From positions 186,001-250,000 of the forward strand of contig JAPZUD010000002.1 of assembly GCA_027533425.1 (NCBI GenBank): a DNA stretch of 64,000 bases. Reading direction: 5' to 3'. The position numbers were made by a program, and so were the translations under genes. The stretch is from Beijerinckiaceae bacterium. Its GTDB lineage: Bacteria; Pseudomonadota; Alphaproteobacteria; Rhizobiales; Beijerinckiaceae. A model generated the notes under the pieces. That model made no database searches and was not told the origin of the DNA. It was given only the letters and a program-made list of their open reading frames with translations. Positions 1 through 64,000 of this stretch are shown in pieces. Positions within the stretch are counted from its first letter, which is position 1, and every line of letters starts with the position of its first letter.

Positions 1-288
1 ATCGCCATACTCGACCATCACCGAGCGGCGGCTGCGGACCGGGCGATGCCCGTAGGCATAGGGCGTGGCGCAGCGGCAATTCTCGTCCCAGACCGTGTGG
101 CGGGTGCCATAGCCGTGGCCATGATGGCCGTAATGGCCATAGCCATAGATGCCGCCGGAGGAAACATCCGGCACCGGGTGGTAATAGACCAGCGGGAAGC
201 CCGGCTGGTAATGCTGCGACTGTGCCTGGGCAGGGGCGGCAAAGCCGAACCAGGCCAGAAAACCGGAAGCCAGAACTGCGCGGAACAT
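1..288 (-). CDS. Secreted Gly/His/Tyr-rich small protein (3' end outside window)
   Basis: An open frame runs from an ATG at 288 off the left edge, 96 codons with no stop. Upstream of the ATG is AGAGG at RBS distance. Residues 1-22 form a typical Sec signal peptide (hydrophobic FLAWFGFAAPA, then AQA before the predicted cut). The mature part is rich in Gly, Tyr and His, with the segment GYGHYGHHGHGYG, followed by a region with two Cys (NCRCATPYAYGH). No domain family is recognised. Gly/His-rich secreted proteins of this kind may bind metal or coat the envelope, but that is only inference. The neighbouring rpsI gene is separated by a terminator, so this is a separate transcription unit. Confidence 0.6.
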   Translation of the reverse strand, partial: MFRAVLASGFLAWFGFAAPAQAQSQHYQPGFPLVYYHPVPDVSSGGIYGYGHYGHHGHGYGTRHTVWDENCRCATPYAYGHRPVRSRRSVMVEYGD

Positions 289-424
289 GATGGACCTCTA
301 ACGCGTGACAGGCCATCACTAGGACTCGCTTCGGCAGTTGCGTCAATCTGGGACAGGGCCGAGGCGCGGATTTCCTTTCCGTTAACATTACCGTCGGGGT
401 AGATTCCGGCAGCCCCAGAAAGAA

Positions 425-448
425 AAAGGCCCGGTTTCCCGGGCCTTT
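425..448 (-). terminator. Rho-independent terminator of the rplM-rpsI operon
   Basis: A 10-bp perfect inverted repeat (AAAGGCCCGG / CCGGGCCTTT, 4-nt loop) lies 28 bases beyond the rpsI stop. On the minus strand the stem is followed by a T-rich run, the classic intrinsic terminator layout. Confidence 0.85.
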
Positions 449-475
449 CGCAATTCCGTATTCGCAGAGGCGCAA

Positions 476-952
476 TCAGCGCTTCGAGAACTGGAAGGAC
501 CGGCGGGCCTTGGCCTTGCCGTACTTCTTGCGCTCGACCACGCGGCTGTCGCGGGTCAGGAAGCCGCCCTTCTTGAGGACGCTGCGCAGTTCCGGCTCGT
601 AGAAGGTGAGCGCACGGGCAAGGCCATGGCGCACCGCACCGGCCTGACCGGAAAGGCCACCACCATTGCACGACACCATGATGTCGTACTGGTCGACACG
701 GCCCGCCGCCACGAGCGGCTGGTTCAGCAGCATGCGCAGCACCGGGCGGGCGAAATAGACCTCGAGAGCACGGTTGTTGACCGTGATCTTGCCGGAACCC
801 GGCTTGATCCAGACGCGGGCGACCGCATCCTTGCGCTTCCCGGTGGCATAGGCACGACCCTGCTTGTCGAGCTTCTGGACATGGACCGGCGCTTCCGCCT
901 GGACCGACGCCTTGGCGCCGAGATCGGCGAGAGAAGACAGAACCTCAGCCAT
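476..952 (-). CDS. rpsI: 30S ribosomal protein S9
   Basis: 158 aa. S9 is a structural protein of the small ribosomal subunit head; its C-terminal tail reaches the P-site tRNA. The family core is clear: [20 protein letters not shown] near residue 33, [20 protein letters not shown] around 96-115, and the basic C-terminus ending FQFSKR, which is highly conserved. The N-terminal extension of about 30 residues is normal for alphaproteobacterial S9. It lies 2 bases downstream of rplM and is co-transcribed with it from the promoter near 1520; an intrinsic terminator follows. Confidence 0.98.
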
Positions 953-954
953 GA

Positions 955-1440
955 TTACCCGAGCCTCGTATTCTTGGAGTTGAGCGATGCCACATCCAGC
1001 ACCTGCGGCTGCTGGGCATCATGCGGATGGGCGGCGCCCTTGTAGACGCGCAGGTTGCCGAGCTGCTGGCGACCCAGCGGGCCGCGCGGGAGCATGCGCT
1101 CCACGGCCTTCTCGACGATGCGCTCCGGGAAGCGGCCCTCGATGATGAACTTCGCCGACCGTTCCTTGATCCCGCCGGGATAGCCGGTGTGGTGGTAATA
1201 GTTCTTCTGGGACAGCTTGCGGCCCGTGAACACCACCTTCTCGGCGTTGATCACGATGACATTGTCGCCCATGTCGACATGGGGCGTGAAGCTGGCTTTG
1301 TGCTTGCCGCGAAGCCGCATGGCGATGATCGAAGCGAGGCGGCCCACGACGAGGCCGGTGCCATCGATCACAATCCACTTCTTTTCGACTTCGGCCGGCT
1401 TCGCCACGAACGAACGCGTGGCAGAGGTCAGGGCCTTCAT
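955..1440 (-). CDS. rplM: 50S ribosomal protein L13
   Basis: 161 aa from the ATG at 1440, chosen because GAGG lies 6 bases upstream; another ATG two codons earlier (1446) is too close to that RBS. L13 is an early-assembling large-subunit protein. Conserved family blocks are visible: [16 protein letters not shown] near residue 22, [26 protein letters not shown] and [20 protein letters not shown]. First gene of the rplM-rpsI operon, a nearly universal pairing. A good sigma-70 promoter lies about 70 bases upstream. Confidence 0.98.
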
Positions 1441-1506
1441 GGTCATCCTCGAAGGGTTTCATCCGAAAACAAGAGGCGACGCCGAAGCGCCGCCACCGGA
1501 GCCAAG

Positions 1507-1535
1507 CGTATAGGCGTTCGCCGCAACGCGGTCAA
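1507..1535 (-). promoter_or_regulatory. Sigma-70-type promoter for rplM-rpsI
   Basis: On the minus strand TTGACC (1530-1535) and TATACG (1507-1512) are separated by exactly 17 bases, close to the consensus. It sits about 65 bases upstream of the rplM start, directing transcription into the operon. Confidence 0.75.
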
Positions 1536-1609
1536 CGCCTTTCTTGCGCCCCATTCCAGCCAAAAGATACGAAAAATCATGGCCTTGGTTGGCGTGGTAT
1601 TATTTTACC

Positions 1610-2062
1610 TTATCCAGCGGCGCCTGGCGGGATGGAATAGGTGCCGGTGACATGGGCCACTGGCCCGTCGCCCGCTTCGGAAAACAGCGTCACCTCTCCG
1701 ACGCAGAGCCGCTTGCCGGCCTTGAGAAGCCGGCATTCGGCGATCAGATCCGCCTTGTCAGGTTTGCGGAGGAAATTGATCGACAGGTTTGTCGTGACCG
1801 CCAGCGCCACCCGCCCGGAGACCGAGAGGACGGCAACATAGAGCGCGAGGTCGGAGAGCATCATCATCGCCGGGCCGGACAGCGTACCGCCCGGCCGGAC
1901 ATGGCGCGGATGATAGGCAAGCCGCAAGCGGCAGGTGCCATAACCGACCGCCTCGATGGAAATGCTGCGCCCGCCATGGTGGATCTCGGGGAAGACCTCG
2001 TCGAGGAAGGCTTCCATTTCCGCGCGGTCGAGGGCAGGTTTCTTCTCGGGTGCGGCAGGCAT
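1610..2062 (-). CDS. PaaI-family hotdog-fold thioesterase
   Basis: 150 aa, the usual size for a single-hotdog acyl-CoA thioesterase. Motifs of the PaaI/YdiI branch are present: HVRPGGTLSGPAMMMLSDLA (about residues 54-73, the hotdog helix with its catalytic region) and the strand ALAVTTNLSINFLRKP. It would hydrolyse a thioester, acyl- or aryl-CoA, in the cytoplasm; the substrate cannot be deduced. It is divergent from the enoyl-CoA hydratase-like gene at 2181, and both may share the 118-bp intergenic region, hinting at related acyl-CoA work. Family assignment is firm, specific function is not. Confidence 0.85.
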   Translation of the reverse strand: MPAAPEKKPALDRAEMEAFLDEVFPEIHHGGRSISIEAVGYGTCRLRLAYHPRHVRPGGTLSGPAMMMLSDLALYVAVLSVSGRVALAVTTNLSINFLRKPDKADLIAECRLLKAGKRLCVGEVTLFSEAGDGPVAHVTGTYSIPPGAAG

Positions 2063-2180
2063 GGGCAGGCGCTTTCGGTTTCGGGGCCGGGACTCCGCCC
2101 TTCCGGAGAGCGGCTTTGCAACGGCAGGTCAGGCACCGGGCCCGGTTTTCCGGACCCGCTTCAATGGAGGGACAAAGGTG

Positions 2181-2981
2181 ATGACCCCAGCGGCACTTGT
2201 CGAGGCCCCTGCCCCGCTGATCCACATCGAGGATCGCGGCGCCCTGCGCGTGATCACGCTTGCCAACCCGCAGCGGCGCAACCCGCTCTCGACCGCGATG
2301 ATCGCCGCGCTGCATGAGGCGCTGCGGGAAGCGGGCGTGGACAATACGGTGCGGGTGGTGCTGCTGGCGCATGAGGGGCCGGCCTTCTCCGCCGGCCATG
2401 ACCTTCGGGAAATCCAGGCCGCACGGGCGGCAGCGGATCACGGGCGTGGCTTCTTCACCGACCTGATGGCCGCCTGCTCCGCCTTGATGCTCGAGATCCG
2501 CGCGATGCCGCAGCCGGTGATTGCTGTTGTCGAGGGCGTGGCAACCGCCGCCGGCTGCCAGCTCGTCGCGACCTGCGACCTTGCGATTGCCGGAGCGGAA
2601 GCGCGTTTCGCGACGCCCGGCGTGAATATCGGGCTGTTCTGCTCGACGCCGATGGTCGCGCTGTCGCGCAATGTCAGTCCGAAACACGCGATGGAAATGC
2701 TCCTGACCGGGGATCTGCTCGATGCGGCCACAGCCGCGCGGTTCGGGCTGGTCAACCGCGTCGTGCCAGCCGGCTCGGCACTGGCGGAGGCCGAGGCGCT
2801 GGCGCGGCAGATCGCCAGCAAGCCCGCCGCGGTGCTGAAGATCGGCAAGGAGGCCTTCTACCGCCAGAACGAGCTGGATCTCGACGCCGCCTATGCCTAT
2901 GCGAGCGGCGTGATGGTGGAGAACATGCTCATGCGCGAGGCGCAGGAGGGGATCGGTGCCTTCGTGGCGCCGAAGCGCTGA
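2181..2981 (+). CDS. Enoyl-CoA hydratase/isomerase-family protein (ECHDC3-like)
   Basis: 266 aa from ATG 2181, preceded by GGAGG. The crotonase fold is clear: NPLSTAMIAALHEAL near 34-48, the CoA/oxyanion segment FSAGHDLREI (69-78), and VEGVATAAGCQLVATCDLA (118-136). The two glutamates used for hydration in true enoyl-CoA hydratase are replaced: Q127 in AAGCQL and G147 in TPGVNIG. This matches the ECHDC3-like subgroup, whose reaction is not well defined, so the name hydratase should be treated with caution. It is followed by the CoA-binding protein gene (58-bp gap), then metY. Confidence 0.85.
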   Translation: MTPAALVEAPAPLIHIEDRGALRVITLANPQRRNPLSTAMIAALHEALREAGVDNTVRVVLLAHEGPAFSAGHDLREIQAARAAADHGRGFFTDLMAACSALMLEIRAMPQPVIAVVEGVATAAGCQLVATCDLAIAGAEARFATPGVNIGLFCSTPMVALSRNVSPKHAMEMLLTGDLLDAATAARFGLVNRVVPAGSALAEAEALARQIASKPAAVLKIGKEAFYRQNELDLDAAYAYASGVMVENMLMREAQEGIGAFVAPKR

Positions 2982-3039
2982 GACGAGGCCGGCCCGATTC
3001 CCCCTAGCGAAAATCTGGCTTCTGCTTCAGAGGAAAGGC

Positions 3040-3567
3040 ATGAATCACGATTCCTATTCCGACGCGACCATCCGCAGCATCCTCAAGCGCGTGCGCCGCA
3101 TCGCCATGGTCGGCGCCAGCGAGAATCCGGCCAAGCCGAGCTTCTTCGTGTTCAAGTATCTCGTCGAGCGCGGCTATGACGTGATCCCCGTCAATCCCGG
3201 CCGCGTGGGCACGGAAATGCTCGGCCGCCCCTTCCTGCCAAGCCTTTCCGCCATCGAGGGGCCGGTCGACATGGTTGACATCTTCCGGAATTCGGAAGCC
3301 GCCCTGCCGATCGTCAGGGAAGCGCTGGCCCTCGAGCCGAAGCCGCAGGTGATCTGGATGCAGCTGACCGTCCGGAATGACGAGGCGGCCGCCCTGGCCG
3401 AGGCGGCGGGGCTCGAGGTGATCATGAATCGCTGCCCCAAGATCGAGTTCGGCCGGCTCTCGGGCGAAATCTCGTGGCAGGGCGTGAATTCCCGGATCCT
3501 CTCCGCCAAGCGACCCGCTCTTTCATCCAAGGGGTTCCAGAAGCTGACACTGGACCGGAAGACATGA
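3040..3567 (+). CDS. CoA-binding (YccU/DUF CoA_binding_2) protein
   Basis: 175 aa from ATG 3040, preceded by GAGGAAAGG. It has the Rossmann-like CoA_binding_2 domain: RIAMVGASENPAKPSFFV (about residues 20-37), then DVIPVNPGRVG and PVDMVDIFRNSE, ending with a conserved MNRCPKIEF block. Proteins of this family bind CoA non-covalently; their physiological job is not settled. It is located between an ECH-like gene and metY, and this order (ech, CoA-binding, metY) recurs in Hyphomicrobiales, which supports the identification. No catalytic residues are apparent. Confidence 0.85.
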   Translation: MNHDSYSDATIRSILKRVRRIAMVGASENPAKPSFFVFKYLVERGYDVIPVNPGRVGTEMLGRPFLPSLSAIEGPVDMVDIFRNSEAALPIVREALALEPKPQVIWMQLTVRNDEAAALAEAAGLEVIMNRCPKIEFGRLSGEISWQGVNSRILSAKRPALSSKGFQKLTLDRKT

Positions 3568-3602
3568 GCTGCGCCGCGGGATGGCGAGATTGGCGGCGGA
3601 TA

Positions 3603-3639
3603 TCGTTCGTCAAAACGAACAATCCCGATTGACGAACGA
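3603..3639 (+). promoter_or_regulatory. Inverted-repeat operator and promoter candidate upstream of metY
   Basis: Arms TCGTTCGTCAA (3603-3613) and TTGACGAACGA (3629-3639) are an exact 11-bp inverted repeat; a third half-site, ACGAAC (3615-3620), also pairs with the first arm as GTTCGT-CAAA-ACGAAC. TTGACG (3629-3634) and TATAGA (3650-3655) look like -35/-10 boxes, though only 15 bases apart. The metY ATG is at 3683. The layout suggests a repressor site overlapping the promoter. Confidence 0.55.
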
Positions 3640-3682
3640 ATTTCCGCTTTATAGAACAAGCTTGCTTCTGGAGGAGACCCCG

Positions 3683-4972
3683 ATGACCGATCATGCCCCT
3701 GGCTTCTCGACCCTTGCCGTCCATGCCGGCGCCCAGCCGGATCCGGCCACCGGCGCGCGCGCCACGCCGATCTACCAGACAACCTCCTTCGTGTTCGACG
3801 ATGTCGACCATGCCGCCTCGCTGTTCGGGCTGCAGGCCTTTGGCAATATCTACACCCGCATCGGCAACCCGACCAATGCCGTGCTGGAAGAGCGCGTCGC
3901 CGCGCTCGAGGGCGGCACGGCCGCGCTCGCTGTGGCTTCCGGCCATGCGGCCGAACATCTCGTGTTCCACACGCTGCTGGAGCCGGGCGACGAATTCGTG
4001 GCGGCCAAGAAGCTCTATGGCGGCTCGATCAACCAGTTCAACCATGCCTACAAGAAGTTCGGCTGGAATGTTGTCTGGGCCGAAAATGATGAAGCCGCCA
4101 GCTTCGAGAAGGCGATCACGCCGAAGACCAAGGCGATCTTCATCGAATCCATCGCCAATCCGGGCGGGGTGATCTTCGACATCGCCGCCATAGCAGCCGT
4201 CGCCCGCAAGGCCGGCATCCCGCTGATCGTCGACAACACGCTCGCCTCTCCCTATCTCGTCCGCCCGATCGAGCACGGCGCCGACATCGTGGTGCATTCG
4301 CTGACCAAGTTCCTTGGCGGCCACGGCAATTCCATCGGCGGCATCATCGTCGATGGCGGTACGTTCGACTGGCTGAAGGCCGGGACGAAGTACCCCTCGC
4401 TCACGGCGCCGCGGCCGGAATATGCCGGCATGGTGCTGGCCGAGACCTTCGGCAATTTCGCCTTCGCGATTGCCTGCCGCGTCCTCGGTCTGCGCGATCT
4501 CGGCCCGGCCATCTCGCCGTTCAACGCGTTCCAGATCCTGACGGGCATCGAGACGCTGCCGCTGCGCATGCAGAAGCATTCGGACAATGCCCTCGCGGTG
4601 GCGAAGTTCCTGTCCACGCATGCGGCCGTTTCGTGGGTTTCCTACCCTGGCCTCGAAAGCGACAAGTATCACGCGCTTGCCAAGCGCTACACGCCGAAGG
4701 GCGCGGGCGCCGTCTTCACCTTCGGCCTGAATGGCGGCAACGCGGCCGGCATCGCGCTGGTCTCGAACCTCAAGCTCTTCTCGCATCTGGCGAATGTCGG
4801 CGATACGCGCAGCCTCGTCATCCACCCGGCTTCGACCACGCATCGCCAGCTCACCGACGAGCAGAAGGTCATTGCCGGCGCGGGCCCGGATGTGGTGCGG
4901 CTCTCGGTGGGGATCGAGGATGTGGCGGATCTGATCGCCGATCTCGATCAGGCGCTGAACGCCGGGGCCTGA
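3683..4972 (+). CDS. metY: O-acetylhomoserine aminocarboxypropyltransferase (sulfhydrylase)
   Basis: 429 aa from ATG 3683, preceded by GGAGGAG; a longer open frame upstream has no RBS. PLP enzyme of the Cys/Met metabolism family making homocysteine from O-acetylhomoserine and sulfide in the cytoplasm. Landmarks: [14 protein letters not shown] near residue 27, IYTRIGNPT, the substrate loop ASGHAAEHL, and the PLP lysine in [12 protein letters not shown] (about 203-214). Length near 430 and the long insertions fit MetY rather than the shorter MetB/MetC/MetZ enzymes. The inverted repeat at 3603-3639 lies where a repressor would act. Substrate preference for O-acetyl- over O-succinylhomoserine is inferred from family resemblance. 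Confidence 0.93.
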
Positions 4973-4989
4973 CCGGCCGGGATCATGCG

Positions 4990-5008
4990 GGGCCGCCCCG
5001 GGCGGCCC
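4990..5008. terminator. GC-rich hairpin between convergent metY and ctaA
   Basis: GGGCCGCC (4990-4997) and GGCGGCCC (5001-5008) form an 8-bp stem with a 3-nt loop between the two convergent stop codons. There is no T-tract on either side, so termination here is only a possibility. Confidence 0.35.
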
Positions 5009-5018
5009 GCCACGACAG

Positions 5019-6104
5019 TCACGGCGCCGGTTTCACGACCGGCGCCATTTTCATGGCATGGGACACCGCATAGCCGAGCACGAGGAAGGCCAAAGCCTGA
5101 TGGGCAAGGCCCGCCCAGATCGGCACGACGAGCAGCAAGGTCACGATGCCCAGCACGGCCTGCGCCGTGACCAGCCCGAACAGATGCCAGGCCCGCCGGG
5201 CCAGAGCCGTGCCCCGCAGCGCGAGAGCATGCCAGAGTGCCAGCGCGAACAGCAGATACGCCCCGATCCGGTGGTTGAACTGGACCAGCGTGGGATTGTC
5301 GACGAAGTTCTCGCCCCAGGGCTGCGTGACGAAGAGCTTGTCGAGCGGCGGAACGAGCGCGCCATCCATCAGCGGCCAGGTATTATAGGTGAAGCCGGCG
5401 CGCGAGCCGGCGACCAGCCCGCCCAGCGCGATCTGCGCGAGGATGCCGAGAACCAGCCCCCAGGCGGCAAGGCGCATCCCCGCCCCTTCGACGCGGCCGG
5501 AACCGAACGCGCCGTAGCGCGTTGCCATGGCCACCAGCCCGATAAAGAACAGGCTGGCAAAGGTGAGATGCAGTGTCAGCTTCACCGGGGCCACGGCGAT
5601 CATGCCCGGTTCGAGGCCGGAGCGGACCATGATCCAGCCGATCGCGCCCTGCAGGCCAAGCAGCAGGCCAAGGCCAAATGTCGCCACAGCCAGCCAGCCG
5701 CGGATCACCCCCGTCAGCAGGAAGGCGAGGAAGCCGCCGAGCATGACAAGGCCGATGAAACGGCCGAGCTGGCGATGGCCCCATTCCCACCAGTAGATGA
5801 ACTTGAACTCGCCGAGCGACATGCCCGCATTCAGCAGCTTGTATTGCGGGCTGGCCTGATACAGCGCGAATTCGCGCGCCCAATCCGCTGCATTGAGCGG
5901 CGGGATGGCGCCGATCACCGGCTTCCATTCGGTAATGGACAGCCCGGAGCCTGTGAGCCGGGTCGCGCCGCCGACGGTCACCATCACGAGGACGAGGCCG
6001 ATCAGCGCGATCAGCCAGAACCGGAAGGCCCGCGCGCCAGAGGCCCGGAGGCCGCCGGCCATGCCGGAGCCCAGGGCGGGGGGATGGGTGTCCATCAGCG
6101 TCAC
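5019..6104 (-). CDS. ctaA: Heme A synthase (COX15/CtaA)
   Basis: 361 aa from a GTG at 6104 with GGAAG about 7 bases upstream; an ATG at 6095 is the alternative. Integral membrane enzyme that oxidises the methyl group of heme O to give heme A for cytochrome aa3 oxidases. About eight membrane helices are evident. Signature pieces: TVGGATRLTGSGLSITEWKP (about 43-62), the heme ligand region WWEWGHRQLGR, VQFNHRIGAYLL, and the C-terminal helix LAHQALAFLVLG. The alphaproteobacterial (type 2, COX15-like) form has this length. It is divergent from a short DUF2842 protein gene; no other oxidase-assembly genes are in the window. Confidence 0.95.
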   Translation of the reverse strand: MTLMDTHPPALGSGMAGGLRASGARAFRFWLIALIGLVLVMVTVGGATRLTGSGLSITEWKPVIGAIPPLNAADWAREFALYQASPQYKLLNAGMSLGEFKFIYWWEWGHRQLGRFIGLVMLGGFLAFLLTGVIRGWLAVATFGLGLLLGLQGAIGWIMVRSGLEPGMIAVAPVKLTLHLTFASLFFIGLVAMATRYGAFGSGRVEGAGMRLAAWGLVLGILAQIALGGLVAGSRAGFTYNTWPLMDGALVPPLDKLFVTQPWGENFVDNPTLVQFNHRIGAYLLFALALWHALALRGTALARRAWHLFGLVTAQAVLGIVTLLLVVPIWAGLAHQALAFLVLGYAVSHAMKMAPVVKPAP

Positions 6105-6218
6105 GGTGCCGCTTCCTTCTTGCCGGATCGGATTTCATGGTCGATATGCACGATCAAACGCGATGGACAAGTGCCCAATGGTCGCGGAAGCCAAGAGAGA
6201 GCAGGCCAGAGAGACAAC

Positions 6219-6425
6219 ATGAACCCCCGGATCAAGAAGTTCATCGGCGCTTTGGCCATGGTCCTGTTCGTGGCCTTCTATGCGCTGGTCATCGCGGCGC
6301 TCGCTCCCCGGATCCTGACGGGCGCCTCGAAGGTGACCGAGATGCTGTTCTATCTCGTGGCCGGGCTGGCCTGGGTGCTGCCATTGCTGCCGCTGATCCG
6401 CTGGATGGAGCGGCGCAAGGCCTGA
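6219..6425 (+). CDS. DUF2842 small membrane protein
   Basis: 68 aa from ATG 6219. Two predicted membrane helices (about residues 9-30 and 38-60), basic start (MNPRIKKF) and basic end (RWMERRKA). Size and pattern match the alphaproteobacterial DUF2842 family, of unknown function, frequently found near ctaA, as here. It is convergent, with 1 base spacing, to the polysaccharide deacetylase gene. Confidence 0.8.
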   Translation: MNPRIKKFIGALAMVLFVAFYALVIAALAPRILTGASKVTEMLFYLVAGLAWVLPLLPLIRWMERRKA

Positions 6426-6426
6426 T

Positions 6427-7437
6427 TCAGCCCTTCAGGGCGAAGGGAACGCCGGAAACCAGCGCCTGCAGGTAGCGCGGATGCTGGTAATGCCCGTTGA
6501 CCGAAAGGCGCGGCAGGGCGTGGAGGGGTAGTCCCGGCTTCAGCACACCCGGCCGCGTTGTCACGGCAAGGCTGTACCCTGCGTCTCGGGCCATGGTGAA
6601 TTCACGCGCTCCGGCCGAGCCGGGATCACCGACGGGGTAGGCGAAAGCCAGCGGATCGACATCCAGTTCCTCGCGGATGCGGCGGCGGCTTTCCTCGATC
6701 TCGACCCGGGCGCGTTCGGCCGGAATCCGCGCAAGGCGGGGATGGCTGACCGTATGGGCGCCGATGCTGGCAAGCGGGTGCCGGGCAAGATAGCGAAGGT
6801 CCTGCCAGCCCATGCAGAGGCGATCGACCCGGCCGAGCGGGTCGAGGCCAGCCGTATCGACCAGCACGCGCATGGTCTGTTCGAGCACGCTTTCGTCATG
6901 CCGGCGGAGGCGCCAGTAGAGCTTGCGCCACAGGGCCAGCCGTTCCGCGGCCGTTCCTGCCGGGCCTTCGAGCACACCGTCCGGAAAGGCGATCCGGAGG
7001 GCCGGCTGGCGTTCGATGGCCTCCTCGAGGTCGAGCCACCAGAGCGGGGCGGTCCTGTCGGCAAAGCCGGTGCAGACGAACATTGTGAAGGGCGCGCCAT
7101 GCGCCTCCAGCACCGGCAGGGCATGGCGCGCATTGTCGCGGTAGCCGTCATCGAAGGTCAGCACGGCGAAAGGTGGCCCCGGCTCGGACAGTCGGGCCGG
7201 GACCTCGGCCAGTGGCACCACGGCATAGCCGAGATCGGCGAGCAGGCGCAGGACGCGGTCGAGAAAATCCGGCGTGATCGAGAGGCCGGCATTTTCCGGC
7301 ATCCGCGCCTCCGGCTCCGGCGCGACATGATGGAAGGTGAGGATCACACCGCGGCCCCGACACCGCGGCGCGAGCCAGCGATCGGCCCCGGTCAGGGCGA
7401 TCGTGGACAGGACGGTGCGGATCAGGGCGTGGCGCAT
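6427..7437 (-). CDS. Polysaccharide deacetylase (NodB-fold)
   Basis: 336 aa from ATG 7437; upstream in-frame starts at 7485 or 7497 are possible. Carbohydrate esterase family 4 domain: ILTFHHVAPE near residue 31, the catalytic/metal motif FAVLTFDDGYRDNA (motif 1), the metal-ligand motif GAHTVSHPRL (motif 2), and FAYPVGDPGSAG (motif 3-4). It would remove N- or O-acetyl groups from a polysaccharide. No signal peptide is obvious from this start. It is divergent from the CelD-like gene and opens the exopolysaccharide region, so a role in tailoring that polymer is likely but inferred. Confidence 0.9.
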   Translation of the reverse strand: MRHALIRTVLSTIALTGADRWLAPRCRGRGVILTFHHVAPEPEARMPENAGLSITPDFLDRVLRLLADLGYAVVPLAEVPARLSEPGPPFAVLTFDDGYRDNARHALPVLEAHGAPFTMFVCTGFADRTAPLWWLDLEEAIERQPALRIAFPDGVLEGPAGTAAERLALWRKLYWRLRRHDESVLEQTMRVLVDTAGLDPLGRVDRLCMGWQDLRYLARHPLASIGAHTVSHPRLARIPAERARVEIEESRRRIREELDVDPLAFAYPVGDPGSAGAREFTMARDAGYSLAVTTRPGVLKPGLPLHALPRLSVNGHYQHPRYLQALVSGVPFALKG

Positions 7438-7514
7438 GGAATCGCGCGGGCTCCAGCGAATCGTGGCATGCACCATTCTAGACATGTCCAACGTCAAGTC
7501 GTCGTGAATTCACC

Positions 7515-8645
7515 ATGGCCGAGCCATCGCTCCTGCGCGCCGAGATCCTGCTGCCCGAGGCGGCCAGTTTCGCGCGCCTTGATGGCGCGTTGACGACACC
7601 GTTCCAGGCCACCGGCTGGTTGCAGCATTTCCTCGAGGCGCATCGCGAGACCGGACGGTTGCGGCTGCTCCGGCTGGTCACGCCGGGCGGTGCCGAGATC
7701 CTGCTGCCGCTGCTGGTGCACCGGGCGCGTGGCGCAACCGTCGCCGTGAAGATCGGCGAGGCGCATGCCAGCTACTTCACGCCGGGCCTTGTCGGCGAGG
7801 TTCCGGCCCTGAACGCGGCGGAGCTTGTGCCGGCCTTGCGGCAGGCGGCGCGTGCGGGGGCGATCGACGCGCTGCTGTTCGAGGACATGCTGCCGGCCTG
7901 GCGGGGCCGGAAGAACCCGCTGATGGCGCTCGATCCCCGGATGGCGCCGAATGACGCCGCCTTCCTGACGCTGGGCGACGATGCCGATGCGCTGCTCGGC
8001 TTCCTGCTCGACAAGGATGCACGCAAGAAGCTGCGGGCGAAATCCGCCCGGCTGTCGGAACTGGGCGCGCTTGCCGCGCGTTGGGTCGACGAGCCGGCGG
8101 CAATCGAGACTGCCCTCGCCCTGTTCTTCTACTGGAAGACGCAGCAGTTTTCCGCCCGTGGACTCCCCGATGCCTTCGCAGACGAAGCGGTTCGCCGGTT
8201 CATCGTCCGGGCCGCGCATGATCCTGCCGGTGGACTCAAGCTCTTTGCGCTCACGCTGGCCGGGCGCCCGGTCGCGCTGATCGGCGGGGCCATGCATGAC
8301 GGGCATTTCGCGGGGATGTTCACCGCCTATGATCCGCGACCCGATATTGCCAAGCACAGCCCGGGCGAAGTGATGCTGCAGGCGCTCCTGCCGGCCTTGA
8401 TCGAGGCCGGATGCCGTGGCTTCGATCTCGGTGCCGGCGATGCCCGCTACAAGACGCGGTTCTGCCCGGAAAAGCAGACGCTGTTCGATGCCGCCCTCGG
8501 CGTCACGTTTCGGGGCCGCCTCCACGCGCAGCTCTGGCGTGCCACCCGGCGGATCAAGGGCCGGATCAAGCGCAGCCCGCGCCTGATGGGCCTGGTGGAA
8601 GCGTGGCGGCGGAAGCGGCGCAAGCCGGCAGCCGGCGCGGCCTGA
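7515..8645 (+). CDS. CelD/BcsL-type GNAT-fold protein of polysaccharide biosynthesis
   Basis: 376 aa. The C-terminal half carries the acetyltransferase_6 (FemAB/CelD-like GNAT) region: FYWKTQQFSARGLPDAF around residues 207-223, VALIGGAMHDGHFAGMFTAYDP, SPGEVMLQALLPALIE, and GFDLGAGDARYKTRFCPEK, a recurring motif in this family. Relatives are found in cellulose and exopolysaccharide loci and are thought to acylate sugars or lipid-linked intermediates. It is convergent with the Wzc-like gene 9 bases away. The acyl donor and acceptor are unknown. Confidence 0.8.
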   Translation: MAEPSLLRAEILLPEAASFARLDGALTTPFQATGWLQHFLEAHRETGRLRLLRLVTPGGAEILLPLLVHRARGATVAVKIGEAHASYFTPGLVGEVPALNAAELVPALRQAARAGAIDALLFEDMLPAWRGRKNPLMALDPRMAPNDAAFLTLGDDADALLGFLLDKDARKKLRAKSARLSELGALAARWVDEPAAIETALALFFYWKTQQFSARGLPDAFADEAVRRFIVRAAHDPAGGLKLFALTLAGRPVALIGGAMHDGHFAGMFTAYDPRPDIAKHSPGEVMLQALLPALIEAGCRGFDLGAGDARYKTRFCPEKQTLFDAALGVTFRGRLHAQLWRATRRIKGRIKRSPRLMGLVEAWRRKRRKPAAGAA

Positions 8646-8654
8646 AAGGGACTG

Positions 8655-10916
8655 TCAGGCCGTCTCGTCCTGGACGCGGGGCATCGCATCATTGGCGGCA
8701 GCATATTCGCCGCCGGTCTCGTCACCCAGCACATAGACCGGTGCATCCCGGCAGGCTTCGAGCCGGGAGACCACCTTCTGCAGGACAGGGTCATCATCGG
8801 CGCGCTGCGAAAGCACGATGACCATGTCGCCCAGTTCGGTGAAGAACTCACCGGGCCCGCCGACGGCCCCCAGTTCGATGATGATGTGGCTGTAGCTCTG
8901 GCGCAGGGCCTCGACCAGCGTGACGACGGCGCTCCGGCCCGTGGGCTGGACGATTTTCGACCCGAGCGCCATGCCTGCCGGAATGACGTGCAGGCGCGAG
9001 CGGGCATCACGGTGGATGATGTCGCCCAGAGGGGCCACCCGGTCGAGCCAGGCGCCAAGGCCCGGCGCCCCGTGCGGCAGCAGACGCGAGAACAGGTTGC
9101 CCGAGCGGCCCTTTTCATGGCCGACAAGATCCACCACGACGGCCGCGCCATCCTCGGCGAGACGGCGTGCGAACCGCAGGGCACTGAGGCCGGGCTGCGG
9201 CGAGGCGTCGAGCGTGAAGACAAGCACGACCTTGCCCTGCCCGGTGAAATCCATCATGGCCAGCTCGGCTGCCAGGAGATCTGCCGGCGCGGTCTCGGAG
9301 CCCGGCTTGCGGCGCATCCCCGGTGCCACCGCCGGAGCAGGCGGCTGGAGCGGCGGTTGCTGCGTCTTCCGGCCGAGGCCGAAAGGCAAAGTCAGCCCGC
9401 CGAAGAGCGAGGGCTTCTGGGCTTCCCATGGCAGGGGGGGCTGGTCAGAGCCCGGACCCGGAACCGGCGCCGGGGCGGCCGGCATGTCATAGCCATAGGC
9501 GTCGAGATAGGCCGGCATGGCCTGCCGGGCCATCAGCGCCTGGGTTGCGATCAATGTCGAGGAGACCACCAGCGTACCGAGGGTCGCCAGCAGGATGATC
9601 GGGATCTTCTTCGGGAAGGTCGGTTCGCTCTGCGGGAAGGCGCGGGAGATCACCCGGGCATCGGCGGGCTGGGTACTTTCCGTCGAGCGCGCGGCGGCAT
9701 CAAGGAACTTGTTCCGGTAGGAATTGAGTTGCTCCCGGAGAGCCAATGCATCGCGCTCCAGCGCCTTCAGCTGGACCTCGTCCTCGTTGGACAGCGCCGT
9801 CGCCTTTTTCTGGCTGTCCAATTCGGCCTGCATCGAGGTGACGCGGGCCCCGGCCGCGCGTGAATCGTTCTCGAAGGCGCGGGCCGCCCGCTCGGCTGCC
9901 GCCCGGACCTGGCCCTCGAGGTCCTGAAGCTGGGAGGCCAGTTCCTTCATGCGCGGATGGCCGGGCAGCAAGGTCCGCTCCTCCAGTGCGATCTGCGCTT
10001 TCAGCGAGGCGCGCTGTTCCAGAAGACGGCGGACCAGCTCGTTGTTGATGATTTCCGAGGTCTCGAACACCTTCCCCAGCCGCAGGGCATCGCGGATGAT
10101 CTTGGCGCGGGCCTGCAGATCGGCCTGCTGCGAGCGGGCCAGCGAGAGCTGTGTGTTCAGCTCCGAAAGCTGCTGCGTGGTGATGCTGGTATTGTTGGTG
10201 CTGACGAAGAGCCCTTTGGAGGACCGGAACGCCTCGACCTTGGCTTCCGCCTGCTGGACGCGCTTCATCAGCGGCTCGACGGCCTTTTCCAGCCATTCCG
10301 AGGTGACGCGGCTGGTCTGGGTTTTCGCCCCTTCCTCGCGCGCGAGATATTCCTCGGCGATCCGGTTGGCGACATTCGCAGCAACCTGCGGGTCCTGGGA
10401 CTGGAATTCGATGGCGATCACGCGGGACTTGCCGAGCGGATAGACCAGCAAGCGGCGGAAATACATTTCCAGCACGCGCTCGTCCTGGGGGATGGTCCGG
10501 GGGTCCTTCTGGAGGCCGAGGGCGATCAGGATCGTGCCCGACAGCCCGACGCCGTTCTGGACGGGGTCATATTCGGCGCGCTTGTGCAGGCCCATCTCAT
10601 GGATGACCTTCAGCGCAAGGTCCTTCGACATGACATTCTGGACCTGGCTCGCCACGGCTTCCGGATCGATGGCCGGGTCGCTGCCGCGGGTATCCCGGTC
10701 GGGCCGCGAATAGACCGTCTCGCGGTTTTCCAGCAGGACGCGCGCCTCGCCGGTATAACGGGGCGTCAGGATATTGACGGCCAGCATCGCGAGGCCGAAC
10801 GCGACAGCCGTCGGGATGATGATCCAGAACTTCTTCCGCCAGAGGGCCGCAGCGACACCGCCGACGCTGTCATGCGTCGCGGGCGGCACAGCCGGGATGC
10901 GTTCCGCCGAATCCAT
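8655..10916 (-). CDS. Wzc/GumC-type exopolysaccharide co-polymerase with degenerate kinase domain
   Basis: 753 aa inner-membrane polysaccharide co-polymerase. N-terminal Wzz domain with TM1 at about residues 30-50 (WIIIPTAVAFGLAMLAVNIL), long periplasmic coiled-coil region (about 200-430), TM2 at about 450-470, then a Pro-rich linker (about 480-545) and a C-terminal BY-kinase-like domain (555-753). That domain lacks a Walker A GKS/T: the loop reads LDASPQPGLSAL (about 568-579). The Walker A' and B strands read VVVDLVG and IIIELGA, so the acidic residues are partly kept. No tyrosine cluster is at the C-terminus. It therefore probably controls chain length or export without ATP-dependent tyrosine autophosphorylation. 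Divergent from the Wza-like gene. Confidence 0.88.
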   Translation of the reverse strand: MDSAERIPAVPPATHDSVGGVAAALWRKKFWIIIPTAVAFGLAMLAVNILTPRYTGEARVLLENRETVYSRPDRDTRGSDPAIDPEAVASQVQNVMSKDLALKVIHEMGLHKRAEYDPVQNGVGLSGTILIALGLQKDPRTIPQDERVLEMYFRRLLVYPLGKSRVIAIEFQSQDPQVAANVANRIAEEYLAREEGAKTQTSRVTSEWLEKAVEPLMKRVQQAEAKVEAFRSSKGLFVSTNNTSITTQQLSELNTQLSLARSQQADLQARAKIIRDALRLGKVFETSEIINNELVRRLLEQRASLKAQIALEERTLLPGHPRMKELASQLQDLEGQVRAAAERAARAFENDSRAAGARVTSMQAELDSQKKATALSNEDEVQLKALERDALALREQLNSYRNKFLDAAARSTESTQPADARVISRAFPQSEPTFPKKIPIILLATLGTLVVSSTLIATQALMARQAMPAYLDAYGYDMPAAPAPVPGPGSDQPPLPWEAQKPSLFGGLTLPFGLGRKTQQPPLQPPAPAVAPGMRRKPGSETAPADLLAAELAMMDFTGQGKVVLVFTLDASPQPGLSALRFARRLAEDGAAVVVDLVGHEKGRSGNLFSRLLPHGAPGLGAWLDRVAPLGDIIHRDARSRLHVIPAGMALGSKIVQPTGRSAVVTLVEALRQSYSHIIIELGAVGGPGEFFTELGDMVIVLSQRADDDPVLQKVVSRLEACRDAPVYVLGDETGGEYAAANDAMPRVQDETA

Positions 10917-11071
10917 GCGGAAACTCCTTTCACTTCAAAAGAAAGGCTGAACGAACATGGTTTCATTCGCGTTAAGACCGGCCGCAGGCGCGCGGAAAGG
11001 CCGGCGGATTGATCATTCGTTAACCATAAGCGGGCAAGGTCGGCGCTGTAGAAATCGCCTCGAGTCTTGTC

Positions 11072-11635
11072 ATGCGCCTGGTACGGATCCTTGGAACCCT
11101 CGCCTTCGCCCTGGCCGTTTCGGCCTGTGCGAACGGCGTGCGTTACAATCATCAGTATCTCGAAATGGAAGCGCACGCGCCGTACACGCTGGCCGGCGGT
11201 GACCGGCTCCGCGTGATCGTTTTCGGCCAGGACAGCCTCTCCAATTCCTATGCCGTCGACGGGGCCGGCCGGATCGCGATGCCGCTGATCGGCGTGATCG
11301 AGGCCCAGGGCCGCACGACGCTACAACTCGCCCGGGCGATCGAGGACAGGCTCCGCGCCGGCTATCTCCGCGAGCCGAAGGTTTCGGTGGAGGTCGAGAC
11401 CTACCGGCCCTTCTTCGTGCTCGGCGAAGTGAATGCTTCGGGCCAGTTTCCCTATGTCAACAACATGACCGTTCAGACCGCCATTGCCATTGCCGGTGGC
11501 TTTGCCCCGCGCGCCAACCGGAACTACGCCGAGCTGACGCGCGCGACCCCGGAAGGCATGGTGACCGTGACCGTTCCGATGACGATGCCCGTCCGCCCCG
11601 GCGATACGATCGTCATCAAGGAACGCTTTTTCTGA
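11072..11635 (+). CDS. Polysaccharide export lipoprotein (Wza/GumB-like)
   Basis: 187 aa. Lipoprotein signal peptide with lipobox VSAC (Cys about residue 19). Poly_export domain: YTLAGGDRLRVIVFGQDSLS (about 38-57), YAVDGAGRIAMPLIGVIEAQG, then a SLBB region: FFVLGEVNASGQFPYVNNMT (about 114-133). It would form the outer-membrane exit for exopolysaccharide, paired with the Wzc-like protein encoded divergently. It is shorter than E. coli Wza, like GumB/ExoF-type proteins. Its stop overlaps the next gene's ATG by one base (TGATG), so translation is coupled. Confidence 0.92.
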   Translation: MRLVRILGTLAFALAVSACANGVRYNHQYLEMEAHAPYTLAGGDRLRVIVFGQDSLSNSYAVDGAGRIAMPLIGVIEAQGRTTLQLARAIEDRLRAGYLREPKVSVEVETYRPFFVLGEVNASGQFPYVNNMTVQTAIAIAGGFAPRANRNYAELTRATPEGMVTVTVPMTMPVRPGDTIVIKERFF

Positions 11636-12795
11636 TGTCCGACGGAGCCTTGCCCGCGCGCGCCGAGCGCCCGCTCCGGATCCTCTACGTCTTCCGCGCC
11701 CCGGTCGGCGGGCTGTTCCGCAACGTCTTCGACGTGATCCGCGCCCTCGCCGCGCGCGGGCATTCGATCGGGCTGCTCTGCGACAGCCAGACCGGCGGCG
11801 AGCGGGGCGAGCGGCTGCTGGCGCAGCTGGCGCCGCTCCTGCCGCTCGGGATCCACCGGATGCCGATGCACCGCAACCCGCACTGGACCGACCTGCCGGC
11901 CGTCCTGAAAATCCGGGCGTTGGTGCGTGAGCATGATGTCGATGTCGTGCATGGCCATGGTGCCAAAGGCGGGCTCTATGCACGGTTCCCGAGCTTCCGG
12001 CAGCGGGGCGGACGGCCGATCCGCTGTTACACCCCGCATGGCGGCAGCCTGAACTATTATCCCGGTTCGCTTGCCCACAAGGGGTTCATGTTCGTCGAAA
12101 AGCTGCTGGAATTATCCACCGACCTGTTCCTGTTCGAGAGCCGCTTCGTCACCGACCGCTATGCCGAATTTGTCTGCCAGACCAGGAAGCCGGTCGTGCT
12201 CGCCCTTAACGGCCTGCACCAGCATGAATTCGAGCCGGTTATCCCGCGGGAGGATGCGACCGATTTCCTTTATGTCGGGGAATTCCGGGAGGCCAAGGGC
12301 ATCGACACCCTGGTCGAGGCGCTCTTCCTTCTGGCTGCAGAGGGGATCTACCCGACGATTACGATGGTCGGGTCCGGTCCCTCGGAATCGCGGATCCGGC
12401 AGATGATCGCGGAGCGCGGCCTTGAAGGCAGCTTCCGGTGGCAGGGTGTCACGCCGGCCAGCGAGGCCTTCCGGCTCGGCCGGATCATGGTGGTGCCCTC
12501 GCGCTTCGAATCCCTGCCCTATATCGTCCTCGAGGCCGTGGCGGGCCAATTGCCGCTGATCAGCACGCATGTCGGCGGTATTCCCGAGGTCCTGCCCCGG
12601 GATTACCCGTTCCTGATCCCGCCGAATGATCCGGCCCGGCTGGCCGAGGCGATGCGGAATGCCGTGCAGACACCGTTCGACACCCTCCGGCAAACGGCGG
12701 CGCGGCTTTCGGCCGATGTGCAGATGCGGTTCACCGTTCCGCTCATGGTCAACACTGTCGAGGGCGCCTATCGCCGTGTGCTGGACCAGACCTGA
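11635..12795 (+). CDS. GT4-family glycosyltransferase
   Basis: 386 aa, GT-B fold. N-terminal acceptor domain starts RILYVFRAPVGGLFRNV; the C-terminal donor domain has FLYVGEFREAKGIDTLVEAL and the EX7E motif in FESLPYIVLEAV followed by STHVGGIPEVL, all typical of retaining GT4 enzymes. It would transfer a sugar from a nucleotide donor to a lipid-linked exopolysaccharide intermediate at the cytoplasmic membrane face. Translationally coupled to the Wza-like gene and followed by the polymerase/ligase gene. Donor and acceptor sugars cannot be read from sequence. Confidence 0.9.
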   Translation: MSDGALPARAERPLRILYVFRAPVGGLFRNVFDVIRALAARGHSIGLLCDSQTGGERGERLLAQLAPLLPLGIHRMPMHRNPHWTDLPAVLKIRALVREHDVDVVHGHGAKGGLYARFPSFRQRGGRPIRCYTPHGGSLNYYPGSLAHKGFMFVEKLLELSTDLFLFESRFVTDRYAEFVCQTRKPVVLALNGLHQHEFEPVIPREDATDFLYVGEFREAKGIDTLVEALFLLAAEGIYPTITMVGSGPSESRIRQMIAERGLEGSFRWQGVTPASEAFRLGRIMVVPSRFESLPYIVLEAVAGQLPLISTHVGGIPEVLPRDYPFLIPPNDPARLAEAMRNAVQTPFDTLRQTAARLSADVQMRFTVPLMVNTVEGAYRRVLDQT

Positions 12796-12871
12796 ACGCC
12801 TGCCCGGCTTAACCGGATCTTGATCGCTGCCGGCTAGCGTTTCCTGCGCAGGTGCCTTTTATCGCCTGCGC

Positions 12872-14251
12872 GTGGAGTATGCGTTGCGTTCGAGGTTCCA
12901 AGGCGGAGAGCTGCCCGGGCCAAGCCTGCCCCGGCCCGGCTGGATGCGCCATTCTCCCTTCCCGACCGGGTTGCTGATGCCCGCCCATGCCGGCGAGCCT
13001 TTCCTGTTGCTCATGATCGGGCTGATGGTGTTCACCGGGGCCTTCGTCATCTTCGACATTGCCTACAACCTCACGAGCATCGCCACTGTCGGGCTGTTCG
13101 CGCTGATGGGCCTGCGCTTCGACCGGCGGAATGCTCCGCTCCTGCTCTTCCTCATGGTGTTCAACATCGCCGGCCTGATCGCGCTGCAGCCGCATCTCGA
13201 TTTCGCCGACAGCCGGGAATTCATCATCGGCACCTGCTTTGTCGCGACAACCGCCGCCTTCTTCTGCATGGCGATGAACCAGAACGCGATCCAGCGCCTC
13301 GAGGCGATCAAATGGGGCTTGCTGGCCGGCGCGAGCGCGGCCTCGCTGGCCGGGATCATCGGCTATCTCAACATTGCCGGCCTCGGCGCGGCTTTCACGA
13401 TGCATGAAGGGCGCGTCTCCGGCACGTTCCGCGACCCGAACGTGCTGGGCTCGTTCCTCGTCCTGCCGGCCCTGTTCCTCATCCATGACTTCCTGCGCGA
13501 GCCGCGCTTGCGGCTGCTGCGCGCGGCGTTGCTGGGGCCGATCCTGCTCGGCCTGTTCCTCACCTATTCGCGCGGATCCTGGGCCGCGATGGTCATCGGC
13601 ACGGCAGTGCTTGTCGGCCTGATGTTCGTGACCGCCCGCAACGACCAGTTTCGCGCGCGGCTGACATTGCTGACCCTTGCCGGGTTCTTCGCGCTCGCCA
13701 TCGGTTTTGCCGCGATCCTCTCGGTCGACCAGATCGCCGAGGTCTTCGCTGACCGCTTCACCCTGCAGAAGGACTATGATTCCGGCCCGTCCGGGCGTTT
13801 CGGCAACCAGCTCCGTTCGCTGCCGGACCTGCTGTCGCGGCCGCTGGGCCACGGCCCGAACCGGTTCTGGCTCTACTATCCGGAGAACCCGCACAATACC
13901 TACCTGATGGCCTTCGCCTCCTATGGCTGGCTCGGCGGGATCACCTTCCTGGCCTTCATCATCTCGACCGTGGTGATCTCGTGGCGGACGGTCATGCTGC
14001 GCACGCCGTTCCAGCCCTACGCGGTGGTGATCTTCGCCGGCCTCATCCCGCATCTCGTGCAGAACTTCCAGATCGACACCGATCGCTGGCGCCATCTCTT
14101 CATGATCTATGGCCTGAGCTGGGGGCTTGCGGCGGCCTCGCGCCGCTGGCTGGACGAATACCGCTTCTACGCGGACCTCGCCTACAGGAGCGCCCGTGAC
14201 CGTGTCCGTCCGCCCGAGGCCCCGCCCCTGCAACCGCAGCCGGCCGAGTAG
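12872..14251 (+). CDS. O-antigen ligase/polymerase-like membrane protein (Wzy/WaaL family)
   Basis: 459 aa starting at a GTG (12872). About ten to twelve hydrophobic helices. The family signature lies in the large loop: GTFRDPNVLGSFLVLPAL (about 189-206), LTYSRGSWAAMV, GHGPNRFWLYYPENPHNTYL, with the HNxxL motif common to Wzy/WaaL. It would polymerise repeat units or ligate chains on the periplasmic side. Third gene of the Wza-GT-Wzy set; convergent with the next glycosyltransferase, 6 bases apart. A choice between polymerase and ligase cannot be made, but the exopolysaccharide context favours polymerase. Confidence 0.85.
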   Translation: MEYALRSRFQGGELPGPSLPRPGWMRHSPFPTGLLMPAHAGEPFLLLMIGLMVFTGAFVIFDIAYNLTSIATVGLFALMGLRFDRRNAPLLLFLMVFNIAGLIALQPHLDFADSREFIIGTCFVATTAAFFCMAMNQNAIQRLEAIKWGLLAGASAASLAGIIGYLNIAGLGAAFTMHEGRVSGTFRDPNVLGSFLVLPALFLIHDFLREPRLRLLRAALLGPILLGLFLTYSRGSWAAMVIGTAVLVGLMFVTARNDQFRARLTLLTLAGFFALAIGFAAILSVDQIAEVFADRFTLQKDYDSGPSGRFGNQLRSLPDLLSRPLGHGPNRFWLYYPENPHNTYLMAFASYGWLGGITFLAFIISTVVISWRTVMLRTPFQPYAVVIFAGLIPHLVQNFQIDTDRWRHLFMIYGLSWGLAAASRRWLDEYRFYADLAYRSARDRVRPPEAPPLQPQPAE

Positions 14252-14257
14252 CGGCGG

Positions 14258-15475
14258 TTACGGGCGGGCGATGAGTCCCGCATAGACCTCCTCGAGCCGG
14301 CGGCAATGCCGTTCGAGGCTGTAGGGATCCGCCCAGTATCGACGGTAGGCCCCTTCGGAAAGCCGCCTCACAGTGCCGTCATCCGACAGGACAGCCAGTG
14401 CCCGCGCCAGATCGGACGGGTCGGCCTGCCGGAACCACAGACCGTTCTCGCCGTCGATCACGCTGTCCCGGGCGGCGCAGCCATCGGCGGCAATGACCGG
14501 CGTGCCGAGCGCCAGCGCCTCGAGGACAGTCAGCGGCTGGCCCTCGTGCCAGAGCGAGGGGAAAACCAGCGCCCGCGCCGCCCGGAGGTGGCGGCGGACC
14601 CCGGCTGCATCCTGCCAGCCGACCAGCTTCGCCTCGGGATAGCGGCGCCGCAGTTCGGCGGCCAGCGGCCCGTCGCCCACGAAGACCGGTGTGATGCCGG
14701 CGATCCGCGCGGCTTCGGCGAAAACGAAGATGCCCTTTTCCGTCGACAGGCGGCCGAGATAGAGGATCTCGCCGGAGGCCGGATTCGGCTTGGGGCCCAG
14801 ATCCTCCGCCTCGATGGGGTTGGCGATCTCGTGCAGGCGGGTTCCGGCCGGCAGATGCGGCGCGATCACAGCCCGCTGGTAGCCATGGAAATAGACGACA
14901 TCCGGCAGCGCCTCGGGCAAATGATGGACATGCTTCATTGCCGCCGTCCGCACGCTCCGCCAGGCCTTGTGCAGTCGGGAGCGCGAATCGCAGGCCGTGG
15001 CGAGGCAGGCTGCCGTGAGCGGCCGCAAGGTGCAGTGCCGATGCTGGACATAGTTGTAGAAGCCACCATTCGGGCAGAGCAGGAAGTATTCGTGCATCGT
15101 GTAGAGCGCCGGCAGCCCTGATTTCCGGATCGGGCCGGCAATCGAGGAGGACAGCGCCTTCGCCCAGCCATGGACATGGATCACCGTGTCGCTCCGGGGC
15201 TGCACGTCCAGCAGCGCCTCGAGCGCTTCCGCGGCGGTCTCGTTGTGAATGCCGCGCCAGGCGGCGCGCAGGGCCGAGCCATCCTTGATCAGCTCGCTCT
15301 GGCCCAGCACATGGACCGGGATTCCGGCAGCCTCCAGTTCGGTTGCCGCCGGGCCCACCGCCGCGAAGACGATCGGCTCGTGCCCGCGCGCCTTCAGCCC
15401 GAGCGCCGAATCGAGCGCGACCTTCGCCTGTCCGCCATTGACGAACGCCGTATCCAGAACCAGCACGATGCGCAT
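14258..15475 (-). CDS. GT4-family glycosyltransferase
   Basis: 405 aa from ATG 15475, chosen for the GGGAGG upstream and because MRIVLVLDTAFVNGGQAKVA is a typical GT4 opening; an earlier in-frame start would add 40 unrelated residues. Donor-domain motifs: EILYLGRLSTEKGIFVFAEA, and the EX7E motif in LWHEGQPLTVLEALALGTPV. A Cys/His-rich stretch in the middle (around residues 145-175: EYFLLCPNGGFYN, then HCTLRPLTAACLATACDS) is a known feature of a subset of these enzymes. Last member of the polysaccharide locus. Confidence 0.88.
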   Translation of the reverse strand: MRIVLVLDTAFVNGGQAKVALDSALGLKARGHEPIVFAAVGPAATELEAAGIPVHVLGQSELIKDGSALRAAWRGIHNETAAEALEALLDVQPRSDTVIHVHGWAKALSSSIAGPIRKSGLPALYTMHEYFLLCPNGGFYNYVQHRHCTLRPLTAACLATACDSRSRLHKAWRSVRTAAMKHVHHLPEALPDVVYFHGYQRAVIAPHLPAGTRLHEIANPIEAEDLGPKPNPASGEILYLGRLSTEKGIFVFAEAARIAGITPVFVGDGPLAAELRRRYPEAKLVGWQDAAGVRRHLRAARALVFPSLWHEGQPLTVLEALALGTPVIAADGCAARDSVIDGENGLWFRQADPSDLARALAVLSDDGTVRRLSEGAYRRYWADPYSLERHCRRLEEVYAGLIARP

Positions 15476-15594
15476 GGGCAGCCTCCCGGCCGATCCGCCT
15501 ATCGCAAAATCATGAATTTTCCGGCTAACCAGCCCTGCCGCAGCCTGTTCCGACGGCCTGCCTCCGCGTGCTGGCAGCGGGCTGGCAAAAGACA

Positions 15595-15623
15595 TTGCCA
15601 GCCCCGGCAGGACCCCCTATAAG
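15595..15623 (+). promoter_or_regulatory. Promoter of tRNA-Pro
   Basis: TTGCCA (15595-15600) and TATAAG (15618-15623) are 17 bases apart, 12 bases before the tRNA. An exact 8-bp inverted repeat (GCCCCGGC 15601-15608, GCCGGGGC 15623-15630) brackets the -10 region. Confidence 0.7.
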
Positions 15624-15634
15624 CCGGGGCTCGT

Positions 15635-15712
15635 CGGAGTGTAGCGCAGCCTGGTTAGCGCACTAGTCTGGGGGACTAGGGGTCGTGGGTTCGAATCCCG
15701 CCACTCCGACCA
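15635..15712 (+). tRNA. tRNA-Pro (anticodon GGG)
   Basis: A full cloverleaf can be drawn: acceptor stem CGGAGTG/CACTCCG, D-stem GCGC/GCGC, anticodon stem CTAGT/ACTAG with loop CTGGGGG placing anticodon GGG at 15670-15672, T-stem GTGGG/CCCGC with loop TTCGAAT, discriminator A and an encoded CCA at 15710-15712. A strong promoter precedes it. Confidence 0.97.
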
Positions 15713-15747
15713 TTCAATTTTCGGCTTTTTCGAAAGTTTGGTCGCCG

Positions 15748-16440
15748 TCACGCCTCGTCGAGCGTCTCGACATAGCGCAGGCCGGCCTTCGTGAGACCCT
15801 CGCGCATCGCGTACATGTCGAGCCCGAGCTCGCCCGAGGCGAGGCGCTGGCGCTTCTCGGCCTCGTTGGACTCGCGTTTTGCGCCAAGTTCGGCCATGCG
15901 CGCGGCATCCGCCCGGGGGACCACCACGACGCCGTCATCATCGGCGACGATCACATCGCCCGCATGGACCAGCGCGCCGGCACAGACAACCGGCACATTC
16001 ACCGCGCCGAGCGTGGCCTTCACCGTGCCCTTGGCGGAAATGGCCTTCGACCAGACCGGGAACCCCATCTCGGTCAGGCTGCGGACATCGCGCACGCCGG
16101 CATCGATGATCAGCGCGCGGACGCCGCGCGCCTGCAGCGAGGTGGCGAGGAGATCGCCGAAATAGCCATCGGTCGAAGGGGCCGTGACCGCCACGACCAG
16201 CACATCACCAGGGCGGCATTGCTCGACCGCGACATGCAGCATCCAGTTATCACCCGGCTGGGCAAGCACGGTGATGGCGCTGCCGGCAATCGCGGCACCG
16301 GGATAGATCGGCCGCATGTAAGGCTGCATCAGGCCGGTGCGCCCCATCGCCTCATGCGTGGTGGAGACGCCGAGGCCGGCCAGGCGTTCGATGGCGGCAG
16401 GCTCGGCCCGTTCGACCCGGGTGACGACAACGGTTTTCAC
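15748..16440 (-). CDS. galC: 4-carboxy-4-hydroxy-2-oxoadipate aldolase (LigK/GalC)
   Basis: 230 aa from a GTG start at 16440. RraA-like fold; splits 4-carboxy-4-hydroxy-2-oxoadipate into pyruvate and oxaloacetate with a divalent metal. Seen: [13 protein letters not shown] (about 26-38), [11 protein letters not shown], the substrate/metal loop [14 protein letters not shown] (about 109-122, with the Arg and Asp ligands), and [19 protein letters not shown]. Length matches LigK/ProA-type aldolases. The start overlaps the galB stop by four bases (GTGA), indicating translational coupling. Last gene of a galD-galB-galC operon. Confidence 0.9.
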
Positions 16441-17162
16441 GCGAGTTCCTCCAAGGCCTGCGGGAAGAGGCGCTGATAGGCCTCGCCATAGGTCATGGCG
16501 CGGCCGGAATTGCGCCCGCCCTGCATGCCGCGATTGAGGGCGACACGGGTGTAGTATTCCCAGAGATGCTTCTGCGCCGCCAGCACCTCGAAGGCCTTGC
16601 GCTTGGTTTCCCAGACATCATCGATGTTGAGGATCACCGTCGGCTTGAAATTGCATTGCTCGGGCTGGTGCGGCTCGAACAGGAAGACCGGCGGCGCCGC
16701 ATAGGCGCGGTCGGGATCCGGCTTGTGGCCGGCCGCCTGCGCGATGATGCGCGCTTCCTGCGCCAGCCGCGTCGCCTCGGGATGGTCGATATTGTACGGA
16801 TCCTCGAGGCTGTGCGTGAGGATGAAGCTCGGCTTGAGCTCATGGTTGATGTCAACGAGCCGGTCGATGATCGCCTCGGTGCCGCGCAGGGGATAATCCC
16901 CGGCATCGAAGAACTCGATCTCGGCACCGAGGATCGCGGCGGCGCGCTCGGCCTCGTCGCGGCGCTGGGCCTTGACCTCGGCGAGGCTGACACCCGCCTT
17001 CTTCCAGGCGAACTGGCTTTCGCCGCGCTCGCCATAGGAGAGGCAGGCGATCTTCACGCGATAACCCTTGGCGACATGGAGCGCGATGGCGCCGCCGGCC
17101 CGCCAGACGAAGTCCCCCGGATGGGCGGTGACGACAAGGGCGGTCTTCGAGGATGCACTCAT
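16437..17162 (-). CDS. galB: 4-oxalomesaconate hydratase (GalB, PIG-L/LmbE fold)
   Basis: 241 aa from ATG 17162. Zinc-dependent PIG-L-family enzyme that hydrates 4-oxalomesaconate to 4-carboxy-4-hydroxy-2-oxoadipate. The N-terminal metal motif reads [20 protein letters not shown] (about 10-29), where GalB carries PGD in place of the PDD of deacetylases; the second site is [19 protein letters not shown]. These and the [20 protein letters not shown] block fit GalB well. It is in an operon with galD (13-bp gap) and galC (4-bp overlap). The equivalent enzyme LigJ of sphingomonads is an unrelated amidohydrolase. Confidence 0.9.
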
Positions 17163-17175
17163 ACAGGGATTCCGA

Positions 17176-18327
17176 TCATTCGGCGGCGTGAGGAAGGGAG
17201 CCCGTCCCGGCATGCTGACGCGCGAAGGCAATGCCGTCGAACAGCTTGCGGGCCGTACGCAGCAGGCCCGCCCGGGTGACGACAGGCGCCGCCCCGGTTC
17301 CATCCACCTCGAGGCGGACGGAGAATTCGCCGGTCGGATGCTCGACCGAGAGGGTCCGGATGCGCCCGGCCGGCATGCGGGCCACGACAGCGGCCGGCGA
17401 GCCGGGGAGAACGGCTGCCGTCGCCACCGTGACCGCCGCAAAGACGCCGATCGAGGCATGGCATTCATGCGGGATGAAGCTGCGCGTCAGGATATGGCCG
17501 CCGGCCACAGGCGGCGCGACGAGGGCGATTTTCGGCACGACCTTGCCCGAGACATCGCCGAGATTCATCAAAGGCCCGGCTTCGAGCCGGATCGCCTCGA
17601 TCCGCGCCTTGAGTTCGGAATCCTTGTCGAGCTGGTCGCGGGGTTCCTGCCCGGTCCGGCCAAGATCGGCGGCGCGCATCACAATGACCGGCATGCCATT
17701 GTCGATCAGCGTACAGGGCACGCCGCGGATGATATCGACCACGTTACCCGTGGGGAGAAGCCTGCCGCAGACCGAGCCTTCCGCATCGAGGAAGTCGATC
17801 GCGATCGGCGCCGCGGTGCCGGGGGCGCCGTCGATCCGGGCCTCGCCGAGATAATTGACCTCGCCGCCGGGCGTCTCGACCAGGATCTCGGCGATGGTGC
17901 CGGTATTGAGCGTGCGCACCTTCACCCGCGTCTCGGGATGGCGGGCCGCCACGAGGCCGCGCTCGATGGCGAAGGGAACGACACCGGCGAGGATATTGCC
18001 GCAATTCGGGGTGGTATCGACCATCGGCTTGTCGACGCCGACCTGCGCGAACAGGAAATCGATGTCACAGCCGGGCTCGACCGAGCGGGAGACGATGGCG
18101 ACCTTCGAGGTCAGCGGATGCGCACCGCCCAGCCCGTCGACCTGGCGCGGATCGGGCGAGCCCATCAGGCTGAGCAGCAGCGCATCCCGCGCGGCGGGAT
18201 CGGCGGGCAGGTCCTCGGCGAGGAAATAGGCCCCTTTCGAGGTGCCGCCCCGCATCATCATGCATCGAACGCCCCGGAGCATCGTGGAGTTCCCGTTTCG
18301 CTGGGGGACCAGACCGGACAGAGCCAT
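17176..18327 (-). CDS. galD: 4-oxalomesaconate tautomerase (GalD/LigU, PrpF family)
   Basis: 383 aa from ATG 18327, chosen for AAGGAGG upstream. Two-domain PrpF isomerase (diaminopimelate-epimerase fold). N-terminal block GVRCMMMRGGTSKGAYFLAEDLP (here from about residue 19; quoted in parts MMMRGGTSKG and AYFLAEDLP), the catalytic-loop region DTTPNCGNILAGVVPFA, and SFIPHECHASIGVFAAVTVA. It converts the keto and enol/alkene forms of 4-oxalomesaconate ahead of GalB hydration. First gene of the galD-galB-galC operon; the region upstream holds one arm of a long-range inverted repeat shared with the divergent dioxygenase. Confidence 0.9.
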   Translation of the reverse strand: MALSGLVPQRNGNSTMLRGVRCMMMRGGTSKGAYFLAEDLPADPAARDALLLSLMGSPDPRQVDGLGGAHPLTSKVAIVSRSVEPGCDIDFLFAQVGVDKPMVDTTPNCGNILAGVVPFAIERGLVAARHPETRVKVRTLNTGTIAEILVETPGGEVNYLGEARIDGAPGTAAPIAIDFLDAEGSVCGRLLPTGNVVDIIRGVPCTLIDNGMPVIVMRAADLGRTGQEPRDQLDKDSELKARIEAIRLEAGPLMNLGDVSGKVVPKIALVAPPVAGGHILTRSFIPHECHASIGVFAAVTVATAAVLPGSPAAVVARMPAGRIRTLSVEHPTGEFSVRLEVDGTGAAPVVTRAGLLRTARKLFDGIAFARQHAGTGSLPHAAE

Positions 18328-18372
18328 GCCGGCTGTCCTCCTTGCCCGAGACAGATGCTCCGCCCGGTTTAA

Positions 18373-18504
18373 TGAATCAAATGATCGTTTTGCACGGATT
18401 GATGAGCTGAATTCAAAGCCCCTCCCGACCGCCTCCGGTTTCGAGGTCGACGACCCAGGCATGCAAGACCTTCATCAATGGGCGCGAAAATCCAATTTGA
18501 TTCA
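18373..18504. promoter_or_regulatory. Paired operator candidate between galD and the extradiol dioxygenase
   Basis: TGAATCAAAT (18373-18382) and ATTTGATTCA (18495-18504) are exact inverted copies in the 239-bp divergent intergenic region. The first lies 46 bases from the galD start, the second 62 bases from the dioxygenase start, so each sits near one promoter. A shared regulator binding both is a reasonable inference; no regulator gene is adjacent. Confidence 0.45.
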
Positions 18505-18566
18505 GCAGCGAGGCACCCGCATCCTGCACGCGACCAGAAGGCCGAACGCCCGCCCCGAGGAAAGCC

Positions 18567-19532
18567 ATGTCCCTGACCGAGCCCTGCCATGACATCGCGC
18601 ATCTCGCCCATGTCGAGATGTATACCGACCGCTATGAGGACAGCCTGCGCTTCTTCACCGAGATCTACGGGCTCACCCTGACCGCCGAGGATGAAAACTC
18701 CGCCTATCTCCGGGCTTTCGACGATTACGAATTCCACAGCCTGAAGCTGACGCGCCACACGACAACCGGGGTGGGGCATGTCGCCTATCGCGCCAGTTCG
18801 GAGGCCGCCCTGCAGCGCCGGGTGCGCGCCATCGAGGCCAGCGGGTTCCGCATCCATGGCTGGACCGAAGGCGATCTCGGCCATGGCCGGGCCTTCCGCT
18901 TCGAGGATCCGTTCGGCCATGTCTTCGAGATCTATTACGACACGCATCGCTATATGCCGCCGGCGGGCCAGAAGGCCGCGCTGAAGAACATCGCCCAGCG
19001 CTATCACGGCCGCGGCGCCTGCCCGCGCCGGCTCGACCATCTCAACCTGCTGGCCAGCGATGTGCGCGAGTTCCGGCGTTTCATGGAAACCTGCCTCGGC
19101 AGCCGCGTGACCGAGATGATCCAGCTCGACAATGGCCGGATCGGCGGGTGCTGGTTCACGATCAACAACAAGACCTATGACCTTGCCTGCACCGAGGAGC
19201 ATGGCGGCGGTGTCGGCCGGTTGCACCACGTCACCTACGCCACGGACCAGCGCGAGGATATCCTGCGCGCGGCCGACATCTTCCTCGAGAACGGCGTGCA
19301 TATCGAGACCGGGCCGCACAAGCATGCGATCCAGGGCACGTTCTTCCTGTATGTCTGGGAGCCGGCCGGCAACCGCGTGGAACTGGCCAATGCCGGGGCG
19401 CGGCTCATCCTCGCGCCGGACTGGGAGCCGGTCGTCTGGACCGAAACCGATCGGAAGAAGGGCCAGGCCTGGGGGCTGAAGACGATCGAGACCTTCCACA
19501 CCCATGGCACGCCGCCGGTGAAGAAGGACTGA
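18567..19532 (+). CDS. Type I extradiol dioxygenase (catechol 2,3-dioxygenase-like, VOC fold)
   Basis: 321 aa with two VOC domains (about 10-125 and 155-290). The C-terminal domain has all three Fe(II) ligands of catechol 2,3-dioxygenases: H158 in LDHLNLL, H221 in LHHVTY and E272 in GNRVEL, with the same spacing as XylE-type enzymes. Y262 (FLYVWEP) lies where the active-site tyrosine is expected. It should cleave a catecholic ring next to the diol using O2. It is divergent from galD-galB-galC, suggesting shared regulation and perhaps a common aromatic pathway; the ring substrate is unknown. HPPD was considered but this protein is too short. Confidence 0.85.
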   Translation: MSLTEPCHDIAHLAHVEMYTDRYEDSLRFFTEIYGLTLTAEDENSAYLRAFDDYEFHSLKLTRHTTTGVGHVAYRASSEAALQRRVRAIEASGFRIHGWTEGDLGHGRAFRFEDPFGHVFEIYYDTHRYMPPAGQKAALKNIAQRYHGRGACPRRLDHLNLLASDVREFRRFMETCLGSRVTEMIQLDNGRIGGCWFTINNKTYDLACTEEHGGGVGRLHHVTYATDQREDILRAADIFLENGVHIETGPHKHAIQGTFFLYVWEPAGNRVELANAGARLILAPDWEPVVWTETDRKKGQAWGLKTIETFHTHGTPPVKKD

Positions 19533-19538
19533 GCTCGC

Positions 19539-20714
19539 TCAGACGCTCGCCAGCCGGGTGCCCAGTTCGCCCAGCCGTTCCGCGCCGACATTGGCGAAGG
19601 CGATACGGAGATGGGTTTCCTGCCCCGGGCCGAAATAGGGGCCGGGCAGAGCCAGCACGCCGGATTCCAGCGCCAGCTTGCGGGCGGCGTCCCGCGCGGG
19701 GAGGCCCGGGAAGGGATGGGCGGCGAAGGCGAAATAGGCGCCGAGGGAATCGAGCCGCCAGCCCGGCAAAGGCGCGAAGGCAGCGCGGCAGGCGGCCGCG
19801 CGGCGGACGAGATCGTCGCGCTGGCCATGCCGCCAGTGGCGCAGGCCCTCGATCGCCCAGGCGACAACACGCTGGGCCGGCCGGGCCGGGCAGATCTGCA
19901 TCGTATCCAGCACCTTGGCGATCTCGGCCATGGTTTCCGGCGCGGCCGCCATGGCGCCGAGCCGGTGCCCCGGCACGGCATAGGCCTTCGAGAATGAGTA
20001 AAGCTGGATCGCCACGTCGCCCCAGCCGGGATCGGCCAGCAGGTCATGCGGGCGGCCGCTGCCGGCGGGCAGGAAATCGCGATAGGTCTCGTCGAGGATC
20101 AGGGCGATCCCATGCTGCCGCGCCAGTTCCGCAAAGGCCGCAATCGTGGCCGGCGGGTAGATGGCGCCGGTCGGGTTGTTCGGCGTGACGAGCACGATCG
20201 CCCGGGTGGCGGGCGTGATCCGCGCCGCAGCCTCCGCCACATCCGGCACGAATCCCGCCTCGGGGCGGCAGGGCAGCGGCTGGGCGGCGATGCCGAGCAT
20301 GTCCAGTGCCATCTTGTGGTTGAAGTACCACGGCGTGGGCAGCATGACGGCCTCGCCGGCGCCGGCAATCGCCATCACGGCGACCATGAAGGCCTCGTTG
20401 CAGCCGGCGGTGATCGCCACCGAGTCCACCGGCAGCGAGGCACCATAGAGCGCGCCCGTTTCGGCGGCATAGGCCTCGCGCAGGGCGGCATCGCCGAGGA
20501 TCGGGCCATAGCGGGTGCATTCGGCATCGCCTGCCGCTTCGGCAAGGCGTTCCAGCATCGCGGCGGGCGGCGGTTCGCCCGGCACGGCCTGCGAGAGATC
20601 GATCATCGGGCCATGGCGGCCGTCATAGTCGCGGCGCCAGCCCTGCGCCTCCGGAATGGGCGGGGAATCGACCGCGAGCAGGCGCGGGTTGAGGCGGTAG
20701 GCAAGCTTTGTCAC
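19539..20714 (-). CDS. PLP-dependent aminotransferase, class I/II
   Basis: 391 aa from a GTG at 20714 with GAGG 7 bases upstream. Fold-type I aminotransferase: ITAGCNEAFMVAVMAIAG (around 100-117), LVTPNNPTGAIYPP, LILDETYRDF with the PLP-binding Asp, and the Schiff-base lysine in YSFSKAYAVPGHRLG. The C-terminal Arg that holds the substrate carboxylate is in HLRIAFANVG. It would move an amino group between an amino acid and a 2-oxo acid; the specific substrate is not predictable. Convergent with the dioxygenase gene; divergent from the MBL-fold gene. Confidence 0.88.
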   Translation of the reverse strand: MTKLAYRLNPRLLAVDSPPIPEAQGWRRDYDGRHGPMIDLSQAVPGEPPPAAMLERLAEAAGDAECTRYGPILGDAALREAYAAETGALYGASLPVDSVAITAGCNEAFMVAVMAIAGAGEAVMLPTPWYFNHKMALDMLGIAAQPLPCRPEAGFVPDVAEAAARITPATRAIVLVTPNNPTGAIYPPATIAAFAELARQHGIALILDETYRDFLPAGSGRPHDLLADPGWGDVAIQLYSFSKAYAVPGHRLGAMAAAPETMAEIAKVLDTMQICPARPAQRVVAWAIEGLRHWRHGQRDDLVRRAAACRAAFAPLPGWRLDSLGAYFAFAAHPFPGLPARDAARKLALESGVLALPGPYFGPGQETHLRIAFANVGAERLGELGTRLASV

Positions 20715-20852
20715 GGAGGATCCTCGGGATATCCCGTCGACCTTAGCCTGCGATGGCGGCGGTGCAAGGGCTGGCTTCGCGCTTGCATGGGCCGATGCAT
20801 TGACGGAACGCGCGCCCGTGCCATGTTCGATGGACAGAGAAGGAGACGTCCC

Positions 20853-21629
20853 ATGCTGCGCCCTCTCGCTTTTGCCTTCTGGCTGCTGGCCTCGGCCCTG
20901 CCCGCCCTTGCCGAAGCCTGCCTCGGCCCGATTGCCCGCGCGCCGGATGGCACGCCGATCACCTTCGCCGCCCTGCAGAACGGCGAGGTGCGGATCACCT
21001 ATGTCGGCCATTCCACCTTCACGATCGAGAGCCCGCAGGGTGTGACGGCGGCCACGGATTACAACGATTATTTCCGCCCGCCCCTGCTGCCGACCATCGT
21101 GACGATGAACCACGCCCATTCGAGCCACTTCACCTACCGGCCGGACCCGGCAATCCGCCATGTGCTGCGCGGCTGGGCGCATGAGGGTCGGACGCCCTCT
21201 TTCGATGTGCAGGAACGCGATATGCGCGTCCGCAACGTGCCGACCAATATCCGCGATGGCGGCGCGACGGAATTCTCCGGCAACTCGATCTTCATCTTCG
21301 AGGTGGGCGGATTGTGCATCGCCCATCTCGGCCATCTCCATCACACGCTGACGCCGGACCATCTCAAGGCGATCGGGCAGGTGGATATCCTGATGGCGGC
21401 GGTGGATGGCTCCTGGACGCTGGATCTCGACGGCATTGTCGAGGTCATCACCCAGTTGCAGCCGAAAGTGGTGATCCCGATGCATTTCATCACCGAATAT
21501 TCGCTGCAGCGTTTCCTCTCGCATATCGGAACGCGCTACCCGGTCGAACGGCTTCCCAGTGACAGCGCGGTTTTTTCGCGTGCAAATTTGCCAACGAAAC
21601 CGGCAATTCAGGTGCTGATTGGCCGGTGA
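20853..21629 (+). CDS. Secreted metallo-beta-lactamase-fold protein with altered metal site
   Basis: 258 aa from ATG 20853, preceded by AAGGAGA. Signal peptide about 1-20 (FAFWLLASALPALA). The MBL fold resembles UlaG-like hydrolases: VGHSTFTIES (51-60), NHAHSSHF (86-93) where the usual HxHxDH motif reads H87-A-H89-S-S91-H92, then AHLGHLHHTL (157-166) where UlaG-type proteins usually have HLGDxG, and a final IPMHF with H211. Two acidic metal ligands are thus replaced by Ser and His. It may bind a single metal or be a different hydrolase. It lies 31 bases upstream of the ygiD-like gene, same strand. Confidence 0.75.
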   Translation: MLRPLAFAFWLLASALPALAEACLGPIARAPDGTPITFAALQNGEVRITYVGHSTFTIESPQGVTAATDYNDYFRPPLLPTIVTMNHAHSSHFTYRPDPAIRHVLRGWAHEGRTPSFDVQERDMRVRNVPTNIRDGGATEFSGNSIFIFEVGGLCIAHLGHLHHTLTPDHLKAIGQVDILMAAVDGSWTLDLDGIVEVITQLQPKVVIPMHFITEYSLQRFLSHIGTRYPVERLPSDSAVFSRANLPTKPAIQVLIGR

Positions 21630-21660
21630 TTTTTGCTGCAATGCAAATTATCTTGAGGGA

Positions 21661-22464
21661 ATGACACTTACTCCTTCCTCCCTTCCCGATACGCCGGCCA
21701 TGCCGGTTCTTTTCATCGGCCATGGTTCGCCGATGCATGCGATCGAGGACAGCGCGTTCTCGAAAGCCTGGGGCGAGATGGGCGCCAGCCTGCCCGCCCC
21801 GACCGCCATCCTCGTGATCTCGGCGCATTGGATGACGCGCGGCGCCAGCCTCGTCCATATCGGCCGCAAGCCGCGGACGATCCATGATTTCGGCGGCTTC
21901 CCACGTGCCCTGCACGAGGCGCAGTATCCGGCGCCCGGCGCACCGGACGTAGCGACCGCGACGCTGGACCTGCTGCGCGACCATCATGCCGAGGCCGATC
22001 TCGAATGGGGCCTCGATCACGGCGCCTGGTGCGTGCTGCTGCGGATGTTCCCGAAGGCCGATGTGCCGGTCTACCAGCTGTCGCTCGATCTCTCGCGGCC
22101 GCTGAAGGACCATATGGCGCTCGCGCGCGATCTCAGGGCCTTGCGTCGCAAGGGCGTGCTGATCGTCGGGTCCGGCAATGCCGTGCATAACCTGCCGGCC
22201 ATGCGCTACGGCATCGACGCCTTCGACTGGGCACGGGAATTCGACGGTCGCATTGCCGGGGCGATCGAGCGGCGCGATTATTCCGCGCTGGCGGAGATCA
22301 ACCCGCGCGATCCGCTGACGCGGATGGCCCATCCGACGATCGAGCATTTCCTGCCGCTTCTCTACACGCTCGGCGCGGCGGAGGAGCAGGACAATCCGAG
22401 CTTCTTCGCGGAGGGCTTCGATCTCGGCTCGATCTCGATGCGGAGCGTCCTGCTGGCGGCGTGA
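21661..22464 (+). CDS. ygiD: YgiD-type 4,5-DOPA extradiol dioxygenase (LigB superfamily)
   Basis: 267 aa. Type II (LigB-fold) extradiol dioxygenase of the YgiD/DODA group. Metal histidines sit in LFIGHGSPMHAIED (about 17-30), ILVISAHWMTRG (about 49-60) and the later GNAVHNLPAMRYG; the WGLDHGAWCVL block (about 119-129) is diagnostic for the family. Such enzymes cleave L-DOPA or related catechols and are widespread with unclear natural substrates. It follows the MBL-fold gene, probably in one transcript. It is unrelated to LigAB protocatechuate dioxygenase beyond the superfamily, so it is not proof of a 4,5-cleavage pathway. Confidence 0.9.
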   Translation: MTLTPSSLPDTPAMPVLFIGHGSPMHAIEDSAFSKAWGEMGASLPAPTAILVISAHWMTRGASLVHIGRKPRTIHDFGGFPRALHEAQYPAPGAPDVATATLDLLRDHHAEADLEWGLDHGAWCVLLRMFPKADVPVYQLSLDLSRPLKDHMALARDLRALRRKGVLIVGSGNAVHNLPAMRYGIDAFDWAREFDGRIAGAIERRDYSALAEINPRDPLTRMAHPTIEHFLPLLYTLGAAEEQDNPSFFAEGFDLGSISMRSVLLAA

Positions 22465-22529
22465 GGGTTGAGGGGATCGCGAGAGGCTGGTTATGACCGG
22501 GACGTGTTCATCCCGGCCTCTTGGTTTTC

Positions 22530-22615
22530 GTCATGGCCGGGCTTGGCCCGGCCATCCACGACTTCGTTTCATCCCAAGGCAAGTCGTGGATGCCCGCCCC
22601 AAGGGCGGGCATGAC
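22530..22615 (+). repeat. Composite palindromic intergenic repeat, copy A
   Basis: 86 bp between convergent genes. It opens GTCATGG and closes CATGAC; inside are hairpins GGCCGGGCTTGGCCCGGCC and GCCCGCCCCAAGGGCGGGC, and the halves also pair through ATCCACGACTT / AAGTCGTGGAT. Nearly the same sequence recurs at 45997-46081 and, inverted, at 59757-59841. Similar palindromes are common in Hyphomicrobiales genomes. Confidence 0.9.
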
Positions 22616-22665
22616 GGGGTCACAGGGCGAGGGTGAGCACGGCCCCGCAGCGGCGCTGCCCGCCC

Positions 22666-23682
22666 CTACTTCGCAAAGCGCGAGAAGGTCATGTCCGGAG
22701 AGGACATGTTGTGCCGCGAGGGCCAGAAGCGGCCGGCCCAGAATTCGTTCGCCTCCCCGCCCTTGTAGTCGAGCACATGCTCCTCGCCCCAGCGGGTCTT
22801 GCCGGCCTGACGGAAGGCGACGCGCGAGACATCGTTGTTGATGTCGGTCACATACATCGAGCGGAGGGCCGCGAAGGGCTTGTCCTTCGGCAGGTTGCCG
22901 GAGAGCCGGACCTCGAGGCTGATATGATCCTTGTCCAGCTTGTCGAGCTTCAGGCTGCCCTCGCCGCCATCGCGGAAGGGGAAATGGAAGGTCATGGTTT
23001 CCGGGTCGAAGCGGATTTCCTTCAGCGCCACGACCGGGCGGCCCTCCATCGTCACCGGCCCGATCATGAAGCTGGAGCCATAGGCGGTCCAGCCCATATG
23101 GGCCGGCGGCAGGGGCCGGGCCCGCCAGTAGCCATCAGGCGGATAGACAACAAGCATCTCCTCCATCCGCTGGCCGATACGCTGGTAGACCTGCACGAGA
23201 TGGAGACCGGTCTCGACCCGGTCCCCCACCTTCACCGGCACGTCGGCCGGACGCCAGAAGCTCGGATAGACCTGCCCGACAATCGAGATCCACGGCGTTT
23301 CGTAAAGCGTCACCTGCCGTGGCTTGCCGGGGTTGAAGACGGGATCACCGGACATGTCGCAATCGGTGAAATCCGGCAGGGCCAGATCCTCCTTCAGCGT
23401 GGCGATATAGGCCGGGTGGACGGCCTGCACGCGGAAGCTGCGGACCTCGGGATTGAGGAAGCGGATGTCGATATTGTCCTTCTCGGCGCAGACTTCCGGC
23501 TCGGAATGGTTCTCGACCTTCACAATCAGGCTCGGCGGCTTCTTGTTATGCGCGCCGAGGACGGTCTGGTCGGGGGTGGCGGAAGTCTGGGCCTGACTGA
23601 TTTCGGACGAGCACATGAAAACCCCCAGGGTCAGCAGCAGGGCCGGCAGCAGGCGCCCGGGTTCAGCCACGAAATGTCGCAT
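22666..23682 (-). CDS. Secreted protein of unknown function, downstream of fkbM
   Basis: 338 aa from ATG 23682 (an ATG two codons earlier is possible). Signal peptide about residues 1-32 (LLPALLLTLGVFMCSSEISQAQ cleaved after AQA; hydrophobic core LLPALLLTLGVFM). The mature part looks like beta-rich repeats: SLIVKVENHSEPEVCAEKD, VNPG-like turns, IGPVTMEGRPVVALKEIRFD, LKLDKLDKDHISLEVRLSGN. Two Cys (in EVCAEKD and DFTDCDMSG) could form a disulfide. I do not recognise the family. The start overlaps the fkbM 3' end by 20 bases, so it belongs to the opgH-fkbM operon and may act on the same periplasmic glycan; that is inference. Confidence 0.7.
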   Translation of the reverse strand: MRHFVAEPGRLLPALLLTLGVFMCSSEISQAQTSATPDQTVLGAHNKKPPSLIVKVENHSEPEVCAEKDNIDIRFLNPEVRSFRVQAVHPAYIATLKEDLALPDFTDCDMSGDPVFNPGKPRQVTLYETPWISIVGQVYPSFWRPADVPVKVGDRVETGLHLVQVYQRIGQRMEEMLVVYPPDGYWRARPLPPAHMGWTAYGSSFMIGPVTMEGRPVVALKEIRFDPETMTFHFPFRDGGEGSLKLDKLDKDHISLEVRLSGNLPKDKPFAALRSMYVTDINNDVSRVAFRQAGKTRWGEEHVLDYKGGEANEFWAGRFWPSRHNMSSPDMTFSRFAK

Positions 23683-24433
23683 AGACATCCCCCGAATTGG
23701 CCGCATGCGGCAAGGACAGGATATGGGCCGCCATGTCGCCGGCGGAAATGGGCGCGTCGAAATGAAGCTGCTGGCTCTCGCCGAGCGCGATATTGAACCG
23801 GTAGGGCCGGAGCGCGGCGAGCAGCGCGATGCATTTCCCGGCAATGTCACGCTGGATCGTGGTGAATTCGAAGGACAGGGCCCGGACCGGCTCGGTCAGT
23901 CCGGACAGGACATCGGCCTCGAAGCCCTCGACATCGATCTTGACGAAATCCGGCATGCCATGCTGCCTGATCAGGCGGTCGAGCGTCGTCACGGGCACCT
24001 CGATCGCCCGGTCCCAGACCTGGCCTTCCCAGCCCTCGGCGCCATCGGCGGCCTTCACGAAATCCGTCGAGGCGGTGGTCACAGTCGGGTTGGCGGAATT
24101 GACATGGAGGGTCAGCTGGCCGGGCGCGGGCCCGCAGGCCGCCTCGACCAGCGTGACGCCTCCATCCTGCCCATAGATCTCGCGGATCGCGGCCGCGCAA
24201 TCCGGCTGCGGTTCGAGGGCGACGACGCGGGCCCCGACGCGGCGGAACGAGCCGATCCGGTCACCGACATGGCTGCCGATATCGAAGGCGAGGCCGCCCG
24301 GCTTCACGAAGCGGGCATAGAGCGCATCCATTGCGGCGTCGCGCGGGGCATCGCCGTAATAGACCTCGAAGGAGCGGCGCAATCCGGGCCAGCGCGTGGC
24401 GAGGCCGGCAATCCGTTCGACGGGAAGGGTCAC
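23663..24433 (-). CDS. FkbM-family SAM-dependent methyltransferase
   Basis: 256 aa from a GTG at 24433 that overlaps the opgH stop by four bases (GTGA). Class I Rossmann methyltransferase: FDIGSHVGDRIGSFRRVGA (SAM loop, about 50-68), VVALEPQPDCAA with the acidic residue binding the ribose, and the FkbM signature FVKIDVEGFEADVLSGL (about 168-184) followed by SFEFTT. FkbM enzymes O-methylate sugars and natural products. Tight coupling to opgH suggests a glucan or lipid-linked acceptor, but this is inferred from position only. Confidence 0.87.
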   Translation of the reverse strand: MTLPVERIAGLATRWPGLRRSFEVYYGDAPRDAAMDALYARFVKPGGLAFDIGSHVGDRIGSFRRVGARVVALEPQPDCAAAIREIYGQDGGVTLVEAACGPAPGQLTLHVNSANPTVTTASTDFVKAADGAEGWEGQVWDRAIEVPVTTLDRLIRQHGMPDFVKIDVEGFEADVLSGLTEPVRALSFEFTTIQRDIAGKCIALLAALRPYRFNIALGESQQLHFDAPISAGDMAAHILSLPHAANSGDVYATFRG

Positions 24434-26220
24434 GCGGGGGTCTCCTGGCTCTGGGCCTTCAGGATGATCCCGGGCTTCTCGATTTCCTCGGGGATGGCGT
24501 AGAGGCCCTTGCGGGTCAGCGTCTCGCCGAGCTTCGGATCAGCACTCCAGACCGCAAAGGGAATGGCGACGAGGAAGCCGAAGGTCAGCGGCAGCGACCA
24601 GAGCGCGAATTCCACCGAGGTCACGGCCATGAGCCCGACCACGATCGCGCCGAACAGCGTCTGCGGCCAGAGGTTGGAGGCAGCGATATCCCACGGCACG
24701 CCATGCGCATCACGCGCCTGACCACCCCAGGTGACCGATTTGCCGATCAGCAGGCCGAGGATGAAGACCGTCGTCTTGAAGGTATCCGCCGCGCCGAGAA
24801 CCCAGGCGAAGAGGATCTCGGTCAGGCCGGCAAAGAGGAACTTGCCGGTGCCGCCATAGCGGGCCGTGCCGCCGGGCGTGAGCATGATGTCGATCAGCCC
24901 GGCGATTTTCGGCATCAGGTTCATCACCGTGAAGAGGATGTAGAGCGTCAGCGCCGAGGCGACGGGGAAGAGCGCGAGGCTCTCGCCATCGAAGGGCTTC
25001 AGCGCGGCCAGCGGCAGCATCAGCGTCCAGGCGGGAATGCCGAGGAACATCAGGATGGCCCAGATCAGCTGGAAGCGGCTGACCGGGTAGAGGGCCGGCA
25101 GGTCGAGCAGCTTGAAGTATTGCAGGTTGCCCTGGCACCAGCGGGTATTGCGCTTCATGAATTCGAGCAGGGTCGGCGGGTTTTCCTCCCAGGAACCGCC
25201 CTCTTCCGGCATGACGCGGACCTCGTAGCCGGCGCGGCGCATCAGCGTCGCCTCGACCTGGTCATGGCTCAGGATGTGCCCGCCGAAGGGCGGCTTGCCC
25301 GGCAGGACAGGCAGGTGGCATTCGTCGCGGAACGGGGCGATCCGGGCCAGCGCGTTATGCCCCCAGAACGGGCCGCATTCGCCCACCCACCAGGCCTGTC
25401 CCATCGTGTAGGAGCGCATGCCCTGGCGCATCCCGAACTGGAAGATGCGGGCAAAGGCCGATTTCGAGGGCATGCCGACGACGAGGCTCTGCAGGATGCC
25501 GAGTTTCGGGTTGGCCTGCATGATCCGGACATGGTGGAGGATGGTGCGCGCATCCATCAGGCTGTCGGCATCGAGCGGCAGCATCAGGTCGAAATCCGCG
25601 CCCCAGGTCTCGAGGAAATCGCGGACATTGCCGGCCTTGAAGCCGGTATTCTCCTGCCGGCGGCGATAAGTGATCGGGGCATCCGCACCCGCCTCTGCCT
25701 TCCAGCGTGCGACACCGGCCTCCTCCTCGGCCGCGACATCCTCGCGGTTGGTGTCGGAGAGGAGGAAATAGGCGAAGCGATCCGCGGCCGGGCTGGCATC
25801 CAGCTCGGCCTTGATCAGCTTCATCCGGTGCAGGGCCCGGGCGGGATCCTCGTTGCGGAGGGTCATGAAGATCGCGGTCTTCAGCGAGACCGGCATGTCC
25901 GGGTCAGGCAGGTCGGCGAAGGGCGCGACCTCGCGCATGGCATCGCGGCGGCCATGGAGCAGCCAGAGGCCGATCACGGCATTCCAGAAGCCGAGCACGG
26001 CCCAGGGCGTGCCGAAAACCATGCAGATGAAGAGCAGGATATCGATCACGCTCCAGCCGCCGGTGCCGAGGATCGAGCCCGCCCAGACGAGCAGCGCGAC
26101 ATAGAGCGCGACATTGAGGCCGCCGACAATGACGCGGCGATAGGTCAGCGCCTCGGCACTCTGGGTGCCGGTCGGCGTGAGGGGGATGGCGATGCGGGGC
26201 GCATTCGTCTCCGGGGGCAT
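24430..26220 (-). CDS. opgH: Osmoregulated periplasmic glucan glucosyltransferase
   Basis: 596 aa inner-membrane GT2 glycosyltransferase (MdoH/OpgH). Two helices at the N-terminus (about 28-48 and 56-80), cytoplasmic GT2 domain with LLSDTNRED, LPLDADSLMDARTI (DxD-type site), VGECGPFWGHNALARI and the product-binding motif NTRWCQGNLQ, then five to six C-terminal helices. E. coli OpgH is near 850 aa; this shorter form lacks much of its N-terminal cytoplasmic extension. It makes the linear beta-1,2-glucan backbone from UDP-glucose. The usual partner opgG is not in the window; instead fkbM and a secreted protein follow in the same operon. Confidence 0.92.
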   Translation of the reverse strand: MPPETNAPRIAIPLTPTGTQSAEALTYRRVIVGGLNVALYVALLVWAGSILGTGGWSVIDILLFICMVFGTPWAVLGFWNAVIGLWLLHGRRDAMREVAPFADLPDPDMPVSLKTAIFMTLRNEDPARALHRMKLIKAELDASPAADRFAYFLLSDTNREDVAAEEEAGVARWKAEAGADAPITYRRRQENTGFKAGNVRDFLETWGADFDLMLPLDADSLMDARTILHHVRIMQANPKLGILQSLVVGMPSKSAFARIFQFGMRQGMRSYTMGQAWWVGECGPFWGHNALARIAPFRDECHLPVLPGKPPFGGHILSHDQVEATLMRRAGYEVRVMPEEGGSWEENPPTLLEFMKRNTRWCQGNLQYFKLLDLPALYPVSRFQLIWAILMFLGIPAWTLMLPLAALKPFDGESLALFPVASALTLYILFTVMNLMPKIAGLIDIMLTPGGTARYGGTGKFLFAGLTEILFAWVLGAADTFKTTVFILGLLIGKSVTWGGQARDAHGVPWDIAASNLWPQTLFGAIVVGLMAVTSVEFALWSLPLTFGFLVAIPFAVWSADPKLGETLTRKGLYAIPEEIEKPGIILKAQSQETPA

Positions 26221-26361
26221 GGTCAGCGAGGCCTTTCGCGTTACGTCTTCTGTCTGCAGGCGGCCCTTGCCACATGCACCGTTGCATGGAATGGCTCGGA
26301 CGGCGTTGCTGTCCGTGCGATATCGCGGATGGAAGCTGAACGAAAGCAAACCAGAACTCTC

Positions 26362-27339
26362 ATGCCCCAGCCATCTTCCTCCGCCCTCTTCTACACCGCG
26401 CCGATGACGGCCGAGCGCCGGGCCGTGGCGCTGCCGGCGCTCGGCCCGGGCGAGGCGCAGGTCCGGACGGAATTCACCGCCCTGTCCCGCGGGACGGAAC
26501 GGTTGGTTGCCTCCGGCCTCGTCCCCCCGGACGAGCATGCCCGCATGCGCTGCCCGCTGCAGGAGGGAGATTTTCCCTTCCCCGTGAAATACGGCTATTG
26601 CGCCGTCGGTGTGGTGGAAGATGGGCCGGCGGAATGGATCGGCAAGCGGGTCTTCGTCCTGCATCCGCATCAGGACCGCTTTGTCTGCTCCGTCGCGTGG
26701 CTGAATGCCGTGCCGGATTTCCTGCCCTCCCGCCGGGCGGCATTGGCCGCGAATATGGAAACCGCGCTGAACGCGATCTGGGATTCCGGCGTCTCGGCGG
26801 CGGACCGGGTGGTGGTGGTCGGCGGCGGGCTGGTCGGCCTGCTCGTGACCTTCCTTGCGGCGAACATGCCCGGCACGGACGTCACGCTGGTCGATCTCGA
26901 CCCGCTGCGGGCGGAGATTGCCGGCCATCTCGGTGCGCAGTTCGCGCTGCCGGACCATGCGCCGAAAGGCGCGGATATCGTGTTCCATACGAGCGCCAGC
27001 GCGGCTGGCCTTGCCACCGCGATCGGCGCGGCCGGGCCCGAGGCGCGGGTGATCGAGCTCTCGTGGTACGGGGCGAAGCCGGTCCAGGCGCCGCTGGGCG
27101 GCCTGTTCCATGCCGGGCGGGTGAGCCTTGTCTCGTCACAGGTCGGCACCGTCTCGCCGGGCCATGCGGCGCGGGGCTGGACCTATTCATCGCGCCTTCA
27201 GGCGGCCTTGCGCTTATTGGCCGATGACAGGCTGGATGCGTTGATCACCGAGACCCTCCCCTTCCCCGACCTGGCTCCGGCCATTCCCCGCCTGCTGGCG
27301 GCGGAGGCCCCGGGGCTTGCCACCTTGATCCGTTATTGA
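26362..27339 (+). CDS. Medium-chain dehydrogenase/reductase (zinc-less, BchC-like)
   Basis: 325 aa from ATG 26362. MDR-superfamily oxidoreductase: TEFTALSRGTERLVASGLVP (about 36-55), FPVKYGYCAVGVVEDGP, VFVLHPHQDRFVC, AANMETALNAIWDSGVS, and the NAD(P)-binding VVVVGGGLVGLL (about 152-163). The catalytic Cys/His and the four-Cys structural zinc site of alcohol dehydrogenases are absent; the closest pattern I recognise is BchC-like. It opens a four-gene run (MDR, PTPS-like, GT4, methyltransferase) with gaps of 10, 10 and -4 bases. The reaction is probably NAD(P)H-dependent reduction or oxidation of a pathway intermediate. Confidence 0.82.
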   Translation: MPQPSSSALFYTAPMTAERRAVALPALGPGEAQVRTEFTALSRGTERLVASGLVPPDEHARMRCPLQEGDFPFPVKYGYCAVGVVEDGPAEWIGKRVFVLHPHQDRFVCSVAWLNAVPDFLPSRRAALAANMETALNAIWDSGVSAADRVVVVGGGLVGLLVTFLAANMPGTDVTLVDLDPLRAEIAGHLGAQFALPDHAPKGADIVFHTSASAAGLATAIGAAGPEARVIELSWYGAKPVQAPLGGLFHAGRVSLVSSQVGTVSPGHAARGWTYSSRLQAALRLLADDRLDALITETLPFPDLAPAIPRLLAAEAPGLATLIRY

Positions 27340-27349
27340 GGAAAGAACG

Positions 27350-27751
27350 ATGTTTGCCGTTGAAGTCCGCGATCGCATCATGATCGGCCATTCGCTGCCG
27401 GACCCGTTTTTCGGGCCAGCCCAGAACATGCATGGCGCGACCTTCGTGGTGGATGTCGCCTTTTTCCGCGAGACGATGACGAAGCAGAATGTCGTGGTCG
27501 ATATCGGCGCGGCGCTCGATACGCTGGCGGCCGTGCTCAAGCCGCTGAAATACCAGAATCTCGACACGCTGCCGCAGTTCAAGGGCGTGCTGACCACGAC
27601 CGAATTCCTTGCCTATCACATTTTCGAGGAAATGGCGAAGGCCGCGAAATCCGGCGCCCTGGGCGAGGATGGCAAGGGCCTGACGAAAATCCGCGTCACC
27701 CTGCACGAAACCGATCTCGCCCGCGCCTGGTTCGAGGGTCCACTGACCTGA
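27350..27751 (+). CDS. 6-pyruvoyl-tetrahydropterin synthase/QueD-like protein, non-canonical active site
   Basis: 133 aa, matching the T-fold of PTPS/QueD. Kept: H14 (IGHSL), H28 (MHGATF), E85 (TTTEFLAYH, pterin-anchoring position) and E120 (VTLHETDLARA). Changed: the third zinc ligand, normally the second His of HGH, is A30; the catalytic Cys a few residues before HGH is missing (GPAQNM); and the catalytic Asp-His pair reads D72-T73. So substrate binding looks preserved while the classical lyase chemistry does not. It is embedded between an MDR oxidoreductase and a glycosyltransferase; a queuosine role is unlikely because no queC, queE or queF is present. Confidence 0.8.
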   Translation: MFAVEVRDRIMIGHSLPDPFFGPAQNMHGATFVVDVAFFRETMTKQNVVVDIGAALDTLAAVLKPLKYQNLDTLPQFKGVLTTTEFLAYHIFEEMAKAAKSGALGEDGKGLTKIRVTLHETDLARAWFEGPLT

Positions 27752-27761
27752 TGGCCGGCCA

Positions 27762-28826
27762 ATGAGTGACATCGCCTTCCTGATCCCCGGCGACCTGAAC
27801 CTGCCCACGGGCGGCTATGGCTATGACCGTGCCGTGATCCGGCTCCTGCCCGATCACGGTGTGCAGGCGATGCATGTCGCCCTGCCCGGTTCCTTCCCCA
27901 TGGCCACCGAGGCGGACCTCGCCGATTGCGCAGCCATCGTGCAGGGTCTGCCGCCCGGTTGCCCGCTGCTGATCGACGGGCTCGCCTATGGCGCGATGCC
28001 GGCCGGGCTGATCCGGGCCTTCAACCGGCCGATCATTGCCCTGTGCCATCATCCCTTGGCGCTGGAGAACGGCATCTCGGCCGCGCGCGCGCAGGCGTTG
28101 CATGCCTCCGAGGCGACGGCGCTCAGCCTCGCCGATCATGTCATCGTGACCTCGCCGCTGACGGCGAAAATCCTCGAAGGCGATTTCGGTGTACCGGCGG
28201 GCAAGATCACGGTCGCCATTCCCGGCACGGCCCGGAAGCCGCGTGCGACCGGATCGGGCGAGGCGACGCTGAACCTGCTCGCGGTGGGCTCGATCGTCCC
28301 CCGCAAGGGCTATGCCGTGCTGGTCGAGGCGCTGTCCGGGCTGAAGAAGCGGGCCTGGCACCTGCGCATTGTCGGGGCCGCGCATGGACTCGACACCGTC
28401 AACGCGCTCCAGCAGCAGATCAGCCAGGCAGGCCTGGCCGACCGGATCCAGCTGCTTGGCGCGGTCCGCGAGCGCGATCTCGATACCTTCTACGAGAAGG
28501 CGGATCTCTTTGTGATGTCCTCGCTGTTCGAGGGCTATGGCATGGTCCTCGGCGAGGCGATGCAGCGCGGACTGCCGATTGTCACCACCACCGGCGGCGC
28601 GGCCAGCGATACCGTGCCCGAGGGCGCCGGCCTCAAGGTCCCGCCCGGGGATGCCGGAGCCCTGCAGGCCGCGCTCGAACAGGCTATGGCCGACCCTGCC
28701 CTGCGGGCGCGACTGGCGGACGAGGCCTATCGCGCCGGACAATCGCTCCCAGACTGGGCCGATACGGCCCGCATCATTGCCGGGGCGCTCGCCCCGTTCC
28801 TCCCGTCCAGAAAGGTTTCCGCATGA
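27762..28826 (+). CDS. GT4-family glycosyltransferase of the pterin-like cluster
   Basis: 354 aa. GT-B retaining glycosyltransferase: short N-terminal domain beginning IAFLIPGDLNLPTGGYGYDR, then NLLAVGSIVPRKGYAVLVEA (about 168-187) and the EX7E motif in SLFEGYGMVLGEAMQRGLP. The GGYGYDR loop near residue 17 is the acceptor/donor glycine-rich turn. Its stop overlaps the methyltransferase start (ATGA). Because the preceding genes are an MDR and a PTPS-like protein, the acceptor may be a small pterin-type molecule rather than a polysaccharide. Acceptor identity is inference. Confidence 0.85.
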   Translation: MSDIAFLIPGDLNLPTGGYGYDRAVIRLLPDHGVQAMHVALPGSFPMATEADLADCAAIVQGLPPGCPLLIDGLAYGAMPAGLIRAFNRPIIALCHHPLALENGISAARAQALHASEATALSLADHVIVTSPLTAKILEGDFGVPAGKITVAIPGTARKPRATGSGEATLNLLAVGSIVPRKGYAVLVEALSGLKKRAWHLRIVGAAHGLDTVNALQQQISQAGLADRIQLLGAVRERDLDTFYEKADLFVMSSLFEGYGMVLGEAMQRGLPIVTTTGGAASDTVPEGAGLKVPPGDAGALQAALEQAMADPALRARLADEAYRAGQSLPDWADTARIIAGALAPFLPSRKVSA

Positions 28827-29680
28827 GCGGCTTCTCCGCTGACTGGCTTGCCCTGCGCGAGCCGGCCGACCATCGTTCCCGCAATGCCGAACTTGCCGGC
28901 CGGGTCGGAACCCGGTTTGCCGGGCATGATGTGATCCGCATTGTCGATCTCGGCTCCGGCACGGGCTCGAACCTGCGCGCGACCGCGCCGCTGCTGGGCC
29001 CCCAGCAGGAATGGACGCTGGTGGATTACGATGCCGGGCTGCTCGAGGCGGCCGCAAAAGTGCTGTCCGGCTGGGCCGACGAGGCCCGCGCGATCGGCGA
29101 CGATCTCGTCCTCGTCAAGGGCGAGACGACGATCGGCGTGAAGTTCCGCGTGGTCGACCTCAACCGCGATCTCGACTCAGTGCTGGCCGGCAAGCCGGAT
29201 CTGGTGACGGCCTCGGCGCTGTTCGACCTGATCTCGGAAGCGTGGATGAAGCGCTTCGCCTCGGCCCTCAAGGCGGCGGGTTCGGCCTTCTACACGGTGC
29301 TGACCTATAACGGACAGGACCAGTTCATTCCCGAGCATCCGTTCGATTTCGGCGTGATCCGCGCCTTCGGCATGCATCAGCGCCGCGACAAGGGCTTCGG
29401 TCCTGCCGCCGGGCCGGAGGCTGCAGCCACGCTGGTTGCGGCGCTGAAGCGCGAGGGTTACTCGGTCGATACAGGCGAATCGCCGTGGATCCTCAAGCCT
29501 TCCGATGCAGAGCTGATCCGCGCGCTGCTGACGGGGATCGAAAAGGCTGTCACCGAAACCGGCTTCATCTCCGATAACGGCCTCGCGGACTGGCACACCT
29601 ATCGCGATGCGATGTGCGACCAGAAGGGCAGCCGGATGATGACCGGCCATACCGATATCTTCGCCACGCTGCCGGCCTGA
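28823..29680 (+). CDS. Class I SAM-dependent methyltransferase
   Basis: 285 aa from ATG 28823, overlapping the previous stop by four bases. Motif I is VDLGSGTGSNLRATAPLLG (about 42-60), followed by WTLVDYDAGLLEAAA (motif II with the acidic ribose-binding residue), and a catalytic-domain stretch VTASALFDLISEAWMKRF. A C-terminal region of about 100 residues (from QFIPEHPFDFGVIRAF) is characteristic of a Hyphomicrobiales group I recognise only from its gene neighbourhood. Last gene of the MDR-PTPS-GT4-methyltransferase operon; substrate unknown. Confidence 0.82.
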   Translation: MSGFSADWLALREPADHRSRNAELAGRVGTRFAGHDVIRIVDLGSGTGSNLRATAPLLGPQQEWTLVDYDAGLLEAAAKVLSGWADEARAIGDDLVLVKGETTIGVKFRVVDLNRDLDSVLAGKPDLVTASALFDLISEAWMKRFASALKAAGSAFYTVLTYNGQDQFIPEHPFDFGVIRAFGMHQRRDKGFGPAAGPEAAATLVAALKREGYSVDTGESPWILKPSDAELIRALLTGIEKAVTETGFISDNGLADWHTYRDAMCDQKGSRMMTGHTDIFATLPA

Positions 29681-29692
29681 GCGCCCCCGCGC

Positions 29693-30244
29693 TCAGGGCA
29701 ACATGCGCTTCAGGACGCCATCCTTCAGCACGAGGCGATGGAACAGGGCGGCGCCGACATGCATCGCGATGAAACCCGCCATCGCGATTGCGGCATAGCC
29801 GTGATACTTCAGGATCGTCTCGCCGAGCACCGTGTCCTTGCCCAGCAGGGATGGCAGATTGAAGCCGCCGAGCAGGCCCGTCGCGCCATAGGCCGAAACG
29901 CCGAGCCATCCGAGGACCGGGACGAGGATCATCAGCAGATAGAGCAGACCATGGGTCGACTCCGCCGCGATGACCTGCACCCGCGCCAACCCGGGCTCCG
30001 GCGCCGGCGCTCCGTTGCGGATCCGCAGCGCGATCCGCAGCACGATCAGCAGCAGCACGATGAAGCCGAACGTCTTGTGCGCGGTGTAGAGCTGGTTGGT
30101 CACGGCATCGAAATTGGTCGCCGCGCCGCGCTGCACCATGTAGATCCCGACCGGGATCAGGGTCAGCAGCATGAGAGCGATGACCCAATGGAGCAGTTTC
30201 TGCCCGCCGGAATAGCTGATGGGCCGCGAGGATGCCTTACTCAT
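29693..30244 (-). CDS. Cytochrome b561-type membrane protein
   Basis: 183 aa, four membrane helices. Heme-ligand histidines sit in LLHWVIALMLLTLIPVGIY (about 18-36), YTAHKTFGFIVLLL, STHGLLYLLMILVPVLGW and YHGYAAIAMAGFIAMHVGAA. This is the bacterial CybB-like di-heme quinol/superoxide electron-transfer family. The start overlaps the RibD-C-like gene's stop by eight bases (ATGAGTAA), so the two are translated from one transcript, an unusual pairing of a membrane electron carrier with a soluble pyrimidine reductase. Confidence 0.9.
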   Translation of the reverse strand: MSKASSRPISYSGGQKLLHWVIALMLLTLIPVGIYMVQRGAATNFDAVTNQLYTAHKTFGFIVLLLIVLRIALRIRNGAPAPEPGLARVQVIAAESTHGLLYLLMILVPVLGWLGVSAYGATGLLGGFNLPSLLGKDTVLGETILKYHGYAAIAMAGFIAMHVGAALFHRLVLKDGVLKRMLP

Positions 30245-30959
30245 GCTGCTCTCCGGAATGTGATGCGCGTGTCAGGTCACAATCGAATAGCACATCGCCA
30301 GCACCGAGCGAAACCACCTCGACATGGGGGCGGATCGCCTGGCTGATCCGGTCGATCGGCGCGAGATCGAGCCCGGCCTGCCCCGAGCCAAGGATGATGG
30401 CGGAGACCATGAGATGAAGGCGATCGACAATCCCGGCATCGATGGCGCGCGAGATGATACCTGCCCCGCCCTCGATGAGCACCGTGTCGAAGCCGAGATC
30501 GGCGAGGGCGCGCGCCAGATCCGGCATGCTGAAATGACCGCGCGCATCGGTCGCAAGGCGGATGATCTCGACCTCGCGCGGCAGGGGTTCGCCCCGGGCG
30601 CCGGCATCGCGGAAGACGATCCGCCGGACCTTGTCGTGCCCGGCGAGACATTTGGCCGCAGCCGGCAGCTTTCCGCGGGCATCGATGACAATCCGGGCCG
30701 GATTCGGCCCTTCGCAGCGGCGCACATTGAGCTGCGGGTCATCCGCCAGGACGGTCCCGATGCCCACGACAACTGCATCGACATGGGCGCGGATGCGGTG
30801 CAGGTGGTCAAGCGAGGGAGCCGCCCCTATGTACCGGCTGTCTCCCGTCCGGGTGGCGATCCTGCCATCCAGCGATTGGCCCAATTGGGCCACGATGAAG
30901 GGCCGTTCGGCAGAAATACGCCGGAAAGCCTGGAAGAGGGTCGCGGTTTCGGGGGGCAT
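30237..30959 (-). CDS. RibD C-terminal-domain-type reductase (stand-alone)
   Basis: 240 aa from ATG 30959, preceded by AAGGA. Only the dihydrofolate-reductase-like RibD_C domain is present: AQLGQSLDGRIATRTGDSRY (about 24-43), DAVVVGIGTVLADDPQLNVR (about 61-80), RIVIDARGKLP, and the C-terminal LIEGGAGIISRAIDAGIVDRL. The zinc deaminase half is missing. Stand-alone proteins of this type reduce diaminoribosylamino-pyrimidinones (the archaeal/fungal order) or other pyrimidine/pterin substrates. A complete RibD is encoded 17 kb away, so this one probably has a separate task. Divergent from ribA. Confidence 0.88.
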   Translation of the reverse strand: MPPETATLFQAFRRISAERPFIVAQLGQSLDGRIATRTGDSRYIGAAPSLDHLHRIRAHVDAVVVGIGTVLADDPQLNVRRCEGPNPARIVIDARGKLPAAAKCLAGHDKVRRIVFRDAGARGEPLPREVEIIRLATDARGHFSMPDLARALADLGFDTVLIEGGAGIISRAIDAGIVDRLHLMVSAIILGSGQAGLDLAPIDRISQAIRPHVEVVSLGAGDVLFDCDLTRASHSGEQHE

Positions 30960-31137
30960 CGGAGTCCTTGCAGGGCGACGGCATGAGCGGGTTTCACGCC
31001 TGAACGGGGCGCGATGAAATCAGACATCAGCCGTTCATCTTGCGAGCCCCATACATACATGGACCTTAACGATACGGTGTCCATCCGGCGGAATAACCCA
31101 GCCGAAATGACCGTAAACATGGACGAAAGAGGCGTAA

Positions 31138-32259
31138 ATGGGTGACGTCAGTGAAATTCTCGGCCTTTTCGACACCGCCGGCGAGCGGGCTGTCGATCGT
31201 GCCCTCGCGGAGTACCGCGCGGGCCGGCCGGTTGCGATCGTCGAGGGTGGCGAAGCGCTGCTCGCGCTGAATGTGGAATCGCTCGAAGCGGCCGTGGCCG
31301 TGGCGCTCGACCGGCTGGCTCCCGGTCGTCCGCGCCTTGTCCTGCCGGCAGCGCGCCTGCGTCGCCTCGGCCTCGAGCGCACCCAGCCCGGTGTCGTCTC
31401 GTTCCCGGTTCCGAATGCGGAACGGGCGGAAATGCTGGCACTCAAGATCGATGGCCGCATCGATGCGCCCGTGGCGCCGGTGGTCGCGCTGGACGAGGCC
31501 GCCCTCGAGCTGGCGCGCCTCGCTCTTGTCACGCCCGCCGTCTATGCGGTTCCGGTGGCCATCGAGGCGGTGAATGGCGGTGTTGCCCGCGTGACTGCCG
31601 CCGAGCTGCGGGATTACCGCGCCAGCCAGGTCCGGGCGACGAAGATCGTCGGCCGGGCGCCGGTGCCGCTCGAATTCGCGGCCGAAACCGAATTCGTGGT
31701 GTTCCGTGGCGGCGAAGGCCTGCGCGACCAGGTGGCGATCATTGTCGGCAAGCCCGACCTGTCGAAGCCGGTGGCCATCCGCATGCATTCGGCCTGCCTG
31801 ACGGGCGACCTGTTCGGCTCGCTGAAATGCGATTGCGGCGACCAGCTGCGCGGCACCGTCCAGAAAATGGCGGAAAGCGATGGCGGGATCCTGCTCTATC
31901 TCGACCAGGAAGGCCGCGGGAACGGCATTGCCAACAAGATGCGGGCCTACAAGCTGCAGAGCCAGGGCTGGGATACCTATGACGCGGACGAGGTTCTCGG
32001 CTTCGGCCTCGACCAGCGCCGCTTCGATTTCGCGGCAGTCATGCTGAAGCAGCTCGGCGTCACCTCGGTCCGCGTGATGACCAACAACCCGGAAAAGATC
32101 GGCGCGCTCAAGGCCGCCGGCCTCGAGGTTGTGGCGGATAACCGCGCCTATGGCCGGCCGACGGCGGAAAACATCCGCTATCTCGCCTCGAAGCGCGACC
32201 GGGCGGGCCATTTCATCGATTTCGATGCGATGGTCGCGCATGCCCCGGTCAACGGCTAG
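31138..32259 (+). CDS. ribA: GTP cyclohydrolase II with degenerate N-terminal domain
   Basis: 373 aa from ATG 31138. The C-terminal half is RibA: the zinc site reads HSACLTGDLFGSLKCDCGDQ (about 220-239) with all three cysteines, then ILLYLDQEGRGNGIANKMRA with the catalytic residues and RVMTNNPEKIGALKAAGLEV. It converts GTP to the diamino-ribosylamino-pyrimidinone phosphate. The N-terminal 190 residues resemble a worn-out DHBP-synthase-like domain without the acidic metal motifs, a form seen in other Hyphomicrobiales. The gene is divergent from the RibD-C-like gene, sharing a 178-bp upstream region, and is the only GTP cyclohydrolase in the window. Confidence 0.93.
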   Translation: MGDVSEILGLFDTAGERAVDRALAEYRAGRPVAIVEGGEALLALNVESLEAAVAVALDRLAPGRPRLVLPAARLRRLGLERTQPGVVSFPVPNAERAEMLALKIDGRIDAPVAPVVALDEAALELARLALVTPAVYAVPVAIEAVNGGVARVTAAELRDYRASQVRATKIVGRAPVPLEFAAETEFVVFRGGEGLRDQVAIIVGKPDLSKPVAIRMHSACLTGDLFGSLKCDCGDQLRGTVQKMAESDGGILLYLDQEGRGNGIANKMRAYKLQSQGWDTYDADEVLGFGLDQRRFDFAAVMLKQLGVTSVRVMTNNPEKIGALKAAGLEVVADNRAYGRPTAENIRYLASKRDRAGHFIDFDAMVAHAPVNG

Positions 32260-32292
32260 CCCTCCCGGCTAGCCGCCCCGCGGGAGGCGGCC

Positions 32293-34680
32293 ATGCGCCC
32301 GATATCGCGCCGTCTTCCGCAGGAGAACATTGCTTGGCCGGATCTTGCGCCTGCCGGTCATGATCCGGAATGGCGGGCCGACGGCAGGCAATGGCTCGCC
32401 GCCCTGGTCATCTTTCTCGGCTGTGCCTTGTTTCTCGCCTGGCCCTGGCTGTCCGGCGCGGTCACCTTGCCCTGGGACGGGAAGGCCCATTTCCAGGCAC
32501 AGGCAGCCTTTCTTGCCCGCTCGATCCATGCCGGCGAGAGCCCGTTCTGGGCGCCGTATGTTTTTTCAGGCCATCCGCAGGTCGCCGATCCGCAATCGCT
32601 GATCTTCAATCCCGGCTTCCTGATGCTCGCGATGCTGACTCCGGCGCCGAGTTTCGCCATGGTCGATGGCGTGGCCTTCGGCTCGCTGGTCTTCGGCGCG
32701 CTGGCCATTCTCGGTTTCGCGCGGGACCGGCGCTGGCACCCGGCGGCGGCCGTCGTGGCGGCCCTCGCTTTCGCCTTCGGCGGCGCAGCCGGCTGGCGGA
32801 TCCAGCATGTCGGGCAGGTGCTCAGCCTTGCCTATTTCCCCTGGGCCTTCTGGATGCTGGACCGCGCCTTCCGGCTGTCCTCGATGCGGTTCGGCGCCTT
32901 GGCGGGCCTTTTTGCCGGGCTGATGGTGCTGGGGCCGGACCAGGTGGCCTTTCTCGGCCTCGTCTGCCTCGCAGGATTCACGCTTGCGCATCTCGTGGGT
33001 GGTCCGGGCCGCCTGCCGCGCCTTCGGGCCAGCCTGAGGCCGCTGGCGGCGGGAGCGCTCGCAGGCGGAGCCGTCATCGCGGTGCCGATCCTGATGGTGC
33101 TGAGCTTCGCCGACGGGTCGAACCGCGCGCAGATCTCGCTTGCCGAGGCGGAGATCGGCTCGCTTCATCCGACCAACCTGCTGACCTTCGTTGTCGCGAA
33201 CCTGTTCGGCACAATCGGCCCCGGCCCGGATTTCTGGGGGGCGCCCAGCGTGCACTGGCCCTACATCGTCAATTCCAATGTCGCGCGGAACATGGCCAAT
33301 GCCTATACGGGCCTGCTGCCGCTGGCCGGCATTCTCGCCTGGCTGGCATGCCCGGCAGCCTACCGCTCCCGGATGGTTGCCCTGCCGATCCTGTTCGGCC
33401 TGATGATCGCCTATGCGCTGGGCCGCTACACGCCGGTCTTCCCGGCGGCCTATCATCTGCTGCCCGGGGTCGATCTCTTCCGCCGCCCGGCCGATTCGCT
33501 GTTCCTTGTCGGCGCGGTCGGATCCTTCATGGCGGGGTTCGGCCTCGACCGGGTCCTGCGGCGCGGGCCGGGCACTTGGCCGGGCACAGCCGCGGCCCTC
33601 TGGCTGGCCACAGGCCTGCTCGCGCTGGCGGGCGGGCTCGCCATGGCCCTCTGGCTCGGCAGGCTCGGGCAGGCCGTGCCGGAACTTTTCGCCACGTCCG
33701 GCTGGCTGCTGGTGGCGGGTGTTGTCCTCATCGTGGCGCAGCGGCAGGCGCAGGCGCGGCCAGTTCTGGTGGCAGCCCTGATGGCCTTTGCCGTGACGGC
33801 CGATCTTCGCTGGAATCTCCGCCCGAACGATTCAACCGGGCTTGACCCCGTCCACTACAGCGAGATGCGCGCCGGCAGCGACAACGAGACCCTCGCCTGG
33901 CTCAAGGCGCATATCGTGCAGGACGGGCAGCGCCGGGACCGGGTGGAACTGGCTGGCCTCGGCTTCGGATGGCCCAATGCCGGGCTTGTCCACGGGCTCG
34001 AGAACGTGCTGGGCTATAACCCGCTGCGCGTTGCGGCCTACAGCGCCGCAACCGGCGCGCAGGATCATGTGGCCAATCCGGACCAGCGCCGGTTCTCTCC
34101 GCTGATGCCGGGCTACCGGTCGGCACTGAGCAACCTGCTCGGCCTGCGCTACATCGTGACGGGCGTGCCGATCGAGCGCATCGACCCCGCGCTGGCGGGT
34201 GATCCGCCCATCCCGGTGGCGCGGACGAAGGACGGCTATATCTACGAGAATCCCGAGGTCCTGCCCCGCGTGCTGGTGGTGCCGGACGCGCAGCCGCTTG
34301 ATCAGGACCGCCTGATCCGGACGGGCGAATGGCCCTCCACCGATTTCCGGAACGTGGTCTATGTCGAGCCCTCCGCGCTGCCCCTGCCCCAAGGCGGCAC
34401 GGGCGGGACGGCGCGCATCACGCGCTACGGCCATGCAACGATCGATATCGCCGTCGAGGCCCCAAGCGGCGGCGTGCTGCTGCTCAATGATGTCTGGCAC
34501 CCGTGGTGGTTTGCCGAGGTGGATGGCGTTCCTGCCCGAATTCTGCGCGCCAATGGGATTTTCCGGGCCGTTGTGCTGCCGCGCGGCGCCCGCCAGGTGA
34601 CCTTCCGGTTCGAGCCGGTGCGCGGGTTGCTCCGCCAGGCACTGCAGAATCGCGGGCTGATCGCCAGCCCGACGCCGTGA
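32293..34680 (+). CDS. YfhO-like polytopic membrane protein
   Basis: 795 aa. One leading helix (about 36-56), many further hydrophobic helices up to about residue 500, then a soluble C-terminal domain (about 500-770) containing TARITRYGHATIDIAVEAPS and GVLLLNDVWHPWWFAEVDG, which is typical of the periplasmic tail in YfhO-type, GT-C-like proteins. The first loop has LPWDGKAHFQAQAAF, with an acidic residue where GT-C enzymes place catalytic Asp. Such proteins often glycosylate teichoic acid or other envelope polymers; here the target is unknown. It lies 33 bases after ribA but likely has a separate role. Confidence 0.75.
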   Translation: MRPISRRLPQENIAWPDLAPAGHDPEWRADGRQWLAALVIFLGCALFLAWPWLSGAVTLPWDGKAHFQAQAAFLARSIHAGESPFWAPYVFSGHPQVADPQSLIFNPGFLMLAMLTPAPSFAMVDGVAFGSLVFGALAILGFARDRRWHPAAAVVAALAFAFGGAAGWRIQHVGQVLSLAYFPWAFWMLDRAFRLSSMRFGALAGLFAGLMVLGPDQVAFLGLVCLAGFTLAHLVGGPGRLPRLRASLRPLAAGALAGGAVIAVPILMVLSFADGSNRAQISLAEAEIGSLHPTNLLTFVVANLFGTIGPGPDFWGAPSVHWPYIVNSNVARNMANAYTGLLPLAGILAWLACPAAYRSRMVALPILFGLMIAYALGRYTPVFPAAYHLLPGVDLFRRPADSLFLVGAVGSFMAGFGLDRVLRRGPGTWPGTAAALWLATGLLALAGGLAMALWLGRLGQAVPELFATSGWLLVAGVVLIVAQRQAQARPVLVAALMAFAVTADLRWNLRPNDSTGLDPVHYSEMRAGSDNETLAWLKAHIVQDGQRRDRVELAGLGFGWPNAGLVHGLENVLGYNPLRVAAYSAATGAQDHVANPDQRRFSPLMPGYRSALSNLLGLRYIVTGVPIERIDPALAGDPPIPVARTKDGYIYENPEVLPRVLVVPDAQPLDQDRLIRTGEWPSTDFRNVVYVEPSALPLPQGGTGGTARITRYGHATIDIAVEAPSGGVLLLNDVWHPWWFAEVDGVPARILRANGIFRAVVLPRGARQVTFRFEPVRGLLRQALQNRGLIASPTP

Positions 34681-34681
34681 T

Positions 34682-35461
34682 TCACGCCGTCTGCCGACGG
34701 GCGAGTACGCGGTCGATCATCGAGCGGCAGGCGACCAGCTCTTCCAGCGCATAGCGCATCGCCTCGCGGGCGGAAGCCGGCATCGCCTCGGCCGGGCCAT
34801 CGCGCTCCGGCGCTGCAACCGGACGGGGCGCTGCGGGCGGGGTGACGACACCCTCGCCCCTCGCCAGACCGCCGCGGAACATCGAGACCTGCGGGGGCGG
34901 CGGCGGGGCCGGCCCTTGTTCGAGCGTGATGGCAATGCCGGATTCCGCCGGCTCCTCTTCCGGTTCGGGACGCCAGTTCTCGAGCGCGGGGTTCGGCAGG
35001 TCCGGCAAAGCGGGCGCGGCAGCCGCCTCGATTGCGGGCACGAGAACAGGCGGGGCCGGCGGCGATGACGGCGCGAGGACCGGCATCTCGAGGGGCATCT
35101 CGACCGGTGGTACCGGCCGCTGGGTCATGGCAGGCGCAGACGGGGCAGCCGGCTGGACCGGCGGCGGCTGCACGGGTTCAGCCTCGGCCAGCCCGCGGGC
35201 GAAGACCTGCACCGCGCGCGCGCCCTGCTCCTTCAGGATGCGCTGGACACCCTTGATCGTGTAGCCTTCCTTGTAGAGCAGGTGGCGGATACCCTTCAGC
35301 AGCTCGACGTCATCCGGGCGATAATAGCGCCGGCCACCGCCGCGCTTGAGCGGCTTGATCTGGCTGAAACGGGTTTCCCAGAAACGCAGAACATGCTGCG
35401 GCAGATCGAGATCCTCGGCGACCTCGCTGATCGTCCGGTACGCGTCCGGTGCCTTGTCCAT
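34682..35461 (-). CDS. MerR-family transcriptional regulator
   Basis: 259 aa from ATG 35461, preceded by GAGG. The winged-helix MerR DNA-binding domain spans about 8-75: [60 protein letters not shown]. It is followed by a long Pro/Ala-rich disordered linker (about 95-225) and a short C-terminal helix ([20 protein letters not shown]). No effector-binding Cys motif is present. The pairing ihfA-merR directly downstream of fabH is conserved across alphaproteobacteria; it is co-oriented with ihfA, 23 bases downstream. Its regulon is not known. Confidence 0.88.
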
Positions 35462-35484
35462 GCCCGCCTCGCCTTCCGGTCGGA

Positions 35485-35796
35485 TCAATCCTCGTCGGCC
35501 GTTTCCAGCCCGTTGATCCGGGCCTTCATCACGTTGGACGGCTTGAAGACCAGCACGCGGCGCGGCGTGATCGGCACCTCGACGCCGGTCTTCGGGTTGC
35601 GGCCGATCCGTTCACCCTTCTCGCGGACGATGAACGAGCCGAAGGAAGAGAGCTTCACCGTCTCGCCCTTGGCGAGGGTGTCGCTGATCTCGCGCAGGAC
35701 GGCCTCGACCAGATCGGACGATTCGGCACGGCTCAGGCCCAGCTTCTGGTACACGGCCTCGCAAAGGTCGGCCCGGGTGATTGTCTGGTTGGCCAT
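35485..35796 (-). CDS. ihfA: Integration host factor subunit alpha
   Basis: 103 aa HU/IHF-family DNA-bending protein. Conserved features: [19 protein letters not shown], the [17 protein letters not shown] core (about 43-59), and the arm with [20 protein letters not shown] (about 65-84), whose Pro intercalates into DNA. The RNPKTG and the VPITPRRV context assign it to the IhfA rather than the HU group. It works as a heterodimer with IhfB in recombination, replication and transcription. A near-consensus promoter lies 60 bases upstream and a near-palindrome is between it and the start. Confidence 0.95.
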
Positions 35797-35855
35797 TGGC
35801 TTGATCCCCGTGAAAACTTAAATCGCGATAATTGAATTTAACTCAAGCACTTACG

Positions 35856-35884
35856 ATTTTAGGCCTTTGCTTCATCCCGGTCAA
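35856..35884 (-). promoter_or_regulatory. Sigma-70-type promoter for ihfA-merR
   Basis: On the minus strand TTGACC (35879-35884) and TAAAAT (35856-35861) are 17 bases apart. Just downstream, 35832-35846 is an imperfect palindrome (TTGAGTTAAATTCAA on the minus strand) that could be an autoregulatory site. The region is markedly AT-richer than its surroundings. Confidence 0.75.
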
Positions 35885-35909
35885 TCGACTTGACTGAGAG
35901 GCGCCCGGA

Positions 35910-36881
35910 CTAAAGCCGGAAAAGTGCCGAGCCCCAGGTGAAGCCGCCGCCCATGGCCTCGATCAGCACGACTTGCCCCTTGCGGATCCGTCCGTCCCGG
36001 ACGGCCGTGTCGAGCGCCAGCGGAATCGAGGCGGCCGAGGTGTTGCCATGGTCCTGCACGGTCATCACCACCTTGTCGAGCGGGATATCGAGCTTCTCGG
36101 CGCTGGCGGTGATGATCCGCGCATTGGCCTGGTGGGGCACGAACCAGTCGATCGTCTCGGCCGAGAAGCCGGTCGCGGCGAAGGCATCGACGATGACATC
36201 GGTGATCATGCCGACCGCATGCTTGAAGACTTCGCGGCCCTCCATGCGCAGATGGCCGGCGAGCTGGTTGGTCGAGGGGCCACCATCCACGTAGAGCTTC
36301 TCGCGGTGGCGGCCATCGGAGCGCAGATGCGTGGTCAGGATGCCCTGGTCCGCCATGGTGCCGGCCGCTTCGTAGCCTTCGATGACCACCGCGCCGGCGC
36401 CGTCCCCGAAGAGGACGCAGGTTGTCCGGTCATTCCAGTCGAGGATGCGCGAGAAGGTTTCGGCACCGATGACAAGCGCACGCTTCGCTGCACCGGAGGT
36501 GACGAATTTCTCGGCCGTGGTCAGCGCGAAGACGAAACCCGAGCAGACCGCGGCCACGTCGAAGGCCGCGCCATGGGTGATGCCGAGATTGGCCTGGACC
36601 TGCGTGGCCGTGGCGGGGAAGGTATAGTCCGGCGTGGCCGTAGCGAGGACGATCAGGTCAATCTCGCCGGCCGTGATGCCGGCGGCATCAAGGGCGCGGC
36701 GGGCGGCCTCGGTGGCAAGCTGGCTGGTTGTCTCGCCCTCGGCTGCGATATGCCGCGCGCGGATCCCCGTGCGCTGGGTGATCCACTCATCCGATGTGTC
36801 GACCTTCCGCGCGAGATCGGCGTTGGTCACCCGGTTGGCCGGCAGGTAGCTGCCCGTGCCGATGATTCGCGTGCGACGCAT
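35910..36881 (-). CDS. fabH: Beta-ketoacyl-ACP synthase III
   Basis: 323 aa from ATG 36881, which overlaps the plsX stop by one base (TAATG). Starts fatty-acid synthesis by condensing acetyl-CoA with malonyl-ACP. Catalytic triad visible: Cys in [14 protein letters not shown] (about 109-122), His in [12 protein letters not shown] (about 246-257) and Asn in [15 protein letters not shown] (about 277-291). [16 protein letters not shown] and [14 protein letters not shown] near the N-terminus are typical. plsX-fabH-ihfA-merR is the standard alphaproteobacterial order. Confidence 0.97.
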
Positions 36882-38014
36882 TACTGGCCTTCCGTCCGAT
36901 GGCTCCCGGACGGATCCGGGGCGGATTGAGCCTCGCCCTCGGCGGCCTCGACCATCGCGGAGGAGGCGCCGGGCAGCACCCACTCGCCGCGATCGGCGAG
37001 GGCGTGGGAGATTTTCGAGAGCAGTTCGTATTTCACCATGTCGTAGGCGACATCGATGGCGCTGGCAAAGCCGAGAGCATCGGTGCCGCCATGGCTTTTC
37101 ACAACGATTCCATCAAGCCCGAGGAACACGCCGCCATTGACGCGGCGCGGATCCATCTTGTGCCGGAGCGCCCGGAAGGCGCTGCGGGCGAAAAGATAGC
37201 CGATCTTGGCGAGCAGCGAGCGCTGGATCGCGCCGCGGAGATATTCCCCGATCTGCTTGGCCGTGCCCTCGGCGGTCTTCAGCGCGATATTGCCGGCGAA
37301 GCCTTCGGTGACCACCACATCGGTCGTGCCCTTGCCGATATCATCGCCCTCGACGAAGCCACGATAATCGAGATTGGGCAGGTTCGCCTCGCGCAGGATG
37401 CGGCCGGCTTCCTTGACCTGTTCGAGGCCCTTGACCTCCTCGACCCCGACATTGAGCAGGCCAACGGTCGGGCGGTCGATATCGAAGACAATCCGGGCCA
37501 TGGCCGAACCCATGATCGCCATGTCGACGAGGTTCTCGGCCTCGGCGCCGATGGATGCGCCGACATCGAGCACGATCGATTCACCGCGCGCAGTCGGCCA
37601 CATGCAGGCAATGGCGGGGCGGTCGATCCCGGGCATCATCTTCAGGCAGAAGCGCGACATCACCATCAGCGCGCCGGTATTGCCGGCCGAGACGCAGACC
37701 TGGGCCTCGCCCTTCTTCACGGCGTCGATGGCCTGCCACATCGAGGATTTGTAGCGCCCCTGGCGCAAGGCCTGCGAGGGCTTGTCGTCCATGGCGATGG
37801 CGATATCGCTGTGATGGATGCTGGACCGCGCAGCCAAAACCGGAAACTTCGCCAGTTCGGCGCGGATCTCGGCCTCGCGGCCGAAAAGCAGGAAGAACGT
37901 GTCGGGATGGCGCTCCAGCGCCTTGGCCGCGCCGGGAATGACCACCGAGGGGCCATGGTCCCCGCCCATCGCGTCGAGCGAGATCCTGACCTGAACCGAA
38001 GCCGCGTCACTCAT
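36881..38014 (-). CDS. plsX: Phosphate acyltransferase PlsX
   Basis: 377 aa. Peripheral membrane enzyme making acyl-phosphate from acyl-ACP for phospholipid synthesis. Seen: [20 protein letters not shown] (about 11-30), [17 protein letters not shown] (about 105-121), [16 protein letters not shown], and the C-terminal [16 protein letters not shown] (about 303-318). The final 30 residues are a variable tail. First gene of plsX-fabH; the 160 bases upstream separate it from yceD, which reads in the same direction and is likely part of the same transcript. Confidence 0.96.
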
Positions 38015-38174
38015 GAATGAATAGAGCCTCCGAATGCGACAGGCGTCGCGGTCTCCCGGATGTCGTCTGCCGGCAGGCGGGGGTGTGTCGGCATAGAATT
38101 ACTCATCGAGCGGTGCAAGCCGAAAAGGGCGAAATCGGGGCCGAACCCTCGCCTTTCACGCCCGATACGCCAAC

Positions 38175-38717
38175 TCACCCCTCTTCGTCCTTCAGTTTGA
38201 GCGCCAGCAGCGCCTCGAAGGGCGACTGGCGGGCCGGTTCGGGATCGCCGCCGGCAAAGGAGGCTCCTGGCTTGCGCGGATAGGGAGCGAGTTCGAGGGC
38301 CAGGAATTCGACCACGACGGCGCCGAAATCGATCTGACCGTCGACGATCAGGTCCGGTGGCTCGAAATCCTCGTTCTCTTCCTCGGCGGCGCGCTTGGTC
38401 ATCCGCTCGATCAGGCCTTCGGGCGCGAACTGGATGGCGACCGGCGCCTCGATCTCCTGAGGGAAGGGTTCGAGCGAGACAACACAGACCGGCTGGATGC
38501 GGGCCTTCAGCGTGCCCTCGATATCGACCCGGCCGTTATTGGCCTGCGTGATGGCGAGAACCGCCTCCAGAGCATCGACCGCGTGGAGGCCCAGCAGCGC
38601 CGCGATTCGAGCGCGGGCCGCCTCGTCCGGACGCAGGACGAGATGGGTTTCGCCATGCAACGTCGCGACGGGGACAGGATGGGAAAAGGGCAGGTCGAGG
38701 GATTTCCGTGCGGCCAT
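38175..38717 (-). CDS. DUF177 protein (YceD-like)
   Basis: 180 aa. DUF177/YceD family: the central ITQANNGRVDIEGTLKARIQ (about 55-74), VCVVSLEPFPQEIEAPV where the first Cys of the usual pair is retained, the acidic loop AAEEENEDFEPPDLIVDGQID (about 110-130; quoted in part EEENEDFEPPD), and the conserved C-terminal SPFEALLALK. In many bacteria yceD is followed by rpmF; here it precedes plsX-fabH without rpmF, as is common in alphaproteobacteria. Bacterial YceD has been linked to 23S rRNA metabolism, but its role in this lineage is not established. Confidence 0.88.
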   Translation of the reverse strand: MAARKSLDLPFSHPVPVATLHGETHLVLRPDEAARARIAALLGLHAVDALEAVLAITQANNGRVDIEGTLKARIQPVCVVSLEPFPQEIEAPVAIQFAPEGLIERMTKRAAEEENEDFEPPDLIVDGQIDFGAVVVEFLALELAPYPRKPGASFAGGDPEPARQSPFEALLALKLKDEEG

Positions 38718-38719
38718 TT

Positions 38720-39241
38720 TCAGCCTCCGCTCAGGGTGGCGCCGGCGAGCAGGGTGCGGAGATCGGCAGCGTCGAGGCGGCGGCGCCAGGCTTCGATCTC
38801 GGCCAGCAGACCGGCATGGATGTCGGCCGGCGCGATGCGGCCCGACATCAGGTTGCGCGACAGAACCTCGCGCAGGGCCCCCTCGCCGGCCTCCAGCGCG
38901 GCGGTGTAGGCCTCGGCGCGGCCATAGAAGCCCTGTGCCAGTTTCTTCACGCGCTTGCCGACGGCAAGGTCGCTCACGCCGGCGCGACGCAGGCCATCAT
39001 CGAGATCCTCGAAGAGCCGGTCGACCAGCGCCTGCGCCAGGGGTTCGGCCTCCCCACCGAGCGCACGGAGGCGGCGCAGCACAAGGGTTGCGACAATGAC
39101 GAGCCGCTCGAAGCGGCCCTCGAAATCATCGACGACACCGAAATGGCGAAAGGCTTCAGGCGCGCGTGAGGCGGCCACGATATCGCCATAGAGGGCCGCG
39201 ATGGGAGATTCACGCGGCGTGAAGAACGGAAGTCGGATCAT
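38720..39241 (-). CDS. Ubiquinol-cytochrome c chaperone family protein
   Basis: 173 aa, the CBP3/UQCC1-like domain: IAALYGDIVAASRAPEAFRH (about 14-33), DDFEGRFERLVIVATLVLRR (about 38-57), LVDRLFEDLDDGLRRAGVSD and KRVKKLAQGFYGRAEAY. Mitochondrial relatives assist cytochrome b assembly into complex III; the bacterial homologues are thought to do likewise at the inner membrane. It ends 2 bases before the yceD-like gene, so the two are co-transcribed. Divergent from bamE. Confidence 0.88.
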   Translation of the reverse strand: MIRLPFFTPRESPIAALYGDIVAASRAPEAFRHFGVVDDFEGRFERLVIVATLVLRRLRALGGEAEPLAQALVDRLFEDLDDGLRRAGVSDLAVGKRVKKLAQGFYGRAEAYTAALEAGEGALREVLSRNLMSGRIAPADIHAGLLAEIEAWRRRLDAADLRTLLAGATLSGG

Positions 39242-39383
39242 CGAGAGCGTTCTTTCGGGCTGTCAAACCGGGGACCGGACGGGAATTCTGCCGCGTCTTC
39301 CGGGCCGGCTTGCGGAAGTCGATTGTGTTTGTTCATGAATTTGGGCATCCATAGCGGCGTTCCGGAAACGGTGCAATTCGCTC

Positions 39384-39418
39384 GTGCCCGGAAGGGGCAC
39401 CAACAGGCCTCAGAGGCC
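39384..39418 (+). promoter_or_regulatory. Two hairpins in the bamE leader
   Basis: GTGCCC (39384-39389) pairs with GGGCAC (39395-39400), and GGCCTC (39406-39411) with GAGGCC (39413-39418), just before the RBS (GGAG near 39427) of bamE. They may be part of the 5' leader or a promoter operator; function is not known. Confidence 0.3.
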
Positions 39419-39438
39419 GTGATCGTGGAGTGAGAGTC

Positions 39439-39900
39439 GTGACGAAAGCCCAGCCCCGCGCCCGTTCCATCGCGCTTCGCCTGAGCGGAATCGCGCTTGC
39501 CGCGACCCTACTCGGCGGCTGCCTTGCCGACCAGAGCCCCGGCATCCGCGGTTTCGTGCTGGACGAGAAGGCGTTGGACCAGATCCGGCCGGGCTCCTCG
39601 GCGGAGCAGGTTATCCTCGTGCTCGGCACACCCTCGACCACCTCCACCGTGGGCGGCCAGACCTATTACTACATCTCGCAGAAAGTCAGCCAGCGCTTCC
39701 AGTTCATGAACGAGAGGATCACCGACCAGCGCGTTGTCGCGGTCTATCTCGACAAGAACAACCGCGTGGAGCGCGTCGCGAATTACGGTCTGAAGGACGG
39801 CAAGGTTTTCGACTTCATCTCGCGCACCACACCGACCGGCGGTGTCGAGAACAGCTTCATCTCGAGCCTGTTCCGCCGGATCGGCGCCAGCGCGGTCTGA
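39439..39900 (+). CDS. bamE: Outer-membrane protein assembly factor BamE (SmpA/OmlA)
   Basis: 153 aa from a GTG at 39439, with GGAG 8 bases upstream; a GTG three codons earlier is possible. Lipoprotein signal ends in the lipobox LGGC (Cys about residue 28). SmpA/OmlA domain: LDQIRPGSSAEQVILVLGTP (about 46-65), TSTVGGQTYYYISQKV, FMNERITDQRVVAVYLDKNN (about 89-108) and VANYGLKDGKVFDFISRTTP. It is a component of the beta-barrel assembly machine at the outer membrane's inner face. Standing alone before a strong bidirectional terminator. Confidence 0.93.
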   Translation: MTKAQPRARSIALRLSGIALAATLLGGCLADQSPGIRGFVLDEKALDQIRPGSSAEQVILVLGTPSTTSTVGGQTYYYISQKVSQRFQFMNERITDQRVVAVYLDKNNRVERVANYGLKDGKVFDFISRTTPTGGVENSFISSLFRRIGASAV

Positions 39901-39935
39901 CCTCGCCCTCAACGCCAGGACCAACACCCGAAAAG

Positions 39936-39965
39936 AAAACCCCGCGATTGCTCGCGGGGTTTTTT
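39936..39965. terminator. Bidirectional intrinsic terminator between bamE and hppA
   Basis: Stem AAAACCCCGCGA (39936-39947) with TCGCGGGGTTTT (39952-39963), 4-nt loop, followed on the plus strand by more T. The A-tract on the left arm gives a T-tract on the minus strand, so it can end both convergent transcripts. Confidence 0.88.
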
Positions 39966-40018
39966 GTCGATGTGCACCGGAAGGACGGGTGCCGGAGCGC
40001 CCGTCCGCGGTTCAGGCC

Positions 40019-42151
40019 TCAATGGGCGAGGATCGCCAGCAGCAGCAGGGCCACGATGTTGGTGATCTTGATGGCCGGGTTGACGGCCGGGCCGGCGGTA
40101 TCCTTGTAGGGGTCGCCGACGGTATCGCCCGTTACCGAGGCCTTGTGGGCATCGGAACCCTTGAGATGCTTCACGCCGGCGCTGTCCACGAAGCCATCCT
40201 CGAAGGACTTCTTCGCATTGTCCCAGGCACCGCCGCCCGAGGTCATCGAGATGGCCACGAAGAGGCCGGTCACGATCACGCCGAGCAGCATCGCACCGAC
40301 GGCCGAGAAGGCCGCGGACTTGCCCGCCAGCGCGAGGATCGCGAAGTAGAGTACCACCGGCGAGAGCACCGGCAGGAGCGACGGTACCACCATCTCGCGG
40401 ATCGCCGCCTTGGTGAGCATGTCAACCGCGCGGGCATAATCCGGCTTGTCGGTGCCCGCCATGATGCCGGTCTTTTCCTTGAACTGGCGGCGCACTTCCA
40501 CCACCACGTCGCCGGCTGCGCGGCCGACGGCAGTCATGGCAATACCGCCGAACAGGAACGGGATCAGGCCGCCGAGAAGCAGGCCGACGACCACGTAGGG
40601 GTTCGACAGCGAGAAGTCGATCACGACGCCCTTGAAATAGGGATACTTGTCGGCGTTGGTCACGAAGAACTTCAGATCCTCGCTGTAGGCGGCGAAGAGG
40701 ACCAGCGCGCCAAGACCGGCCGAGCCGATCGCATAGCCCTTGGTGACCGCCTTGGTCGTGTTGCCGACGGCGTCAAGCGCGTCGGTCGACTTGCGGACTT
40801 CCTTGGGCAGGCCCGCCATTTCGGCAATGCCGCCGGCATTGTCCGTGACCGGGCCGAAGGCATCGAGCGCCACGATCATGCCGGCAAGGCCGAGCATGGT
40901 GGCCGTGGCGATGGCCGTGCCGAACAGGCCGGCGAACTGGTAGGTCGAGATCACGCCGCCGACGATCACCAGGGTCGGCAGGGCGGTCGATTCGAGGCTG
41001 ACCGCCAGCCCCTGGATGACGTTCGTACCATGCCCCGTCACCGAGGCCTGGGCGATGGAGACGACCGGGCGCTTGCCGGTGGCGGTGTAGTATTCGGTGA
41101 TCCAGACGATCAGCGCCGTCACCGCGAGGCCGATCAGCCCGCAGATGAAGAGCGCCTTGCCGGTGATGACCTGCCCCGCAACGGTGCCGATCGAGCCCCA
41201 GCCGATCGTCAGCGAGGTGGCCGCGCCGAGGCCGATGACCGACAGCACGCCGGTGGCGATGAGGCCCTTGTAGAGGGCGCCCATGATCGAGCCATTGGCG
41301 CCGAGCTTCACGAAATAGGTGCCGATGATCGAGGTGAGGATGCAGGCGGCGCCGATGGCCATCGGATAGAGCATGGCCATGCCAAGCGAGGCCTGCGTGC
41401 CGAAGAAGATCGCGGCGAGAACCATCGTGGCCACAAGTGTCACGGCGTAGGTCTCGAACAGGTCGGCCGCCATGCCGGCACAATCGCCGACATTGTCGCC
41501 CACATTGTCGGCGATCACGGCCGGGTTGCGCGGGTCATCTTCCGGAATGCCGGCCTCGACCTTGCCGACAAGGTCGGCGCCCACATCCGCACCCTTTGTG
41601 AAGATGCCGCCGCCGAGACGGGCAAAGATCGAGATCAGCGAAGCGCCGAAGCCGAGCGCAACCAGCGCGTCGATCACGGTGCGGCTGGCGGGCGCGAGGC
41701 CGAGAAACTGCGTCAGGACCATGTAATAGACAGCGACGCCCAGCAGCGCGAGACCGGCCACGAGCATGCCCGTGACGGCACCCGCCTTGAAGGCGATGTC
41801 GAGGCCGCTCGCGAGGCTCTGCATGGCCGCCTGCGCGGTGCGGACATTCGCACGGACCGAGACGTTCATGCCGATGAAGCCGGCGAGGCCGGACAGGATC
41901 GCGCCGATGGCAAAGCCGATCGCCACCTGCCAGCCGAGCAGGGCCCAGGCCCCGGCGAAAATCACAATGCCGACGAGGGCGATGGTATTGTATTGCCGCT
42001 TGAGATAGGCGCTGGCGCCTTCGGCGATGTTGCCGGCAATTTCCTGCATCCGCTGGTTGCCCGCATCCTGCGCCATCACCGAGTTGATCGTGATGACGGC
42101 GTAGACGATGGAAAGGGCACCGAGCGCGATGATCGCGAGAAGAGCTGTCAT
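40019..42151 (-). CDS. hppA: Membrane-bound proton-translocating pyrophosphatase (K+-independent)
   Basis: 710 aa from ATG 42151. Around 16 membrane helices; hydrolyses PPi and pumps H+. Key sites: [20 protein letters not shown] (about 187-206, substrate and Mg site), [19 protein letters not shown] (about 219-237) and the C-terminal [19 protein letters not shown]. The signature [15 protein letters not shown] has Lys where K+-dependent pumps have Ala, so this is the K+-independent class. Faces the bamE terminator; a small secreted protein gene is divergent. This gene commonly neighbours thiL/nusB in alphaproteobacteria, as here. Confidence 0.97.
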
Positions 42152-42395
42152 GTCTGGACTCTTTTTTTGCTGTGCTCGATCAGATGTCGTCAGCCCGCGG
42201 CAATCGGCCTCCCTGCCCCTGCCTGCTGATCCCGGCGGTGTTAGCAAAGCTTTCACGATGAATCCATGCCGACTTTCGATGCCGGACCCCGTCGTCCCAT
42301 GCTTTGAAAGGTCTCGCTGGCACCCCGCTTGACCGAGGCAGGGCATCGGCTCACGCTGCAGGCGTCGCGGCTGTCGCGGCAGACGGGGGAAGACC

Positions 42396-42629
42396 ATGAA
42401 AAAACTGATGATTGCAGCCGGAGCCGCGTTGATTGCCAGTACAGCCTTCCTGGCCTCCACGCCGGAGGCCTCGGCCTGGGGCTGCGAGGCACGCGGCAAC
42501 GGCACGACGCGGGGCTGGAGCACGCGCTACCCGACCCGCGCCGCCGCGGCGAACCGTGCGCTGCGCGAATGCATCCGCCGGCCCGGCGCCCGGCGCTGCG
42601 TGATCACCTATTGCGATCCCTATCGCTGA
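42396..42629 (+). CDS. Small secreted cysteine-containing protein
   Basis: 77 aa. Strong signal peptide ([20 protein letters not shown], cut near ASA about residue 27), leaving a 50-residue basic mature protein with four Cys ([29 protein letters not shown]), enough for two disulfides. The pattern resembles short DUF4189-like secreted domains, but I would not assign a family. An RBS-like GGGGGAAG is upstream of the ATG. Convergent with the MFS transporter gene, 7 bases apart. Function unknown; a small periplasmic or secreted role is the safe reading. Confidence 0.65.
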
Positions 42630-42636
42630 GCCGCCT

Positions 42637-43830
42637 TCATGAGGCGCGGGGCTCCGGCTGGCGCATCAGCCAGAGCACCAGGAGCCCGGCGCCGACCACG
42701 AACGGGAAGATCGTCACGTTCAGCGTGGCCCAGCCGAACCAGGTGAGGATCTTGCCGGCCATCAGCGAGGCGAAAGCCGTGGTGGCGAAGATGATCATGT
42801 CGTTGATGCCCTGGATCCGCGTGCGCTCCGCCGGGCGAAGGCCATCGAGAACCAGCGTGGTAGCGCCGACAAAGGCCAGGTTCCAGCCGAGGCCAAGCAG
42901 GATCAGCGCGAGGAAGAAATGGGACACGCTGATCCCCGCCAGCGCGACGATGCCGCAGCCCGCGAGCAGCGCGAGGCCGATCATCAGGATCGGATAGACG
43001 CCGAACCGGACGATGAGCGCGCCGGTGAAGAGCCCGGGCAGATACATCGCCACGATATGCCACTGGATCGCGAGGGTGGAATCCGTATCGGTGTGGTTGC
43101 AGCCCAGCATGGCCAGAGGCGTCGCCGTCATGATCAGGTTCATCAGGGCCTGCGCGACAGCACCGCAGAAGATGGCAACCCGCAGGCGCGTCGACCGAAG
43201 GATCTCGCGGACAGGCCGGGCCTCGCCGGCCGGGCTGGTATCGACCTTGGGCGGCGGCCCGTCGAACAGGCCGAGGACGAGGATCGCAAGCCCCGCCACC
43301 GCCGCCTGCCCGAGATACGAGGCGAGGAAGGTGAAGGGCGGGATCAGGTCCTTCGTATGAATGACCAGTTGCGGCCCGAGAATGGCCGAGGCAAGTCCGC
43401 CGAGCGTGACATAGGAGATCGCCTTGGGGCGAAAGGCCGGGCTGGCATTGTCGGCCGCGCCGAACCGGTAGGAGATGACGAAGGCCTGGTAGGCGCCGCA
43501 CAGCGCGGTCGAGGCCATGAAGGTCCAGAACGAGGCCGCGTGGACCGACCAGGCCGAGAGCAGGCCGGCCAGCACGCCGAGCAAGGCGCCGAGGCGATAG
43601 GCATCGCGCCGGCCGATCCGCCGCATCAGGCTGGCCGCCGGCATCGTCATCAGCGCGGTTCCGATGACGAAGGTGGTGATCGGCGCCGTTGCCCATTCCG
43701 GCGAGGGCGCCAGCATCCGGCCGACGAGGGTACCGGTCGCGATCACGACCGAGGCATTCGCGCCGGCCAGCGCCATGGCGAAGGCAAGGATCAGGGCGTT
43801 GCGGCGGGCAAGGTTGTCATCGACGAGCAT
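42637..43830 (-). CDS. Major facilitator superfamily transporter
   Basis: 397 aa with twelve predicted membrane helices. MFS loop motifs: LMRRIGRRDAYRLGALLGVL after TM2 (motif A variant, about 67-86) and GLRPAERTRIQGINDMIIFA between helices 10 and 11 (about 321-340), a stretch I associate with sugar-efflux-like/YcaD-type MFS proteins that often lack known substrates. It lies 45 bases downstream of thiL on the same strand and could be read through from that operon. Substrate cannot be predicted. Confidence 0.88.
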   Translation of the reverse strand: MLVDDNLARRNALILAFAMALAGANASVVIATGTLVGRMLAPSPEWATAPITTFVIGTALMTMPAASLMRRIGRRDAYRLGALLGVLAGLLSAWSVHAASFWTFMASTALCGAYQAFVISYRFGAADNASPAFRPKAISYVTLGGLASAILGPQLVIHTKDLIPPFTFLASYLGQAAVAGLAILVLGLFDGPPPKVDTSPAGEARPVREILRSTRLRVAIFCGAVAQALMNLIMTATPLAMLGCNHTDTDSTLAIQWHIVAMYLPGLFTGALIVRFGVYPILMIGLALLAGCGIVALAGISVSHFFLALILLGLGWNLAFVGATTLVLDGLRPAERTRIQGINDMIIFATTAFASLMAGKILTWFGWATLNVTIFPFVVGAGLLVLWLMRQPEPRAS

Positions 43831-43875
43831 GGGGTACTCCGGCTGGCAGGCGGGCGGGGCCGACGTGCCTGCGAG

Positions 43876-44859
43876 CTAGAAATGCGCAAAGGAACGGCGG
43901 GGGAAGCTTCTCTCAAGGCCGGTCCCCATGCGCCAGACAGCGCCCGAACCCTCGCGAAGCAACATCCCGATCTTGGCGACCGGAATGCCGCATTGCAAGG
44001 CATCCCGTTCGAATTCCATGGCTTTTTCTGGCGGGACCGCCGCGAGGATCTCGTAGTCATCGCCGCCGGTCAGCGCGAGGTCGAGCAGGGTCGGATCCGC
44101 CGCGACCAGAGCCCGCGCGGCCGGAGAGAGCGGCACATCCTCGACGGCCATGTCACGCCCGAGCCGGAAGGCAAGCTTGTCGGCATCGCCGACCAAACCA
44201 TCGGAAATGTCCATCGCGGCGCGGGCATGGTCGCGCAGGACAGGGGCAAGCGCGAGCCGGGGCTGTGGCCGGAGGTAACGGTCGAGCAGGAAGGCGCGAT
44301 GCGGCGCCGCGAGCCCCTGCACGGCCGCAGCATCCGGCTGGAGCCGCAGATGGAGACCGAGCGCGGCATCGCCGATCGTGCCGGAGACATAGAGCAGGTC
44401 GCCGGGCTCGCCGGCCTGGCGCAGCACCATGGTGCCAGCCGGGACCTCGCCGAAAGCCGTGATCGACAGGAAGGGCTGGCCGGTGCGGACGGTATCGCCG
44501 CCGAGCAGGGGGCAGGCCCAGAGGCGGGAATCCTCGGCGAGGCCTGCGGCGAAGGCGGTCAGCCAGTCTGTGTCCAGCGCGGGCGAGCGGCCGAGGCCGA
44601 GCAGGAAACCGACAGGCCGCGCGCCCTTGGCGGCAAGGTCGGAGAGATTGGTGCGCAGGGCCTTGCGGGCGATCTCCGCCGGCGGATCCTCTGCAAAGTA
44701 ATGGACATTCTCGACAAGGACATCCTTGGTCAGCACAAGGTCATGCCCGGGGGCAGGCGCCAGCCGAGCGCAATCATCCAGCAGGCCGAGCGCGCCCTCG
44801 CCCGCCATCGGGGCGAAGAGCCGGGCGATCATCTCGAATTCGGGCAGGGTCTCGCGCAT
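43876..44859 (-). CDS. thiL: Thiamine-monophosphate kinase
   Basis: 327 aa. Phosphorylates thiamine monophosphate to the cofactor TPP. ThiL motifs: LLDDCARLAP (about 26-35, first metal-binding aspartates), LVLTKDVLVENVHYF, RKALRTNLSDLAAKGARP (about 66-83), WACPLLGGDTVRTG, AAMDISDGLVGDADKLAF (about 211-228), and LTGGDDYEILAAVPP. All the aspartate-rich blocks are intact. Last of the conserved glyA-nrdR-ribDE-ribH-nusB-thiL run; 21 bases after nusB. Confidence 0.96.
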   Translation of the reverse strand: MRETLPEFEMIARLFAPMAGEGALGLLDDCARLAPAPGHDLVLTKDVLVENVHYFAEDPPAEIARKALRTNLSDLAAKGARPVGFLLGLGRSPALDTDWLTAFAAGLAEDSRLWACPLLGGDTVRTGQPFLSITAFGEVPAGTMVLRQAGEPGDLLYVSGTIGDAALGLHLRLQPDAAAVQGLAAPHRAFLLDRYLRPQPRLALAPVLRDHARAAMDISDGLVGDADKLAFRLGRDMAVEDVPLSPAARALVAADPTLLDLALTGGDDYEILAAVPPEKAMEFERDALQCGIPVAKIGMLLREGSGAVWRMGTGLERSFPRRSFAHF

Positions 44860-44880
44860 GCTCCCTCCCCCCGCGCGCTG

Positions 44881-45390
44881 TCAGCCGCGGGCCGGCCGCG
44901 CCAGTTCCTCGGCGCGCGCTTCCTTGGCGAGCCTGTCGAGCACGGCATTGATCATGCCCACCTCGTCGCGCTCGAGGAAGGCCGAAGCGATATCGACATA
45001 TTCCGAGATCGCCACGCGGACCGGCGTATCGGGCCGGTGCATCAGCTCATAGGCGCCGGCGCGAAGGACGGCACGCATGATCGCCTCGATCCGCTTGAGC
45101 GGCCAGCCATCGGCCAGCAACTCGTCGACCTTGCGGTCAATGCCGATCTGCTCGCCCAGGACCCCCTCGACAATGGCGCGGAACAGCTTGCCCTCGGCCG
45201 GCTTGTACTGGTCGCCCTCGATCTCGCGGCCCATCCAGAAGCTCTCGAACTCGGCAAAGACCTCGTTCAGCCCCTTGGCGGCGATTTCCATCTGGTAGAG
45301 CGCCTGCACGGCCGCCAGCCGGGCGGCGGAGCGAAGTTCGCCCCGGGAGACCGGCACGCGGCGCGGACGGTCGGATTTCTCGCCCGCCAT
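44881..45390 (-). CDS. nusB: Transcription antitermination factor NusB
   Basis: 169 aa. All-helical RNA-binding protein acting with NusE (S10) on boxA RNA in rRNA antitermination. Features: RGELRSAARLAAVQALYQME (about 16-35), the central LPYEL-type area, and the C-terminal ISEYVDIASAFLERDEVGMI, NAVLDRLAKEARAEE, which are typical (usually YVELA... and FVNGVLD). The start follows ribH by one base. Position between ribH and thiL is the usual one. Confidence 0.95.
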   Translation of the reverse strand: MAGEKSDRPRRVPVSRGELRSAARLAAVQALYQMEIAAKGLNEVFAEFESFWMGREIEGDQYKPAEGKLFRAIVEGVLGEQIGIDRKVDELLADGWPLKRIEAIMRAVLRAGAYELMHRPDTPVRVAISEYVDIASAFLERDEVGMINAVLDRLAKEARAEELARPARG

Positions 45391-45391
45391 G

Positions 45392-45871
45392 TCAGGCGCT
45401 CCGCTTCAGCGCATAGAGCGCGAGGGCGGCACGGGCGGCATCGCCCCCCTTGTCTCCCCGGGATGGATTGGCGCGGGCCTCGGCCTGCGCCAGGTTCTCG
45501 ACGGTCAGGATGCCATTGCCGAAAGCGAGGCGATGGCGCGTGGCCAAGGCCGTCAGTTCACGCGCGCTCTCGTTCGAGACGATCTCGTAATGCGTGGTCT
45601 CGCCGCGGATCACCACGCCGAGCGCGACGAAGCCATCGGCCTTGCGGCGGCCGGATTCCGCCTGCTGGCGGAGGATCTCGATCGCGACCGGGATCTCCAG
45701 CGCGCCCGGCACGGTCACGACCTCGCTGGTCGCGCCGGATGCCGCGAAAGCGGCCATGGCGCCGGCAATCAGCTGGTCGTTGAGACTGTCATAGAACCGC
45801 CCCTCGACGATGATGAAATGCGCGCCTGTCGCATCCACCAGCGGAAGGGCCTCGCGTGTGGCCTCGGCCAT
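45392..45871 (-). CDS. ribH: 6,7-dimethyl-8-ribityllumazine synthase
   Basis: 159 aa, preceded by AGGAG. Condenses the ribitylamino-pyrimidine with DHBP, the second-to-last step to riboflavin. Signatures: [20 protein letters not shown] (about 19-38), [16 protein letters not shown] (about 51-66), and [18 protein letters not shown] (about 85-102) with the catalytic His. An N-terminal WxxxY-type substrate region is shortened. It lies downstream of the ribDE frame, from which it is separated by 318 bases containing a palindromic repeat. Confidence 0.96.
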
Positions 45872-45996
45872 CGGGAAACTCCTGTTCGAGCAGCGGGGAT
45901 AGAGCGGGCCGCGCGACGGCGCAAGGGCCGGATGCGAATTGGCCGCATGCGCGGGCGGAAGAACGGGGCTTGCCCCTCACCCGGCTGCCCTCCCCC

Positions 45997-46081
45997 GTCA
46001 TGGCCGGGCCTGGCCCGGCCATCCATGACTTTCCGGAAGAACCGTCACGTCGTGGATGCCCGCCCCAGGGGCGGGCATGAC
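45997..46081 (+). repeat. Composite palindromic intergenic repeat, copy B, inside the rib operon
   Basis: Same architecture as copy A: GTCATGG... hairpin GGCCGGGCCTGGCCCGGCC, ATCCATGACTT, then GTCGTGGATGCCCG, hairpin GCCCGCCCCAGGGGCGGGC, CATGAC. It fills much of the 318-bp gap (45872-46189) between the ribDE frame and ribH, which are otherwise same-strand neighbours. Nothing else was seen in that gap except a GC-rich flank shared with copy C. Confidence 0.9.
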
Positions 46082-46189
46082 GGAAAGACACGGCCCGCCT
46101 TTCCAGCCAGCCCCCCGCCTCTTTCCCTCGGGGAGAGGTCGACGATGCGCACCATCGGCGGAAGAGGGGTCACCGGCCAAACGCGCCGC

Positions 46190-46822
46190 TCAGCCCTGTT
46201 TCAGCGTCTCGGCGAGGCGGGCGGCATAGCGGGCCATCATGTCCACCTCGAGATGGACCTTGTCGCCGGCCTGCCTTGCGCCCCAGGTCGTGACCTTGAG
46301 CGTGTGCGGGATCAGCAGGACGGTGAAGCGATCCTCCTCAACGCTGTTCACGGTGAGGGAGACACCGTCCAGCGTGACCGAGCCCTTGGCCGCGATGAAG
46401 CGGTGCAGCGGCGACGGGACGCGCAAGGTGAAGCGGGCCGTCGCGCCCCAGTTCGCCTCGTCCGGCGTCACATCCTCCCGCGTGACGATCTCGGCCAGCG
46501 CATCGACATGGCCGGTCACGAGATGGCCGCCCAGCTCGTCGCCGAGGCGCATCGCCCGTTCGAGATTGAGCCTCGTGCCGACCTGCCATTGCCCGGCGGC
46601 GGTAAGACGGAGCGTTTCGGCCGCGGTTTCCACCTCGAACCAGCGCCGGCCTTCCGACTCGCCCTTCGCCACCACAGTCAGGCAGATGCCGGAGCAGGCG
46701 ATCGAGGCGCCGATCGCGATCGTGGCCGGATCATAGGTCGAGGCGATGCGGAAGCGGCGCAGCTTGCCCTCGCCTTCGGCCCTGACGATCTCGCCGATAT
46801 CGGTGACAATCCCTGTAAACAT
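46190..46822 (-). CDS. ribE: Riboflavin synthase (RibE), possible internal start within the ribDE frame
   Basis: 210 aa if started at ATG 46822, which has AAGGA (about 9 bases upstream) and a neighbouring ATG three bases earlier. The two lumazine-binding repeats are complete: GIVTDIGEIVRAEGEGKLRR (first barrel), SIACSGICLTVV, LGDELGGHLVTGHVDALAEI (second barrel start), GSVTLDGVSLTVNSVEEDRF and the C-terminal KVHLEVDMMARYAARL trimerisation helix. It converts two 6,7-dimethyl-8-ribityllumazine molecules to riboflavin and a pyrimidine. Whether it is made alone, as part of the fusion, or both is not decided by sequence. Confidence 0.7.
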   Translation of the reverse strand: MFTGIVTDIGEIVRAEGEGKLRRFRIASTYDPATIAIGASIACSGICLTVVAKGESEGRRWFEVETAAETLRLTAAGQWQVGTRLNLERAMRLGDELGGHLVTGHVDALAEIVTREDVTPDEANWGATARFTLRVPSPLHRFIAAKGSVTLDGVSLTVNSVEEDRFTVLLIPHTLKVTTWGARQAGDKVHLEVDMMARYAARLAETLKQG

Positions 46823-47953
46823 CATCTGTCCTTCATGGTGGGCGCGCTGGCCGGCATAGACCCGCGCGTGATCGCGGTCGAGCGCGCGCTCCTCGCGGAG
46901 ATCGGCATAACGGAGCCATCCGGCAAGACCCGGACCGATGGCCGGAAGGCCATTGCCCGCCGGGTCGGGCCCCGTGAGCCGGACAAACTCATCGCAGAAG
47001 CCCGCTGCGGCGAAGGCATCGGCGAGGGTCGGGCCGGCCTCGACCATGGCGCGGGTGATGCCCCGGGCCGCGAGCGCCCCGAGCAGGGCGGCAAGGTCGA
47101 TCCGGCCGCGATCCGCCGGCATGCCGAGCAGCTCGACGCCCGGGCGGTCACCGAGCCGGGCGCGCAAGGCATCAGGATCAAGCGTGGCGATCAGCACCGG
47201 CACGCGGGCGGCATCGACGAGGATCCGCCGGTCAGGCATGATGCGGCCGCGGCTGTCGAGGATGACGCGGAGCGGCGAAAAGCCGGCCATGCCGGGGAGG
47301 CGCACATCGAGCATCGGATCATCGGCCAGCACGGTCCCGATGCCGGTGATGATCGCGTCGCAATCGGCGCGGAGACGATGGACGAAGGCGCGCGCCCTCT
47401 CGCCCGTGATGGCGATGGGGCGGCGATCCGGGGTGGCGGCGAAGCCATCCGCCGTCTCGGCCAGCTTGAGGCGCAGGAAGGGCCGGTTCTTCTGCACGCG
47501 AAGGACATGGCCGGCATTGAGCGCAGCAGCCGCGGCCTCAAGCACGCCCTCGGTGACCGCGAGGCCAGCCTCTTTGAGGCGCGAGGTGCCCTCGTCAGCC
47601 GCGAAGGGTGAGGGATCGCGCGCCGCGATGACAACGCGGCCTATGCCGTGCGAGAGGATCAGATCGGTGCAGGCCGGGCCGAAATAACGCGTCGAGCGGC
47701 GCGAACAGGGTTCGAGCGTGACATAGAGCGTGGCGCCGCGCGCCGCTTCACCTGCCTGCCGGAGCGCGAGATCCTCGGCATGGGGGCGGCCGCTGGGCGC
47801 CGTGACGCCGCGCCCGAGCATGACGGGCGGTTCGCGCGTCTCATCGACGACAAGGGCGGCAACCGCCGGGTTGGGCGCTGTGGTGCCGAGGCCGCGCCGG
47901 GCAAGGGCAAGCGCAGCGCGCATGAAGGCCTCGTCGCGTGACGAGGCCGACAT
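46190..47953 (-). CDS. ribD: RibD-RibE fusion: deaminase/reductase joined to riboflavin synthase
   Basis: 587-aa single open frame. Residues 1-150 are the deaminase (APNPAVAALV, HAE at 58-60), 150-375 the reductase (RLKLAETADGFAATPDRRP; CDAIITGIGTVLADDPMLD; AMVEAGPTLADAFAAAG), and from residue 378 riboflavin synthase begins (MFTGIVTDIGEIV). I found no stop between the halves on reading the DNA across the junction (46820-46840). The deaminase zinc loop is unusual: C83 and C95 are 11 residues apart (CSRRSTRYFGPAC) where RibD normally has C-x8-C with HGRTPPC. The start overlaps the nrdR stop by one base. If translated through, one protein performs three riboflavin steps; internal initiation of RibE is the alternative. 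Confidence 0.88.
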   Translation of the reverse strand: MSASSRDEAFMRAALALARRGLGTTAPNPAVAALVVDETREPPVMLGRGVTAPSGRPHAEDLALRQAGEAARGATLYVTLEPCSRRSTRYFGPACTDLILSHGIGRVVIAARDPSPFAADEGTSRLKEAGLAVTEGVLEAAAAALNAGHVLRVQKNRPFLRLKLAETADGFAATPDRRPIAITGERARAFVHRLRADCDAIITGIGTVLADDPMLDVRLPGMAGFSPLRVILDSRGRIMPDRRILVDAARVPVLIATLDPDALRARLGDRPGVELLGMPADRGRIDLAALLGALAARGITRAMVEAGPTLADAFAAAGFCDEFVRLTGPDPAGNGLPAIGPGLAGWLRYADLREERALDRDHARVYAGQRAHHEGQMMFTGIVTDIGEIVRAEGEGKLRRFRIASTYDPATIAIGASIACSGICLTVVAKGESEGRRWFEVETAAETLRLTAAGQWQVGTRLNLERAMRLGDELGGHLVTGHVDALAEIVTREDVTPDEANWGATARFTLRVPSPLHRFIAAKGSVTLDGVSLTVNSVEEDRFTVLLIPHTLKVTTWGARQAGDKVHLEVDMMARYAARLAETLKQG

Positions 47954-48438
47954 CAGTCGCGCTCCGTATCGACCGCAGCCTCGCGGCCATCGCCGGAAAT
48001 CTCGTCCAGCAGCGCGCTGAATTCCCGTGCTTCGGTGAAGTTGCGGTAGACCGAGGCGAAGCGCACATAGGCGACATCATCCAGCGCCTTGAGTGCCTCC
48101 ATGACCAGCGCGCCGATCTCCTCCGAGGTGATCTCGCCCTCGCCCTGGCTTTCCAGCTGCCGGACCACGCCGTTGATCAGACGCTCGACACGCTCCGGCT
48201 CGACAGGCCGCTTGCGCAGGGCCACCTCGATGGAGCGGGCCAGCTTGTCGCGGTCGAAGGGCGTGCGGCGGCCCGACCGCTTCACAACGGTAAGTTCGCG
48301 CAGCTGCACGCGCTCGAAGGTAGTGAAGCGGCCGCCGCAATCCGGGCAGACGCGCCGCCGGCGGATGGCGGAGGAATCCTCCGTCGGCCGGCTGTCCTTC
48401 ACCTGCGTATCGAGCGATCCGCAATAGGGGCAACGCAT
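47953..48438 (-). CDS. nrdR: Transcriptional repressor NrdR
   Basis: 161 aa. N-terminal zinc ribbon ([18 protein letters not shown], Cys3/Cys6; [15 protein letters not shown], Cys31/Cys34) and a C-terminal ATP-cone ([20 protein letters not shown] onwards, about 52-140). It represses ribonucleotide reductase genes in response to (d)ATP. Located between glyA and ribD, the standard alphaproteobacterial order. No NrdR box was recognised nearby. Confidence 0.96.
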
Positions 48439-48481
48439 GAGGGCGCCCTCCGTTCAGGCCAGCCGGTGGCCGGGAGGCCGC

Positions 48482-49777
48482 TCAGTAGATCGGGAAGCGG
48501 GCCGTCATCGCATGGACGCGCGTCTTCACGCTGTCCTCGATGGCGTGATTGCCGTCCTCGCCATTCTTCGCAAGCCCGTCGATCACCTCGCCGATGAGCT
48601 GCGCCACCTGCTGGAATTCCGCCACGCCGAAGCCGCGCGAGGTCGCGGCCGGGGTGCCGAGGCGGATGCCGGACGTCACCATCGGCTTTTCCGGGTCGAA
48701 GGGGATGCCATTCTTGTTGCAGGTGATGTGCGCGCGGCCGAGCGCCTTCTCCGCCATGGTGCCCGTCACCTTCTTGGGGCGCAGGTCGACCAGCATGAGG
48801 TGGTTGTCGGTGCCGCCGGCCACGATGGCGAAGCCCCGCGTTTTCAGGCCTTCCGCCAGGGCCTTGGCATTGGCCACGACCTGGTGGGCATAGGTCTTGA
48901 ATTCCGGCTGCAGCGCCTCGTGGAAGGCCACGGCCTTGGCGGCGATGACGTGCATCAGCGGGCCGCCCTGCAGGCCGGGGAAGATCGCCGAGTTGAACTT
49001 CTTGGCGAGGTCCGGATCATTCGTCAGGATCATGCCGCCGCGCGGGCCGCGCAGGGTCTTGTGCGTGGTGGTGGTGACGACATGCGCATGCGGGAAGGGC
49101 GAGGGATGGGCGCCACCCGCCACGAGCCCGGCGAAATGGGCGATATCGACCATGAAATAGGCCCCGACCAGATCGGCGATGCGGCGGAAATTCTCGAAAT
49201 CCCAGTGGCGGGAATAGGCCGAGCCGCCGGCCACGATCACCTTGGGCTTGTGCTCAAGGGCGAGGCGCTCGACCTCCTCCATGTCGATCAGGTGGGTTTC
49301 CGGATGGACATTGTAGGAGACGACGTTGAACCACTTGCCGCTCATATTGACCGGGGCGCCATGGGTGAGATGGCCGCCGGCGGCAAGGTTCAGGCCCATG
49401 AAGGTATCGCCCGGCTTCATCAGCGCCATGAAGACGCCCTGGTTGGCCTGGCTGCCGGAATTGGGCTGCACATTGGCGAAATCGCAGCCGAAGAGCTTCT
49501 TGGCGCGGGAAATCGCGAGTTCCTCGGCGATGTCGACGAACTGGCAGCCGCCGTAATAGCGCTTGCCGGGATAGCCCTCGGCATATTTGTTCGTCAGGAC
49601 CGAGCCCTGCGCCTCGAGCACGGCGCGGCTGACGATGTTTTCCGAGGCGATCAGCTCGATCTCGTCACGCTGGCGGCCGAGTTCCAGCTGGACGGCCTTC
49701 GCGATTTCCGGATCGGCATCCGCCAGGCCCGCGGAAAAGAAGGAGTTCGAGCGGATCGGAGCGGTGGCGGCGGTCAT
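48482..49777 (-). CDS. glyA: Serine hydroxymethyltransferase
   Basis: 431 aa from ATG 49777. PLP enzyme interconverting serine + THF with glycine + methylene-THF. Conserved: [20 protein letters not shown] (about 40-59), [20 protein letters not shown] (about 62-81), [10 protein letters not shown], the PLP lysine in [16 protein letters not shown] (about 229-244), and [15 protein letters not shown]. First gene of the glyA-nrdR-ribDE-ribH-nusB-thiL run; 43 bases before nrdR. Folate-linked one-carbon supply and flavin synthesis are thus genetically joined, as in relatives. Confidence 0.97.
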
Positions 49778-49897
49778 GGGATGTCCTGCTTCTCGAGGGA
49801 TGGCCAGCAAGCGAGGCTGCGGTTTATCGCAACGCAACCAGCCGGGCAAGGTTCTTGCCTGCATGGCTGGCGCGTCAAAAACGCCCCCCGCACCCGC

Positions 49898-50848
49898 TCA
49901 GGCCGCCCATTCCGCCGCGCGGTGCAGGTCGACATTGCCGCCGCAGAGCAGGATTCCGACGCGGGCGCCCGGTTCGGGCCGGTGCGCGCCCGAGAGGATG
50001 GCCCCGAGCGCCGCCGCGCCGCCAGGTTCAAGCATCTGGTGGAAATCCTGCCAGGCGGTACGGATCGCGCCAAGAATTGCCGCATCCGATACCAGCGCGA
50101 CCGTGTGGACGCCCGCCGCGCAAATTTCATGGACCAGCGGCCCGACATTCCGCGCGCCGAGCGAATCGGCCGCGACCGACTGGACCTTCACCTCGACCGG
50201 GCCGCCGGCCTCCAGGGCCGCGTGGAGCGCGTGCGAGCCTTCCGGCTCGACGCCGATCACCTTCACATCCGAGCCATGGAACCAGGCCGCCGCGCCGGAG
50301 ACGAGGCCGCCGCCGCCGACCGCGATCACGACCTCGTCGAGCCGGGCCTGGCCGGACCATTCCAGCCCGAGCGTGCCCTGCCCGGCAATCGTGGCCGGCG
50401 CCGAGAACGGGTGGATCTTCAACGCGCCGGTTTCCGCGACATAGCGATCGCAGGCCGCCTGCGCATCGTCATATTGCGCGCCGCCGATCACCACCTCCGC
50501 GCCGTAGCGGCGGATGGCGGCGATTTTCGGCGCGGGCGAGATTTCCGGCACGAAGATCCGGGCGCGAATGCCCAGGGCCCGGGCCGCGAAAGCCACGGCC
50601 GCGCCATGGTTGCCGCCGGATGCGGCAGCAACGCCGGCCTCCGGTACAGGCAGCGACAGCAGCGAATTGAACGCACCGCGCGCCTTGAACGAGCCGGAAA
50701 GCTGGCTGTGCTCGAATTTCAGGATCGGCGTGAAATCACCGCCCAGCGCACCGCGCGGCAATTCGATTACCGGGGTCTGGCGGATATACGGTCGAATCCG
50801 CGCATGGGCGGCGCGGATATCGTCATGGGTCACGGGGAGCTGGCTCAT
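49898..50848 (-). CDS. Serine/threonine dehydratase-family PLP enzyme
   Basis: 316 aa, fold type II. PLP lysine in SQLSGSFKARGAFNSL (Lys about 55), phosphate loop SGGNHGAAVAFAARALG (about 77-93), and VAVGGGGLVSGAAAWF (about 175-190). It lacks the C-terminal ACT domain found in the ilvA homologue at 57608, so it is probably not feedback-regulated. Likely L-serine/L-threonine dehydratase or a related deaminating enzyme such as hydroxyaspartate dehydratase. Same strand as the L,D-transpeptidase gene (40 bases apart) but functionally unconnected. Confidence 0.85.
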   Translation of the reverse strand: MSQLPVTHDDIRAAHARIRPYIRQTPVIELPRGALGGDFTPILKFEHSQLSGSFKARGAFNSLLSLPVPEAGVAAASGGNHGAAVAFAARALGIRARIFVPEISPAPKIAAIRRYGAEVVIGGAQYDDAQAACDRYVAETGALKIHPFSAPATIAGQGTLGLEWSGQARLDEVVIAVGGGGLVSGAAAWFHGSDVKVIGVEPEGSHALHAALEAGGPVEVKVQSVAADSLGARNVGPLVHEICAAGVHTVALVSDAAILGAIRTAWQDFHQMLEPGGAAALGAILSGAHRPEPGARVGILLCGGNVDLHRAAEWAA

Positions 50849-50888
50849 AGGCGAGGGCTAACATGCCCGCGCCGAAAGCAGCAACCGC

Positions 50889-52205
50889 TCATTCCACCGG
50901 ACGGTCATCTCCGTCGCGCAGGGCCTCGGTCACGGCGCCGGGGCCGACACCGTCCTTGCCGTAAATGTCATCGCGGAACTGGATCACGCCTTCCGGCGTG
51001 CCCCAGGCGGTGATGTAGACCCAATAGACAGGGATCGGCTCGCGCGGGGTGGCATCGATGCGCTGGCCCGACCGCATGGCTGCGTCGATGGCCTCGCGGG
51101 TCCATTGCGGGTTGTCCTGCAGGATCCAGTAGATGTAGTCGCGCACATTCTGCACGCGCACGCAGCCCGAGGAGACGAAGCGGTAATCGTCGCCGAAAAT
51201 GCCCTTGGCCGGCGTGTCATGCATGTAGACGCCATGCGGATTCGCGATGTTGATGCGCACGAAGCCGAGGCTGTTGAACTCGCCGCCGGGATCCTGGCGG
51301 AACATGTAGTTGGTCGCCTCGTCCGAGTTCCAGTTGACCGCCGCCGGCTGGATTTCCTGGCCCTGGCGGTTGTAGATCCGGATCTTCTGCTCCGTGAGGT
51401 AGTTCGGGTTCTTCCGCATCAGCGGGATCAGATCCTTGCGGATGATCGAGGCCGGCACGGTCCAGAACGGGTTGAAGTTCACGTTGAGGATCCGCGCATT
51501 CATGATCGGCGACTGACGGTCGACCTTGCCGACGCCGGCGACATGGCGCGTCGCCACCTGGCCGTTCTCCACCGTCTCGACATAGGCGGCGGGAATGTTG
51601 GTGATGACGAAGCGCGAGCCGAGATTGCCGTTGTAGGAGCGCAGCCGCTGCAGGTTGACCTCGAGCTGCTTGAGCCGGATCTCCGCCGGCGTGTTGAGCG
51701 CGGCGAAGGTCTGGGCGCCGACAACGCCGGTCGGCGTCAGGCCATGGCGGGCCTGATAGCGCTTCACCGCGGCATCGACATAGGAATCGAACACCGCGCC
51801 GGTGCCGACATTCGGCGACAGGTCACCCAGTTCGATCAGCCGCTGGCGCAGGGCCTGCACATTCGGATGGCGCGTGCCGAGCTTCAGCCGGACAGAGGAA
51901 GGAAGCGGCGCATGGCCACCCTTCGCCACGATGTTCTGATAAACCTGAACCGCGCCTTCGGTGGCCGCCGTGGTGGCCGGGCTGAGAATCGGATGCGGTG
52001 TCAGGATCGTGCGGGTCTGCTGGCCACCGGAATCATAGCTCTGCGCCCATTCCGCCTGGCCGCCGACCATCCCGCTCTGCTGAGCGAGGGCGGGTCCGGC
52101 CAGACCGGCCCCGACAAGACCTGCCGTGCCGAGAAGAAAGCGGCGGCGGTCGAGCCCGAAGGAGACCATGGTCGAAGACTTGTCCTGCTGCATCATCTGC
52201 CCCAT
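50889..52205 (-). CDS. L,D-transpeptidase with peptidoglycan-binding domain
   Basis: 438 aa from ATG 52205; 52169 and 52277 are alternative starts. A twin-arginine-like signal (LDRRRFLLGTAGLVGAGLAG) is near residues 17-36. PG_binding_1 region at about 105-180 (RHPNVQALRQRLIELGDLS, YQARHGLTPTGVVGAQTFAA), then a YkuD-type catalytic domain (about 200-380) whose active site is GVYMHDTPAKGIF and FVSSGCVRVQNV with the nucleophile Cys. It makes 3-3 peptidoglycan crosslinks or attaches proteins to the wall in the periplasm. Upstream in the same orientation lies the LdtR-type regulator, matching the ldtR/ldtP pair of Hyphomicrobiales. Confidence 0.93.
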   Translation of the reverse strand: MGQMMQQDKSSTMVSFGLDRRRFLLGTAGLVGAGLAGPALAQQSGMVGGQAEWAQSYDSGGQQTRTILTPHPILSPATTAATEGAVQVYQNIVAKGGHAPLPSSVRLKLGTRHPNVQALRQRLIELGDLSPNVGTGAVFDSYVDAAVKRYQARHGLTPTGVVGAQTFAALNTPAEIRLKQLEVNLQRLRSYNGNLGSRFVITNIPAAYVETVENGQVATRHVAGVGKVDRQSPIMNARILNVNFNPFWTVPASIIRKDLIPLMRKNPNYLTEQKIRIYNRQGQEIQPAAVNWNSDEATNYMFRQDPGGEFNSLGFVRINIANPHGVYMHDTPAKGIFGDDYRFVSSGCVRVQNVRDYIYWILQDNPQWTREAIDAAMRSGQRIDATPREPIPVYWVYITAWGTPEGVIQFRDDIYGKDGVGPGAVTEALRDGDDRPVE

Positions 52206-52435
52206 CAACCTCGTCAGGCTGGCCAATCCGGCACAAGCCTGTAATCCCACATACTTAATCAAGCGTATCGACGCCATGCCGGGGATGCAGGCCAGACCTG
52301 CAGACCCCTCGGCGCGTCGTTCCGGGACTATCGGAAGCGCGTCCGATCCGGCGAAAATGTGGCATTCGCGCCGAATCTCGCGAGTTCACGCGGACGTTAT
52401 CACATTTCATCGCGCGGAATGGTGCGTCAACGCAC

Positions 52436-52463
52436 GGAAGCCCGCCTTCGGGGGCGGGCTTCC
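52436..52463 (-). terminator. Hairpin, possible terminator between ldtR and the L,D-transpeptidase gene
   Basis: GGAAGCCCGCC (52436-52446) pairs exactly with GGCGGGCTTCC (52453-52463), 6-nt loop. It has no T-tract on the minus strand, so it may be Rho-assisted or an attenuator. It lies in the 434-bp gap 52206-52639, whose other part (52521-52673) is the tandem repeat; 52206-52435 shows nothing I recognise. Confidence 0.5.
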
Positions 52464-52520
52464 AGGGGTCCGATCGGGTCTTTGGGCCCGATGAGGGAAT
52501 CGTCCGGGCCGGATTTCAGA

Positions 52521-52673
52521 GCCGGTAGCGGATCTGGTCGGTCCAGAGCACCGCGAACCCGGAGGTTCGCGGAAGGATCACAGCCGGTAGCGGATCTGGT
52601 CGGTCCAGAACACCGCGAACCCGGAGGTTCGCGGAAGGATCACAGCCGGTAGCGGATCTGGTCCGTCCAGAAC
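52521..52673 (-). repeat. 62-bp tandem repeat duplicating the ldtR 3' end with a hairpin
   Basis: Two full 62-bp units (52521-52582, 52583-52644) plus a third partial copy that is the real ldtR 3' coding end. Each unit contains sequence for the last residues WTDQIRYRL plus stop, and a 9-bp perfect hairpin CCGCGAACC-CGGA-GGTTCGCGG (52551-52572 and 52613-52634). Copies differ from each other at only one or two bases. Since 62 is not a multiple of 3 the copies are out of frame with the gene. Confidence 0.92.
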
Positions 52674-53152
52674 CGGTCGAGGCGGATGAGGGCCTGGTTC
52701 AGCGTTTCGAACTCGCCGGCCGAGATGCCGCCGATCTGCTCGACAGTCCGGACGTGCTTTTCATAGAGCTCGGCCACGATCGCATGCACTTCCTTGCCCT
52801 TCGGGGCGAGGCGGATGCGGACCGAGCGGCGGTCGACACGGCTGCGCTGATGCGAGAGATAGCCCAGCTCGACAAGCTTCTTGACGTTGTACGAGACGTT
52901 CGAGCCGAGATAATAGCCGCGGGTGCGCAGCTCGCTCGCCGTGACGTCATTATCGCCGATATTGTACAGAAGCAGCGCCTGCACGCTGTTGACATCGGCG
53001 CGACCACGACGATCGAACTCGTCCTTGATCACATCGAGCAGACGGCGGTGAAGGCGTTCCACCAGCGCAAGGGATTCCAGGTAAAGACCGCGGACGGCCG
53101 GCGCGCCATCGGGCTTCTGTTCGACAATACGCGCAACATTCGCGTTGTTCAT
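52640..53152 (-). CDS. ldtR: MarR-family regulator LdtR
   Basis: 170 aa. MarR winged-helix fold with an N-terminal helix (LVERLHRRLLDVIKDEFDRR), recognition region DVTASELRTRGYYLGSNVSY (about 72-91), NVKKLVELGYLSHQRSRVDR (about 92-111, includes the wing) and a C-terminal dimer helix (EQIGGISAGEFETLNQALIR). Homologues in Liberibacter and rhizobia control an adjacent L,D-transpeptidase and osmotic stress tolerance; the gene here sits just upstream of such an enzyme. The 3' end is the source of the 62-bp tandem repeat. Upstream is an unusually AT-rich 190 bases. Confidence 0.92.
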   Translation of the reverse strand: MNNANVARIVEQKPDGAPAVRGLYLESLALVERLHRRLLDVIKDEFDRRGRADVNSVQALLLYNIGDNDVTASELRTRGYYLGSNVSYNVKKLVELGYLSHQRSRVDRRSVRIRLAPKGKEVHAIVAELYEKHVRTVEQIGGISAGEFETLNQALIRLDRFWTDQIRYRL

Positions 53153-53413
53153 GACTCACTACCCCTGTTTGTCTTGAGGCGTGCTTCAGCCCGTCCTCGT
53201 CTTATGGGATCAACATAGGGTGGTCGGATGAAAATGAGTTTAAATTCCAGCGTAAATTTGATGTTTAGATATTGGAGTGAACAGAAGATTGAACTGAGAA
53301 AGTCTTAGTATTTTTGAATCGTGAATCTAAAATTCTGTTTACCGAGATTCTGAAGTCGATTCACGTTGCTATGAAGAAGGCAGGCCACGGCCTGCCTGGC
53401 CGGCCGATACCGC
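53153..53413 (-). other. AT-rich intergenic region upstream of ldtR
   Basis: About 261 bases; the portion 53220-53370 is clearly poorer in G+C than the rest of the window. It has an inverted repeat CGTGAATC (53330-53337) / GATTCACG (53358-53365) and several GATTC elements. No consensus -35/-10 pair was certain. No gene seen; a terminator for the next gene is at 53379-53396. Confidence 0.55.
53379..53396 (-). terminator. Intrinsic terminator candidate after the DUF6163 gene
   Basis: GGCAGGCC (53379-53386) and GGCCTGCC (53389-53396) form a strong stem 18 bases past the stop; on the minus strand the stem is followed by TTCTTC. Confidence 0.6.
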
Positions 53414-53896
53414 TCAGAACAGGCCCAGCCTGCGCTTGCGCACGGCAAAGGCGAGGATGAAATAGAAGAACAGCGCCAGCCCGGCGCCGGAGGCCGAGGT
53501 CATCCCGACGGCATTGCCGAAGCCGGTGACGCCGAGCGTGATTTCGGCCACCACAGCGAAGACCCAGAGGCTTTTTCCCCAGGGTGCCACCAGCCAGAGG
53601 CCGATCGCGGCCACGCAATCCACCAGCGCGAAGCCGATGATGATGACCTGCCGCACCCGGCTCTCGTCATTCAGCGGGATATCGCCGAGGCCGAGGACCA
53701 GGGCCCAGAAGGCGATGCCCTTGACCAGCCAGATGGCAGCCGTCAGCCGGAGGAACAGCACATACATCAGGTCCCAGCGGATGCCGGGATTGTCCAGTTC
53801 GGCACCGATCGGCGGCTCGTCCCGGCTGCCGGGCTCGATGACAAGTTCCTGGGCACGCCGTTCGTCGCGGCGGGAGGGCTTCCGGCCGAGCAGCAT
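53414..53896 (-). CDS. DUF6163-like small membrane protein
   Basis: 160 aa from ATG 53896 (the open frame extends further upstream but overlaps the next gene). A basic cytoplasmic start (LLGRKPSRRDERRAQELV) is followed by four predicted helices: around 45-70 (YVLFLRLTAAIWLVKGIAFW), 85-105, 108-130 and 135-155. This matches Hyphomicrobiales DUF6163 proteins, of unknown function. Last gene of a pair with the HIBYL-CoA hydrolase (31-base gap); a terminator follows. Confidence 0.7.
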   Translation of the reverse strand: MLLGRKPSRRDERRAQELVIEPGSRDEPPIGAELDNPGIRWDLMYVLFLRLTAAIWLVKGIAFWALVLGLGDIPLNDESRVRQVIIIGFALVDCVAAIGLWLVAPWGKSLWVFAVVAEITLGVTGFGNAVGMTSASGAGLALFFYFILAFAVRKRRLGLF

Positions 53897-53927
53897 CGAC
53901 AACTTGCCGGGCCTTATCCGCCCCAAT

Positions 53928-54971
53928 TCAGTCTTCAGCAAAGCGCAGATCCTCGTCCAGCGGCTGAAAATGCGCGGCAATGCCGGCAGGATCAAGCCCG
54001 GCGATGGTGTCGGGCCGCCATTGCGGGCGATTGTCCTTGTCGATGATCAATGCCCGGACGCCCTCGTAGAAATCGTGGCCATGCACGATCCGGCTGACGA
54101 TGCGGAATTCCAGCACCATCGCGGCCTCGAAATCGAGGCTGGCTCCCCGGCGGATCTGCTCCATGGCGATGGCCATCGAGGTGGGCGAGCGCTTCGCCAT
54201 GCCCGCCACCAGCTCGGCCGCGAAGGGCGAATCCGGAGCGGCAGCGGCCAACCCGTCCATGATGGCAGGAAGATCGGCGCCGGCGAAGAGCCGGTTGATC
54301 TCGCCGGCCCGGTCGAAAACCGGTGTCTCGCCGGCCGGCTCGGCGAAGCGGGCGGCGACGGAAGCGGCCGCCTCCCCCGCCGCGAGGGCGTCGAGGATGT
54401 CCTCTTCCACACCGCCACGGACGGAATGCGTGGCGAGTCCGAGGGCGAGGGCATCCCCCCGGCGCAGCCGGGCGCCGGTCAGGGCCAGATACATGCCGAA
54501 AGCCCCCGGCAGGCGCGGCAGGGCATGGGTCGCGCCGACATCAGGGAAGAAACCGATGCCGACTTCCGGCATGGCGAAGAGATAGTTCGGCCCGGCGAAA
54601 CGGTGGCTGCCATGGAGCGACACGCCGACACCACCGCCCATCACGATCCCGTCGACCAGCGCGATATAGGGTTTCGGGAACCGCTTGATAAAGGCGTTGA
54701 GCCGGTATTCCCGCGCCCAGAAATCCAGCGCGACAGCATGACGCCCGGTCTGTCCGTATTCATGCATCAGACGGATATCACCGCCGGCGCAGAAGGCCTT
54801 GCCGCCAGCGCCGCGGATCGCGACCTGGCGGATGGCCGGATCATCCCGGAAGTCGAGCAGGGCGGCCTGCAGGCCGTCGACCATGGCGTCATTGAGCGCG
54901 TTGAGCGCCTGTGGCCGGTTGAGCGTGACCAGCCCCAGCGCGCCACGCCGTTCGATGAGAATGTCGCTCAT
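53928..54971 (-). CDS. 3-hydroxyisobutyryl-CoA hydrolase / enoyl-CoA hydratase family
   Basis: 347 aa from ATG 54971. Crotonase fold with the extended C-terminus of HIBYL-CoA hydrolases: FCAGGDIRLMHEYGQTGR (about 66-83), GIVMGGGVGVSLHGSHRFAG (about 112-131), and the diagnostic FAMPEVGIGFFPDVGATH with catalytic Glu and Asp intact. This is the valine-degradation step that releases 3-hydroxyisobutyrate. The bulky insert at 175-260 and length near 350 distinguish it from simple hydratases. Divergent from hemB with 164 bases between them. Confidence 0.9.
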   Translation of the reverse strand: MSDILIERRGALGLVTLNRPQALNALNDAMVDGLQAALLDFRDDPAIRQVAIRGAGGKAFCAGGDIRLMHEYGQTGRHAVALDFWAREYRLNAFIKRFPKPYIALVDGIVMGGGVGVSLHGSHRFAGPNYLFAMPEVGIGFFPDVGATHALPRLPGAFGMYLALTGARLRRGDALALGLATHSVRGGVEEDILDALAAGEAAASVAARFAEPAGETPVFDRAGEINRLFAGADLPAIMDGLAAAAPDSPFAAELVAGMAKRSPTSMAIAMEQIRRGASLDFEAAMVLEFRIVSRIVHGHDFYEGVRALIIDKDNRPQWRPDTIAGLDPAGIAAHFQPLDEDLRFAED

Positions 54972-55099
54972 GGCCGCTTCCCTCCGCATCCCTGCCTTCC
55001 CGCGGGGGTAGAGCGCGCATGGCGGAGCGTCAATGGCGGGCCCCGGTTATCGAAGGCAATTCCCGCAAAACGCTTCCCTTTGGATCGGCGGCTCCTTAA

Positions 55100-56143
<1,044 letters not shown>

Positions 56144-56146
56144 GCG

Positions 56147-57547
56147 ATGCCGCTGCTGCGCCGGCGGCCGGAACTCTGGATCCTCGTCGCCCCGATCCTG
56201 GCTCTTGCGATCATCACGGTGCCGTTGTTCCTCGTGGGCGGACCCGGAGCGGATGCGGAGCAGGCGCGGCTATGCCGGATGCTTCTGCCTGCCCTTTACC
56301 CGCAGGACGAGGGGATCACGGTCCTGGATACCGAGAGCAGCCCCGGCAATGCCGTCCATGTCACCTTCCGGACCGGCGGCGAGACCAATCGCCCGCATCT
56401 GCTGACCTGCCGGTTCGGCGGGATCGGCTATTCCGCCGCCCGGCGCGACCTCTCCGCCGTGCTGATCGACGGAGTCGGTATCGGCGAATCCGCGCTCTAC
56501 ATCCTCCGCAACCGCTGGCTGGAAACCCAATTCGCCGTCGAGGCGGATCCCGGCCCGCCCCGGATTGCCGGCGAGGCGATCGAGCTGCCCCGGCCGCTGG
56601 CGCTGGCACTGCAACATCTGGTCGGCGGCCTGCCCCGGCTCGGCATCCTCGCCCTGCTCGCGGTGTCGACCGCCCTGATCTACGGGCTGATCGGGCGGAT
56701 CAACCTCGCGCTCGGCGAATTCCTTGCCTTTGGCGGCATCATGACCACGCTGGCTGCTCTGGCCTTGTCCGGCCTCGGGCCGGGCGGCTTCAGCCTGGCG
56801 GGGTCGCCGCTGGTGCCGGTGCTGGCCGGCGGGCTGGCCATAACCCTGTGCGGGCTGGCCGGGCTTGTGCTGGGCCGGAGGGTGCTCTGGCCCCTCACCC
56901 GGCCCGGCGCAGCTGCGGGCATCGGCCAGCCGGTTCTGGTCGCAGGCGTCGGCCTGATGGTGGCGATGCAGGAAGTGTTGCGCCTGAGCCAGGGCGCGGG
57001 CACGATCTGGCTTCCGCCTGCCCATGGCGAAGGCCAGGTTATTGCAGTATCCGGCACGTTCGAGGTCATCCTCCATCCGCGCCTGCTGGTCATGGCGCTG
57101 GTCAATGCAGCGGCGATCCTCGCCGTCCTGTGGCTGATGAAGCGGACCGGCTTCGGCCGGGCCTGGCGGGCCAGCGCCGATGATCCGGAAGCGGCGCGGC
57201 TCTGCGGGGTCGATCCGGAGGCCCTGCTGGCCCGTACCGCCATGCTCGCCATCGCCCTTGCTGGGCTGGCCGGCACGACGATCGCGCTGAATTATGGGGG
57301 AATCCACTTTTCCGGTGGGACAATGATGGGACTGACGGGCTTGATCGCCGCCATCCTTGGCGGTATCGGCTCGATTGGCGGCGCCGTTCTGGGCGGCCTC
57401 GCCATCGGGCTGTTCCAGATCGGCTGGTCTGCCCTGATGGATATCGCGTTGTGGGAACTGGCGAGCTTCGTCCTGCTGACGCTGGCCCTGATCCTCAGGC
57501 CCGGCGGCTTTTTCGGGTTCGCCGAAGGGCCGATGCGGAAAGTATAG
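56147..57547 (+). CDS. Orphan LivH-like branched-chain amino-acid ABC permease with periplasmic insert
   Basis: 466 aa, much longer than LivH (about 300). One N-terminal helix (about 12-32), a periplasmic part (about 33-155, with three Cys: RLCRMLLPA, LLTCRFGG), then the permease proper with eight or so helices: YGLIGRINLALGEFLAFGGI (about 180-199), the EAA-type loop FGRAWRASADDPEAARLCGV (about 331-350), and GLTGLIAAILGGIGSIGGAV. The LivH permease signature (INLALGEF) is unmistakable. No livM, ATPase or binding protein is adjacent; co-transcription with hemB suggests another substrate, such as ALA or a porphyrin precursor, but that is speculation. Confidence 0.82.
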   Translation: MPLLRRRPELWILVAPILALAIITVPLFLVGGPGADAEQARLCRMLLPALYPQDEGITVLDTESSPGNAVHVTFRTGGETNRPHLLTCRFGGIGYSAARRDLSAVLIDGVGIGESALYILRNRWLETQFAVEADPGPPRIAGEAIELPRPLALALQHLVGGLPRLGILALLAVSTALIYGLIGRINLALGEFLAFGGIMTTLAALALSGLGPGGFSLAGSPLVPVLAGGLAITLCGLAGLVLGRRVLWPLTRPGAAAGIGQPVLVAGVGLMVAMQEVLRLSQGAGTIWLPPAHGEGQVIAVSGTFEVILHPRLLVMALVNAAAILAVLWLMKRTGFGRAWRASADDPEAARLCGVDPEALLARTAMLAIALAGLAGTTIALNYGGIHFSGGTMMGLTGLIAAILGGIGSIGGAVLGGLAIGLFQIGWSALMDIALWELASFVLLTLALILRPGGFFGFAEGPMRKV

Positions 57548-57607
57548 CCTGACCGCATGTTCAGGCGTTTGTCTTGTTTCCCGGACAAGAGAAGGAAAGC
57601 CAATCCC

Positions 57608-58861
57608 ATGATGTCCGCCAGCCCGGCCTTTGCGGTCAGCCTTGACGATATCCGCGCGGCTGCGGGCCTGCTGCGCGGGCAGGTGATCCGCACGCCCTTC
57701 CTGCCGGCGCCGCGGCTTTCGGCGCTGACGGGCGCGGAATGCTTCGTGAAGTTCGAGAACATGCAGGTGACCGGCGCCTTCAAGGAGCGCGGGGCCTTCG
57801 TGAAGCTGTCGCGGCTCGATCCGGCGGCCCGCAAGGCCGGCGTGATCGCCATGTCGGCCGGCAACCATGCGCAGGCTGTCGCCTATCACGCGCAGCGGCT
57901 CGGCATTCCCGCGACGATCGTGATGCCGGTCGGCACCCCCTTCGTGAAGGTCGAGAATACGGCGCGGTTCGGTGCCCGGGTGATCCTGGATGGCACCACC
58001 CTCGCCGAAAGCCAGAACCGGGTGCAGCAGATCATTGCCGAGGAGGGGCTGGTTCTCGTCCATCCCTATGATGATCCGGATGTGATGGCCGGCCAGGGCA
58101 CGATCGCGCTCGAGATGCTGGAGGACCAGCCCGATCTCGATGCAGTCGTCATCCCGATGGGCGGCGGCGGGCTGATTGCAGGCAATGCCGTCGCCTTCCA
58201 CGCGCTGCGACCGGATATCGCGGTGATCGGCGTCGAGGTGGAGAGCTATGCCTCCTTCCATAATGCGCTGAAGGGCGAGAGCCACCCGATCGGCGGCCCG
58301 ACTTTGGCGGAGGGCATCGCGGTGAAGAATGTCGGTGCGCTGACTCTGCCGATCATCCGGGCGCTGGTGGCCGAGACCATGATCGTGCCGGAAAGCGCGG
58401 TCGAGCGGGCGGTCGATGCCTTCGCCACGCATCAGCGCTCGATGGCCGAGGGGGCGGGCGCCAGCGGGCTCGCCGCCCTGCTCCATCAGCCGGAACGGTT
58501 CCGCGGCCAGCGCGTCGGCCTCGTGCTGTGCGGGGGCAATATCGATGCGCGGATCCTCGCCTCGATCATGGTGCGCGAACTGGAACGGCGCGAGCGGATC
58601 ATCTCGTTCCGCCTCACCGGCGAGGACCGGCCGGGCTTCCTCGGCCGGGTGGCCACGCGACTTGGCGAACTCGGCGCGAATATCCTCGAGGTCACGCATC
58701 GGCGCACCTTCCTCTCGGTCCCGGCCAAGGGCGTGTCGCTGGATGTCACGGTGGAAACGCGCGATGCCGCGCATGCCGAGGACATTCTCCGCCAGCTTGA
58801 GGCACAGGGCTATATCATCCGGCGGATCGACGCGAACGGCGCCGTGCTGCCGGGTGGCTGA
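57608..58861 (+). CDS. ilvA: Threonine ammonia-lyase (threonine dehydratase) with ACT domain
   Basis: 417 aa from ATG 57608. Fold type II PLP enzyme; Lys about 59 in VTGAFKERGAFVKL, phosphate loop AMSAGNHAQAVAYHAQRLG (about 79-97), AVVIPMGGGGLIAGNAVAFH (about 181-200). The C-terminal ACT domain (about 335-410) reads ISFRLTGEDRPGFLGRVATR, LGELGANILEVTHRR, so allosteric control by an amino acid is expected. Converts threonine to 2-oxobutanoate. The ACT type with one domain is typical of the catabolic-like/short IlvA of alphaproteobacteria. A second, ACT-less dehydratase is at 49898. Confidence 0.92.
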   Translation: MMSASPAFAVSLDDIRAAAGLLRGQVIRTPFLPAPRLSALTGAECFVKFENMQVTGAFKERGAFVKLSRLDPAARKAGVIAMSAGNHAQAVAYHAQRLGIPATIVMPVGTPFVKVENTARFGARVILDGTTLAESQNRVQQIIAEEGLVLVHPYDDPDVMAGQGTIALEMLEDQPDLDAVVIPMGGGGLIAGNAVAFHALRPDIAVIGVEVESYASFHNALKGESHPIGGPTLAEGIAVKNVGALTLPIIRALVAETMIVPESAVERAVDAFATHQRSMAEGAGASGLAALLHQPERFRGQRVGLVLCGGNIDARILASIMVRELERRERIISFRLTGEDRPGFLGRVATRLGELGANILEVTHRRTFLSVPAKGVSLDVTVETRDAAHAEDILRQLEAQGYIIRRIDANGAVLPGG

Positions 58862-58954
58862 CCCTGCATTTTGTCGCGGAAAAGTCCGGCACGGCCCCCT
58901 TGCCGAGCGGGCCGGCTTGGCCAATGATGCGGGCCTTGCCGAATTTCAAAGCCG

Positions 58955-59704
58955 ATGACGGAACAGCCGCGCGACACGCCGCAATTCTTCCTGACCTCCC
59001 CCTCCCCCTGCCCGTATCTTCCCGATCGGCAGGAACGGAAGGTCTTCACCCATCTTGTCGGCAAGCGGGCCTTCCAGCTCAATGAAATCCTGACGCAGGG
59101 CGGCTTCCGGCGCAGCCAGTCAATCGCCTACCGCCCGGCCTGCGAGGCCTGCCGGGCCTGCATCTCCGTGCGGGTGCTGGTCAGTGAATTCGAGACAAAC
59201 CGCAATTTCCGCCGCATTCTCGCACGGAATGCCGATCTCGGCGCCCGCATGATCTCCGCCCAGCCGACGTCCGAGCAATACGGGCTGTTCCGCCGCTATC
59301 TTGATGCGCGCCATGCCGATGGCGGCATGGTCGATATGAGCGTGCTCGATTACGCCGCGATGATCGAGGACAGCCATGTCGAGACGCGGCTGGTGGAATA
59401 CCGCAAGCCGGCGACAGGCCGGGCCGGCAGCGAGGAACTGGTCGGCGTGGTGCTGACCGATATCCTCTCCGACGGGCTGTCGATGGTCTATTCCTTCTAC
59501 GACCCGGACCTGACGGACCGCTCGCTCGGAACCTTCCTGATCCTCGATCATATCGCCAAGACCAAGGCGTTCGGCCTGCCCTATCTCTATCTCGGCTACT
59601 GGGTCGAGGGCTCGCGGAAGATGGATTACAAGGCCCGCTTCCTGCCTCAGGAACGCCTCGGCATGCTGTCCTGGGAGCGGGTCGAGAAGCCGCCCGCGGG
59701 CTGA
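58955..59704 (+). CDS. bpt: Aspartate/glutamate leucyltransferase (bacterial N-end rule)
   Basis: 249 aa. Bpt family, related to Ate1: it adds Leu to N-terminal Asp or Glu, marking proteins for ClpS-ClpAP. Signature: [18 protein letters not shown] (about 18-35), the cysteine cluster [18 protein letters not shown] (about 59-76), [14 protein letters not shown] and [20 protein letters not shown] (about 211-230). All these cysteines and the C-terminal motif are intact. It follows ilvA by 93 bases on the same strand; a convergent palindromic repeat lies beyond. Confidence 0.95.
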
Positions 59705-59756
59705 GGCCCTGGCTTTCCCCCTCGATTGAGGCACTGCCCCCTCACCCGCGCCCCCC

Positions 59757-59841
59757 GTCATGCCCGCCCTTGGGGCGGGTATCCACGACTTCACGGCAAA
59801 GGGGACAAGTCATGGATGGCCGGGCCAAGCCCGGCCATGAC
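59757..59841 (-). repeat. Composite palindromic intergenic repeat, copy C (inverted)
   Basis: Same element as copies A and B but in the opposite orientation, between the convergent bpt and dsbA-like genes: GTCATG, hairpin GCCCGCCCTTGGGGCGGG, ATCCACGACTT, AAGTCATGGAT, hairpin GGCCGGGCCAAGCCCGGCC, ATGAC. Gap 59705-59878 holds nothing else. Confidence 0.9.
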
Positions 59842-59878
59842 GGACAAAAACGCGGGAGTGACTGGGCGCTCGCGCGCC

Positions 59879-60541
59879 TCAGCCGATTTCCGCCTCGAGC
59901 GCGGCGGAGAGGCGCTCGCTCACGTCATCCGCACTGGCATAGCCCTGGCTGACCATCATCAGCGCGTTGTCGCCGGTGCTGCGCTGGCGATGCAGGATGA
60001 GCGTCGGGAAGCCGTCAATGCCGAATTGCTGCGCGACCTGGAAATCCGCCATCGTTGCCTGGCGGATCGCCTCGCTGGTGAAGGTTTCGAGGAAGGCCTC
60101 CCCGGGCACGCCGAAAGCAGCGGCATGGCGGGCCAGCACATCGCTGCGGGTGATGTCCTCGCCATCCGCATAGAAGGCACGCTGGATGGCCAGCATGAAG
60201 GCATAATCATCCCCCGGTGCCATGTGGCGCATCGTCACCACGGCGCGGGAGGCGGGCTCGCTGTCATAGACGAAGCCGGGCGTCAGCGAGGGGCAGGTGC
60301 CGAAAGGCTGGCCGGTGAGCTGGCCGATCCGGCCATAGGTCTCTGTCAGCATCGTCCGCATGCTGTCGGAAACGGGCTCGGTATTGAAGGGGCGCAGGCC
60401 ACCGCTGAAGGCCAGCAGGTCGAGCCGGTCATGGAAGCGCTCGAGCACGGCCTGCATCTGCGGCGCGAAGCCATAGCACCAGGAGCACATCGTATCCGCG
60501 AAATAGAGCAGGCGCGGACGGTCGATCGTTTCGGAATCCAT
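59879..60541 (-). CDS. DsbA/FrnE-family thioredoxin-fold protein
   Basis: 220 aa from ATG 60541. DsbA-like oxidoreductase fold with the CxxC redox site in LYFADTMCSWCYGFAPQM (about 12-29) and the cis-Pro loop GIDGFPTLILHRQ (about 179-191). No signal peptide, so it is cytoplasmic, as in the FrnE/DsbA-2-type (2-hydroxychromene-2-carboxylate isomerase-like) subgroup; these respond to oxidative stress. Located 58 bases downstream of a WrbA-type quinone oxidoreductase gene, in the same direction, forming a redox pair. Confidence 0.86.
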   Translation of the reverse strand: MDSETIDRPRLLYFADTMCSWCYGFAPQMQAVLERFHDRLDLLAFSGGLRPFNTEPVSDSMRTMLTETYGRIGQLTGQPFGTCPSLTPGFVYDSEPASRAVVTMRHMAPGDDYAFMLAIQRAFYADGEDITRSDVLARHAAAFGVPGEAFLETFTSEAIRQATMADFQVAQQFGIDGFPTLILHRQRSTGDNALMMVSQGYASADDVSERLSAALEAEIG

Positions 60542-60599
60542 AGGGCCTCGGCAGGATGCGGGCGGGGAAAACCCCCGCCCGCTCAGTCTGGCCTGCCGA

Positions 60600-61169
60600 T
60601 CAGCGGGCCGCAAGCGTTGCGATGCGCTCGCCGAGCAGCCGGGCGAATTCCTTGTCGCCCGCCGGCGGCGTTACATCCGGGCCGGCATTGTCGGACTGGG
60701 TGATGACGCCGAGGGCCGAGCCGATACGGTTCGGGGCTTCCGGCGCCGAGGTGGTGTTGCCGGCCATGTTGCCGAGCGGCACGCCGGGGCCCGCCCAGAG
60801 CATGCCGTGTTGCATGGCCAGAACCCACATCGAGGTGATGGTGTGGTCCTTGTTGCCGCCAAAGGTCAGGCCGTTGGTGAAGCCGCCGGCCAGCTTGTCC
60901 TTCCAGCCGCCGCTCATCCAGATCTTGGAGGAGGCCTCGAAGAAGGCGCGGAGCGGAACCGAGACATCGCCCATATAGGTCGGTGCGCCGAAAATCACGG
61001 CATCGGCGGCGGTGACGGCCTCGAGGGCCGGGCCGAAATCCTGGCCGGCGCTTTCGAGGCGGATGAGGTCCGGCGTGCCGCCGCCCCGCTTCACGCCTTC
61101 GGCCACGGCCTCGGCGACAACAGCGGTGTGGCCGTAGCCGGAATGATACACGATCGCGACTTTCGTCAT
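60600..61169 (-). CDS. WrbA-type flavodoxin-like NAD(P)H:quinone oxidoreductase
   Basis: 189 aa from ATG 61169. Flavodoxin-like fold: VAIVYHSGYGHTAVVAEAVA (FMN phosphate loop, about 4-23), VIFGAPTYMGDVSVPLRAFF (about 59-78), and LAGGFTNGLTFGGNKDHTIT. It reduces quinones with two electrons using FMN, protecting against redox cycling. The reading is of the NAD(P)H-dependent FMN reductase/WrbA family; it is a little shorter than E. coli WrbA. Three perfect palindromes (61198-61211, 61212-61223, 61255-61266) sit upstream, indicating tight transcriptional control. Confidence 0.88.
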   Translation of the reverse strand: MTKVAIVYHSGYGHTAVVAEAVAEGVKRGGGTPDLIRLESAGQDFGPALEAVTAADAVIFGAPTYMGDVSVPLRAFFEASSKIWMSGGWKDKLAGGFTNGLTFGGNKDHTITSMWVLAMQHGMLWAGPGVPLGNMAGNTTSAPEAPNRIGSALGVITQSDNAGPDVTPPAGDKEFARLLGERIATLAAR

Positions 61170-61197
61170 GGGGAAAATCCCTTGCTTGGGTTGGATG

Positions 61198-61266
61198 CCC
61201 GATAAATCGGGTGCATCCATGCAAGGATCAAGGCGGTATTACGCCGATCAGGATTGCATCAATGCA
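61198..61266 (-). promoter_or_regulatory. Palindrome cluster (operators) upstream of the WrbA-like gene
   Basis: CCCGAT-AA-ATCGGG (61198-61211) abuts TGCAT-CC-ATGCA (61212-61223); a second TGCAT-CA-ATGCA (61255-61266), within a 9-bp-arm repeat GGATTGCAT/ATGCAATCC, lies 43 bases away. Identical arms at about four helical turns suggest cooperative binding by one dimeric regulator. Confidence 0.6.
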
Positions 61267-61280
61267 ATCCAGCCGGAGAC

Positions 61281-63521
61281 TCAACCGGTGAAGCGGTTCG
61301 AGCGCGGGAAGCCTTTCGGCGGCAGTCGCCCGGATTCCGCGCGATGGCCGAGCCATTCCTTCAGGTCGTCGCCCTTGAGCGTGAAGGTGCGGCCGGCACT
61401 GTCCTGCCAGGTCAGCCCGGTCTCGCTGGAGAAGGTGCGGAGATCGGCAAGGCCGCCCTCCTTGTAGCGCTGCAGGCGGACGCCCTTGCCGCGCGGCATT
61501 TCCGGCATTTCCGACAGCGGGAAGGCCAGCAGTTTCCGGTTCTCGCCGATAACCGCGACCATATCGCCCTCGACCGGCGCGACCAGCCAGAGGCGGGCGC
61601 CGTCGACATTCATCACCTGCCGCCCCTTGCGGGTATTGGCGACAAGATCATCCGCCGCGACGATGAAGCCGCGCGCATCCTTGGCCACCACAATCCGCTT
61701 CTGGCCCGGCACATAGGGGAAGGCCGCCATGATCTCGGCTTCGGCATCGAGATCGACCATCAGGCGGATCGGCTCGCCGAACCCGCGGCCGCCGGGCAGT
61801 TTCGAGGCATCCAGCGTGAAGGCCTTGCCGTCGCTTGCCAGCAGCAGGACCTTCGCCGTGGTTTCCGTGGGGAAGGCAAAGGCGAACGCGTCATCGCCCT
61901 TGTATTGCAGGTTGGTGAGGTCGACGCCGTGGCCCTTGAGCGCGCGGATCCAGCCCTTCTTCGTGACAACAACAGTGATCGGCTCACGCTCGATCAGCGC
62001 TTCGGTCACATCGACCGGCACATCCGAAGCCGTGCCGAAATCCGTCCGACGCCGGCCGAGCGGGGTATCCTTCGAGAAGGCCTTGGCGACCTCGCCGATT
62101 TCCCAACGGACGGTCTTCCACTGCTTCGCCTCGGAACCGAGCAGCGCCTCGATGCTGGCCTTCTCCTTCGACAGCTCGTCATGCTCGGTGCGGAGTTCCA
62201 TCTCCTCGAGCTTGCGCAGCTGGCGCAGGCGCGTGTCGAGGATGGCATTGGCCTGCGCCTCCGTGAGGTCAAAGCGCTTCATCAGGACGGGTTTGGGCTC
62301 GTCCTCCTCGCGGATGATGCGGATCACCTCGTCGAGATTGAGGAAGGCGACCAGCAGGCCGCCGAGGATTTCCAGCCGGGCCTCGATCTTGCCGAGGCGC
62401 CAGCGCGAACGGCGCAGCAGGACCTCGCGGCGATGATCAAGGAAGGCCCGCAGCGCTTCGGCCAGGCCGACGACCTTCGGCACCTTGCCGTCGATCAGGA
62501 CATTCATGTTGACGGAGAAGCGCGTTTCCAGCTCGGTAAGCTTGAAAAGGGCCTCCATCAGCAACTCGGCCTCGACGGTGCGGGCGCGCGGTTCGAGGAC
62601 GATGCGGACATCCTCTGCCGATTCGTCGCGGATATCGGCGAGGAGCGGCAGCTTCTTCTCGTTGAGCAATTCGGCGATCTTCTCGATCAGCCGGCTCTTC
62701 TGGACGAGATAGGGGATCTCGGTGATGACCACGACATAGCCGCCGCGGCCGGTCTCTTCCTTGTGCCAGCGGGCTCGCAGGCGGATCGAGCCACGGCCGG
62801 TGCGGGCGGTTTCCGCAAGGCTGGCCGGCCCCTCGACAATGATGCCGCCGGTCGGGAAATCCGGCCCCGGCACCAGCTGCATCAGGGCCTCGTGGCTCAC
62901 CTGCGGATCATCGATCAGCGCGATGGCCGCAGCACAGAGTTCGGCCGCGTTATGGGGCGGGATGGACGTAGCCATGCCCACCGCAATGCCCTGCGCGCCA
63001 TTGGCCAGCAGGTTCGGAAAGGCGCCGGGCAGGACGACCGGCTCCTCGTTCTGGCCGTCATAGTTCGGGCGGAAGGCGACGCCGTCCTCATCGATGCCCT
63101 GCAGGAGCAGCCGGGCAACCTCGGTCATCCGGGCTTCGGTGTAGCGATAGGCAGCCGCGCTGTCGCCGTCGATATTGCCGAAATTGCCCTGACCATCGAC
63201 CAGCGGGTAGCGCGAGGAGAAATCCTGCGCGAGGCGGACCAGCGCATCGTAGATCGCCTGGTCGCCATGCGGATGGAACGTCCCCATCACGTCGCCGACG
63301 ATCTTCGCGCTTTTCTTGAACGGGGCGGCCGGATCCAGCCGGAGGAGGTGCATCCCGTAGAGGATGCGGCGATGCACCGGCTTCAGCCCGTCCCGGGCAT
63401 CCGGCAGGGCCCGGTGCATGATCGTGGACAGGGCATAGGCGAGGTAACGCTCCTCGAGCGCCTCGCGCAAGGCGATGGCCTCTACGCCTTCGGATGACGG
63501 TGGATCGACCGGTTTTCCCAT
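61281..63521 (-). CDS. parC: DNA topoisomerase IV subunit A
   Basis: 746 aa from ATG 63521. Type IIA topoisomerase subunit that decatenates chromosomes. The catalytic tyrosine is Y127 in [11 protein letters not shown]; the region [20 protein letters not shown] (about 73-92) is the quinolone-resistance-determining area. Compared with E. coli ParC, position 80 is Gln (Q88 here) and 84 is Asp (D92). ParE is not in the window. ParC rather than GyrA is preferred from length, the missing GyrA box (QRRGGKG) and the short C-terminal blade set (residues 500-746). Confidence 0.92.
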
Positions 63522-63606
63522 GTCTCCCGCGTTAGCGGAGGATGCGAGTCGCGACAAGGGATTGCCTTGCTGGCAAGGCAGATATCCCCGCCTCCGGGCA
63601 TTCGGT

Positions 63607-64000
63607 CTATTTCCCGAGATGGACCTTCTGGTTGCCGGTCGGGCCAAGGCCGACGGGCACGGGCACCGGCGAATTCTGGTAGTTCGAGTTGATCACGAGG
63701 TTGGGGCCATCGAAAAGGTCGAGCCGGTCAACCACCATGATCGTGAAGGGCGACTGGTCGGCCACGGGTTGGTTGCTGTCGATCGTCAGCACGCCCTTCC
63801 TGAGATAGATCGTCCCGGTGAGCACCTTGGCGCGGTCCGAGGTGATGCGGTTCTGGTTGGTGATTTTCACCATCGTTGTGTTGCCAGTGAGGGGATCGGT
63901 CTTCGCGGCAGCCTCCTCGATTATGCCGCTGCCCTCCCAGATCAGCATGCCGGCCGTATCCCCGCTAACCGGCGCCGTAATATTGATCAGGCCCTGATGC
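63607..64000 (-). CDS. C-terminal fragment of probable Tad/Flp pilus-assembly-related protein (TadG-like)
   Basis: About 130 residues of an open frame that continues beyond the right edge; the stop is at 63607. Sequence includes [26 protein letters not shown]-like beta strands ([18 protein letters not shown]) and [20 protein letters not shown], the kind of polymer-forming beta-rich tail found at the C-terminus of TadG-type proteins. An OstA/LptA assignment was considered and dropped. The call rests on resemblance only. Same strand as parC but 85 bases upstream. Confidence 0.5.

Follow-up and report, generated by a model that had tools for sequence, protein, structure and literature searches.

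A conserved gene set around a PTPS-fold protein that may tailor an undeaminated riboflavin precursor

What do a GTP cyclohydrolase II (GCHII) and a stand-alone RibD_C-type reductase contribute beside genes for a PTPS-like protein, a glycosyltransferase and a methyltransferase, when a complete riboflavin set is encoded elsewhere? The question is raised by a locus in a 64,000-nucleotide stretch of a Beijerinckiaceae bacterium (contig JAPZUD010000002.1, positions 186,001 to 250,000; hereafter the window), for which the original prediction was a pathway to a glycosylated, methylated pterin- or pyrimidine-type molecule. The answer that I favour, with somewhat better than even confidence, is that the cluster makes a small molecule from an undeaminated riboflavin precursor that is first reduced, then either oxidised or cyclised, and given a sugar and a methyl group.

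The locus and its recurrence in other genomes

All seven frames of the locus are open (Table 1), and the four core genes from MDR oxidoreductase to methyltransferase (26362-29680) are as tightly packed as predicted, with spacings of 10, 10 and -4 bases. The cytochrome b561 and reductase genes share 8 bases. Genes for MdoH- and FkbM-type proteins, neighbours absent from the original prediction, adjoin the unit. Rfam gave zero matches at the gathering threshold between positions 20000 and 50000.

Table 1. Genes of the locus, its neighbours and the riboflavin set in the window.
Feature	Position	Strand	Remarks
FkbM-type methyltransferase	23663-24433	-	Neighbour recurring in the window's lineage
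MdoH-type membrane glucosyltransferase	about 24430-26220	-	Recurrent neighbour; frame extends further upstream, start approximate
MDR-superfamily oxidoreductase	26362-27339	+	Open frame; Pfam 24.5 bits, under curated cut-off
PTPS-like (PTPS-fold, SCO6650 type)	27350-27751	+	Pfam PTPS 73 bits, cut-off 22.4
GT4 glycosyltransferase	27762-28826	+	Pfam 110.8 bits, above curated cut-off
Class I SAM-dependent methyltransferase	28823-29680	+	Pfam 26.7 bits, under curated cut-off
Cytochrome b561-type membrane protein	29693-30244	-	Pfam b561 96.8 bits, above cut-off
Stand-alone RibD_C-type reductase	30237-30959	-	Pfam RibD_C 120.1 bits, above cut-off
GTP cyclohydrolase II, long PRK08815 type	31138-32259	+	Pfam GTP_cyclohydro2 169.1 bits, above cut-off
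RibH	45392-45871	-	Riboflavin set
Deaminase, RibD_C and lumazine-binding domains in one 587-aa frame	46190-47953	-	Riboflavin set

The MDR and methyltransferase assignments, with Pfam scores below the cut-off, are based on conservation of their families. Relatives of the MDR oxidoreductase are annotated as 'zinc-binding alcohol dehydrogenase', and the protein weakly matches BchC and polyol/alcohol dehydrogenases. The nearest PDB entries to the GT4 family profile are Tll1590 and D-inositol-3-phosphate glycosyltransferase. The methyltransferase forms a family of its own, and its structure model (pLDDT 95.1) gives no clue to the substrate.

Togetherness of the four core genes in related genomes had been set beforehand as the point on which the prediction could be refuted. 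They do stay together, and their order is kept in most loci: in 58 of the 80 close ones, in 33 of the 40 drawn from the whole class and in 7 of the 12 on plasmids. Because this order recurs in divergent genomes, I take the arrangement to be more than chance. In the window's lineage the unit is flanked by MdoH in 63/80 and by FkbM in 57/80 loci. Across 70 diverse loci I found MDR in 67, GT4 in 63, the methyltransferase in 59, RibD_C in 53, GCHII and a CDP-alcohol phosphatidyltransferase in 25 each, and a creatininase and a flippase-like protein in 11 each. The 53 RibD_C genes lie mostly downstream of the core on the opposite strand (39), the others on the same strand, upstream (11) or downstream (3).

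Several distributions count against reading these genes as one cluster. By sequence search, 7 of the 70 loci lack GT4, 11 the methyltransferase and 17 RibD_C, and GCHII lies near the core in just the 25 noted above. Of the 80 closest loci, just 26 have RibD_C near the core (22/53 among loci of at least 16 kb). The PTPS-like family is patchy: it occurs in 45 of the 385 class genomes, and 8 listed genomes from the Beijerinckiaceae, to which the window belongs, lack it. Among the four core genes, conservation is highest for the PTPS-like gene in 50 of 50 loci, which were picked by PTPS similarity; in a wider set of 55 loci it ranks highest in 39 and MDR in 16.

Related sets extend to other Pseudomonadota and to Actinomycetota, the latter on the evidence of plasmid records (12 examined of 20 matching). 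By this search the Actinomycetota sets are partial: L087 lacks RibD_C, L089 lacks GCHII, and L098, an unannotated record, has MDR, PTPS-like and GT4 only. In the Streptomyces plasmid loci L090 and L091 the PTPS-like gene is present and the cluster absent, and in L157 it occurs without GT4 and methyltransferase. Literature searches on the gene set or its product found no description of the set, but the PTPS-like family is not limited to this group and is not entirely undescribed: one member, SCO6650, was solved in 2008. Present in Alphaproteobacteria, other Pseudomonadota and Actinomycetota, including one 1.6 Mb genome, the set points to a seemingly undescribed molecule.

Reductase, cyclohydrolase and formamidase

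The window reductase has no deaminase domain and carries Gln at the position of RibD Lys152 (RibG Lys151). At this selecting site the cluster reductases have Gln in 45, His in 17, Leu in 1 and Lys in 0 of 63 readable sequences (65 rows, two with a gap at the site). Across 15 genomes the stand-alone copies carry Gln or His in 15/15, and the RibD-type copies (14 and that of the window) carry Lys in all 12 that are readable. For this comparison 34 places were matched and 30 became loci; four rows were dropped, three unreadable at the site (L207, L213, L220) and one a distant paralogue (L236), and L215 was counted as RibD by best match, with no deaminase motif seen in its frame. The selecting Lys has been tied to the deaminated substrate, and T35K moves yeast RIB7 towards that substrate (PMC3631187). 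This signature is the one expected of a reductase predicted to act on the undeaminated 2,5-diamino pyrimidine, as originally proposed; the rule is based on structures and one yeast mutant, and the cluster reductases have Gln or His where archaea have Asn and fungi Thr, which counts against its application here. Archaeal and fungal RIB7-type reductases are likewise stand-alone, without a deaminase, and non-Lys at the selecting site, but the window reductase scores below the cut-off of the archaeal NCBIfam TIGR01508 (103.6 vs 186.45 bits) and, unlike theirs, the product of the cluster reductases is apparently not for riboflavin. The set predicts a RibD-type reductase that skips deamination.

A riboflavin set is indeed present elsewhere in the window. 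The idea that GCHII is a spare copy had to be abandoned: the window GCHII, with zinc Cys54/65/67 and Tyr105 all present, is the genome's only copy with zinc cysteines, and the only other GTP_cyclohydro2 domain found there (L085) is of the RibBX type (described in PMC10012899), without them. The window GCHII therefore very probably serves riboflavin too, a point against the cluster reading. In the 1.6 Mb genome (G161) the seven-gene set is kept with all frames open, no RibH or RibE was found, and the only RibD_C is the cluster copy; this genome is 96% complete, and since ribD, ribE and ribH are often adjacent, one assembly gap might hide all three.

The creatininase-family protein BrbF has been proven to act as a formamidase on the GCHII intermediate, and serves riboflavin (PMC9478397). 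Like the BrbF branch of Sinorhizobium and Brucella, 11 of the 70 cluster loci contain a creatininase-family protein, together with RibD_C in 10/11 and GCHII in 7/11; the window cluster, unlike that branch, has none, and two creatininases lie elsewhere in its genome. Two observations count against a formamidase role. The alphaproteobacterial creatininase clusters L134, L146, L152 and L154 keep the normal GCHII Tyr, so that the need for a formamidase there is not obvious, and Oant_3869, a distant BrbF homologue, failed to complement (PMC9478397). I rejected the idea that creatininase tracks a Tyr-to-Met change in GCHII, as among the GCHII sequences compared only L087 has Met and these four clusters pair creatininase with Tyr.

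A PTPS fold with an altered active site

The PTPS-like protein is the sole PTPS match in the window genome. It has the PTPS fold as well as the Pfam match, and its model best matches PDB 3d7j, followed by PTPS and QueD structures. In 133 of 133 family sequences Ala replaces both the catalytic Cys (Cys27) and the third zinc His (His33), giving HGA, not HGH, whereas His16, His31 and Glu120 (QueD Glu110) are invariant; Glu120 corresponds to the Glu that anchors the 2-amino-4-oxo (pterin) ring. With both residues replaced throughout, the known PTPS or QueD reaction is unlikely. The protein also scores below the QueD profile cut-off (31.3 vs 89.25 bits), and annotations as '6-carboxytetrahydropterin synthase' within the family are probably wrong. 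The PTPS-II motif CxxxxxHGH of the cyanobacterial tetrahydrobiopterin-glucoside pathway (PMC5041015) is absent from the family.

The 3d7j entry is SCO6650 of Streptomyces coelicolor, the closest solved relative and the best match by sequence (52% identity, E 1.8e-36) and fold, with the same Ala/HGA signature. SCO6650 reportedly has neither zinc nor PTPS activity, and its paralogue SCO6655 is said to make a formylated intermediate. In S. fungicidicus (L087) the SCO6650 homologue (119/130 identical) adjoins MDR, GT4, methyltransferase, creatininase, GCHII and CDP-alcohol transferase genes; RibD_C was not found in that locus, and its GCHII differs from the window GCHII at the position of E. coli Tyr105, with Met in place of Tyr. 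A cluster context and candidate substrates can now be offered for SCO6650.

A proposed pathway and its alternatives

Gene order, conservation, residue signatures and the occurrence of the set in a genome where RibD, RibE and RibH were not detected are direct observations, from which I infer every reaction, above all those past the reductase, as well as the order of steps and the nature of the product, pyrimidine or pterin. GCHII would open GTP to 2,5-diamino-6-ribosylamino-4(3H)-pyrimidinone 5'-phosphate, apparently assisted in some relatives by a creatininase-type formamidase. The stand-alone reductase would convert this diamino pyrimidine to the ribityl phosphate with no prior deamination. 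The PTPS-fold protein could use its invariant Glu to bind the 2-amino-4-oxo ring, with the MDR enzyme oxidising or reducing the polyol chain, the two jointly most likely forming a second (pterin) ring or reshaping the chain. Glycosylation by GT4 and methylation by the methyltransferase would follow. The original interpretation is partly supported, by the togetherness of the four genes and the reductase signature; it needs correcting in that GCHII is no spare copy, the PTPS-like protein is unlikely to catalyse the known PTPS or QueD reaction, and the family is wider and better described than supposed.

That GCHII and RibD_C are ordinary riboflavin genes beside unrelated cell-envelope genes is a reading I hold to be improbable. 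The sole intact genomic GCHII, very probably serving riboflavin, speaks for it; yet RibD_C is found with the core in 53 of the 70 divergent loci and its selecting residue is not that of RibD, a complete riboflavin operon is located elsewhere, and G161 retains the set with RibD, RibE and RibH not detected. Least credible is a queuosine/7-deazapurine or tetrahydrobiopterin-glycoside pathway with a working PTPS. Its attractions are the annotation of relatives as 6-carboxytetrahydropterin synthase, a FolE, which makes the PTPS substrate, in the window genome, and huimycin of Kutzneria albida, a 7-deazapurine with methyl and sugar groups whose biosynthesis involves a PTPS-family enzyme (PMC7439116). 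The huimycin cluster resembles the present one in passing from a GTP-derived heterocycle and a PTPS-family protein to a methyltransferase and a glycosyltransferase, but it relies on GTP cyclohydrolase I and 7-deazapurine enzymes, and the seven genes given in PMC7439116 do not include GCHII, RibD_C or MDR. Both the queuosine and the biopterin readings were rejected on the active-site residues, with the missed QueD cut-off also against them, and on the annotated neighbours: QueC, QueE and sepiapterin reductase are not annotated in the shown stretches of 11 annotated plasmid loci. One unassigned SDR gene lies about 7 kb away in plasmid locus L093.

The favoured pathway from an undeaminated precursor has a special form with a lipid-linked product, which I regard as possible, though rather unlikely. 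In lineages that have the CDP-alcohol transferase and the flippase-like protein, these would join a ribityl-phosphate compound to phospholipid and carry it, glycosylated, across the membrane, MdoH taking the corresponding role in the window lineage. The frequencies of both genes (25/70 and 11/70) are consistent with this, as are a CDP-alcohol transferase in 7/7 loci of the same phylum outside the class (L187-L193) and a strict catalytic motif in 24 of the 25 transferases. MdoH and the transferase co-occur in 1/70 loci (Fisher p 0.0016) and in 0/57 alphaproteobacterial loci (p 0.0025), kinship being ignored in both tests. Against it, a Rhizobium CDP-alcohol transferase query found no match in the window genome, in a search without a positive control, and 28 of the 70 loci lack both MdoH and the transferase. 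Still more doubtful is a membrane-anchored pteridine, that is, a glycosylated, methylated ribityl-pterin or -pyrimidine on phospholipid, derived from the undeaminated precursor by a trans-phylum cluster, its PTPS fold repurposed for metal-free condensation or ring closure, possibly with a b561-type redox protein.

The pterin glycosides of cyanobacteria and the vicine of faba bean (VC1) also carry a sugar on a ring supplied by the riboflavin or pterin route, in organisms unrelated to this one.

Gene layout and conservation of the set

All seven genes named in the original prediction lie where it placed them, the four-gene core has exactly the claimed spacing of 10, 10 and -4 bases, and the family assignments hold by Pfam or profile matches. 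The MDR and methyltransferase score below the Pfam cut-offs, and these two assignments rest on family conservation. On the minus strand, the b561 gene shares 8 bases with the reductase gene, and the latter diverges from GTP cyclohydrolase II (GCHII) with 178 bases between them. The riboflavin set expected elsewhere in the window is also present: RibD (deaminase and reductase) and RibE (two lumazine-binding stretches) occupy one 587-aa open frame, an apparent fusion, and RibH is found in addition. The 795-aa large protein adjoining GCHII is matched by tblastn in 46 of the 150 loci searched.

Coordinates of the features discussed
Feature	Sequence	Position	Strand
MDR oxidoreductase	window	26362-27339	+
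PTPS-like protein (P0002)	window	27350-27751	+
GT4 glycosyltransferase	window	27762-28826	+
Methyltransferase	window	28823-29680	+
Cytochrome b561	window	29693-30244	-
RibD_C reductase (P0006)	window	30237-30959	-
GCHII (P0007)	window	31138-32259	+
Large protein, 795 aa	window	32293-34680	
Apparent RibD-RibE fusion	window	46190-47953	
RibBA-like protein with the second GCHII domain	locus L085	1486-2781	
YceI-like gene	locus L141	6844-7455	

Pattern matches in the species collection included 401 confirmed relatives of P0002, the best 80 of which supplied loci; Rhabdaerophilum sp. SD176 is among the best matches (98%). The family occurs in 45 of 385 genomes sampled from the class and in 27 of 398 from the phylum (40 and 18 loci fetched, respectively; 12 of 20 plasmid records opened), and its distribution is patchy, with eight genomes of the window's own family, among those listed, lacking it. 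The co-directional order MDR, PTPS-like, GT4, methyltransferase is found in 58/80 closest, 33/40 class and 7/12 plasmid loci, counts that take in loci cut by contig ends; the order recurs in 45 of the 53 closest-set loci of at least 16 kb. The proposed grouping is well supported.

A set of 70 diverse loci combines 12 from plasmids, 40 from the class and 18 from the phylum. In it, the PTPS-like gene has MDR nearby in 67, GT4 in 63, methyltransferase in 59, RibD_C in 53, and GCHII and a CDP-alcohol transferase in 25 each. Other neighbours are MdoH (18), b561 (16), FkbM (12), YceI (12), flippase-like (11), creatininase (11) and sulfatase-like (9) genes. Of the 80 closest loci, only 26 have RibD_C near the core. 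The recurrent YceI-like gene shares its locus with b561 in L141 and L144.

The branch point and the supply of substrate

Residues at the reductase's selecting site are the best evidence that the pathway would branch off before deamination. RibD/RibG carries a Lys there that is credited with favouring the deaminated pyrimidine; the archaeal residue is Asn and the fungal one Thr, and yeast RIB7 T35K gains a roughly threefold preference for the deaminated substrate (PMC3631187). The 65 cluster reductases have Gln (45), His (17) or Leu (1), with two unreadable and Lys in none. In 15 genomes, all 15 stand-alone copies carry Gln or His; the RibD-type copies (14 plus the window's own) have Lys in 12 of 12 readable cases, three being unreadable.

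P0007 retains all three zinc cysteines and Tyr105. The genome's other GCHII domain, fused to RibB in a RibBA-like protein, lacks the zinc cysteines and so resembles RibBX proteins, described as inactive for the GCHII step (PMC10012899). P0007, the only intact GCHII found in the genome, therefore very probably also feeds riboflavin. The cluster GCHII of S. fungicidicus has Met in place of Tyr105, which fits an S. coelicolor enzyme that reportedly stops at the formyl compound. Loci with a creatininase contain RibD_C in 10 of 11 cases and GCHII in 7. In Sinorhizobium and Brucella, the creatininase-family protein BrbF strips the formyl group off the GCHII intermediate; a distant homologue failed to complement (PMC9478397).

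One genome of 1.6 Mb (G161, 96% complete) has a cluster with all frames open, comprising creatininase, MDR, PTPS-like, GT4, methyltransferase, reductase and GCHII. Searches of this genome found no RibH, no lumazine-binding riboflavin synthase domain and no RibD_C beyond the cluster copy. If these absences are real, its GCHII and reductase would serve the cluster alone; at this completeness, one assembly gap could hide a rib operon. G259 and G337 share this cluster order and retain RibH and RibE along with a second RibD_C.

The PTPS-like protein and later steps

In an alignment of 133 PTPS-like sequences (132 loci plus the window) referenced to E. coli QueD, the catalytic Cys and the third zinc His are both Ala in every sequence; the remaining two zinc His and the ring-anchoring Glu are conserved in all, and the invariant positions total 18. 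I read this altered active site as conserved, not as decay. The best solved match of P0002 is SCO6650 from Streptomyces coelicolor (1.8e-36), far better than the true PTPS 1b66 (5.5e-5), and SCO6650 is again the first structural match of the predicted model (pLDDT 86.7). One member of the family already has a solved structure. Published subfamily motifs, as far as the available part of that source goes, do not fit the family (PMC5041015).

Among solved structures, the MDR profile best matches polyol and alcohol dehydrogenases, mostly over the nucleotide-binding half; the GT4 profile (E limit 1e-25), Tll1590 and inositol-phosphate-type glycosyltransferases; and the CDP-alcohol transferase profile, AF2299 and the choline/ethanolamine, serine and glycerol-phosphate transferases. 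Such matches do not fix substrates, and would fit work on ribityl phosphate and, in some lineages, lipid. MdoH and the CDP-alcohol transferase occur together in 1 of 70 loci (p 0.0016) and in none of the 57 alphaproteobacterial loci (p 0.0025), by a statistic that ignores kinship.

Judged by residue signatures, the chemistry of the original prediction would hold up to a diamino-ribityl-pyrimidine; its glycosylated, methylated end product, pyrimidine or pterin, is likely only. Huimycin, a methylated, glycosylated GTP-derived product, follows a similar plan with different enzymes in what the consulted part of its description covers (PMC7439116).

Three loci (L095, L096, L204) have no GT4 directly 3' of the PTPS gene; PfkB/ribokinase, inositol-monophosphatase or MtnA-like sugar enzymes lie nearby instead. 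On two Streptomyces plasmids (L090, L091) the PTPS-like gene stands without the cluster. Its neighbours in both include a MEKHLA-domain protein, cupins and an MBL-fold hydrolase, a second setting for the family that differs from the first.
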